Source: Deltaproteobacteria bacterium
Lineage (GTDB): Bacteria > Desulfobacterota > GWC2-55-46 > UBA9637
Length of the DNA: 36,088 bases
Reading direction: 5' to 3'
NCBI GenBank assembly: GCA_016219285.1
Contig: JACRNJ010000010.1
Coordinates: 1-36,088 of the forward strand
Position numbers and translations under genes: made by a program. Position 1 is the first letter of the stretch; each line of letters starts with the position of its first letter. This document shows positions 1 through 36,088 of this stretch, piece by piece. The notes below the pieces were generated by a model. That model saw nothing but the letters and a program-made list of their open reading frames with translations. It was not told the DNA's origin and did no database searches.

Positions 1-1
1 G

Positions 2-217
2 ATAAAGAAGAGGCATACAATAGAGGCTGTAAAATCTATAAAGCAGATAACAAGAAAGGAATACCTGAGAGGTAAAATAGAGTCATTAAGGAACCCTCAC
101 CTATTCAGGGTCTGGGATGGTTACAGATGCCCTATCTGCGGGGAAAGATTCAAAGACATTATTTCCTTTAGACAGCATGTTGAGAAGTATGGCGTTACCA
201 TGGCATTTGCAGGCTAA
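2..217 (+). CDS. C-terminal part of an unrecognised protein with a CxxC zinc-binding-like motif
   Basis: An open frame enters from the left edge and stops at 215-217, giving 71 residues. It is Lys/Arg-rich at first and then contains CPICGERF followed by FRQHVEKYG. The Cys-x2-Cys with a His 13 residues later resembles the first three ligands of a C2H2 zinc finger, but the expected second His is missing. I do not recognise the family and the N-terminus lies outside the window. No function is proposed. Confidence 0.5.
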   Translation: MKKRHTIEAVKSIKQITRKEYLRGKIESLRNPHLFRVWDGYRCPICGERFKDIISFRQHVEKYGVTMAFAG

Positions 218-236
218 CCAGCACGGTTAAAACCAT

Positions 237-402
237 GCCTACATTTGTAGGCGCGAATTTTTCGCACAAATTTTGTTTAAAAAGGAATACATCTTAAAAG
301 GAGGTGAAAGGGATGTCTCAAACCTAAAGGTTTGAGCTACGGGTGTAACCCAAGGCTTTAGCCTTGAGGGTTAAATCAATTCCCCGATTAAAAATCTCGG
401 GG
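237..402. repeat. Chain of small palindromes in the leader of the cupredoxin gene
   Basis: Five perfect or near-perfect small hairpins follow each other: 237-252 (gcctaca/tgtaggc), 253-265 (gcgaa/ttcgc), 317-336 (ctcaaacc/ggtttgag), 352-365 (aaggct/agcctt) and 382-402 (ccccga/tcgggg). None is followed by a T-run, so they are not simple terminators. Between them at 313-327 lies a strong Shine-Dalgarno plus ATG that opens only a 4-codon frame (MSQT). The structure looks like inserted palindromic elements or an attenuator-like leader. Confidence 0.5.
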
Positions 403-423
403 ACATGCGAAAGGAGGGAATTA

Positions 424-1185
424 ATGAAGAAGTTTCTACGCAGCATAATAATAACAGGCTTCGTCTTCATTCTGGGGATAAGTATTAGTTATGCCTATGA
501 TGAGATAGAGGTAAAGGATGGTGGGCAGATAATTGGCCATGTGAAATTTACCGGCAATCCGCCTAAGCTTGCCCCTATCAAGGTGAATAAGAACCAGGAT
601 ATTTGCGGGGATGAAAAGGCATCTGAGGCATTGGTTGTCGGCAAGGATGGGGCTGTAAGGTTTGCGGTAGGGTATCTGGAGAATATAGAGAAGGGGAAGA
701 AGATAGAAAGGCAGAAGCAGACTGACCTTGATCAGAAAAAATGTCTCTTTGCCCCGCATGTCATTACCGTGGTTAAAGGTACAGAACTGGCTATAATCAA
801 CTCTGACCCGGTTCTCCATAATATCAATATAGAGGTGGAAGGCATCCAGAGATTGAATAAGGGTCAGCCAAAGCAGAATCAGGTGGTTGTTGGAAAGTTG
901 AGACATGTGGGTCAGGGAAATATTACCTGTGATTCCCACACACATATGAGGGGCTATGTGCATATATTTGAACACCCCTATAAGGCTGTGTCAGATGATA
1001 CAGGGAGCTTTGTTATTGATAATATTCCGCCTGGGAAATATACCCTAAAGGTGTGGCACGAGTCATGGAAGGTGACAGGCCTTGATGATGACGGAAGACC
1101 GCTTTATGACAAACCTATACTTCTCACAAAAGAAGTGGATGTCCCTGCAAAGGGGATTGTGCACGCTAATTTTGAATTGAAGTAA
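424..1185 (+). CDS. Exported cupredoxin (plastocyanin-like) protein
   Basis: 253 residues; start at 424 chosen because AAGGAGG lies at 411-417, while the longer TTG frame from 364 has no such site. Residues 1-24 are a signal peptide ending SYA. A GGQIIGHVKFTG strand at 33-44 resembles a carboxypeptidase-regulatory-like beta sandwich. The cupredoxin part (about 108-185) has the type 1 copper set His132, Cys169, His172 and Met175 (CDSHTHM). A further beta-sandwich segment, GSFVIDNIPPGKYTL, follows. It is probably a periplasmic electron carrier or copper carrier. Its position just ahead of a multicopper oxidase suggests they are redox partners (inference). The exact partner is unknown. Confidence 0.8.
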   Translation: MKKFLRSIIITGFVFILGISISYAYDEIEVKDGGQIIGHVKFTGNPPKLAPIKVNKNQDICGDEKASEALVVGKDGAVRFAVGYLENIEKGKKIERQKQTDLDQKKCLFAPHVITVVKGTELAIINSDPVLHNINIEVEGIQRLNKGQPKQNQVVVGKLRHVGQGNITCDSHTHMRGYVHIFEHPYKAVSDDTGSFVIDNIPPGKYTLKVWHESWKVTGLDDDGRPLYDKPILLTKEVDVPAKGIVHANFELK

Positions 1186-1190
1186 AAAAT

Positions 1191-1264
1191 GTAGTTTGCC
1201 CGACCCAACCTTCGGTTGGGTGCCTCGTGGGCATTTTAAAGATGCTGATAAATCAGCAAGCTAC
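1191..1264 (+). repeat. Cloverleaf-like structured repeat, copy 1
   Basis: 74 nt between the cupredoxin and the oxidase gene. The ends gtagtttgc and gcaagctac pair with one wobble and enclose three hairpins: 1204-1220 (cccaacc/ggttggg), 1221-1233 (tgcc/ggca) and 1243-1258 (tgctgat/atcagca). It is a diverged copy of the elements at 10320-10395 and 12941-13016, with paired substitutions that keep the stems. It lies about 10 bases before the Shine-Dalgarno of the next gene. Confidence 0.75.
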
Positions 1265-1286
1265 AAATAAAAAAGGAGGCGTTAAA

Positions 1287-2588
1287 ATGAAGAGATTATT
1301 ATTCTTGCTTGCCGCAGCGGCATTTTGCATGGGTTTTGCGGCAACGTCAGTGTGGGCATTGAAGCCGGGTCTGCCAGTTAAAGAGATAAGATTCCTGGTT
1401 GACGTCAGCAGCGTGGCTGTGGCTGAAAAGGCAGGTCATGCTAAGGTAATAAACAAGGTTGACGTCCAGACCAAGGGAGGCCAGTGGGCAGTAGGCCAGG
1501 CAAAAAAGCTTGGCGTAAAACTCTCAGGCAAGACCGTTGAGTATGATATAACTGCAGTTGAAGCCAAGCAGGATATTGCAGGTGTGGAATTCCCTGTATG
1601 GGCCTTTGTGCCAAGCAACAAGGTGAAGGGCGACAAGGTAGAGGGTTATAAAAACCCCCACGGTGTTGTCCCAGGTCCAACCATTATTGCTGATGAAGGG
1701 GATATTGTAAGGGTTATAATGAAGAACAGGAGCAAGAATAATCATACCATCCATATACATGGGCCGACGGTTATCGCGTATGACCACGATGGCACAATGA
1801 ATGTGGCGCAGGTTCCGGTGAAGATGGATCAGGAGTTTACATACGAGTTTGTGGCGTCTCCGGTCGGCACACATCTCTATCACTGTCATGTGAATGCCAA
1901 TGAGCATATGGATATGGGGCTTTACGGCTCTATCATCATCCACAGCAAGAATGAGGAAAAGGTTGATCAGGACCTCCTTGTTATGTTGGATGAGTGGGAC
2001 TCAAAATTTTCAATGGAAGAGGGTTTTGCCCCAACTACTGCTGAAGTTAAACAGAGCGCAGAGGTGGGTCATCCAAGGAATATTGCCCGTTATAACCTGT
2101 TTACCATCAATGGGAATGCATGGACAGATGAATACCCGAATGTCGTTGCTGCCCAACAGGGACAGAAGATAAGAGTAAGATTTATAAATATGGGTAGCTG
2201 GCCCCATAATATCCATCTTCACGGCCATACCCTTCACTGGGTGGCATGGGATGGACGGAATGTCCCTCCGTATAATAATAAGATATCGGATAATGATATG
2301 AGAAGCGATTCTGTCTCCATTCTCCCTGGTGAGAGAAAGGATTATATATTTGAGGCAAATCAGGATGGCAGATGGGTATGGCACTGCCACATTGTTGCGC
2401 ATGCCACCAATGACGGCGTTTATCATGGAGGTCTCCTGATGGCGGTAGTCTATCTGCATCCCAAAAAGGATGGTGTTGGGCCCTATGGCGGCGTTCTTGA
2501 TGGGAGCGGTATAGATTTGGATGCGTATCCGCTTGGCAAGCCTGTAAAGATAGGGGAAAAGCCATACGATGCAATATCATCCAAATGA
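1287..2588 (+). CDS. Two-domain multicopper oxidase
   Basis: 433 residues; ATG at 1287 follows AAGGAGG at 1272-1278. The signal peptide is about 1-24 (SVWA). Two cupredoxin domains are visible. Domain 1 has H153-TI-H156-I-H158, then H199-C200-H201, H207 and M210. Domain 2 has H307-NI-H310-L-H312, then H366-C367-H368 and H372. Both HxH and HCH pairs needed for a trinuclear cluster are present, and each domain keeps a type 1 Cys and His. Met is an axial ligand candidate only in domain 1. This fits the two-domain laccase/nitrite-reductase-like oxidases that work as trimers. The substrate cannot be told from sequence; metal or phenol oxidation with O2 reduction is the family expectation. It follows the cupredoxin gene in the same direction. 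Confidence 0.88.
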   Translation: MKRLLFLLAAAAFCMGFAATSVWALKPGLPVKEIRFLVDVSSVAVAEKAGHAKVINKVDVQTKGGQWAVGQAKKLGVKLSGKTVEYDITAVEAKQDIAGVEFPVWAFVPSNKVKGDKVEGYKNPHGVVPGPTIIADEGDIVRVIMKNRSKNNHTIHIHGPTVIAYDHDGTMNVAQVPVKMDQEFTYEFVASPVGTHLYHCHVNANEHMDMGLYGSIIIHSKNEEKVDQDLLVMLDEWDSKFSMEEGFAPTTAEVKQSAEVGHPRNIARYNLFTINGNAWTDEYPNVVAAQQGQKIRVRFINMGSWPHNIHLHGHTLHWVAWDGRNVPPYNNKISDNDMRSDSVSILPGERKDYIFEANQDGRWVWHCHIVAHATNDGVYHGGLLMAVVYLHPKKDGVGPYGGVLDGSGIDLDAYPLGKPVKIGEKPYDAISSK

Positions 2589-2668
2589 TGATGCGGCAAA
2601 GGCAGTGAAAAGTGCTGCAGAACTGTGACAATAGGTGTATGATTATTACAATTTATAGCAGGATTAAA

Positions 2669-2698
2669 CAGGAGGGCAGCCATGCCCTCCTGTTTTTC
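2669..2698 (+). terminator. Intrinsic terminator after the multicopper oxidase gene
   Basis: A perfect 10-bp stem, caggagggca (2669-2678) and tgccctcctg (2683-2692), has a 4-base loop and is followed by five T. It lies 80 bases after the oxidase stop codon and only 26 bases before the hemerythrin start. It should separate the two transcripts or attenuate read-through. Confidence 0.9.
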
Positions 2699-2723
2699 TT
2701 ATGACGGAAGGAGGTCTTATTAT

Positions 2724-3140
2724 ATGGCGTTTATGACATGGAATGATAATGAATTTAGCGTGAATATCAAACTGTTCGATACACATCATAAGAAACTCTT
2801 TGACCTTATAAACAGATTACACGATGCTATGAAACAGGGTAAGGCAAGGGATGTTTTAGCACAGATATTATCTGAGCTGATAGATTATACGGTCTACCAC
2901 TTCAAGGCAGAAGAAGAGTTGTTTCAAAAACATGGTTATCCTGAGTATGCTCAGCAGAAAAAGGAGCATAAGGAGTTGACAAAGACAGCTCTGGAGCTCA
3001 AGGCTAAATTTGATAAAGACCAGATTAGAACGGTGCTGACCATGGAAACCATGAAATTCTTAAAGGATTGGCTAAATAATCATATCTGTGAAACTGATAA
3101 AAAGTACACTAAGTTTCTGAATAGTAAGGGGGTTGTATGA
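2724..3140 (+). CDS. Bacteriohemerythrin-like protein with one altered iron ligand
   Basis: 138 residues; ATG at 2724 with AAGGAGG at 2708-2714. An upstream ATG at 2682 lies inside the terminator loop and was rejected. The four-helix hemerythrin pattern is clear: H22 (THHKKLFDLIN), H59 and E63 (HFKAEEE), H82 (KKEH), H120 and D125 (NNHICETD). The first His of the usual HxxxH pair after YPEY is Gln78 here, so one of the five His ligands of the di-iron site is missing. There is no signal peptide, so it is cytoplasmic. Family members bind O2, NO or sense oxygen. Its stop overlaps the next start by 4 bases, which ties it to the thioredoxin/cupredoxin operon. Confidence 0.88.
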   Translation: MAFMTWNDNEFSVNIKLFDTHHKKLFDLINRLHDAMKQGKARDVLAQILSELIDYTVYHFKAEEELFQKHGYPEYAQQKKEHKELTKTALELKAKFDKDQIRTVLTMETMKFLKDWLNNHICETDKKYTKFLNSKGVV

Positions 3141-3802
3141 GAAAAGTCAGGAGTCAGGAATCAGAAGTCAGAGGAAGTAAGCAGTATGCAGTATGCAGAA
3201 GGCGCTCTTTGTTAGGTTTGAAACCATATTTTTACTGCTTACTGCTTACTGCCTTCTGCTTACTGCATACTGTTTCTTACGCCACCGACCTTCCTATCAG
3301 AGGGATAGCGCGCGGCGAGCCTAAAGTCAAAGTCGGAGACAAGGCTCCGCTTGTTACATCTGAATTGGAAGATGCCAACAGGCAGGGAAAGGTCATTGCC
3401 CTGATGCTGGGTTATCAGAGCCATTGTCCCTGGTGTGACCGGATGGATAGATACATCCGTGTGATTATGAAAGATACAAATAATTTTGATAATCGCGTTG
3501 TTTTTATTTTGACACAGATAGAGCACGCAAAGATGATCGCCCCTCCGGATGAAGGGGTGAAATTGAAAGAGGCATTCGGTGTGGAAGGCCAGCCGTGGCT
3601 GTTTATTATAGACCAGACAGGCACGGTGCGATTTATCTATAAGATATTTGTTGGCAGCGACACATTTACAAGAAATATTAAGGAGTTGTTGGGAGAGGCA
3701 ACGGAAGGCCATGAGAAATCAAAGGAAGAGGAACTTAGTGAACAAGAGCAAAAGCAGCTCAAGAAACATAGAGAAGGAGGAGAGCATGGAAAACATGAAT
3801 AG
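3137..3802 (+). CDS. Exported thioredoxin-like protein (CPWC), repeat-built signal peptide
   Basis: 221 residues, starting in an ATGA overlap with the hemerythrin stop. The charged N-region (about 3-23) is encoded by GTCAGAA-type heptads. The hydrophobic core (YFYCLLLTAFCLLHTVSYA, 31-49) is encoded by TACTGCT-type heptads. The mature part is a thioredoxin fold with C97-PW-C100 and a likely cis-proline at P153 in GQPWLFIID. It ends in a charged His/Glu/Lys-rich tail (190-221). It is probably a periplasmic thiol-disulfide protein or copper-site metallochaperone partner for the neighbouring cupredoxins (inference). It is the first of four related paralogues in this operon. Confidence 0.8.
   Translation: MRKVRSQESEVRGSKQYAVCRRRSLLGLKPYFYCLLLTAFCLLHTVSYATDLPIRGIARGEPKVKVGDKAPLVTSELEDANRQGKVIALMLGYQSHCPWCDRMDRYIRVIMKDTNNFDNRVVFILTQIEHAKMIAPPDEGVKLKEAFGVEGQPWLFIIDQTGTVRFIYKIFVGSDTFTRNIKELLGEATEGHEKSKEEELSEQEQKQLKKHREGGEHGKHE
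3145..3274. repeat. Heptad repeat pair inside the CPWC thioredoxin gene
   Basis: The left arm (about 3145-3201) has GTCAGGA/GTCAGAA units and then AGTATGC units. The right arm (about 3230-3274) has TACTGCT-type units. Parts of the arms are complementary: agtatgcagaagg on the left matches ccttctgcttact on the right, allowing for substitutions. The whole block is in frame and encodes the signal peptide. Confidence 0.75.
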
Positions 3803-4373
3803 AGGACGGAAGTCAGAAATCAGAAGTCAGAAATCAGAAATCAGAAGTCAGAAGTCAGAAATCAGAAGTCAGAAGTCAGAAGCAAGAAGCAAGAAAAAAA
3901 TCTTCACCTCTTGCCTCTTGCCTCTTGCCTCTTGCCTCGTTTTTTCCTGCTTCCTGCTTACTGCATCTTACGCGGCACAGGAAATGTTAAAGACACAAAA
4001 GGTTAAAGTTGGAGAGAATGCGCCTCTCACAGAGATGCTTAAAAAGATAAATCAAGAGAAAAAGGTAATTGTGCTTACGCTCCTCCCAAATCCGATGGGG
4101 TGCAGACGTTGTGATTCGCTTGTAAACCTTCTTGAGAAGGAGACGGAAAAATATAAAGATAATTCCTCTTTTATTATGGCAGGCGGCCAGGATATGTTGG
4201 GCGCGGATCAAGAGACTCTGGAATTAAAAAGACTCTACGGCTTTGTCACCATGGGCGATGCGTGGACATTTATTATAGACAGGGAAGGGGTATTGAGAAA
4301 GATACTTATAGGACTTTTTACCGGAGAGGAATTAGAAGGGATACTGGATAATATTATAGGGAGGAAGGAATGA
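3786..4373 (+). CDS. Exported thioredoxin-like protein (CRRC) lacking the cis-proline
   Basis: 195 residues; ATG at 3786 with AAGGAGG at 3774-3780, overlapping the previous gene by 17 bases. Residues 8-36 are repeats of SEIRSQK encoded by twelve 7-bp units. The hydrophobic signal segment 41-63 (TSCLLPLASCLVFSCFLL and following) comes from CTCTTGC/TACTGCT-type heptads. The fold is the same as its neighbours, with C106-RR-C109. Where the others have G-[EQ]-P-W, this one has G-D-A-W (157-160), so the cis-proline next to the active site is absent. That could change redox behaviour or allow metal binding. It is likely periplasmic. Confidence 0.78.
   Translation: MENMNRGRKSEIRSQKSEIRSQKSEIRSQKSEARSKKKIFTSCLLPLASCLVFSCFLLTASYAAQEMLKTQKVKVGENAPLTEMLKKINQEKKVIVLTLLPNPMGCRRCDSLVNLLEKETEKYKDNSSFIMAGGQDMLGADQETLELKRLYGFVTMGDAWTFIIDREGVLRKILIGLFTGEELEGILDNIIGRKE
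3809..3966. repeat. Long heptad repeat array in the CRRC thioredoxin gene
   Basis: The left arm holds ten GTCAGAA/ATCAGAA units followed by two GCAAGAA units (about 3812-3895). The right arm holds CTCTTGC units (about 3907-3938), then CTGCTT-type units to about 3965. The gcaagaagcaagaa part is complementary to the ttgcctcttgcct part, so a hairpin can form. All of it is translated. Confidence 0.8.
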
Positions 4374-5443
4374 AGAAGACAATTACGATTTACGAATTAC
4401 GATTTACGAATTTAAAATCTAAAATCATTTTACTGCTTACTGCTTACTGCTTACTGCTTACCGTATCCTTTGCCTCTGCCGAGACAAGAGAGTTCACATT
4501 CACGGTAACTGAAGGAACAATCGAACTAAACGGCACAAAGTTTATGGTCTGGAAATATAATGATACATTTCCAGGTCCTGAGATAAGGGTAAAAGAAGGG
4601 GATATAGTAAAGGTTAAACTAAGAAACAAGAGTAGCGCAAAACACGGGATGTTTTTTCACGGGCTTTACGTTAATCCACGGGTCTCTATTCAGGAGCAGG
4701 AGATATTTGTTGACCCTGATTATGAATATACCTATGGCGAATTCATTGCAAAGCCTGCCGGAACCCACCTGTATCACTGCAGTTGGAATATGGCGGAACA
4801 CTTAAGCAGAGGCCTTTACGGCGCATTTATTGTGGAGGCAAAGAACGAGCCCAAGTATGATAAAGAATTTGTATATATCTTAAGCGACTGGAACAGCAAG
4901 ACTGAAAAAGGTGACGACCATCTTGGCGCAGGCCATCCCAGGTCAATGCTGGATAATGATATTACTACAATCAATGAAAGGGCTGTTACAGGAGATAATC
5001 CCATTGTTATGGAGGCAAAGAAGGGTGAAAGGATTAGAATGAGGCTTGCCAACATAGGTCACCTTCCTCATAAGATCAGATTTGCGGATGGTTTCCTTAT
5101 TACCCATGAGGATGGTTATCTCATCACTGAACCTAAAACACAGGATTCCATAACCATATACCCTGGAAAAAGGCACGATATTGTGATAACTGCCGGCAAT
5201 CCCGGTAAAATGACATTTTATCACAGTGTCAACATGCCCAAAAGCGCAGGCGAAAGATTGGCAGAGCTTGAGTCTCCAAACAAGCAAGCCGGCGAGCACA
5301 AACACGAACACCCAAAGGCTTCACATGACAGTTCTCATGATGAACATAAAACTGTCCACGAAAGTTTAGATGGTGGAAATGGTAAGAACAATGCAGCAAG
5401 AGAACTTCCTATACTTGTACTTGATATAAAAGGAGGGAAGTAG
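4370..5443 (+). CDS. Degenerate two-domain cupredoxin/oxidase with His-rich insert
   Basis: 357 residues, ATGA overlap with the previous stop. Residues 4-37 form a signal peptide whose N-region is ACGATTT/ACGAATT heptads and whose core (ILLLTAYCLLLTVSFA) is TACTGCT heptads. Domain 1 keeps H92, H97, H136, C137 and H144. The trinuclear pairs are broken: F95 replaces the HxH partner, S138 replaces the second His of HCH, and R147 replaces the axial Met. Domain 2 keeps H234 and H285 but has R237, A239, S286 and V287 at the other ligand positions. Seven His lie in 310-330, before a final strand at 345-353. It is closer in ligand pattern to NirK-like two-site proteins than to laccases. It may be an electron carrier or copper-storage protein. 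Activity is uncertain. Confidence 0.75.
   Translation: MKKTITIYELRFTNLKSKIILLLTAYCLLLTVSFASAETREFTFTVTEGTIELNGTKFMVWKYNDTFPGPEIRVKEGDIVKVKLRNKSSAKHGMFFHGLYVNPRVSIQEQEIFVDPDYEYTYGEFIAKPAGTHLYHCSWNMAEHLSRGLYGAFIVEAKNEPKYDKEFVYILSDWNSKTEKGDDHLGAGHPRSMLDNDITTINERAVTGDNPIVMEAKKGERIRMRLANIGHLPHKIRFADGFLITHEDGYLITEPKTQDSITIYPGKRHDIVITAGNPGKMTFYHSVNMPKSAGERLAELESPNKQAGEHKHEHPKASHDSSHDEHKTVHESLDGGNGKNNAARELPILVLDIKGGK
4380..4461. repeat. Heptad repeats encoding the signal peptide of the second oxidase-like gene
   Basis: ACGATTT/ACGAATT units (about 4385-4411) run into AAAATCT units and then four TACTGCT units (about 4431-4461). All are in frame. The first family supplies the charged N-region and the second the hydrophobic core. 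Confidence 0.75.
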
Positions 5444-6036
5444 TGATAAAAGTCAGAAGCCTGCCCCCGCAGGCTTTAAGCGGGGGTCAGAAGTCAGAAG
5501 CAAGAAGGCAATTACGAATTACGAATTACGATTTACGATTTATGAATTTAAAATCTAAAATCGTAAATCGTAAATCTCAAATCCTTTTACTACTTACTGT
5601 ATTTTTGATGCTCTATCCTGTTATTTCCCATGCTGTTTTACGCGGACTGCCTGAGGGCAAATCAAGGATAGAGGTAGGTGATAAGGCTCCACTGGATACC
5701 GCCGACCTTAAAAAGGCCAATGAAGAAGGCAAGGTCATCCTGCTCATGTTCGGCAATATAGATCACTGCATCTACTGCGAGAAGATGTGGGGTAATATCA
5801 GAGATATAATGCCGCAGTACAACAAAGATGCGGCTGCAATCCTAAAGACCCATCGCGCCTCCAAGTTTTGGGGACCAGAAGACGAGGCTGTGAAATTAGG
5901 AGAACGATACGGTGTTATTGGGGAGCCATGGCTTTTTATCATAGATAAGAAAGGCATTGTCCGGCATATCTTTATGGGGTTTACAGGCAGGACAGAGATT
6001 GAAAATGAGATAAAAAAGGCGCTGATGGACAAATAA
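5443..6036 (+). CDS. Exported thioredoxin-like protein (CIYC)
   Basis: 197 residues from a GTG at 5443 that overlaps the previous TAG by one base; AGGAGGG lies at 5431-5437. The N-terminal 45 residues come from repeat DNA: a GC-rich hairpin element at 5459-5486, GTCAGAA units and ACGAATT units. A hydrophobic segment (47-64, ending SHA) is the probable signal core. The mature part has C109-IY-C112, cis-Pro162 in GEPWLFIID and the shared start RGLPEGKSRIEVGDKAPLD. A shorter start is possible, but no better ribosome site is visible. It is likely a periplasmic redox protein. It is very similar to the next gene, so the pair looks like a tandem duplication. Confidence 0.8.
   Translation: MIKVRSLPPQALSGGQKSEARRQLRITNYDLRFMNLKSKIVNRKSQILLLLTVFLMLYPVISHAVLRGLPEGKSRIEVGDKAPLDTADLKKANEEGKVILLMFGNIDHCIYCEKMWGNIRDIMPQYNKDAAAILKTHRASKFWGPEDEAVKLGERYGVIGEPWLFIIDKKGIVRHIFMGFTGRTEIENEIKKALMDK
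5451..5598. repeat. Composite heptad block with nested GC-rich hairpin
   Basis: GTCAGAA units flank a GC-rich element at 5459-5486 with two competing stems: gcctgc/gcaggc and cccccgc/gcggggg. These are followed by ACGAATT/ACGATTT units (about 5511-5542) and the inverse AAATCGT units (about 5556-5577). The block lies entirely within the start of the CIYC thioredoxin gene. Confidence 0.75.
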
Positions 6037-6536
6037 TGTTAGTTCCATTGAGAAAATCCCTCCTTCTCATTGGTTGCTGCCTGTCCTTCTGGTATGCTCT
6101 GGATTTTCACCTTGTTTCTTATGGTGTAGTAAGAGGGGCGCCTGAGGGCAAATCAACGATTCAGGTTGGCGATAATGCCCCGTTAGACACCGATGATATC
6201 AGGAAAGCTCATAACGAGGGGAAAATTATTCTCCTGATGTTCGGCAATCCAGATCATTGCCGCTATTGCGAGAAGGTATGGTTCAATAGCCAAGAGATAG
6301 CATTCAAATATGAAAAAGATGTGGCATTTATAGCGAAAAGGCACCGTGCCGCTGAGTTTTGGGAACCGGAACCCGAAGCAGAGGCGCTGGCTAAACGATA
6401 CGGCATAGTCGGCGAACCGTGGCTCTTTCTCATAGATAAAAAGGGTGTTGTGCGGCATATCTTTGTTGGTTTTGCCGGTAAAACCGAGATTGAGGTTGAA
6501 GTAAAAAAAATGCTGGATGTGGCTAACCCTCATTAG
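6036..6536 (+). CDS. Exported thioredoxin-like protein (CRYC)
   Basis: 166 residues; ATG at 6036 overlaps the previous TAA by one base. The hydrophobic N-terminus (about 7-30) is an ordinary signal peptide, not built from heptads. The mature part starts VVRGAPEGKSTIQVGDNAPLD, has C75-RY-C78 and cis-Pro128 in GEPWLFLIDKKG. It is closely similar to the previous gene product throughout. That makes it useful as a reference copy whose N-terminus was not invaded by repeats. It is the last gene of the operon. Confidence 0.82.
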   Translation: MLVPLRKSLLLIGCCLSFWYALDFHLVSYGVVRGAPEGKSTIQVGDNAPLDTDDIRKAHNEGKIILLMFGNPDHCRYCEKVWFNSQEIAFKYEKDVAFIAKRHRAAEFWEPEPEAEALAKRYGIVGEPWLFLIDKKGVVRHIFVGFAGKTEIEVEVKKMLDVANPH

Positions 6537-6650
6537 AAGCTTGCTAATCCAGCAAAATCAATAGCTGCAAGTGGGATTAGTATGGGAAAAATTTCTAACG
6601 TGGTAAACAGAGGTAGTGGCGGAGAGGTTAAGGGAGGGGTGGTAGCCTTA

Positions 6651-6743
6651 TGCAATTGCAAATTGAAAATTGCAAAATGCAAATTGTAAAATGGAAAAGC
6701 TGGTAAATTTATAATTTAAAATTTACAATCTTCATTTTAAAAT
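6651..6743. repeat. Heptad block between the redox operon and moaA
   Basis: GCAAATT/GAAAATT/GCAAAAT units (about 6658-6690) are followed by an inverse AT-rich arm (aaatttacaatcttcattttaaaatg region, 6716-6741). It sits in the 222-bp convergent gap between the CRYC gene and moaA. No clear intrinsic terminator with a T-run was found in this gap. A short ctaatcc/gggattag pair lies near 6544-6580. Confidence 0.6.
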
Positions 6744-6758
6744 GGAGCAAAGCGACTA

Positions 6759-7751
6759 TCACCCTCCAATAAAGCTCATCGTTCTGCTGCATTTTTTAAA
6801 GATATTATCGCTTATCTGATGTCTTTCTGGCTTCTTCTTTACGGCTCTAAATAAAAGTTCTTCAAGTTCCTTATCGGTGCAGCCATTTCGGAGTACCGTT
6901 TTAATATCTATCTCCTCATCAGAAAACAAGCATGTTCTGAGTTTTCCATCTGCTGTAAGCCTTAGCCTGTTGCATGATCTGCAAAAGTGGTCTGACACAG
7001 GGCTTATAAAACCTATTTCGCCTATGCTGTCTGTAAATTTGTATCTCCTTGCCGGACCTGTCCTCTTTTCAGGATTTCCAAGAGGAAGCAGTTTCTGAAA
7101 GCTGTTAATTTTCTCCATGATTTGAGAGGTTGAAATGCATTTGTCTTTATCCCAGACTGCCTCTACTTCAAATGGCATATATTCTATAAATCTTATATGA
7201 TAAGGTTTCTGTTTTGTCAGTAAGGCAAAATCTAAAATTTCATCATCATTAAATCCCTTTATTACCACGCAATTTACCTTTACAGGGTTTAAACCTGCCT
7301 TTTCCGCCTGTTCAAGCCCTTCCATAACATCGTTCATAAAATCCCCTCTGGTTATTTTATGAAACCTGTCTCTCCTTAAAGAATCTACGCTTACATTTAC
7401 CCGTGTAAGCCCAGCCTTTTTTAATGGATGCGCAAATTTTTTCAGGAGAACGCCGTTTGTTGTAAGGCTAATGTCTTCAACGTCATGGAGTTTTGACAGT
7501 TCTTCTATAAATTCAACAATGCCTTTTCGGACAAGGGGTTCTCCGCCGGTAATCCTTATTTTTGTTATGCCGTGCCTTACTGCAATAGTTGCAATCCTTA
7601 AGAATTCCTCATACCGCAGAATATTATTGGAATCCGTCAAAGGTATGCCGTCAGAAGGCATGCAGTAAACGCACCTTAAGTTGCATCGGTCTGTTACAGA
7701 TATTCTCAGGTAGTCTATAGGGCGGTTGTATGAATCTATGAGTTTTGTCAT
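6759..7751 (-). CDS. moaA: GTP 3',8-cyclase MoaA (molybdenum cofactor biosynthesis)
   Basis: 330 residues, the usual size. It is a radical SAM enzyme making (8S)-3',8-cyclo-7,8-dihydroguanosine 5'-triphosphate, the first step of molybdopterin synthesis. The N-terminal cluster motif is C23-NLR-C27-VY-C30, with GGEPL at 69-73. The second cluster ligands are C257, C260 and C274. The protein ends in the Gly-Gly typical of MoaA. It lies 31 bases after the penicillin-binding protein gene on the same strand, so the two are probably co-transcribed. No other moa genes are nearby. No strong Shine-Dalgarno is visible. Confidence 0.97.
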   Translation of the reverse strand: MTKLIDSYNRPIDYLRISVTDRCNLRCVYCMPSDGIPLTDSNNILRYEEFLRIATIAVRHGITKIRITGGEPLVRKGIVEFIEELSKLHDVEDISLTTNGVLLKKFAHPLKKAGLTRVNVSVDSLRRDRFHKITRGDFMNDVMEGLEQAEKAGLNPVKVNCVVIKGFNDDEILDFALLTKQKPYHIRFIEYMPFEVEAVWDKDKCISTSQIMEKINSFQKLLPLGNPEKRTGPARRYKFTDSIGEIGFISPVSDHFCRSCNRLRLTADGKLRTCLFSDEEIDIKTVLRNGCTDKELEELLFRAVKKKPERHQISDNIFKKCSRTMSFIGG

Positions 7752-7782
7752 ACTTTAATTACATATGCTATGAGGTGGATAG

Positions 7783-10245
7783 TTAATCCATCTCCTCATG
7801 CGCTGAATCATCAGCAGGGGGTTGTTTTTCTCCCTGTGGTTTAGCTATATCCATTTCAAAAAATCTTTCCGGAGCAGCAACTCTGTTGTATGCGGCAGTG
7901 TTTGCCGAATCTGTTGGCGCGGTTCCTTGTTTAAAGGCCTCAAATATCACATTTTCTGTTGTTGGTGTTGCAGGCGTGCCTGTTGTCTTGTCTATCTTGG
8001 TAAATACAACACCTTCCGGAGTTGGAAAACTTTTGACCGGTGTCCCGGCCGCTGCCTTTTGCATAAAGTTGAGCCATATTGGCAAAGCCGCCCTTGCGCC
8101 AGTCTCCATATAGCCTAGAGGCCTCTCATCATCATAGCCTATCCATGCGCCTGCGATGATGTCAGGAGTATAGCCTATAAACCATGCATCATTTAAATTA
8201 TTTGTAGTTCCTGTTTTGCCGGCAGCAGGTCTTCCAAGCGCCTTTGCCCGTTGTCCTGTCCCTTCTTGTATGACGCCTTGCAAAAGGTTAGTCATTATGA
8301 ATGCAGTCTGAGGGCTAAGTATTGTCTGCGTTACCGGAGACGCCTCCTCAAGGATATTACCTGCCTTATCCGTGATTTTTATTATGAATATTGGCTCTGT
8401 CTTTTGCCCCATATTTGCAAATGTGGAATAGGCGCTGGTCAGCTCCATCAAAGACAGGCTTGGCGAGCCTAATGCAAGTGAGAGGTCGTTATTCAATAGA
8501 GACTGGATGCCAAGCCTTCTTGCATACTCAATTGCATAGTTTACGCCAATATCCTGTAATATTTTTACTGTTACAACATTTCTGGAATGTGTTAAAGCCT
8601 GTCTGAATGTTGTTGGTCCGTAAAATTTTTCTTCAAAGTTCCTTGGCTTCCATTCTGTTTCCGTGTCAGTTTCATTTTGAGCATTTTTTACAGTTTCTTC
8701 AAAAATAATAGGTGAATCAACTATTACAGATGCAGCCGTGTAGCCCTTGTCCAGAGCGGCGGCATAGATAATTGGCTTAAATACGCTTCCTGGCTGCCGT
8801 TTTGCCTGCACAGCCCTGTTAAACTGGCTTTTTGTAAAATCAGATCCTCCTACCATAGCCTTTACATATCCTGTTGCAGGCTCCAGCGCAATCAAAGATG
8901 TCTGTGCAAACGGTTCCTGTTCTAAAGTGACAGAAAGCGGTTCAGAATCTGAAATTAGAGGTGTAACTGGGCTCGAAATGGCCTTTACAGACACCTTTAT
9001 GACATCGCCGTTTCGTATAGTGCGTGTAATGTCCTGATGTTTCCCTCCATCAGGCTCGTTAGTTGGGTTATATAATTTTGCCCATGCTGCATCTTCAAAT
9101 GAAAGTGCGGCTTTATAACTGCCAATGTTGACTAAAAAGTATTTTTCCTGAGTATTTACAGCAGTAACAATACCTTCATATATTTTTCCTGCCGCAGGTT
9201 GTTTGCCGTTCAAGTCAGCATTTACCTGTTCTAAAAATACATTTATATCTTCCTTTTTTACCAGTTTTTTTTCAGGCCCCCTATAGCCGCGCCTTCTGTC
9301 ATGCTCCTTTAAGCCGTAAGCCGCAGCTTGGTTGGCAGCCCGCTGAAGTTCTACGTCCAATGTTGTGTATACCTGGAGTCCGCCTCTGTAAAGAAAGTCT
9401 TCACCGTACTTTTCATCTATATATTTGCGGATATGCTCTGTAAAATATGGTCCCACCCATAAACTTCTTATCTCCTTAGGTTTAAGTTTGATAGAATAAT
9501 GTATTGCCCTTTCTTCTGCTTCCATTGTGATAGAACCCTCTTCCAACATCCTGCGGAGCACATACTCCTGCCGTTGTTTTGCTATTTCAGGAAAGTGATA
9601 TGGGGAATATTTGCTTGGCGCTTTTGGGAGGCCCGCCAATAATGCAGCCTCAGCCAGATTTAAATTTCCAACATCCTTGCCAAAATATGTTTCTGCCGCT
9701 GCCTGGACGCCGTAAGCGCCGCTTCCCAGATATATCTGATTCAGATAAAGATGGAGTATGTCATCTTTTGAAAGGCTTTTTTCTATTCTATAGGCTAATA
9801 GAGCTTCTTTTATCTTTCTTGCAAAACTTCGTTCGGGGGTAAGGAAAAAAGATTTTGCCAACTGTTGAGTAATAGTGCTTCCCCCCTGCACTACCCTGCC
9901 TGCTGTAATGTTTTTGTAAAATGCCCGCAGGATACTCCTGTAGTCTATGCCCTTGTGCTGGTAAAATTGGGCATCTTCAGCAGCCAGAAAAGCCTTTACA
10001 AGGTGAGCTGGAATCTTGGAGAATGGAACTACAATCCTTCTCTCTATATAAAACTCACCTATAACCTGCCCGTCGCTGGAATATACCTTTGTAATTATGT
10101 TGGGGTTATACTGCTGGAGCGAATTTAGCTGCGGCAGAGCGCTGGCAAAATAAAGATAGATGGCAAGTGGAAGCGCTCCAATTACAAAAATAACTATAGC
10201 AAACATCACTATAAGTTGTTTTTGTTTGTTTTTATTCTGTCTCAT
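7783..10245 (-). CDS. mrcA: Class A penicillin-binding protein (PBP1A type)
   Basis: 820 residues from the ATG at 10245; a TTG at 10281 would add 12 hydrophobic residues before the basic tail, which is less likely. A short basic tail precedes one membrane helix (about 11-36). The GT51 transglycosylase domain has the E90-DAQFYQHKGID motif and GGSTITQQLAK (121-131). An OB-like insert lies at about 325-445. The transpeptidase domain has S487-VFK490, SRN (554-556) and KTGT (677-680). It polymerises and cross-links peptidoglycan at the inner membrane. The C-terminal tail is Pro/Ala/Thr-rich and acidic. Confidence 0.95.
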   Translation of the reverse strand: MRQNKNKQKQLIVMFAIVIFVIGALPLAIYLYFASALPQLNSLQQYNPNIITKVYSSDGQVIGEFYIERRIVVPFSKIPAHLVKAFLAAEDAQFYQHKGIDYRSILRAFYKNITAGRVVQGGSTITQQLAKSFFLTPERSFARKIKEALLAYRIEKSLSKDDILHLYLNQIYLGSGAYGVQAAAETYFGKDVGNLNLAEAALLAGLPKAPSKYSPYHFPEIAKQRQEYVLRRMLEEGSITMEAEERAIHYSIKLKPKEIRSLWVGPYFTEHIRKYIDEKYGEDFLYRGGLQVYTTLDVELQRAANQAAAYGLKEHDRRRGYRGPEKKLVKKEDINVFLEQVNADLNGKQPAAGKIYEGIVTAVNTQEKYFLVNIGSYKAALSFEDAAWAKLYNPTNEPDGGKHQDITRTIRNGDVIKVSVKAISSPVTPLISDSEPLSVTLEQEPFAQTSLIALEPATGYVKAMVGGSDFTKSQFNRAVQAKRQPGSVFKPIIYAAALDKGYTAASVIVDSPIIFEETVKNAQNETDTETEWKPRNFEEKFYGPTTFRQALTHSRNVVTVKILQDIGVNYAIEYARRLGIQSLLNNDLSLALGSPSLSLMELTSAYSTFANMGQKTEPIFIIKITDKAGNILEEASPVTQTILSPQTAFIMTNLLQGVIQEGTGQRAKALGRPAAGKTGTTNNLNDAWFIGYTPDIIAGAWIGYDDERPLGYMETGARAALPIWLNFMQKAAAGTPVKSFPTPEGVVFTKIDKTTGTPATPTTENVIFEAFKQGTAPTDSANTAAYNRVAAPERFFEMDIAKPQGEKQPPADDSAHEEMD

Positions 10246-10293
10246 GAAAAAAATAATAACAAAAAAGACAAGATAAGGCAAGGGCTTGATAAT

Positions 10294-10416
10294 CTAGTGG
10301 ACGACAAAAATAAGTAGATGTAGTTTGCCCGACCCAACCTTCTGTTGGGCGCCCCATGGGCGTATTTTAAAATCGCCGATAAATCGGCAGACTACAAACT
10401 TGTGTCGCTGACTATA
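10294..10416 (+). repeat. Structured inverted repeat, copy 2 (with cloverleaf core)
   Basis: About 123 bp between the divergent PBP1A and PAP2-glycosyltransferase genes. The outer ends tagtggacgac and gtcgctgacta are imperfect inverted repeats. The core at 10320-10395 has end pairing gtagtttgcc/ggcagactac enclosing three hairpins. It matches copy 3 at 12920-13043 in the opposite orientation, with only about seven differences. There is no coding capacity beyond chance frames. Confidence 0.85.
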
Positions 10417-10515
10417 AAATCCCAAAGGCATTAAACCGCTTAGCTTGATTTTTATATTGGCCCCATGTATTCTTACTGGAAAACACACCAGACATATCCA
10501 AGGAGGATATTTTAT

Positions 10516-12777
10516 TTGCAAAGTCACATTGAAAAGAAACCTATTGTTTTTATATTGCTATCACTTGCATTAATCTTATTTAGCTTACAGATGGACACTT
10601 TCTTAGATATGTTTCATGGGACAACATTTGGCAGCTTGGCACAATTTTTCAGCATAGTTGGTGATGGAATAACCCTTGCAGGGATATGTATCTTTCTCTT
10701 TGTGTTAGGGATTATATCAAAAAAAGAATATGTCCGTATCAGTGGCATGTATGGCTTGATGGCTCTTTTGGTGTCAAGCTTTTTCCTACATCTATTTAAG
10801 ATAGCCTTTGAGAGATCAAGGCCTAACTTTAGCAATACAGACATCCTTTTCTTTCTGGAGAATCCATCCATATTTGATTTTACCGGGAGATTTAATTCGT
10901 TTCCGTCGGGCCATACAACCGTATCGTTTGCCATTGCATATACACTATCAAAGTCATTCCCGCGGTTATCTCCAATATTTTATATCACAGCGACAATGGT
11001 TGGCCTTTCCAGAATATATATCAGCTCTCACTATCCATCAGATGTGGCAGGCGGGGCGATAATAGGAATATTGGTCAGCATGTTTTTATTTAGCGGGGTC
11101 AAAAAACAATGGAAGGCAGGGTTTTTTTTCAGCATTGCGGTATTTCTATCATTTTTTAAGTTGGGCGGCCTTCTGCTCTTTGATACAGATGAAGCCGCAT
11201 ATTCGGCGGCAACAAGAGAGATGCTTGAAACCGGCAATTACATTACGCCAACTTTCAATTATGAACCGTTCTACGATAAACCTATCCTTTTTTACTGGCT
11301 TCAGGCTGTTGTCTTTAAACTCTTTGGTGTAGGAGAGTTTTCTGCAAGGTCTGTCTCCGCCTTATTTGGAGTCGGTCTTTTGGCGATCACCTTCTTTTTT
11401 GTAAAGCGGCTTTATGGGCAAAGGGCAGGAATCCTTGCAGGTATGTGTCTCCTGGTAAATTTAGAATTTTTTGTTTACACCCATGCTGCAGTTTTAGATA
11501 TGCTGTTAACTTTCTTTATAACAGCAGCTCTTTATAGTTTTTATCTCGGATTGCAGCAAAACAGGCCAGTGCTTGAGCGCCTTCCTCAAGGGGATAACCC
11601 TTCACATCTTGTATCTCAAACCCCGCATGGCAATTATTGGTATTTCTTGTCGTGGGTTTTTGCCGCTATGGCGGCTTTAACAAAAGGCGTAATAGGCATA
11701 CTCTTTCCGGCAATGATTATCTTCCTCTATCTTATAGCGGTGAAGGAATTACGAGAAATGAGAAAGCTGTTGACCCCAAAATGTGTGCTCATATTTTTAG
11801 CAATCGCCTCTCCCTGGTATATAGCCCAGATTTCTATAAACGGATGGGAATTCTTCGATGCATTTGTAATAAAGCACCATTTTAAAAGATATACCGGAGT
11901 TATTACAGGGCAGAGCGGTCCCCTATATTATTATGTGGCAGTTATGCTTATCGGTTTTTTCCCATGGGTTGCCTTTCTGCCCAATGCCCTTTACAAGGGG
12001 TTTAAGGAAAAGGGGATATATCTCTTCGGCGTAGTTTGGTTCCTGGCAATTTTCATTTTTTTCTCTCTTGCCGGAACAAAGGAACCCAGCTATATCCTGC
12101 CTTTGTTTCCGATAACGGCAATTACAACCGGTCTTATCATAAATGACCTCATGGAAAAAAAGATGACGAAGATATGGTTATACATATCCGCCGGTTTTCT
12201 TATCATTGTTTCTCTGATAATGGCAGTGATGTATTTTGCTGTTCCGGCAATAATATCCTCATTTCTGCAAAAAGAACTAACAGTCGGTGTAATATTTCCT
12301 CCCCCTCTCTTTTTCTGGGGAGCGGGTGTATCCTGCCTCATAGTTGCAATGCTGGGTATTGCTATGATAAGGAAGCAGCATATTTTTATTGTGGGAGGTA
12401 TGGCCGCAGCTACTATTGTATTGCTTATATTTATAAGGGTGTATGCTGCGCCGTTTGTCAATATCTATATGCAAAAAACGATTTATAAATATTCTACCTA
12501 TGCCGGAAAGAATTTAGGAACAGAAGGAACGCTTGCAACCTATGAGATAAATCAACCGAGTATAGCCTTCTATAGCAGGAAAAAATTCCTTAAACTTGAG
12601 GGTGAGGGAGGACTAAAAGAACTTGCGCTCTTGGGAAGCTCTGATAAAGGCGCTTTGGTGATAACAAAGAAAAAATATATAGACAAACTGCAAGAAAGGA
12701 ATAGTTGGATGCTGATAGCTACAGACGGCAAATATGCAATCCTGGCGAACAAGCTGATACCGCAAAATGGCTTTTAA
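10516..12777 (+). CDS. PAP2 phosphatase-ArnT-like glycosyltransferase fusion
   Basis: 753 residues from a TTG at 10516 that follows AAGGAGG (10500-10506) by 9 bases; an ATG at 10465 has no such site. The first part is a membrane PAP2 phosphatase: K95...R102-P, PSGH (130-133), S165-R166...H172...D176. The second part is a PMT/ArnT-type (GT83/GT39) multi-span glycosyltransferase that begins with D223-TDE and continues with about ten more hydrophobic helices and a soluble C-terminal part. Such enzymes use undecaprenyl-linked sugars. A phosphatase joined to one suggests coupled lipid A or cell-envelope modification (inference). The gene is flanked by inverted copies of a 124-bp repeat. Confidence 0.88.
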   Translation: MQSHIEKKPIVFILLSLALILFSLQMDTFLDMFHGTTFGSLAQFFSIVGDGITLAGICIFLFVLGIISKKEYVRISGMYGLMALLVSSFFLHLFKIAFERSRPNFSNTDILFFLENPSIFDFTGRFNSFPSGHTTVSFAIAYTLSKSFPRLSPIFYITATMVGLSRIYISSHYPSDVAGGAIIGILVSMFLFSGVKKQWKAGFFFSIAVFLSFFKLGGLLLFDTDEAAYSAATREMLETGNYITPTFNYEPFYDKPILFYWLQAVVFKLFGVGEFSARSVSALFGVGLLAITFFFVKRLYGQRAGILAGMCLLVNLEFFVYTHAAVLDMLLTFFITAALYSFYLGLQQNRPVLERLPQGDNPSHLVSQTPHGNYWYFLSWVFAAMAALTKGVIGILFPAMIIFLYLIAVKELREMRKLLTPKCVLIFLAIASPWYIAQISINGWEFFDAFVIKHHFKRYTGVITGQSGPLYYYVAVMLIGFFPWVAFLPNALYKGFKEKGIYLFGVVWFLAIFIFFSLAGTKEPSYILPLFPITAITTGLIINDLMEKKMTKIWLYISAGFLIIVSLIMAVMYFAVPAIISSFLQKELTVGVIFPPPLFFWGAGVSCLIVAMLGIAMIRKQHIFIVGGMAAATIVLLIFIRVYAAPFVNIYMQKTIYKYSTYAGKNLGTEGTLATYEINQPSIAFYSRKKFLKLEGEGGLKELALLGSSDKGALVITKKKYIDKLQERNSWMLIATDGKYAILANKLIPQNGF

Positions 12778-12919
12778 TGGTAAAGGCTTTAATCAAACAC
12801 TTGAAACTTTAATCGTTTCCTAATAAGATTGCAACATTCCATTAGATATATTCTGATTGCAGGCGGTATACTCGGAAGACTTGAAATTTGATAAGATTAA
12901 TAGAAGAAAGCGCAAACCA

Positions 12920-13043
12920 TATAGGCAACGACATAAATTTGTAGTCTGCCGATTTATCGGCGGTTTTAAAATACGCCCATGGGGCGCCCAACAGAAGGTT
13001 GGGTCGGGCAAACTACAGCTACTTATTTTTGTCGTCCACTATA
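12920..13043 (-). repeat. Structured inverted repeat, copy 3 (with cloverleaf core)
   Basis: 124 bp with imperfect ends tataggcaacgac and gtcgtccactata; the core is 12941-13016. Read on the minus strand it is nearly identical to copy 2. It fills most of the 293-bp gap between the fusion gene and pilB, and ends 27 bases before the pilB start. The rest of the gap (12778-12919) shows only a weak gaaac/gtttc hairpin near 12805-12821. Confidence 0.85.
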
Positions 13044-13070
13044 GCATAACATCCACGAGGCGCGGCATAT

Positions 13071-14768
13071 ATGGCTGACAGACTTGGCGACCTATTGGTT
13101 AGAGAAAAACTGATAACTGCCGAACAGCTTAAAAAAGCTGTGGAGAAGCAACGTTCGTCAGGCGGGCGGCTTGGGTATAATCTTTCCAAGCTGGGCTATA
13201 TAAGTGAAAAAGACCTCACAACGTTTTTAAGCAGACAGTACGGCATCCCTTCGGTAGACCTTGCTAGCGCAGAAATAGACCCGGAAGTGATGAAACTTAT
13301 ACCAGAGGGTGTTGCCAATAAATATCAGGTCATTCCTATCAGCAGGACAGGTTCTACATTAGTCGTAGCTATGGCTGATCCATCCAACGTCTTTGTTATA
13401 GACGATATAAAATTTCTCACAGGATATAATGTTGAATCACGGATTGCCTCTGATGCCTCCATAAGAACTGCTATAGAAAAGCATTATGCGTCACAAGAGG
13501 CAGAGATGGATATTGGCGATGTCATGACAGAATTTGATGAAGTGGAGGTTATTCATGATGAGGAGAAAGTTGATGTATCTGATCTTAAGAAAGATGTTGA
13601 AGATGCGCCGGTTGTCAAATTGGTAAACATTATTTTGACTGATGCAATTAAGCGGGGGGCTAGTGACATACATGTAGAGCCGTATGAAAAGTCGTTCAGG
13701 GTAAGATACAGGGTTGACGGTGTTCTTTCAGAGGTTATGAAACCGCCTATAAAACTTAAAAATGCCATTGTGTCCAGAATAAAGATCATGTCTAATCTTG
13801 ATATTGCGGAAAGGCGGCTTCCTCAAGACGGAAGGATAAAAATGAAGCTTGGCAAGGATAAGGAGATGGACTACCGCGTTTCTGTCCTGCCGACGCTTTT
13901 CGGAGAGAAGGTTGTTATGAGACTCTTGGATAAATCCATGCTTCAGCTTGATATGACAAAACTTGGTTTTGAAGATAAGGCATTAAAGGATTTTAAAGAC
14001 GCTATTGAAAAACCATGGGGTATGGTCCTTGTTACAGGCCAGACAGGAAGCGGCAAGACAACAACGCTTTATTCGGCTCTTTCGGAATTGAATAAGGTTT
14101 CTGACAATATCTCTACTGCTGAAGACCCTGTAGAATTCAATTTCGCAGGCATAAACCAGGTTCAGATGCATGATGCAATCGGTTTGAATTTTGCCAGCAC
14201 ACTGCGGTCATTCCTGAGGCAGGATCCGGATATAATAATGGTGGGAGAGATTAGGGATTTTGAAACAGCCGAGATAGCTGTTAAGGCAGCGCTTACAGGC
14301 CATCTGGTTCTTTCTACACTGCATACAAATGATGCCCCATCCACGGTAAACAGGCTTTTAAACATGGGTATAGAACCTTTCCTTATTGCTTCAGCTACAA
14401 ATCTTATTTTGGCTCAGAGGCTTGCAAGAAAGATATGCAAAGATTGCAAGGAGGAAGTGTATATATCGCCGCAGGCCTTGATAGATATTGGCGTTATACC
14501 TGAAGAGGCAAGGTCTTTAAAATGTTTCCATGGCAAGGGCTGCGCAACATGCGGCGGCAGCGGCTATAAAGGAAGGATAGCGCTTTATGAAGTTATGCCG
14601 TTTACAGACGGCCTGAAGGAGCTTGTGCTTAATGGCGCATCTTCTGCTGAATTGAAGAGGGGCGCTATAAAGGAAGGCATGAAAACCTTGAGGATGAGCG
14701 GGATTACAAAGATGAAGCAAGGCGTAATCACGATAGAGGAAGTGGTAAGGGCAACAATGGCGGATTAG
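13071..14768 (+). CDS. pilB: Type IV pilus assembly ATPase PilB
   Basis: 565 residues, typical of PilB/GspE. It is the cytoplasmic hexameric motor that drives pilin polymerisation. A T2SSE N-terminal domain (about 1-140) precedes the ATPase domain. Walker A is GQTGSGKT (323-330). DPDIIMVGEIRD (385-396) covers Walker B, and the His box is at 417-420. The zinc-binding cysteines are C456, C459, C491 and C494. It is the first gene of the pil block. No clear Shine-Dalgarno is seen apart from a weak GAGG about 15 bases upstream. Confidence 0.96.
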   Translation: MADRLGDLLVREKLITAEQLKKAVEKQRSSGGRLGYNLSKLGYISEKDLTTFLSRQYGIPSVDLASAEIDPEVMKLIPEGVANKYQVIPISRTGSTLVVAMADPSNVFVIDDIKFLTGYNVESRIASDASIRTAIEKHYASQEAEMDIGDVMTEFDEVEVIHDEEKVDVSDLKKDVEDAPVVKLVNIILTDAIKRGASDIHVEPYEKSFRVRYRVDGVLSEVMKPPIKLKNAIVSRIKIMSNLDIAERRLPQDGRIKMKLGKDKEMDYRVSVLPTLFGEKVVMRLLDKSMLQLDMTKLGFEDKALKDFKDAIEKPWGMVLVTGQTGSGKTTTLYSALSELNKVSDNISTAEDPVEFNFAGINQVQMHDAIGLNFASTLRSFLRQDPDIIMVGEIRDFETAEIAVKAALTGHLVLSTLHTNDAPSTVNRLLNMGIEPFLIASATNLILAQRLARKICKDCKEEVYISPQALIDIGVIPEEARSLKCFHGKGCATCGGSGYKGRIALYEVMPFTDGLKELVLNGASSAELKRGAIKEGMKTLRMSGITKMKQGVITIEEVVRATMAD

Positions 14769-14914
14769 CGGCCGTGAACCGTGACCGTGTTCCGTGTCCG
14801 TAGTCTTTACGGTCACGGATAACGGGTACGAACAACGGTATTCATAAGGAGCCATTATGAATTTACGAATTACGATTTAAAATCTGAAATCGTAAATCTA
14901 CAATCGTAAATCTT
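14768..14914. repeat. Two heptad families between pilB and pilT
   Basis: CCGTGAA/CCGTGAC-like units (about 14772-14801) pair with an inverse acggtcacgg arm (about 14809-14819). A second block, ACGAATT/ACGATTT (about 14863-14880), pairs with AAATCGT units (about 14887-14910). Confidence 0.7.
14857..14880 (+). other. Orphan ribosome site and 7-codon frame ahead of pilT
   Basis: AAGGAG at 14846-14851 precedes an ATG at 14857 by five bases. The frame (MNLRITI) runs straight into the ACGAATT heptad block and stops at 14878-14880. It is in the pilT frame. It looks like a former pilT start cut off by repeat insertion, or a tiny leader peptide. Confidence 0.5.
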
Positions 14915-14928
14915 TCATGGGAGATACA

Positions 14929-16047
14929 ATGGAAACTGCTGAACAAAGAAAAGGGCCAACCCTCCAGGATCTTTTGAAACATATGATAGATAAAAGCGGC
15001 TCTGACCTGCATATAACGTCAGATTCGCCGCCAAGGATAAGGGTGCACGGCAGGCTCTTGCCGTTAGATCTTCCGCTTTTGACTCCTGTTGATACTAAAC
15101 AGATGACATACAGTATTCTGACCGATGCTCAAAAACATAAATTTGAAGAAGAAAATGAACTTGATTTTTCATTTGGCATAAAGGGCGTAAGCAGATTCAG
15201 AGGCAATCTGTTTGTTCAAAGAGGGGCTGTAGCGGGAGTCTTTAGAACCATACCTTTCCAGATAAGGACATTGCGAGAACTCGGTCTTCCACCTGTTGTG
15301 GAGGAACTTTCAAAGAAACCAAGAGGGCTTGTTTTGGTAACAGGTCCTACCGGCAGCGGTAAATCCACAACCCTTGCCTCCATGATAAACAAGATAAATG
15401 AAGAAAGAGAAGACCATATTATAACAATAGAAGACCCTATTGAATATTTACATCAGTCCAAAAAGGCTCTCGTAAATCAAAGAGAAGTTGGCGCAGATAC
15501 CAGTAGCTTTAAAAAAGCGCTTAAGCATATTCTAAGGCAGGATCCTGATGTTGTTCTGCTTGGTGAACTGCGCGATATGGAGACTATAGAAATAGCCCTG
15601 ACAGTTGCGGAGACCGGGCACATGTGCTTTGCCACACTACATACCAATTCCTGTGTTCAGACTATAAATAGAATTATTGACGTATTTCCGATGCAGCAGC
15701 AGCCTCAAATCAGGGCGCAGCTATCCTTCGTTCTTGAAGGGGTTATGTCGCAGCTTTTGATACCTACGGCGGATGGCAAAGCAAGGGTGATGGCCTTGGA
15801 GATAATGGTTCCAAACGCTGCAATAAGAAACCTTATAAGAGAAGATAAGGTTCACCAGATGTATTCGCAGATGCAGGTGGGCCAGGCAAAATTTGGTATG
15901 CAAACAATGAATCAGAGTCTTCTGCAGCTTTATCAAAGAAGACTAATTTCGCTTGATGAAGCTATCGGCAGAAGTTCGGATCCTGATGAGTTGAGGCAAA
16001 TGATGACCAATACAGGCGCCATGAGACCAGGCGGGATGGTGAGGTAA
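14929..16047 (+). CDS. pilT: Pilus retraction ATPase PilT
   Basis: 372 residues from the ATG at 14929, which has GGGAG five bases upstream; an ATG at 14917 (376 residues) directly abuts the heptad block. PilT powers pilus disassembly and twitching. Walker A is GPTGSGKS (139-146). The Walker B/Asp box region DPDVVLLGELRD and the His box HTNS follow. The C-terminal signature AIRNLIRE, diagnostic for PilT, is present. It lies between pilB and pilC, as in Myxococcus and Geobacter. Confidence 0.96.
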   Translation: METAEQRKGPTLQDLLKHMIDKSGSDLHITSDSPPRIRVHGRLLPLDLPLLTPVDTKQMTYSILTDAQKHKFEEENELDFSFGIKGVSRFRGNLFVQRGAVAGVFRTIPFQIRTLRELGLPPVVEELSKKPRGLVLVTGPTGSGKSTTLASMINKINEEREDHIITIEDPIEYLHQSKKALVNQREVGADTSSFKKALKHILRQDPDVVLLGELRDMETIEIALTVAETGHMCFATLHTNSCVQTINRIIDVFPMQQQPQIRAQLSFVLEGVMSQLLIPTADGKARVMALEIMVPNAAIRNLIREDKVHQMYSQMQVGQAKFGMQTMNQSLLQLYQRRLISLDEAIGRSSDPDELRQMMTNTGAMRPGGMVR

Positions 16048-16114
16048 AATTTACGAATTACGATTTACGAATTGCGATTTTAAAATCTCAAATCTAAAAT
16101 CGTAAATCTAAAAT
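16047..16114. repeat. Heptad block between pilT and pilC
   Basis: ACGAATT/ACGATTT units (about 16051-16080) are followed by the inverse AAATCTC/AAATCGT units (about 16083-16111). The pilC start is only about 10 bases further, with no Shine-Dalgarno between. Confidence 0.75.
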
Positions 16115-16122
16115 TAAAAACT

Positions 16123-17337
16123 ATGCCCATATTTGTATACGAAGGAAAGACTTTAAACGGTAAACCAAGAAAAGGAGAGATAGAGGCTGCGAACATAACT
16201 GCTGCTACCACTGCGCTTAGAAGGCAGCAGATAATAACAAGCAAGCTTTCAGAAAAGAAGGCAGACGTTTTTAGCTTTAAAATACCAGGTTTTGGCGGCA
16301 AGGTAACAACCAAGGAAATAGTTATCTTTACAAGGCAATTTGCCACTATGATAGACGCAGGCCTCCCTCTCGTGCAGTGTCTTGACATACTTTCCGGTCA
16401 GCAGCAGAATCAATTATTCAAAACCACACTAACCGAAATTAAAAAGAGTGTTGAAGGAGGCTCAACGTTTGCTGATGCGCTCCGCAAACACCCCAAGATA
16501 TTTGACAACCTTTATGTTAACATGGTTGCAGCTGGCGAGGCGGGCGGTATTTTGGATACCATATTAAGCAGGCTTGCCGGTTTCATGGAAAAGGCAGAAA
16601 AATTAAAGGGCAAAATTAAGGGCGCCCTTACCTATCCTGCTGTTATATGTATAATTGGCGGCATCGTAGTAGCGGTATTGCTCCTTTATGTTGTTCCAAT
16701 ATTCCAGGGTATGTTTGCTGGTTTTGGCAGCGCCCTTCCTGTGCCTACGCAGATTGTTGTCAACTTAAGCGAAGGGTTAAAAAAATACTGGTGGGTATTG
16801 GTGGCGGTAATTGCCAGTTTAGTGGCAGCCTATAAATGGTTTTATAGCACACCTAAAGGGATGGCAATAATAGATGCTCATATGTTAAAGCTTCCTGTCT
16901 TCGGCGATCTTTTGAGAAAAACTGCTGTTGCAAGATTTACAAGGACAATGGCTACAATGATGAGTAGCGGCGTGCCTATACTTGAGGCGCTTGAAATAGT
17001 TGCAAAAACGGCCGGCAACAAAACAATAGAGACGGCAATAATGAAGACCAGAACTGCCTTGAGCCAAGGCAAGACATTGGCTGAACCTTTGGCCGAGACA
17101 AAGGTTTTTCCTTCAATGGTTGTTCAGATGATAGCGGTTGGCGAGTCTACAGGCGCATTAGATGCAATGCTCAGCAAGATAGCAGATTTTTATGAAGAAG
17201 AGGTTGACCAGGCCGTGGACACCCTGATGTCCCTTATAGAGCCGTTGCTTATGGCCTTCCTCGGTGTTGTTGTTGGAGGTCTGGTTATTACCATGTACCT
17301 GCCGATATTCAAACTTGCCGGCGCAGCAGGAGGCTAA
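16123..17337 (+). CDS. pilC: Type IV pilus inner-membrane platform protein PilC
   Basis: 404 residues, usual length. It starts PIFVYEGKTLNGKPRKGEIEA as in other PilC proteins. Two GspF domains are seen (about 65-190 and 270-395), with membrane helices near 168-190, 218-236 and 375-398. It connects the PilB/PilT motors to the growing pilus. The start codon is preceded only by AT-rich repeat DNA, so initiation is probably not driven by a Shine-Dalgarno. Confidence 0.95.
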   Translation: MPIFVYEGKTLNGKPRKGEIEAANITAATTALRRQQIITSKLSEKKADVFSFKIPGFGGKVTTKEIVIFTRQFATMIDAGLPLVQCLDILSGQQQNQLFKTTLTEIKKSVEGGSTFADALRKHPKIFDNLYVNMVAAGEAGGILDTILSRLAGFMEKAEKLKGKIKGALTYPAVICIIGGIVVAVLLLYVVPIFQGMFAGFGSALPVPTQIVVNLSEGLKKYWWVLVAVIASLVAAYKWFYSTPKGMAIIDAHMLKLPVFGDLLRKTAVARFTRTMATMMSSGVPILEALEIVAKTAGNKTIETAIMKTRTALSQGKTLAEPLAETKVFPSMVVQMIAVGESTGALDAMLSKIADFYEEEVDQAVDTLMSLIEPLLMAFLGVVVGGLVITMYLPIFKLAGAAGG

Positions 17338-17340
17338 AAA

Positions 17341-17419
17341 ACATTTAGGATTTAGGATTTATGATTTCGGATTTAGGATTTTTAAATCATAACTCATAAA
17401 TCATAAATCATAAATCTGC
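17341..17419. repeat. Heptad block between pilC and pilS
   Basis: GGATTTA/GGATTTC units (about 17346-17381) are followed by inverse AAATCAT units (about 17383-17416). The pilS start at 17421 follows directly, with no Shine-Dalgarno. Confidence 0.75.
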
Positions 17420-17420
17420 A

Positions 17421-19118
17421 ATGCCCACCCAACCCTCCTTATACCCCATCCTGAAAATCAGACTTAAATGGCTAATGGTCTTCAGGGTGGTTTTGGTCAT
17501 TATATTTCTTGGAACATCCATCTGGTTTCAATTTAAGCAAACCTCACCATTTCAATCTATCTTTTATCCAGTATACGCAATTGTAATAATTACCTGTCTG
17601 CTGACTATCTTGTATTCAATCATATTTTGGCGGGTTAAAGATGATAGATTATTTGCATATTTCCAGATATTCGGCGATGTATTTCTTGTTACTGCCACAG
17701 TATATGTGACAGGAGGCTCAGAAAGTCTATTATCCTTCCTCTATTTTTTATCTATCATAAGCGCCAGCATTCTGCTTAACCGCAGAGGCGGATTTTACGC
17801 TGCATCTGCCAGCAGTATCGCCTACGGGCTTTTGGCGAACCTTGATTTTTACAAGGCGCTTCCGACACGATATAAGGTAATATTAGTAGACGGCGGATAT
17901 GACAGAGGGGACATACTGTCTACCGTAATCCTGAACATCCTAGGTTTCTTTACCGTTGCATTCCTGACAGGCTATCTTGCAGAGAGGACGGTAATAGCGG
18001 AAAAAGAGCTTGAAGAAAAGAAGATTGACTTCAAAAAACTTGAAAGACTTAATAAATATGTTGTAGAACATATAAACAGCGGAATACTTACAATAGATGT
18101 CAATGCGCGGATAACATCTTTTAATAAGGCGGCGCAAAGAATTACCGGCTATAATCTTAGAGAAGTATATGACCGGTCAATTGACATGGTTTTCCCAGAC
18201 TTAATGAAGACGCAGGGCTATTCTATCTCTTCTCATGAGGAGGAATCTTCATATTTCAGAATAGATAAACCTTTCAAAAACAAGGACGGTAAAGAATTGC
18301 TATTAGGTCTTGCAGTATCACCGATGAGGGATGGCGGCCGCATCGTAATATTTCAAGATTTAACAAGAATTAAGAAGATGGAAGAACAACTCCGAAGGGT
18401 TGATAGACTTCGCGCCCTTGGCGAGCTTGTAGCAGGCATGTCCCATGAGGTCAGAAATCCGCTGGCATCAATAAGCGGCTCGGCGCAGGTTTTAAAAGAT
18501 AATCTAATGCTTGATGGAGATAATAAGCATCTTATGGAAATTATTATAATGGAGACAGACAGGCTAAATGCCCTGCTTACAGACTTTCTCATCTTCGCAA
18601 AGCCTGCGGCAAAGATGGCGGAGGTAGATGTGCAGGATATTATCCATGAGACTATAAATATGTTTAGAAACAGCCCTGAATCCAAGGGTATTGATATTAA
18701 GGCGGAATTAGACGGCAAACTTGCCATAAAGGGTGACAGCCGCCAACTCAAGCAGGTGTTCTGGAACTTGTTTTTAAATGCCAGCCACGCGATGCCGGAT
18801 GGGGGAGTATTAAAAATAAGAGGTCAAGGAACTTACCTGAACCCTGAAACCACAGAATCCTTGAACCCTGATTTTGTGGAGATAACTATCTCAGACATGG
18901 GAGCAGGTATCCCATCAGATGTAATAGACAAGATATTCGACCCGTTCTTTACAACAAAGGATTCAGGCACAGGGCTTGGTCTTGCCGTAGCTCACAGAAT
19001 AATAGAGGGGCATGATGGGAAAATAGAAGTAACAAGTGAACAAGGCCATGGGACAAACTTTAAGATAATACTGCCGATGATGAAATACACACCCCAGCAC
19101 CTCTCAAGAGGGGAATAA
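17421..19118 (+). CDS. pilS: Sensor histidine kinase PilS
   Basis: 565 residues. Six hydrophobic segments (about 20-185) are followed by a short coiled coil, a PAS domain (about 208-320) and a HisKA domain with H342 in the MSHEVRNP box. The HATPase domain has an N-box near FLNASHAM, GAGIP, and the G-box GTGLGLAV. In the PilS-PilR system the kinase senses membrane pilin and controls pilA transcription through PilR. The gene lies directly before its response regulator. Confidence 0.94.
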   Translation: MPTQPSLYPILKIRLKWLMVFRVVLVIIFLGTSIWFQFKQTSPFQSIFYPVYAIVIITCLLTILYSIIFWRVKDDRLFAYFQIFGDVFLVTATVYVTGGSESLLSFLYFLSIISASILLNRRGGFYAASASSIAYGLLANLDFYKALPTRYKVILVDGGYDRGDILSTVILNILGFFTVAFLTGYLAERTVIAEKELEEKKIDFKKLERLNKYVVEHINSGILTIDVNARITSFNKAAQRITGYNLREVYDRSIDMVFPDLMKTQGYSISSHEEESSYFRIDKPFKNKDGKELLLGLAVSPMRDGGRIVIFQDLTRIKKMEEQLRRVDRLRALGELVAGMSHEVRNPLASISGSAQVLKDNLMLDGDNKHLMEIIIMETDRLNALLTDFLIFAKPAAKMAEVDVQDIIHETINMFRNSPESKGIDIKAELDGKLAIKGDSRQLKQVFWNLFLNASHAMPDGGVLKIRGQGTYLNPETTESLNPDFVEITISDMGAGIPSDVIDKIFDPFFTTKDSGTGLGLAVAHRIIEGHDGKIEVTSEQGHGTNFKIILPMMKYTPQHLSRGE

Positions 19119-19140
19119 AAAAGTCCCCTCCTTGGAGGCA

Positions 19141-19178
19141 ACCCACCCCTTCCCCTCCAGGGAGGGGAAGGGGTGGGT
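19141..19178. promoter_or_regulatory. Long hairpin / G-quadruplex-capable element between pilS and pilR
   Basis: A perfect 18-base inverted repeat (19141-19158 with 19161-19178) ends 11 bases before the pilR start. The 3' arm contains four G-runs, G3-A-G4-AA-G4-T-G3, a G-quadruplex pattern on the plus strand. Its end overlaps the only candidate ribosome site (GGTGAGAG, 19175-19182), so folding could limit PilR translation. Smaller hairpins (cctcc/ggagg) lie just upstream. Confidence 0.65.
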
Positions 19179-19189
19179 GAGAGTTAACC

Positions 19190-20569
19190 ATGTCAAAAGA
19201 AAAAATCCTTATTGTTGATGATGAAAGAAGTATAAGAGACTTTCTTGAGATTATGCTCAAAAAGGAGGGCTACAAGGTTGCCTCTGTTCCTAGTGGAGAA
19301 GAGGCGATTAAATTGACAGGCCAAACAAGCTACGAATTAGTAATCAGCGATATCAGGATGAAGGGCATGAGTGGCGTTGAGCTTCTTAAAAAGGTAAAGG
19401 AAATAAATCCAGATACAATAGTCCTGATGATTACTGCCTATGCGTCTGTTGATACGGCAATTGACGCAATGAAGGCAGGGGCATATGATTACATAACAAA
19501 GCCGTTCAAGATAGATGAAGTAAAGTATATTATTAAAAATGCGCTTGACAGGAAAAGACTTGAGACCGAAAATATACTGTTAAAAAAGGAGCTTAAGAGC
19601 CGCTACGGTTTTGCAAACCTGATAGGCACAAGCCGGAAGATGCTGGAAGTATATGAGATTATTAAAAGGGTTGCTGATACCAAGACAAATATTCTTATTA
19701 CCGGTGAAAGCGGCACGGGTAAAGAACTTGTGGCAAGGGCTATCCACTATGAAGGCAGCAGGAAGGATAAGCCGTTTGTTCCTATAAATTGCGGCGCTAT
19801 ACCTGAAAACCTGCTTGAAAGCGAACTTTTCGGCCATCAGAAGGGCGCATTTACCGGTGCGGTGGTAAATAAGAGTGGCTTATTTGAGATGGCTAATGAG
19901 GGTACAATATTTCTTGATGAAATAATCGAGATGCCGATTCAACTTCAGGTAAAGCTTCTTAGGGTCATTCAGGAGAGGAATTTCAGACGAGTAGGCGGAA
20001 TTGAAGACATATCAATAGATGTGAGAATCATTGCGACATCTAACAAGGATATTGATAAAGAGGTCAGAGAAAAAAGATTCAGGGAAGATCTGTTTTACAG
20101 GCTCAATGTAATACCTATTCATATACCTCCATTGAGAGAGAGAAAAGAAGACATACCCACTCTTGCTGAGCATTTTTTTGAAAAATACAGGGTTGAACTT
20201 GGCAAAAATATAAAGAAGATATCAAAGGAGGCGATTGATATTCTGATTGAGTACCATTATCCGGGTAATGTCAGAGAACTTGAGAATATAATAGAAAGGG
20301 CAGTAGCATTAGAGGGCACAGCCATAATCCTTCCAGAAAGTCTGCCTGAATATATAAAAGTAAGGAGTCAGGAGTTAGAAGTCAGGAGTAAAAACCTAAA
20401 TCTTGAAGTCAATGGTTTGGATTTCGAAAAGGCTGTCGGGGGCTTTGAAAAGGCGGTGATTTTAAAAGCCCTTGAAAGCGCGGGAGGTGTAAAGAAAAAG
20501 GCCGCAGAAATGCTAAAGATAAGCTTTAGATCGTTCAGATATCTGCTGCAGAAATACGGGATAGAGTAG
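19190..20569 (+). CDS. pilR: Sigma-54-dependent response regulator PilR
   Basis: 459 residues. The receiver domain has D10, D11 and phospho-acceptor D54. The AAA+ domain has Walker A GESGTGKE (172-179) and the sigma-54 contact loop GAFTGA (219-224). The Walker B segment reads FLDEIIEMP instead of the usual LDEIGE. A C-terminal Fis-type helix-turn-helix (about 435-457) binds DNA. The linker before it contains in-frame heptads (VRSQELEVRS, about 391-400). It activates pilA, whose sigma-54 promoter lies 160-180 bases beyond its stop. Confidence 0.95.
   Translation: MSKEKILIVDDERSIRDFLEIMLKKEGYKVASVPSGEEAIKLTGQTSYELVISDIRMKGMSGVELLKKVKEINPDTIVLMITAYASVDTAIDAMKAGAYDYITKPFKIDEVKYIIKNALDRKRLETENILLKKELKSRYGFANLIGTSRKMLEVYEIIKRVADTKTNILITGESGTGKELVARAIHYEGSRKDKPFVPINCGAIPENLLESELFGHQKGAFTGAVVNKSGLFEMANEGTIFLDEIIEMPIQLQVKLLRVIQERNFRRVGGIEDISIDVRIIATSNKDIDKEVREKRFREDLFYRLNVIPIHIPPLRERKEDIPTLAEHFFEKYRVELGKNIKKISKEAIDILIEYHYPGNVRELENIIERAVALEGTAIILPESLPEYIKVRSQELEVRSKNLNLEVNGLDFEKAVGGFEKAVILKALESAGGVKKKAAEMLKISFRSFRYLLQKYGIE
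20359..20398. repeat. Short in-frame heptad array in pilR
   Basis: GTCAGGA/GTTAGAA-like units encode the linker between the AAA+ domain and the DNA-binding helices of PilR. The domains on both sides are intact, so the insertion seems tolerated. Confidence 0.6.
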
Positions 20570-20635
20570 TTTATAGATGGATTACCCGCTCGCAATCTAC
20601 ACTAGAGCGTTTGTATTAGATGGGAAAAGACTTAT

Positions 20636-20681
20636 GACAATTTTTGTCGTTTTATATGCCAAATTTTGTCACTTTATATGC
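20636..20681 (+). promoter_or_regulatory. Probable PilR upstream activating sites
   Basis: A perfect inverted repeat gacaa-ttt-ttgtc spans 20636-20648. Two direct repeats of about 19 bases (ttgtc followed by tttatatgc) lie 22 bp apart, with TGTC at 20645-20648 and 20667-20670. They end about 50 bp before the sigma-54 promoter. Spacing of two helical turns suits a dimeric enhancer-binding protein. TGTC motifs are also known in PilR sites of Pseudomonas. Confidence 0.65.
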
Positions 20682-20731
20682 TATATAAAAACCCGAGTTG
20701 CTTAACCCATTGTTTTTGTTATAAAAACAAT

Positions 20732-20748
20732 TGGCATGAGGCTTGCAT
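20732..20748 (+). promoter_or_regulatory. Sigma-54 promoter of pilA
   Basis: TGGCAT-gaggc-TTGCAT gives the invariant GG (20733-20734) and GC (20745-20746) with exactly 10 bases between, matching the -24/-12 consensus. Transcription should start near 20758, leaving a leader of about 168 bases. The gap 20570-20925 contains otherwise only the sites above and AT-rich leader sequence. Confidence 0.92.
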
Positions 20749-20925
20749 TTTGTTATAAACGGAAGGTTAAAAGCAGGTTTATAAGGTCAAAGCGTGAGAT
20801 ATTAAGATATAAAAGAAAGGAGGATGAATTAAGACTTAAAGAATGAAATTGACATAATTAAAACTACTAATGTTTGACAGCATCACATAATTTACACAAA
20901 ATAAATAAAAAGGAGGGTGAAAAAC

Positions 20926-21513
20926 ATGTTTAGCAAATTAGCAAAATTCTTAAGTCCAAGCATCAGGCAGAAACAAGGTTTTACATTGGTAGAGCTTCTC
21001 ATTGTTGTGGCAATTATGGCCATTCTGGCGGCAATAGCCATACCGCAGTTCGGCTCATACAGGAGAAGGGGTTACAACGCTTCCGCAAACTCGGATTTGA
21101 GGAACATAAGGACTACAGAAGAGGCAATGTATGCAGACTTCCAGGAGTATGGCACAAGCCACACTGCAACTGCAACATATGACAACACAGCAGCGACTGT
21201 AACAGGTGCGACTTTGTATCTTTCCACTCCACGGACTAGTTCTACACCACAATCAATTGCACTTTCGCCAAGTGTTATTGCTTATGTTACTGGTCTTGCT
21301 GGTGCCACTGTCAATACTGATTATGCGGCACGCACTGGACATACCAGCGGTGACGTGATCTACGCAGCAGAAGCTGCTAGCAGCGCATTATATCGTAGGA
21401 GCGCACCTACCACAGGTACTATTGCGGCATCTGAGGTTAGTGCGACTACAGGTATAACTGTAAATACGGCTACGGCAGATAGCTACGTTAGTCCATGGAC
21501 GCAGATGCAATAA
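20926..21513 (+). CDS. pilA: Type IV major pilin PilA
   Basis: 195 residues from ATG 20926, with AGGAGG at 20911-20916; a GTG at 20917 directly abuts that site and was rejected. An 18-residue leader ends KQG. The mature protein begins FTLVELLIVVAIMAILAAIA, with Glu5 and the hydrophobic helix that packs in the fibre. The rest is Ala/Thr/Ser-rich. Only the pilin helix is conserved. At about 177 mature residues it is a long pilin, not the short Geobacter conductive type. It is driven by the sigma-54 promoter and followed by a terminator. Confidence 0.95.
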   Translation: MFSKLAKFLSPSIRQKQGFTLVELLIVVAIMAILAAIAIPQFGSYRRRGYNASANSDLRNIRTTEEAMYADFQEYGTSHTATATYDNTAATVTGATLYLSTPRTSSTPQSIALSPSVIAYVTGLAGATVNTDYAARTGHTSGDVIYAAEAASSALYRRSAPTTGTIAASEVSATTGITVNTATADSYVSPWTQMQ

Positions 21514-21536
21514 CAAAACCAATGCCACCGATTATG

Positions 21537-21575
21537 AAGGTGCTGCGTGAGTAAACCCTTGCAGCACCTTTTTTA
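21537..21575 (+). terminator. Intrinsic terminator of pilA
   Basis: Stem aaggtgctgc (21537-21546) and gcagcacctt (21561-21570), with a 14-base loop, runs into TTTTTTA. The next gene's ATG is at 21579, immediately after the T-run. Confidence 0.9.
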
Positions 21576-21578
21576 TTT

Positions 21579-22169
21579 ATGAACAAGGCAATTTTTATTT
21601 TACTGGCTTTGCTGTTAGGTCTCGTTACCTACCTGCGGAATGATATATGGAGGAATGAATATACCTTATGGCAGGATGCTGTTGCTAAATCGCCTAAAAG
21701 GATTGTCCCACATATTAGCCTTGGAAATGCATTTATAAGACGCAATGCGCTTGATTATGCTGAAAGAGAATTTAGGCTTGCGTTAAAGATAAATCCAAGA
21801 GATGTTAGGGCAATAAATGGTCTTGCGGTTATTTACTTAAAACAGAAAAACCATGATGAGGCAATAAGGCTTTTTGTTATATTAGCTGCGGATAAACCGA
21901 GCGAGCCGTCTTTCCACAGCAACCTCGGTGTAGCATATATGGAAAAAGGTTTTTTGGAAGAGGCAATAAGGGAATTTAATGCAGCAATTGAGGCAGACCC
22001 GAATTTTCCGGACGCTTATGCCAATATTGGGCTTGTTTATAAGAAAAAAGGTATGTTAAAACAAGCAAAAGAGGAGTTTGAAAAGGCATTGCAAATAAGT
22101 CCCGAACATGTTGACGCGAGAAGAAAACTGTATGAAATTGATAAGGAGTCTGTCTATCTAAAGAAATGA
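21579..22169 (+). CDS. TPR protein, probably the C-terminal remnant of a larger membrane protein
   Basis: 196 residues. One hydrophobic segment (about 3-20) leads into YLRNDIWRNEYTLWQDAVAKSP, a junction typical of the last helix and linker of TMTC-type multi-span TPR proteins. About four TPR units follow (roughly 45-75, 80-110, 115-145, 148-180). Full-length relatives have many membrane spans before this point. Here the frame begins right after the pilA terminator, without a Shine-Dalgarno. It may be a 5'-truncated gene. Relatives near pilA in other bacteria are often linked to pilus or glycosylation functions (inference). Confidence 0.65.
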   Translation: MNKAIFILLALLLGLVTYLRNDIWRNEYTLWQDAVAKSPKRIVPHISLGNAFIRRNALDYAEREFRLALKINPRDVRAINGLAVIYLKQKNHDEAIRLFVILAADKPSEPSFHSNLGVAYMEKGFLEEAIREFNAAIEADPNFPDAYANIGLVYKKKGMLKQAKEEFEKALQISPEHVDARRKLYEIDKESVYLKK

Positions 22170-22185
22170 GAAGGGGTTTATAGGA

Positions 22186-22392
22186 ATGTCTATCATTTCA
22201 TTTAATAGTGCAACAAAGGATTACAAAACCGGTTTCAGAAAGAAAAAACCGCCTTAAAAGATTTTTATCTTGATATTCATGAAGGAGAGGTTTTTGGTTT
22301 TTTTGGCCCCAATGGGGCCGGAAAATCAACTGCAATAAAGATACTTTTGAATCTTATTTTTCCAAGTTTGGGGAAGGCGGAGATATTGGTCA
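22186..22392 (+). pseudogene. Broken N-terminal copy of a PilH-like ABC ATPase
   Basis: Translation from ATG 22186 gives MSIISFNSATKDYKTGFRKK and stops at 22255-22257. Shifting by one base in the A-run near 22243-22248 restores TALKDFYLDIHEGEVFGF, then GPNGAGKSTAIKILLNLIFP and GKAEIL. Homology to the intact ATPase at 23404 then ends. It therefore has a frameshift and loses everything after Walker A. DNA identity to the intact gene is visibly partial, so it is an older paralogue rather than a fresh duplication. Confidence 0.85.
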
Positions 22393-22430
22393 GGTCAGTG
22401 GGGCTTTTATATTTTGGATTCCTATTGTCA

Positions 22431-22459
22431 TTGACACAGATACGGCTCAATGCTAAATT
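22431..22459 (+). promoter_or_regulatory. Sigma-70-type promoter for the toxin-antitoxin pair
   Basis: TTGACA (22431-22436), a 17-base spacer and TAAATT (22454-22459) lie about 75 bases before the mntA start. The 365-bp gap 22170-22534 holds the ATPase remnant, this promoter and a small tgcctcaggca palindrome near 22480. Confidence 0.55.
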
Positions 22460-22534
22460 ACACTCTGGTCAGTCTGACTGCCTCAGGCAGGAAGGTCAGA
22501 AAATCTATTGAAACTATAATAAGAGGCGGTATCC

Positions 22535-22984
22535 ATGCAGGGTATAATAACTAATGGCGCTGATGCTGAAACAGCGTCAAGCTGTCTGCTGCAATTTGAC
22601 TTCATTGAATCTTCCATTCTCTTTGGTTCCTTTGCAGAGGGCAAACAAACTAAGATGAGCGATATAGATATCGGCATTGTTGCAATGAAAGACCTTTCTT
22701 TGATAGAGATTGGCCTTATAGCCTCCAGAATGGAAATAGCCCTCAAAAGGCGTGTGGATATTGTGATGTTGAACGACCTTTACACAAAGAACCCCGTCCT
22801 GGCGTATGAAATACTGTCAAAAGGAAAGCTCTTGTTTTGCAGAAACCAAGAGAGGCTGATAGAACTGAAGACCAATACAATCTTATTCTTTATGGATACA
22901 GCCCCCTTGAGAGATGCTGTAAACAGGGGTTTAAGGGAAAGAATAAAAAGCCGCAGGTTTGGTGATAGGAACTATGCTGGATAG
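22535..22984 (+). CDS. mntA: MntA-like nucleotidyltransferase antitoxin
   Basis: 149 residues. The minimal nucleotidyltransferase motif is GSFAEGKQTKMSDIDIGI (about 32-49), with the GS and DxD residues. Family MntA proteins AMPylate the partner HepT toxin and silence it. A GAGGCGG site lies about nine bases before the ATG. The C-terminal part is longer than in the shortest members. It overlaps the HEPN gene by 11 bases, the normal arrangement of the pair. It sits inside the pilus locus, next to a broken ABC ATPase, so it looks acquired. Confidence 0.85.
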   Translation: MQGIITNGADAETASSCLLQFDFIESSILFGSFAEGKQTKMSDIDIGIVAMKDLSLIEIGLIASRMEIALKRRVDIVMLNDLYTKNPVLAYEILSKGKLLFCRNQERLIELKTNTILFFMDTAPLRDAVNRGLRERIKSRRFGDRNYAG

Positions 22985-23369
22985 GTTGAAACTCCTTGAG
23001 GAAAATATAAACAGGCTTATTGAGTTTAAGAAGGGGCATACCCTCGCTGATATAAGGTCGGATAAATCCAAAGAATGGGCCCTCCGGTATGGCCTTTTAG
23101 AGTCTCTGCAGATAGTCGTTGATATTTCATGTCATTTGACTGCCAAATATAACCTTGGCAATCCTTCCACTTATGCGGAATGCATAGAATTTTTGAAAAA
23201 ATACAAATATCTTGATGAAGAACTATCAGATAAGCTTATCGGCATGGTTGGCTTAAGGAACATACTGGTTCACGAATATATAACCGTCGATATCAATAAG
23301 CTGTATGGTCTATTGGATAATATCAAAGATTTTAAAGAGTTTGTAAATAAGATAAAAGACCTCGTTTAG
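22974..23369 (+). CDS. hepT: HepT-like HEPN ribonuclease toxin
   Basis: 131 residues from ATG 22974 (MLDRLKLLEENINRL). The all-helical HEPN fold includes the catalytic Rx4H motif RNILVHEY near residues 97-104. Partner of the preceding nucleotidyltransferase in a HepT/MntA (type VII) toxin-antitoxin module. Family toxins cleave RNA when unmodified. The tyrosine after His (HEY) is the position modified in known systems. Confidence 0.87.
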   Translation: MLDRLKLLEENINRLIEFKKGHTLADIRSDKSKEWALRYGLLESLQIVVDISCHLTAKYNLGNPSTYAECIEFLKKYKYLDEELSDKLIGMVGLRNILVHEYITVDINKLYGLLDNIKDFKEFVNKIKDLV

Positions 23370-23403
23370 ATTAACAAACGCCATCTCAAAAAATCCCTTT
23401 TCT

Positions 23404-24144
23404 ATGGCAATTATCTCTTTTAATAATATAACCAAAAACTACAAAACAGGTTTTAGAAAACAAAAGACAGCCCTCATGGATTTTTCTCTTGATATCCATG
23501 AAGGAGAGGTCTTTGGTTTCTTGGGCCCGAACGGAGCAGGTAAATCAACGGCCATTAAATTACTCTTAAATCTTATCTTTCCTACAACAGGAAAGGCAGA
23601 AATCATGGGAAGGGGTGTGGCTGCTAGAGAGGTCAAAAAACTAATTGGCTATCTTCCAGAGAATCCGTACTTTTATGACTATCTAAACCCAATAGAACTT
23701 TTAAGTTTTGCCGGAAGAACATCTAACATGGATTCATTGAAGATTCTGGAAAAAACAGAATCCCTTTTGAATACAGTCGGTCTGTGGAACGAAAGGAAAA
23801 GGGCTATCAGGAGTTATTCAAAAGGCATGCTTCAGAGGGTCGGCCTTGCCCTTGCGCTTATACATGACCCAAAGGTTGTGATATTGGATGAGCCAATGAC
23901 AGGGCTTGACCCTATTGGCAGGCGGCAGGTTATTGACCTCATTTTAAAACTAAAATCAGAAGGCAAGACCATATTTTTCAGCTCCCATATCCTTGAAGAT
24001 ATTGAACGGGTATGCGACAGGATTGGAATTTTGGTTAATGGCAGGCTTGTTAGAATTATGGATATAAAGTCGGAATCTCTTACAAGACCGCTTGAGGATA
24101 TATTTATAGAAGAGGTAGAAAAGGCCGGAGGAGCGAGAGAGTGA
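23404..24144 (+). CDS. pilH: ABC transporter ATPase, PilH-like
   Basis: 246 residues. Walker A is GPNGAGKST (about 41-49), the signature is YSKGMLQR (about 139-146), Walker B is VVILDEP, and the switch His is in SSHILEDI. It belongs to the ABC-2 exporter group. Following pilA with a permease, it matches the position of Myxococcus PilH, needed for pilus formation. The stop overlaps the permease start. The gene name rests on context and is less certain than the fold. Confidence 0.8.
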   Translation: MAIISFNNITKNYKTGFRKQKTALMDFSLDIHEGEVFGFLGPNGAGKSTAIKLLLNLIFPTTGKAEIMGRGVAAREVKKLIGYLPENPYFYDYLNPIELLSFAGRTSNMDSLKILEKTESLLNTVGLWNERKRAIRSYSKGMLQRVGLALALIHDPKVVILDEPMTGLDPIGRRQVIDLILKLKSEGKTIFFSSHILEDIERVCDRIGILVNGRLVRIMDIKSESLTRPLEDIFIEEVEKAGGARE

Positions 24145-24950
24145 CTGCTGCGTGGTATGTTGCGTTAATTACATTTAAAGAGGGGATCAAAGGCAGGGTT
24201 ATTTTCGGGATATTTATAATAGCCCTCCTGCTCTTTGCGGCAACAACCGTTGTTACAACTCTCTTTATGCGCGACATTGTAAAGGTGGCAGTTGACTTAA
24301 GCCTTTCCACTGTTTCCTTTGCAGGCCTCTTAACCTTGTTTTTTATCGGCGTAAACCTTTTTAGCAAAGACCTTGATAAAAGGACTATCTATATGGTCAT
24401 ATCAAGGCCGATATCACGGCCAGAGTATCTGATAGGGAAATTTATGGGGATAGTTTTCCTATCCTTGTTAGTCGTGGTTTTTCTGGGCATTCTGTCATCT
24501 GTGCCTGTTATCATGAGTAAAAGGTTTTATTATTACCCTGAGGCAAAGTTCGATTGGGGGATATATTGTGTCGCAGTTATTTATATATTTATCAAATTAG
24601 CCGTTATATCTGCAGTCATAACGTTTTTTGCGTCATTTACATCCAACTCTTTTATAACGTTTATATTGTCTCTGGTTGCTTACATTATAGGCCAGTCCAC
24701 AGAAGGTGTGCGCCTGCTCCTTGCGTCACAGGTTGAGAAGATAGAGGTTAGCCCTGTACTTTCGTATGTGGTAGATATTGCATACTATGTATTTCCAAAT
24801 ATTTCAGCATTTGACCTCAAGACGCAGGCAGCCCACGGTCTGTCAATCAATTATTCTTATGCGTTTTGGACAGCGCTTTATGCCATATTTTATATAACTA
24901 TCGCCATTGTCATAGGAGCGCTGATATTCAGAAGGAGGGAGTTCCCATGA
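24141..24950 (+). CDS. pilI: ABC-2 type permease, PilI-like
   Basis: 269 residues from a GTG overlapping the ATPase stop, with GGAGGAG upstream. About six membrane helices (near 20-40, 52-75, 100-125, 140-170, 178-200 and 245-265). It should form the membrane half of the transporter with the preceding ATPase. Assignment to the PilI role comes from gene order. Confidence 0.78.
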   Translation: MTAAWYVALITFKEGIKGRVIFGIFIIALLLFAATTVVTTLFMRDIVKVAVDLSLSTVSFAGLLTLFFIGVNLFSKDLDKRTIYMVISRPISRPEYLIGKFMGIVFLSLLVVVFLGILSSVPVIMSKRFYYYPEAKFDWGIYCVAVIYIFIKLAVISAVITFFASFTSNSFITFILSLVAYIIGQSTEGVRLLLASQVEKIEVSPVLSYVVDIAYYVFPNISAFDLKTQAAHGLSINYSYAFWTALYAIFYITIAIVIGALIFRRREFP

Positions 24951-25792
24951 TGCAGTCCTTGTTTATTGCCGTCCTTATAATAATCATCGCCATTATCGGC
25001 AACTTTTTTGCCATATCAAGGGTCTCGTCAGAAAGGAATCTGCTTCGCGAAAAGGAAGGCACAGGGCTTATTCTGCCTTCGTCTGTTTATAAGGTCATTG
25101 CGCTTGAATTTAAAGGCATCTTTTCAGATATCATGTTTTCCAGGGCAATGACATACTACGGAGGAAAACTTATAAGAAACGAAAAACCTACCGAGAAAGA
25201 ATGGGGCTGGATATATAGAAATATGGATGCGGCAACAGACCTTGACCATTATTTTTTGGACCCCTATTATTTCGGGGCAATGACTTTAGCCTGGGATGCA
25301 AATAAGGTTAAGGAGTCTAATATCTTGTTGGAAAAGGCATTCCGCTATCGCGATTGGGACTGGACAATCCCATTTTATCTTGGATTCAATCATTTCTATT
25401 TCCTTCAGGATAATGAAAAGGCTGCATACTATCTCATGGAGGGAGCAAAAAGGCCTGGCGGTTCAGGCGGTTTGCTGCCTACACTTGCGGCGCGTCTATC
25501 ATATCAGGGGAAAAAGACAGAAAACGCCATCATCTTCCTGCAGGAGATGTTAAAAAAGACAGATGATAAAAACGTCCGTTGGATATATGAAAGGAGGCTT
25601 GCAGCGCTTAAAGCCATACTCTTTTTGGAAGGGGCTGCAGCAGCTTATCAAAATAGATTTAAAGCCAGGCCTGACAACCTTGATGGGTTGATAGCAAAAG
25701 GGATAATCAGCGAACTTCCCCAAGACCCTTATGGCGGAAAATTTTATATGGATAAAGACGGTTTAATAAAAACTACAAGCGAAATGAGATGA
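24947..25792 (+). CDS. Membrane-anchored protein of unknown function in the pilus locus
   Basis: 281 residues; ATG at 24947 overlaps the permease stop and follows AAGGAGGG. One N-terminal membrane helix (about 4-24) leaves a periplasmic body. The middle (about 70-225) is helical and looks TPR-like. The C-terminal LPQDPYGGKFYMDKDG resembles the end of pseudopilins. In the Myxococcus order an extra protein (PilG) accompanies PilH/PilI; this may be its counterpart, but I cannot show that from sequence. Confidence 0.65.
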   Translation: MMQSLFIAVLIIIIAIIGNFFAISRVSSERNLLREKEGTGLILPSSVYKVIALEFKGIFSDIMFSRAMTYYGGKLIRNEKPTEKEWGWIYRNMDAATDLDHYFLDPYYFGAMTLAWDANKVKESNILLEKAFRYRDWDWTIPFYLGFNHFYFLQDNEKAAYYLMEGAKRPGGSGGLLPTLAARLSYQGKKTENAIIFLQEMLKKTDDKNVRWIYERRLAALKAILFLEGAAAAYQNRFKARPDNLDGLIAKGIISELPQDPYGGKFYMDKDGLIKTTSEMR

Positions 25793-25873
25793 TTGTCTTC
25801 CAATTTTATCAAATAATGCATAATTTAGCGCCCCTCCATCCAGTCCCATACCACGCCTATTCAGCATTTCTCC

Positions 25874-25901
25874 TTGACTACCCATGCTAAATTAAGATAA
25901 T
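25874..25901 (+). promoter_or_regulatory. Sigma-70-type promoter of the lysS operon
   Basis: TTGACT (25874-25879), a 16-base spacer and GATAAT (25896-25901) lie 39 bases before the lysS start. Confidence 0.6.
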
Positions 25902-25940
25902 GTAACAGCTTATAATTTTTATAGAAAAAGGATATTTAAA

Positions 25941-27425
25941 ATGACAGAAAAAGTTGGAGATGTAGAGCAAAGGATAAACAAATTAGAGGTATTGAGACAA
26001 TCCGGCATAAACCCATACCCTAATGACTTTACAGTAAAGAATACAGCCAAGGAGGTAACTGATAGTTGCATCGGCCTTGATAAAGAAGCTCTTGAAGCCA
26101 AAGGCGAAACGGCTATTCTTGCAGGAAGAATAATGGCTTTCAGGGATTTTGGCAAGGCATCTTTTTTACACATTCAGGACAGGACAGGAAAGATTCAGGT
26201 CTATATTAAAAAGGATTTAATTGGTGAAAATGCCTTTAAGATATTTAAAAACTGCGATGTTGGAGATATCATAGGCATTGAAGGCAGGGTCTTTCGCACA
26301 AAAACCAATGAGCTTACCGTAGAGGCAAAAGATATAAGGCTGCTTGCAAAAGCGCTCTTGCCTTTGCCTGAAAAGTGGCACGGTCTTACTGATGTAGAGA
26401 CCCGCTATCGTCGACGTTATCTTGACCTTATAGTAAATCCGGAGGTTAAGGATGTCTTTATAAAAAGGACGCAGATAATACGGCTCATAAGGGATTTTCT
26501 GAATATGAGGGATTTTGTAGAAGTGGAAACGCCTATGTTCCAGTCAATCCCTGGCGGAGCTGCTGCAAGGCCGTTTAAAACCCACCACAACGCCCTTGAT
26601 ATAGACCTGTTTTTGCGCATAGCTCCAGAGCTTTATCTTAAAAGGCTTGTTATAGGCGGGTTTGAGAGGGTTTATGAGATAAACAGGAATTTTAGAAATG
26701 AAGGCATATCAACCCAGCACAATCCTGAATTCACTATGCTTGAGTTTTATTTGGCCTATGCCACATTTGAAGACCTGATGACTTTAACAGAAGAGATGAT
26801 TACATCTATTGCGCGAAAAATATGCGGAACATTCAAAATAGAATATCAGGGGCAAACTATTGATTTAACGCCTCCATGGCAGAGGATTAGTGTTAAAGAT
26901 GCAATCCTGAAATACAGCAATGCAGACAATGATATATTTACCGACAAGAAAATGGCAGTGGATTTTGCAAAAAAGATTGGCATTGATTTGCCAGAAGGTT
27001 TTAGCCACGGAAAAATTATTTTAGAGATATTTGAACGTACGGCAGAACCAAAATTCATACAACCTACATTTGTTACTCATTATCCTATTGAGGTTTCGCC
27101 GCTTTCCAGAAAAAATGAAAAAGACCCGACAATCGTTGACAGGTTTGAGCTTCTGGTATGCGGCAGGGAGATTGCCAACGCCTTTTCAGAACTGAATGAT
27201 CCAATAGACCAGAAGCAAAGATTTGTCCAGCAGATTAAAGAAAAAGAGGCAGGCGATACCGAGGCGCATTTGATGGATGAGGACTTTGTAATGGCCCTTG
27301 AATATGGTATGCCGCCCACAGCAGGCGAGGGTATCGGCATTGACAGGCTTGTGATGCTCTTAACAAACTCAGCGTCAATACGGGATGTAATATTGTTTCC
27401 ACAATTGAGGCCGGAAAGGATTTGA
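25941..27425 (+). CDS. lysS: Lysyl-tRNA synthetase (class II)
   Basis: 494 residues, near the usual size. It charges tRNA-Lys in the cytoplasm. The start LEVLRQSGINPYPNDF leads into an OB-fold anticodon-binding domain (about 50-145). The catalytic domain has motif 2 in FRNEGISTQHNPEFTMLEFY and motif 3 in GEGIGIDRLVMLLT near the C-terminus. An AAGGA sits about ten bases before the ATG. It heads the lol/bam/lpx gene group. Confidence 0.97.
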   Translation: MTEKVGDVEQRINKLEVLRQSGINPYPNDFTVKNTAKEVTDSCIGLDKEALEAKGETAILAGRIMAFRDFGKASFLHIQDRTGKIQVYIKKDLIGENAFKIFKNCDVGDIIGIEGRVFRTKTNELTVEAKDIRLLAKALLPLPEKWHGLTDVETRYRRRYLDLIVNPEVKDVFIKRTQIIRLIRDFLNMRDFVEVETPMFQSIPGGAAARPFKTHHNALDIDLFLRIAPELYLKRLVIGGFERVYEINRNFRNEGISTQHNPEFTMLEFYLAYATFEDLMTLTEEMITSIARKICGTFKIEYQGQTIDLTPPWQRISVKDAILKYSNADNDIFTDKKMAVDFAKKIGIDLPEGFSHGKIILEIFERTAEPKFIQPTFVTHYPIEVSPLSRKNEKDPTIVDRFELLVCGREIANAFSELNDPIDQKQRFVQQIKEKEAGDTEAHLMDEDFVMALEYGMPPTAGEGIGIDRLVMLLTNSASIRDVILFPQLRPERI

Positions 27426-27428
27426 GAA

Positions 27429-27484
27429 ATTTTAAATTTCAGATTTTAGATTTAAAATCGTAAATCGTAATTCTTAAATCGTAA
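27429..27484. repeat. Heptad block between lysS and lolC
   Basis: AGATTTT/AGATTTA units (about 27443-27457) are followed by AAATCGT units (about 27458-27484). The lolC start at 27493 follows with no Shine-Dalgarno. Confidence 0.7.
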
Positions 27485-27492
27485 CTTGTTGT

Positions 27493-28740
27493 ATGGCATA
27501 CGAATTTTTTATAGCCCTCAGATATTTGAAGGCCAAGCGTAAACAGACCTTTATCTCCATAATAACATTTATTTCAATCTTAGGCTCAATGGTTGGGGTA
27601 ACTGCCCTTATTGTTGTTCTGTCTGTGATGACAGGATTTGAAGATGATTTGAGAGAGAAGATACTGGGTGTTAATGCGCATCTTGTGATATTGGAACTGG
27701 GCAGGGGAATGAAAGACTATAAAGGGGTGGTTGAAAAGGTAAGGAAGGTTGAAGGCGTTGTTGGCGCATCGCCGTTTATATACAATCAGGCAATGCTTTC
27801 AACGGAAAGCGGTGTTGTTGGCGTTGTAATCAGGGGATTGGATGTTGACAGCGTCGGAGATGTTACGACCTTGCCAAAGAAGATTAAGTCAGGCAGCATG
27901 GAAGGTCTCAAAAATTCACTGCAGGACAAATATGTTGAAGGCTTGCCATTGCCGGGAATAGTTGTTGGCAAAGAGATTGCCAAAAATCTTGGTATTGCGC
28001 ATGGAGATGAGGTGAATGTTATATCCCCATCCGGTACAATGACGCCATCCGGCCCGGTCCCCAGGATTGCAAGATTTAAGATATCCGGCATATTTGAGTT
28101 CGGCATGTATGAGTATGATTCATCAATAGCGTTTATTTCCATTGAGAGCGCCAATAGATTCTTCAGGATGGGAGATGCTGCAACTGGAGTGGAGGTCAAG
28201 ATAAAGGATATATATCAGGCCGAAGAGATGGGCAAAAACATACAAAAGACTATTGGAGGTTTTTATTATGTAAGAACGTGGATGGACATGAATAAGAATC
28301 TATTTTCAGCTTTGAAATTAGAGCAGGCGGCAATGTTTATAATACTCTTATTGATAGTCATAGTTGCGGCCCTTAATATTATTTCCACTTTAATTATGGT
28401 AGTTATGGAAAAAGGCAAGGATATAGCAATACTTAAATCAATGGGCGCTACAGCAAACGGTATAATGCGTATATTTATGATAGAGGGTTTGGTTATTGGT
28501 GTTGTTGGGACAGCTATGGGTATTCTCGGAGGGGTATCCCTATGTGTTATGCTTAAGAAGTATCAGTTTATTAAACTGCCAGGCGATATATATACTATTG
28601 CAACATTGCCGGTCAAGATGGATCCTTTTTTGATAGCTGTGATTGCCATTGCCTCTCTATGCATCAGTTTTCTGGCTACCATATATCCTGCATGGCAGGC
28701 TTCAAAGATGGACCCTATTGAGGCGCTGCGCTACGAGTGA
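27493..28740 (+). CDS. lolC: Lipoprotein-releasing permease LolC/LolE
   Basis: 415 residues. The N-terminus MAYEFFIALRYLKAKRKQTF and the first helix (about 20-48) are typical of the family. A large periplasmic domain (about 50-275) and three further helices (near 276-300, 325-350 and 375-400) follow. It ends YPAWQASKMDPIEALRYE. With LolD it extracts outer-membrane lipoproteins from the inner membrane and passes them to LolA. Only one LolC/E-type gene is seen, so it probably acts as a homodimer (LolF-like), which is inference. Confidence 0.94.
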   Translation: MAYEFFIALRYLKAKRKQTFISIITFISILGSMVGVTALIVVLSVMTGFEDDLREKILGVNAHLVILELGRGMKDYKGVVEKVRKVEGVVGASPFIYNQAMLSTESGVVGVVIRGLDVDSVGDVTTLPKKIKSGSMEGLKNSLQDKYVEGLPLPGIVVGKEIAKNLGIAHGDEVNVISPSGTMTPSGPVPRIARFKISGIFEFGMYEYDSSIAFISIESANRFFRMGDAATGVEVKIKDIYQAEEMGKNIQKTIGGFYYVRTWMDMNKNLFSALKLEQAAMFIILLLIVIVAALNIISTLIMVVMEKGKDIAILKSMGATANGIMRIFMIEGLVIGVVGTAMGILGGVSLCVMLKKYQFIKLPGDIYTIATLPVKMDPFLIAVIAIASLCISFLATIYPAWQASKMDPIEALRYE

Positions 28741-28797
28741 GTTGAGCTATGGCTTATGACGGTAAAGGCAAAGGGGCTTCAGTCTGCGGCGCTGATA

Positions 28798-28926
28798 TAA
28801 AAATAAATTTCTAATTTCTAAATCCTAATTTCTAATAAATCCTTGACAGGAAGAATATCTGTCAAGGATAAAATGTCCAATGTCAAATCAGAAATTAGGC
28901 ATTAGGATTTATGAATTGTAGTTAGA
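28798..28926. repeat. Heptad block with nested hairpin between lolC and lolD
   Basis: CTAATTT/CTAAATC units (about 28811-28836) pair with inverse attagg/gattta units (about 28893-28916). In the middle is a perfect 11-bp hairpin, atccttgacag (28839-28849) with ctgtcaaggat (28859-28869). Confidence 0.7.
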
Positions 28927-28934
28927 CTACTGAC

Positions 28935-29633
28935 ATGGAACTCATAAGAGCAGAGGGTTTATATAAATCGTATGGCAATAAGGTGAAGACGGTAGATGTG
29001 CTTAAGGGCATTGACCTCTCTGTTGCACAAGGGGAAATGATTGCTGTTGTAGGGGCGTCAGGTGTAGGAAAGAGCACGCTTTTGCATTTAATTGGCGCCT
29101 TGGACAGGCCGACGAAAGGCGGTGTATTTTATAAAGGGGAAAATATTTTTGGCCAGACTGATAAGAAATTAGCTGTTTTCAGGAATAAGAATATAGGTTT
29201 TGTTTTTCAATTTCACCATCTTCTTCCAGAATTTACTGCCTTGGAAAATGTAATGATGCCTCGCCTTATAGGAGGAGAAGATATGGCTTTAGCCGGTAAA
29301 ATGGCAGAAGGGCTTCTTTGTGATGTTGGATTGAAGGAAAGGTTAAACCATAAACCAGGCGAGTTGTCAGGCGGCGAACAGCAAAGGGTAGCTATTGCGA
29401 GGGCGCTTATTCGGTCTCCGGAGGTGCTTTTAGCGGATGAGCCGACAGGGAATCTGGATACTTATACTGGAGATGATGTTTTTAACCTATTGTTAAGATT
29501 CAATGAAGAGAAAGGTATAACTATGATTATTGTAACGCATAATGAAAGATTGGCCGGCAAGATGAGGAGAATAATCAGCATGGTGGATGGAAAGATATAC
29601 GAAGATGCGATGCAGTCAGGGGGCAGGGGATAG
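28935..29633 (+). CDS. lolD: Lipoprotein-releasing ATPase LolD
   Basis: 232 residues. Walker A is GASGVGKST (about 41-49), the signature [15 protein letters not shown], Walker B LLADEP followed by TGNLD. The Q-loop segment [19 protein letters not shown] is characteristic of LolD. It powers LolC. There is no visible Shine-Dalgarno before the ATG. The stop overlaps the next GTG start by one base. Confidence 0.95.
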
Positions 29634-32476
29634 TGAGGTTTAGAAGACAGGTGATAATTAGAAAGGTGAGGAGTCAGAAGTCAGAAGTCAGAAGTCAGAA
29701 GTCAGAGGCAAGAAAAAAATCTTGCCTCTTGCCTCTTACCTCTTGCCTCATTTTTTCCTGTTTCCTGCTCACTGCTTGTTTACTGCTTATAATATCCACT
29801 GCTGCAGCGATGGCGGCTGACTCAGCAACTCCACAACTCCTGAGCGCTGCAACTCAAAGGGTAATGGTTATGCCATTTACAATCCACAGCAAAGATAATC
29901 TTTCTGATTTAAGAAGAAACATTCTTAATGCAATAGCTTCTCAAATTGAGACGTATGAGAAAGTAGAGATTATCGGCATAGAAAGGCTTAAAAGGCTTGT
30001 GCTGGAGGAAAAGGTCTATTTGTTCGACGAATCTCTTGTTTTAAAAATTGGGAAAGAAGAAGGAGCGGCATTTGTCATTGTTGGCAGCATAACGAAGATT
30101 GATAAAACCATGAGCCTTGATATCAGGTTATTGGATACATCAAGCGGCAGAATGATTAGTTCTGCCTATGTAAAGGGAGAGGATGAAAAAGAAACGGTTG
30201 AATCGTCGGTTTCAATTGCGAAAGATTTTAAAAATAAGATAATTGAGTCAAAGGCCAAAAGTCAGAAGTCAGAAGTCAGGATTAGCGCAAAACAATGGAT
30301 TCTTGCCAGAATAATAATTACCGGCAATAAACGGGTTGGTGAAGAAGCTGTAAAGGCCAAGATTAAAAGTAAGCCAGGAGAGCTGCTTTCTTCTGATGAT
30401 TTGAGAGATGATATAAAAGCTGTCTATGATATGGGTTTTTTTGAAGATGTAACTGCAGATATTGCAGATACTGGCAAGGGCATAGAGCTCAACTTTATTG
30501 TAAGAGAAAGGCCTGTAATCAAAAAGGTGGAGGTGGCCGGCAATAAAGAGATTACAACAGAAAAGATAACTTCCGTTATAACAGTGAAGGAAAATACTAT
30601 TCTTGACAGAACATTACTAATGGAAAATGCAGAAAAAATTAAAACCCTTTATGCGGCTGAAGGGTTTTATATTGCAAAGGTTGAACCTATGGTAGATAGC
30701 AAAGCAGATGCAATTGCTGAGGTTAAGTTCAAGATAGAGGAAGGAGACAAGGTAAAGGTAAAGAGGATTACTATTATAGGCAGCAAGGCGTACAGCGCTG
30801 ATGAAATAAAGGATATAATGGATACAAAGGATGTTGGTTTTTTATCTTTTATGACAAAGGCTGGGATTTTTGATGAGGCTGTATTGCAGAATGATCTCAA
30901 TAAGATAATGGCGCATTATTACGATAATGGCTATATACAAGCCAGCATAACTGATCACCTTGTTTCTTTGAGCAGCGATAAGAAATGGTTTTTTATTACC
31001 ATATCCATTTTTGAAGGCGAACAGTATAAGGTTGGGAAGATAGACATAACAGGCGATATGCTTACAACCAGAGATGAGTTGATGGAGAAGGTAAAAATAA
31101 CCCCTGATGAGATATTCAGCAGAAAGATATTGAGCGCGGATATTGCCATGTTAAGCGATGTTTATGGCGATAAAGGCTATGCAAATGCCGCTATAAATCC
31201 TGTTACCACTGTAGATGCTAAAGAAAAAATAGTGGATATTACATTTGATATCAGGAAGGGCGAACTTGTATATATAGAAAAGATCAACATATCTGGCAAT
31301 GTTAATACAAGGGATAAAGTTATAAGACGTGAGATTGAGCTGCCGGAAGGAGCGCTTTTTTCGACTACTGACATGAAAAGAAGCAGAAATAATCTCAGGC
31401 GGCTTGGGTATTTTGAGTCAGTTAATATTACAGCGCAGCATGGAAGCTCTGAAAGCAGGATGATTCTCGATGTGGATATCAAAGAGAGAGCTACAGGGCA
31501 AATATCAGCTGGTATTGGATACAGCTCAGTTGACAATCTCATAGGCACTGCCTCTATATCTCAGAGTAATTTCCTTGGCACAGGGCTCAAACTTGAGCTT
31601 TCAGGGACAGTAAGCGCCAAGAGTGAGAAATACCAATTGGGTTTTACCGAACCGTGGCTTTTTGACAAACCCATATCTGCCGGATTTGACATATTTAAGA
31701 CAGGCAGGGTCTATCCTGATTTTACCAGAGATAGTTATGGTTTTGATATGAGAACCGGATTTCCGGTTTATGAACGGGATGTCAGGGGATATCTGACATA
31801 TAAATTGGAAGAGGTAACAGTAAAAGATGTGGCGTCTGGCGCGGCAACGCTTATAAAAGAACAGGAAGGGAAAAAAACTACCAGCAGCGCCAGCGGTGTG
31901 CTTAAAAGGGATACGCGGAACGATGCCTTCTTTCCCACAGAAGGCTCTGTGGCATCGCTATCTGCTGAATATGCAGGAGGTCTGTTGGGCGGAGACAATA
32001 ATTTTGCAAAGTATATTGCAGAAGGGATAAAATATTTTTCTCTGTTCTGGGATACTACATTTACAGCACGCGGCGTAATAGGATATATTCAAGGTTTAGA
32101 CGGTAAAAATATACCTGTGTATGAAAGATTCTATCTTGGCGGGATAAACACCATAAGAGGGTTTAAAACCAGAGGAGTAGGCCCGAAAGATCCTGCAACA
32201 AATGAGGTGATAGGGGGCGATACAGAGATATTTATAAATCTGGAATATCTCTTCCCTCTTGCAAAAGAGCAAATGGTTAAGGGGCTTATCTTTTTTGACG
32301 CAGGGAATGCGCATAATGGCGGCCTGAACCTTGGTGATTTGAGGACATCTGCAGGTCTTGGCATAAGGTGGTTTTCGCCGGCCGGCCCCCTGAGGCTTGA
32401 GTGGGGCTATGTTCTGGATAGAAGGACGGGAGAAGACAGCAGTCAGTGGGAGTTTACTATAGGGACAGCATTTTAA
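29633..32476 (+). CDS. bamA: Outer-membrane assembly factor BamA with extra N-terminal CsgG/TolB-like domain
   Basis: 947 residues, longer than ordinary BamA (about 800). Residues 11-28 are SEVRSQK-type repeats and 30-56 a hydrophobic signal segment, both from heptads. Residues about 75-205 (QRVMVMPFTIHS, RLKRLVLEE, AAFVIVGSITKID) look like the nucleotide-binding-like fold of CsgG/FlgO/TolB N-domains. A heptad-encoded linker (KSQKSEVR, 209-216) joins it to five POTRA domains (about 222-615). The barrel has the GINTIRGF motif and ends in Phe. It inserts beta-barrel proteins into the outer membrane. GTG start overlaps lolD. Confidence 0.93.
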   Translation: MRFRRQVIIRKVRSQKSEVRSQKSEARKKSCLLPLTSCLIFSCFLLTACLLLIISTAAAMAADSATPQLLSAATQRVMVMPFTIHSKDNLSDLRRNILNAIASQIETYEKVEIIGIERLKRLVLEEKVYLFDESLVLKIGKEEGAAFVIVGSITKIDKTMSLDIRLLDTSSGRMISSAYVKGEDEKETVESSVSIAKDFKNKIIESKAKSQKSEVRISAKQWILARIIITGNKRVGEEAVKAKIKSKPGELLSSDDLRDDIKAVYDMGFFEDVTADIADTGKGIELNFIVRERPVIKKVEVAGNKEITTEKITSVITVKENTILDRTLLMENAEKIKTLYAAEGFYIAKVEPMVDSKADAIAEVKFKIEEGDKVKVKRITIIGSKAYSADEIKDIMDTKDVGFLSFMTKAGIFDEAVLQNDLNKIMAHYYDNGYIQASITDHLVSLSSDKKWFFITISIFEGEQYKVGKIDITGDMLTTRDELMEKVKITPDEIFSRKILSADIAMLSDVYGDKGYANAAINPVTTVDAKEKIVDITFDIRKGELVYIEKINISGNVNTRDKVIRREIELPEGALFSTTDMKRSRNNLRRLGYFESVNITAQHGSSESRMILDVDIKERATGQISAGIGYSSVDNLIGTASISQSNFLGTGLKLELSGTVSAKSEKYQLGFTEPWLFDKPISAGFDIFKTGRVYPDFTRDSYGFDMRTGFPVYERDVRGYLTYKLEEVTVKDVASGAATLIKEQEGKKTTSSASGVLKRDTRNDAFFPTEGSVASLSAEYAGGLLGGDNNFAKYIAEGIKYFSLFWDTTFTARGVIGYIQGLDGKNIPVYERFYLGGINTIRGFKTRGVGPKDPATNEVIGGDTEIFINLEYLFPLAKEQMVKGLIFFDAGNAHNGGLNLGDLRTSAGLGIRWFSPAGPLRLEWGYVLDRRTGEDSSQWEFTIGTAF
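29667..29790. repeat. Heptad pair encoding the BamA signal region
   Basis: Four GTCAGAA-type units (about 29672-29706) and GCAAGAA are followed by TCTTGCC/CTCTTGC units (about 29719-29748) and CTGCTT-type units to about 29790. The arrangement is nearly the same as at 3809-3966. Confidence 0.8.
30257..30280. repeat. Three in-frame heptads in bamA
   Basis: Three GTCAGAA/GTCAGGA units encode SQKSEVR between the extra N-terminal domain and POTRA1. Confidence 0.7.
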
Positions 32477-32522
32477 TTTACGATTTACGAATTACGATTT
32501 AAAATCTAAAATCGTAAATCTT
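32477..32522. repeat. Heptad block between bamA and skp
   Basis: ACGATTT/ACGAATT units pair with AAAATCT/AAATCGT units. Unlike most such junctions, a good ribosome site (AAAGGAGAG) follows. Confidence 0.7.
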
Positions 32523-32537
32523 TCAAAGGAGAGAAAA

Positions 32538-32987
32538 ATGAGAAAATTACAGATTGGCATCATGGCAATTACACTTGCTGTCGCATTTTCAAACGTAGTG
32601 ATAGCGGCGGAATTGAAGATTGGATATATCAATCTCCAGAGGGCATTAAACGATTCTTTGGCTGGCAAAGCGGCTTTTGCAGAACTTGAGGCAGAGACAC
32701 AGAAGAGGCAGGAGAAGGTAGATGTAAAACAGGAAGAGATTAAAAAACTTAATGAAGAGGTGGAAAAAAAGCGGGTTGTCTGGAGCGAAGATATGAAAGA
32801 GCAAAAACATAAGGAACTGCAGGCCAGGATGCAGGAGTTCCAGAGGTTTTATTTGCATGATAAAGGATATAGCTTTATATTTGAGTCGCAGGGCCTAATC
32901 TACGGCCCGCCCGATGCAGACTCGACTAATGAGCTTATAAAAATTTATGATGATGATTATAAAAAGAGGAAAAAGGACAAGAAATGA
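32538..32987 (+). CDS. skp: Periplasmic chaperone Skp/OmpH
   Basis: 149 residues, slightly short for the family. The signal peptide is about 1-23 (VVIA). [24 protein letters not shown] leads into a long charged coiled coil (about 45-105), the tentacle part of the trimeric chaperone. It keeps unfolded outer-membrane proteins soluble on the way to BamA, its upstream neighbour. AAGGAGA precedes the ATG. The stop overlaps the lpxD start. Confidence 0.9.
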
Positions 32988-34132
32988 AGTCAAGGGTCAG
33001 GAGTCATGAGCCTGCCCCTGCAGGCAGTAAGCAGGGGGCAGGAGTAAAACAAAGTAAAACACTTAAGGAGTTGGCCTGCCTTGTTGATGGGGAAGTTTCT
33101 GGAGATGGGAATATAGTTATCACTGGTGTAGCAGGAATAGACAATGCAAAACAAGGCGAAATAACTTTTATTGCTAATCCTAAATATGCTGCTTGGATTT
33201 CAAACACCAGGGCTTCCGCAATTATTCTTTCACCTGATATAAAAGCGCATGATGGCCTGTCTGCCGCGGAACAGGCAGGTAAAAATTTTCTTTATGTGAA
33301 AAACCCATACCTTGCCTTCGCAAAGATATTGGCTGTTTTTAATCCATCGCCAATCCCATACATAGGCATCCATCCTCATGCGCATATTCATCATACTGCT
33401 GAAATAGGCTCAGATATTTCTATCTATCCGCATGTATATATAGATAAAGATGCCAATATAGGCGACAGAGTTACATTATACCCTGGTGTTTATATCGGCA
33501 GAGACGCAAGCATAGGCGATGACACTGTATTGTATTCAAATGTATCTGTTAGAGAAGGGTGTTTTATAGGAAAGAGGGTTATAATTCATTGCAATTCTGT
33601 GGTAGGCAGCGATGGCTTTGGTTTTGCAAAGGATGGGGTAAGATACCACAAGATACCGCAGACGGGTATTGTCAAAATTGGAGATGATGTAGAGATTGGA
33701 GCCTGTGTTGCCATTGACAGGGCAACGTTTGGCCAAACAGCGATAGGCAGAGGGAGTAAGATAGATAATCTTGTTCAGATAGCCCATAATGTTGAGATTG
33801 GAGAAGATTCTGTAATTGTTGCCCAGGTAGGTATTGCAGGGAGCACAAAAATAGGAAATAGAGTAACACTGGCCGGTCAGGTTGGCGTTGCAGATCATAT
33901 GGAAATAGGCGATGATGTGATTATTGGTTCGCAATCAGGTGTTACTCATGATATCCCATCCAAACAGGTCTTTTCAGGCATGCCAGCCATACCACACAGA
34001 GAGTGGCTGAAATCGGCAAACATCTTTGCTAAACTTCCTGATATAAGGAAGATGCTATTGGAATTGGAGAAGAGGGTGGAGGAGTTAGAGGAAGGTCGGA
34101 AGCCAGAAGACAGAAGTCAGAAATCAGAATAG
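32984..34132 (+). CDS. lpxD: UDP-3-O-acylglucosamine N-acyltransferase LpxD
   Basis: 382 residues; family members are about 340. The first 25 residues ([17 protein letters not shown]...) come from repeats, including a GC-rich hairpin element at 33010-33042. The last 12 ([12 protein letters not shown]) come from GTCAGAA heptads. Between them are the N-terminal UDP-binding domain ([18 protein letters not shown] onward), the left-handed beta-helix hexapeptides, GSDGFGFA and the catalytic His in IAHNVEIG. It adds the second 3-hydroxyacyl chain in lipid A synthesis. Confidence 0.95.
33010..33042. repeat. GC-rich element with alternative stems in lpxD
   Basis: gcctgc/gcaggc (33010-33015 with 33020-33025) competes with cccctgc/gcagggg (33015-33021 with 33031-33037) and with cctgcccc/ggggcagg. 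It is the counterpart of 5459-5486, with a paired C-G to T-A change. Confidence 0.65.
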
Positions 34133-34194
34133 GAAACATCATCTCACGTTGGTACTTATTCTGAATTCAGAATTCTGTATTCTGGCTTCTATAA
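34096..34194. repeat. Heptad inverted pair at the lpxD stop
   Basis: The left arm (ggaagccagaag and GTCAGAA units, 34096-34130) contains the lpxD stop codon. The right arm (ttctgaattcag to tctggcttct, about 34157-34190) is its inverse. Together they can form a long hairpin across the 3' end of lpxD. Confidence 0.7.
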
Positions 34195-34206
34195 AAAGGA
34201 GATACC

Positions 34207-34635
34207 ATGATTGACATAAATGAAATTTTAACAATTCTGCCGCATCGCTATCCATTTCTACTTGTAGACAGAGTTGTGGAGTTCGATGCAGGGAGAAAGG
34301 CCAAGGGCATTAAAAATGTGACAATCAATGAGCCTTTTTTTCAAGGACATTTCCCTGGCCATCCAATAATGCCTGGTGTTTTGATAATAGAGGCGATGGC
34401 GCAGGTTGGCGGCATACTTGCATTCAAGTCTCAAAATGTAACTAATAAGGCAGTTTATTTTATGGGGATAGATAAGGCAAAATTTCGCAAGCCAGTGTTG
34501 CCAGGGGACAGGCTGGAGCTTGTCATGGAGGTAACAAAGCAAAGGGGCGCTATCTGGGTGTTTAAAGGAGAGGCCTTTGTTGACGGCAAACTTGTCAGCG
34601 AAGCAGAACTTATGGCTACGATAGTGGACAAATAA
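34207..34635 (+). CDS. fabZ: 3-hydroxyacyl-ACP dehydratase FabZ
   Basis: 142 residues, standard length. [11 protein letters not shown] and the hot-dog core [20 protein letters not shown] carry the catalytic His and Glu. It dehydrates hydroxyacyl-ACP in fatty acid elongation and competes with LpxA/LpxD for the same substrate, which explains the gene order. AAAGGAGA precedes the ATG. Confidence 0.97.
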
Positions 34636-34636
34636 A

Positions 34637-34742
34637 TTAAAATTCCTAATTTCTAATTCCTAATTTCTCATAAAATGTCAAATGACAAAATCTAATTTTA
34701 TTATGGTGGTATTAGAAATTAGACATTAGGATTTAGATATTA
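34637..34742. repeat. Heptad inverted pair between fabZ and lpxA
   Basis: CTAATTT/CTAATTC units (about 34650-34669) pair with inverse agaaatt/agacatt/aggattt units (about 34712-34737). A small tgtcaaatgaca palindrome lies in the loop. Same layout as 28798-28926. Confidence 0.7.
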
Positions 34743-34770
34743 ATTCTCATATGAAAGAGAGAAACAAATA

Positions 34771-35607
34771 ATGCAGATAAAGACAAAAACCGGCAAAAAC
34801 TTAATCCATCCTACTGCCATAATTCATTCCGGCGCTGAGATTGCTGAAGATGTTGAGATAGGGCCCTATTCGGTTATAGGCAGCGATGTAACTATAGGCA
34901 AGGGGACAATTGTATATCCTCATGTTGTAATTGACGGCTGGACAAGCATAGGGCATGGCTGCAAAATATATCAATTTGCATCTATAGGCGCGCCGCCTCA
35001 GGATATTACATATAAAGGGGAAAAAACAGAAGTCATTATTGGTGACAACAATGTGATAAGAGAATTTGTTACCATCCACAGGGCTACTACCAAGGCTGAT
35101 AGAAAAACCGTCATAGGGAATAATAATATGCTTCTTGCCTATGTGCATATTGCACATGATTGTAAGATAGGCAGCAATGTGATTATGGCAAATGCCGCTA
35201 CTTTGGCAGGTCATGTTATCATTGAAAATTATGCGTATATCGGCGGTCTGGTGGCTGTCCATCAATTTGCAAGGGTCGGCGCATATACAATCATAGGCGG
35301 CGCATCGGCAGTTACACATGATATCCCTCCATATGTTATGGCCGTTGGCAACAGGGCTAAATTATACGGCCTTAATAAAATAGGGCTGAGAAGACATGGA
35401 TTTTCAAGAGAGGATATGGAGAGTCTGAAAAAGGCATACAATATCCTTTTTAGGAGCAGTTTTACTCTCAAAGATGCTGTAAATAAAGTGGAAAGTGAGA
35501 TGGGGCATTCAACCCGCCTTGCACACCTTATAGAGTTTATCAAGACATCCAAACGTGGTATTACACGAGAGAAGGGGAGAAGGGCGGAATACGATGAAGA
35601 AGATTAA
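34771..35607 (+). CDS. lpxA: UDP-N-acetylglucosamine acyltransferase LpxA
   Basis: 278 residues, a little longer than usual because of a charged tail. Left-handed beta-helix hexapeptides begin at IHPTAIIHSGAEI. The catalytic His lies in LLAYVHIAHDCKIG. The C-terminal helical domain contains GLRRHGFSREDM. It catalyses the first step of lipid A synthesis. The start has only a weak GAGAG upstream. The next gene begins 14 bases before its stop. Confidence 0.97.
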   Translation: MQIKTKTGKNLIHPTAIIHSGAEIAEDVEIGPYSVIGSDVTIGKGTIVYPHVVIDGWTSIGHGCKIYQFASIGAPPQDITYKGEKTEVIIGDNNVIREFVTIHRATTKADRKTVIGNNNMLLAYVHIAHDCKIGSNVIMANAATLAGHVIIENYAYIGGLVAVHQFARVGAYTIIGGASAVTHDIPPYVMAVGNRAKLYGLNKIGLRRHGFSREDMESLKKAYNILFRSSFTLKDAVNKVESEMGHSTRLAHLIEFIKTSKRGITREKGRRAEYDEED

Positions 35608-36088
35608 GGCTGCCGTTATAGGTGTTGGGCATCTTGGTAAATTTCATGCAGAAAAGTATGCGAGCCTTGCTAACGTAGAACTGATTGCTGTTGTTGATAC
35701 TGATAAAAAGCGCGCCCAAGAAGCCGCATCAAATTTTAAAACCAATGCATTTTATTCACACCAGGATATCCTTTCAAGAGAAAAGGTGGATGCTGTAAGC
35801 ATCGTTGTTCCAACCTATCTTCATTATCAAATTGCAAAAGATTTCATTGCGCAAGGAGTAGATATACTTTTAGAAAAACCTATAACTAATACCATTGAGG
35901 AGGCAGATGAGCTTATAAGAGAGGCTGGAAACAGGAAGATTATCTTGCAGGTCGGCCATCTTGAAAGGTTTAATGCGGCAGTTATTGCTGCCGAAGACGT
36001 AGTGAGCAGCCCTTTATTTATAGAATGTCACAGGCTTTCTCCATTTCCCAACAGAGGAGCAGATGTAGATGTGATTCTTGATGTAATG
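35594..36088 (+). CDS. Gfo/Idh/MocA-type oxidoreductase, N-terminal part
   Basis: 165 codons from ATG 35594, running off the window. The Rossmann motif is GVGHLGKFHA (residues 10-19), with acidic VVDTD at the end of strand 2 and the substrate-site motif EKPI in LLEKPITNT. It overlaps lpxA by 14 bases. Genes of this family next to lpxA and lpxB are known in deltaproteobacteria. A sugar-nucleotide oxidation role linked to lipid A is plausible but unproved here. Confidence 0.9.
   Translation, partial: MKKIKAAVIGVGHLGKFHAEKYASLANVELIAVVDTDKKRAQEAASNFKTNAFYSHQDILSREKVDAVSIVVPTYLHYQIAKDFIAQGVDILLEKPITNTIEEADELIREAGNRKIILQVGHLERFNAAVIAAEDVVSSPLFIECHRLSPFPNRGADVDVILDVM

Follow-up and report, generated by a model that had tools for sequence, protein, structure and literature searches.

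A conserved cluster of copper proteins and thioredoxin-like proteins in groundwater bacteria

What brings cupredoxins, an oxidase, a hemerythrin and four thioredoxin-like proteins together in one row of genes? The initial annotation of the window (the whole stretch of DNA analyzed, 36,088 nucleotides) did not recognize the combination, and suggested either a periplasmic system for copper-site assembly and electron transfer or one for O2/NO handling with a cytoplasmic di-iron sensor. No published operon of the same content was found in the open-access literature.

Genes and gene products of the locus

All eight annotated open reading frames were present on the plus strand at the coordinates first given (ORF check), and their domain types had been correctly named. 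The features are as follows.

2..217, plus strand: C-terminal portion of a zinc-finger-like protein (CPICGERF..H) whose gene is truncated at the contig end
424..1185, plus strand: Cup1, exported cupredoxin with one type-1 copper site and a C-terminal Ig-like domain (domain match, AF2 model)
1287..2588, plus strand: MCO1, exported two-domain multicopper oxidase, type A by sequence (domains, PDB matches, ligand alignment)
2666..2695, plus strand: terminator-like hairpin after MCO1, 13 bp stem and T-rich tail
2724..3140 (listed ORF from 2682), plus strand: Hr, single-domain bacteriohemerythrin without signal peptide, i.e. cytoplasmic (NF033749)
3137..3802, plus strand: TrxA, exported thioredoxin-like protein, CPWC (CxxC and preceding His invariant, 15/15)
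3786..4373, plus strand: TrxB, exported thioredoxin-like protein, CRRC (CxxC invariant, 15/15)
4370..5443, plus strand: MCO2, exported two-domain cupredoxin with a type-1 copper site in domain 1 only (ligand alignment)
5443..6036, plus strand: TrxC, exported thioredoxin-like protein, CIYC (CxxC invariant, 13/13)
6036..6536, plus strand: TrxD, exported thioredoxin-like protein, CRYC; TrxC paralogue and optional member (locus comparison)

Since the window starts at a contig end inside the zinc-finger gene, the locus is incomplete on its upstream side. A homologue of this gene lies directly upstream of Cup1 in another locus (L022:1450-1812), and a DNA copy with 90% identity was found on a second contig (G000:C32, L083:1181-1372). 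Going by the listed ORFs, the genes from Hr through TrxD overlap end to start as first described, namely by 4 bp (Hr/TrxA), 17 bp (TrxA/TrxB), 4 bp (TrxB/MCO2), 1 bp (MCO2/TrxC) and 1 bp (TrxC/TrxD). The row is, however, interrupted after MCO1, as indicated by the conserved hairpin, whose position was kept in 14 out of 18 loci, compared to 0-3 of 13-14 after other genes. The listed hemerythrin ATG at 2682 falls within this hairpin, and the likelier start is the ATG at 2724, which is preceded by GGAAGGAGG. The hairpin divides the probable main enzymes, Cup1 and MCO1, from their probable helpers.

The AF2 model of Cup1 (pLDDT 92.6) has the fold of pseudoazurin, amicyanin and plastocyanin. Its candidate ligands H152, C189, H192/H194 and M195 were invariant in all 14 sequences, as were the non-ligand cysteines C81 and C127 (numbering of the ORF from 364). 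For MCO1, the top PDB matches were the two-domain multicopper oxidases 2zwn and 3g5w. In the alignment of 17 sequences, the type-1 His/Cys/His set of each of the two domains and the eight histidines of the trinuclear site (HIH, HCH, HLH, HCH) were invariant throughout, while the axial Met was missing at the aligned position. The earlier label of a full multicopper oxidase needs correcting as to the architecture, which is two-domain rather than the classical three-domain. Type A two-domain oxidases are defined by type-1 copper ligands in both domains (PMC13151041), and with two MCO-type cupredoxin domains, both type-1 sites and the eight trinuclear histidines MCO1 is predicted to belong to this type. 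MCO2 had rightly been called degenerate, since only the domain-1 type-1 site is left (H92, C137 and H144, invariant in 13/13); most ligands of the trinuclear site are gone in all aligned orthologues, and the protein does not qualify as a multicopper oxidase.

The thioredoxin-like proteins have hydrophobic, signal-like N-termini and invariant CxxC motifs. All of those in the window scored below the cut-offs of the curated ResA, DsbE and DsbH models, and the AF2 model of TrxC (pLDDT 89.7) matched TlpA/ResA/CcmG-like folds in Foldseek. TrxB and MCO2 form a single fused ORF at four loci (L043, L045, L049 and L052). Hr clearly passes the bacteriohemerythrin test (NF033749, 154 bits, cut-off 84). 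Hemerythrin genes were found at only a few loci, though, and at varying positions: in the window, L021 (two copies), L022, L046 and L049. We therefore rejected hemerythrin as a core member, and a dedicated cytoplasmic di-iron sensor is not a defining feature of the system.

Conservation and respiratory neighborhood

The gene cluster is rare but conserved in groundwater bacteria. The order Cup1-MCO1-TrxA-TrxB-MCO2-TrxC recurs, though not always with every gene, in about 18 genomes from groundwater, distributed over Nitrospirae, Nitrospinota, 'Deltaproteobacteria' and Rokubacteria. In a set of 41 relatives, the TrxC family was restricted to the seven genomes harboring the cluster, with 22 out of 22 matches inside it (Fisher 4e-8, phylogeny ignored). 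Given the conserved order and the perfect co-occurrence of TrxC among relatives, the clustering is not accidental, and the scattering of homologues that would have spoken for an accidental grouping was not seen. Full-length TrxC did give tblastn matches elsewhere in G000, but these were to N-terminal repeat sequence and not to thioredoxins; the mature domain used as query matched only the cluster. Close MCO1 relatives were restricted to G000 and G160 in a phylum-wide search of 395 genomes. More distantly, three loci (L029, L030 and L031) have a full and a degenerate MCO around one diheme and one monohaem cytochrome c. Two genes in L029 (C15/C16) that were considered as NXR turned out to encode a PD-(D/E)XK nuclease and a UvrD-like helicase.

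In three loci (L025, L042 and L046) the cluster is directly linked to genes for a bd-like oxidase, for c-type cytochromes and for an EB_dh cytochrome, a type of complex also known from the surroundings of nitrite oxidoreductase genes in Nitrospina and Nitrospira. In G010, a cbb3 oxidase operon (ccoN-O-P-G) and a Cu-ATPase follow directly downstream. The linkage to the bd-like oxidase may not be universal, as a search at E <= 1e-40 gave no bd-like gene in G422, G426 and G429, genomes that are possibly incomplete. In the window genome, this linkage is out of view because the contig ends. Clear COX1-family genes were found in five out of seven relatives with the cluster, which therefore does not simply stand in for another oxidase; the search gave no COX1-family gene in G032 (97% complete) and one low-scoring partial match only in G000 (99% complete). 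Besides Hr in the window, ODP, another O2-binding di-iron family, occurs nearby in L022 and possibly in L038.

Proposed role and alternatives

The reading that we favor, tentatively and as somewhat short of probable, is a periplasmic module for electron transfer by copper proteins and for O2 reduction, attached to a cytochrome bd-like respiratory complex and equipped with thiol-disulfide maturation factors of its own. Of the two halves of the original suggestion, that of copper-site assembly and electron transfer in the periplasm is the better supported, by the complete ligands of MCO1 and Cup1, the exported TlpA/ResA-like proteins found only with the cluster, the TrxB-MCO2 fusion and the hairpin. 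O2 handling is favored by context, i.e. the bd-like oxidase, the one adjacent cbb3 operon and the hemerythrin or ODP-family proteins. In the direction of electron flow that we infer, Cup1 and small cytochromes c would swap electrons with the bd-like complex, whose c-type and EB_dh cytochromes have their genes upstream in relatives, and MCO1 would accept electrons at type-1 copper and reduce O2 to water at the trinuclear site. MCO2, with its type-1 site only, could be a partner in electron relay or in assembly. TrxA-D, being of TlpA/ResA type, may prevent the oxidation of cysteines while proteins mature, be they cysteines that bind copper or haem or those of the Cup1 disulfide, and the hairpin would keep the helpers at lower levels than Cup1 and MCO1.

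Alternatively, MCO1 could act on a metal or a small molecule, as a metallo-oxidase or in detoxification (with Mn(II), Fe(II) or Cu(I), or in defence against reactive oxygen). Cup1 and MCO2 would then chaperone or buffer copper, and the respiratory neighbors would be incidental. Two-domain oxidases can oxidize Fe(II) (PMC13151041), a Mn(III)-based defence against oxygen radicals has been proposed for the NXR-adjacent MCO of Nitrospina and Nitrospira (PMC3578206), and the hosts of the cluster live in groundwater. Nevertheless, we consider this unlikely: identity as a copper-resistance oxidase was rejected with scores far below the curated cut-offs (CopA 92 of 479 bits, CueO 37.5 of 525 bits), and neither a dedicated thioredoxin set nor steady c-type cytochrome neighbors would be expected of a stand-alone enzyme.

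NO handling, the other part of the original O2/NO suggestion, is conceivable because the Rrf2 regulator associated with the cluster has three cysteines. Rrf2 genes were found at five loci, with three conserved Cys in the three sequences examined, and head the bd-like unit in G032, G421 and G424. MCO1 and MCO2 would then reduce or sense nitrite or NO under an NsrR-like Rrf2, as a side branch of NXR/nitrate-reductase respiration. The bd-like modules beside NXR/Nar-like genes in L087 and L126 fit such a system, as does a sub-threshold match of MCO2 to Cu nitrite reductase. That match, at 62 bits, is nonetheless far from the cut-off of 296 bits (TIGR02376), as is the 45 bits of MCO1, and neither protein was accepted as a CuNiR. 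The trinuclear site of MCO1 is also complete, as is usual where O2 is reduced, and NXR subunits do not adjoin the cluster in L025 or L042; in G032 and G421 the unit is headed by Rrf2 instead. Altogether, a nitrogen-oxide system seems quite improbable.

We regard as still more doubtful that the cluster belongs to an iodate-reductase (idrABP1P2-like) respiratory island just upstream in the source genome. An AioA/IdrA-like enzyme, a Rieske subunit and two MauG-like, diheme peroxidase-like proteins are encoded together near the end of a different contig (C27, L081), where they precede a bd-like gene, and IdrA-like genes accompany the cluster in G000, G007, G008, G009 and G010. However, the contigs break at repeated zinc-finger/bd-like genes and none joins idr-like genes and window genes, the IdrA-like gene is missing in G004, G032 and 10 out of 11 further cluster genomes, and three genomes (G002, G003 and G013) carry it but not the cluster. 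The Idr operon was thus rejected as a general partner.

Least credible of all is copper-driven oxidative protein folding, where thioredoxin-like disulfide donors are re-oxidized by MCO2 and MCO1 with O2 as final acceptor of the thiol electrons: flow from thiol to type-1 Cu(II) is downhill, TrxB and MCO2 can be fused, several thioredoxins accompany each MCO pair and their family occurs only alongside MCOs, but the fold matches include reductants, e.g. ResA and CcmG. Widened to either such a thiol-oxidizing system of MCO1, MCO2 and the thioredoxins or a new all-copper periplasmic terminal oxidase, based on a conserved type A two-domain MCO that has thioredoxins of its own for assembly, the idea is a long shot too, if slightly less so.

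Comparison with known systems

Type A two-domain oxidases are a defined class for which we found no dedicated study, and a natural conserved family in a respiratory context would be directly testable. Like the Nitrosomonas blue copper oxidase (3g5w) and a metagenomic two-domain laccase (2zwn), MCO1 has two cupredoxin domains with trinuclear and domain-1 type-1 ligands. It differs from both in an extra domain-2 Cys (HCHxxxH instead of HDHxxxH), a Leu at the aligned position of the domain-1 axial Met and an N-terminal extension. The thioredoxin-like proteins share the exported thioredoxin fold and CxxC with TlpA, ResA and CcmG, but have CPWC, CRRC, CIYC and CRYC motifs and are several paralogues dedicated to one cluster.

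Members of the family of the Ca. Manganitrophus TO_1 terminal-oxidase complex also encode two 'novel MCOs', comparable to MCO1 by description only; the main text of that paper is without thioredoxin, cupredoxin or hemerythrin (PMC9040806). For the bd-like complexes of Nitrospira, Nitrospina and manganese oxidizers, the cluster supplies genetic partners, a regulator and helpers. The closest, partial precedent is the NXR neighborhood of Nitrospina gracilis and Nitrospira defluvii (PMC3578206), which unlike the cluster carries NXR and for which no thioredoxins or MCO pair were described. Its MCO, described as resembling the Mn oxidase of Bacillus SG-1, is likewise set beside MCO1 by description only. 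Together with this MCO, it contains a bd-like oxidase, mono- and diheme cytochromes c, a zinc-finger protein and cupredoxin-like proteins, all of which are also found at the present cluster or in its relatives.

Gene content and distribution of the cluster

The cluster lies on the plus strand (window 424-6536), where the positions given for its eight ORFs by the initial annotation were borne out. By Pfam and NCBIfam, Cup1 combines a cupredoxin-like domain with a C-terminal carboxypeptidase-regulatory-like one, MCO1 is a multicopper oxidase, MCO2 is a further MCO-like protein, and Hr is a bacteriohemerythrin whose score exceeds the curated cut-off. Three exported thioredoxin-like proteins are recognised by Pfam, namely TrxA (weakly), TrxC and TrxD, while TrxB falls below detection, yet is clearly paralogous; against curated family models, the Trx proteins did not reach the cut-offs. 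From Hr onward, each gene runs 1-17 bases into the next. The first bases of the window, at a contig end, fall within a zinc-finger gene; its closest copy in this genome shares 90% identity. The upstream part is thus lost to an assembly break, probably situated at a repeat.

A genome scan with MCO1 gave 16 loci, supplemented with further loci from relatives. The order Cup1-MCO1-TrxA-TrxB-MCO2-TrxC recurs across these, with some losses and contig breaks, and locus comparison identifies Hr and TrxD as optional members. The records bear the names Nitrospirae, Nitrospinota, Deltaproteobacteria and Rokubacteria, and almost all carry a groundwater metagenome label. The mature TrxC domain had 22 matches in exactly seven of 41 relatives, every one within the cluster, and MCO1 was present in all seven genomes except G008, where the MCO2 end is at a contig edge (Fisher probability of co-occurrence 4e-8 over the 41 relatives, a statistic that ignores shared ancestry). 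In an even phylum-wide sample of 395 genomes, close relatives were found only in the genome of the window (G000) and G008 for TrxC, and only in G000 and G160 for MCO1. It is a rare cluster, yet a coherent one. MCO1-TrxA sequence occurs on two separate contigs of the bin JACROQ01 (L042 and L052), which suggests either that one genome has two cluster copies or that strains are mixed in the bin.

Copper sites, thioredoxins and repeats

In 17-18 aligned MCO1 sequences, the His-Cys-His type-1 sets of both domains and all eight trinuclear histidines are invariant (alignment numbering):

H173, C220, H227; H327, C387, H392: type-1 ligands
H176, H178, H219, H221, H330, H332, H386, H388: trinuclear histidines

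Among solved structures the closest are 2zwn and 3g5w, which differ in the alignment by having HDH instead of HCH in domain 2, and Met instead of Leu in domain 1. With putative copper in both domains, MCO1 would be a type A two-domain MCO as defined in the literature, i.e. with copper in both domains (PMC13151041). MCO2 keeps H92, C137 and H144 in 13/13 sequences; since most of its trinuclear ligands are gone in this alignment, it should not reduce O2 alone. Cup1 carries a single type-1 set plus an additional cysteine pair that is invariant (C81, C127), and its model (pLDDT 92.6) has a cupredoxin domain matching pseudoazurin, amicyanin and plastocyanin.

The CxxC motif is invariant within each Trx group, and the TrxC model (pLDDT 89.7) matches ResA, DsbE/CcmG and related oxidoreductases. 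TrxB and MCO2 form a single ORF at four loci (L043, L045, L049, L052), a fusion that speaks for a partnership between them, be it physical or functional.

Directly 3' of MCO1, at 2666-2695, is a hairpin with a 13-bp stem and a T-rich tail, which puts the likely hemerythrin start at 2724. Comparable hairpins, partly differing in sequence, follow MCO1 at 14 of 18 loci (each p < 0.05 against shuffles), as opposed to 0-3 of 13-14 after other cluster genes. Their position suggests that Cup1-MCO1 transcripts may exceed those downstream, as would befit an enzyme with helper proteins.

Two repeat types were also observed:

Window 3137-3290, 3786-3990, 4370-4475, 5443-5640 and 29633-29790; also L069, L070 and L071: seven-base tandem repeats
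Window 316-367; L083:2106-2161; L022:2945-2989; L024:1939-1999: short intergenic repeat

The former (AGAAGTC.., TTACTGC.., AATTACG..) create hairpins where several exported genes begin. One translated arm reads RSQKSEV or ITNYELRITNLKSKIVNRKSQ, the other is the hydrophobic LLTAYCLLLT core of a signal peptide, and this cassette recurs in at least three more genes of the same genome, as though signal peptides had been supplied by a mobile repeat. In several genomes, the latter (about AAACCTAAAGGTTTGAGCTACGGGTGTAACCCAAGGCTTTAGCCTTGAGGG) precedes Cup1, MCO1 or the bd-like gene.

Respiratory neighbourhoods in relatives

At L042, L046 and L025 the cluster is downstream of genes for a cytochrome bd-like protein, a pair of c-type cytochromes and a diheme EB_dh cytochrome; universal stress and zinc-finger proteins often accompany them. 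EB_dh cytochromes directly precede Cup1 at L037, L048 and L049. Rrf2 regulators, with three cysteines kept in 3/3 sequences examined, stand at the head of the bd-like unit in G032, G421 and G424; elsewhere they lie before Cup1 (L050) or after TrxC (L024). In G010, TrxC is followed by a cbb3 oxidase operon comprising ccoN, O, P and G with a copper ATPase gene; in L022, an ODP-family di-iron protein gene overlaps TrxD. Genome searches detected no COX1-family gene in G032 and only one low-scoring partial match in G000; several such genes occur in other genomes with the cluster. In the more distant loci L029-L031, a full and a degenerate MCO flank diheme and monohaem cytochrome c, an arrangement suggesting cytochrome-to-copper electron transfer.

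At the end of contig C27 are genes for a cupredoxin, two diheme MauG-like proteins, an AioB/IdrB-like Rieske protein scoring 135 bits (cut-off 96), an AioA/IdrA-like enzyme scoring 403 bits (cut-off 359), a HEAT protein and a diheme cytochrome, followed by the first part of a bd-like gene:

L081 (G000:C27:34000-50434), 6948-16203: iodate-reductase-like set, immediately before the bd-like oxidase gene

The same order is seen in L086 (G008), continuing through bd-like, cytochrome, EB_dh and Usp genes. The set matches idrABP1P2 in content, which is considered diagnostic for iodate reducers (PMC8692401), but not in gene order. A survey of genomes with the cluster rejected this set as a general partner.

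Comparison with known systems

The cluster is a real variant of the bd-like respiratory neighbourhood, with an apparent type A two-domain MCO at its centre and thioredoxins dedicated to it. No paper describing this gene combination was found in open-access text, and within that scope the variant is previously undescribed. Our best reading, tentative and of slightly less than even confidence, is an O2-reducing function fed by cytochrome or cupredoxin.

In Manganitrophus, similar bd-like complexes occur along with two MCOs, but thioredoxins, unlike here, are absent from the published account (PMC9040806). A further locus, L087 (G008:C72:1-12801), has NarG/NXR-like, NXR beta-like, EB_dh, TorD-like and 16-haem cytochrome genes directly before the bd-like module, an arrangement like that around NXR in nitrite oxidisers. 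The closest published neighbourhood to the cluster is the NXR-linked one of Nitrospina, Nitrospira and Kuenenia, with a bd-like oxidase, cytochromes c, a zinc-finger protein and cupredoxins, and, among these three, an MCO in Nitrospina and Nitrospira (PMC3578206).
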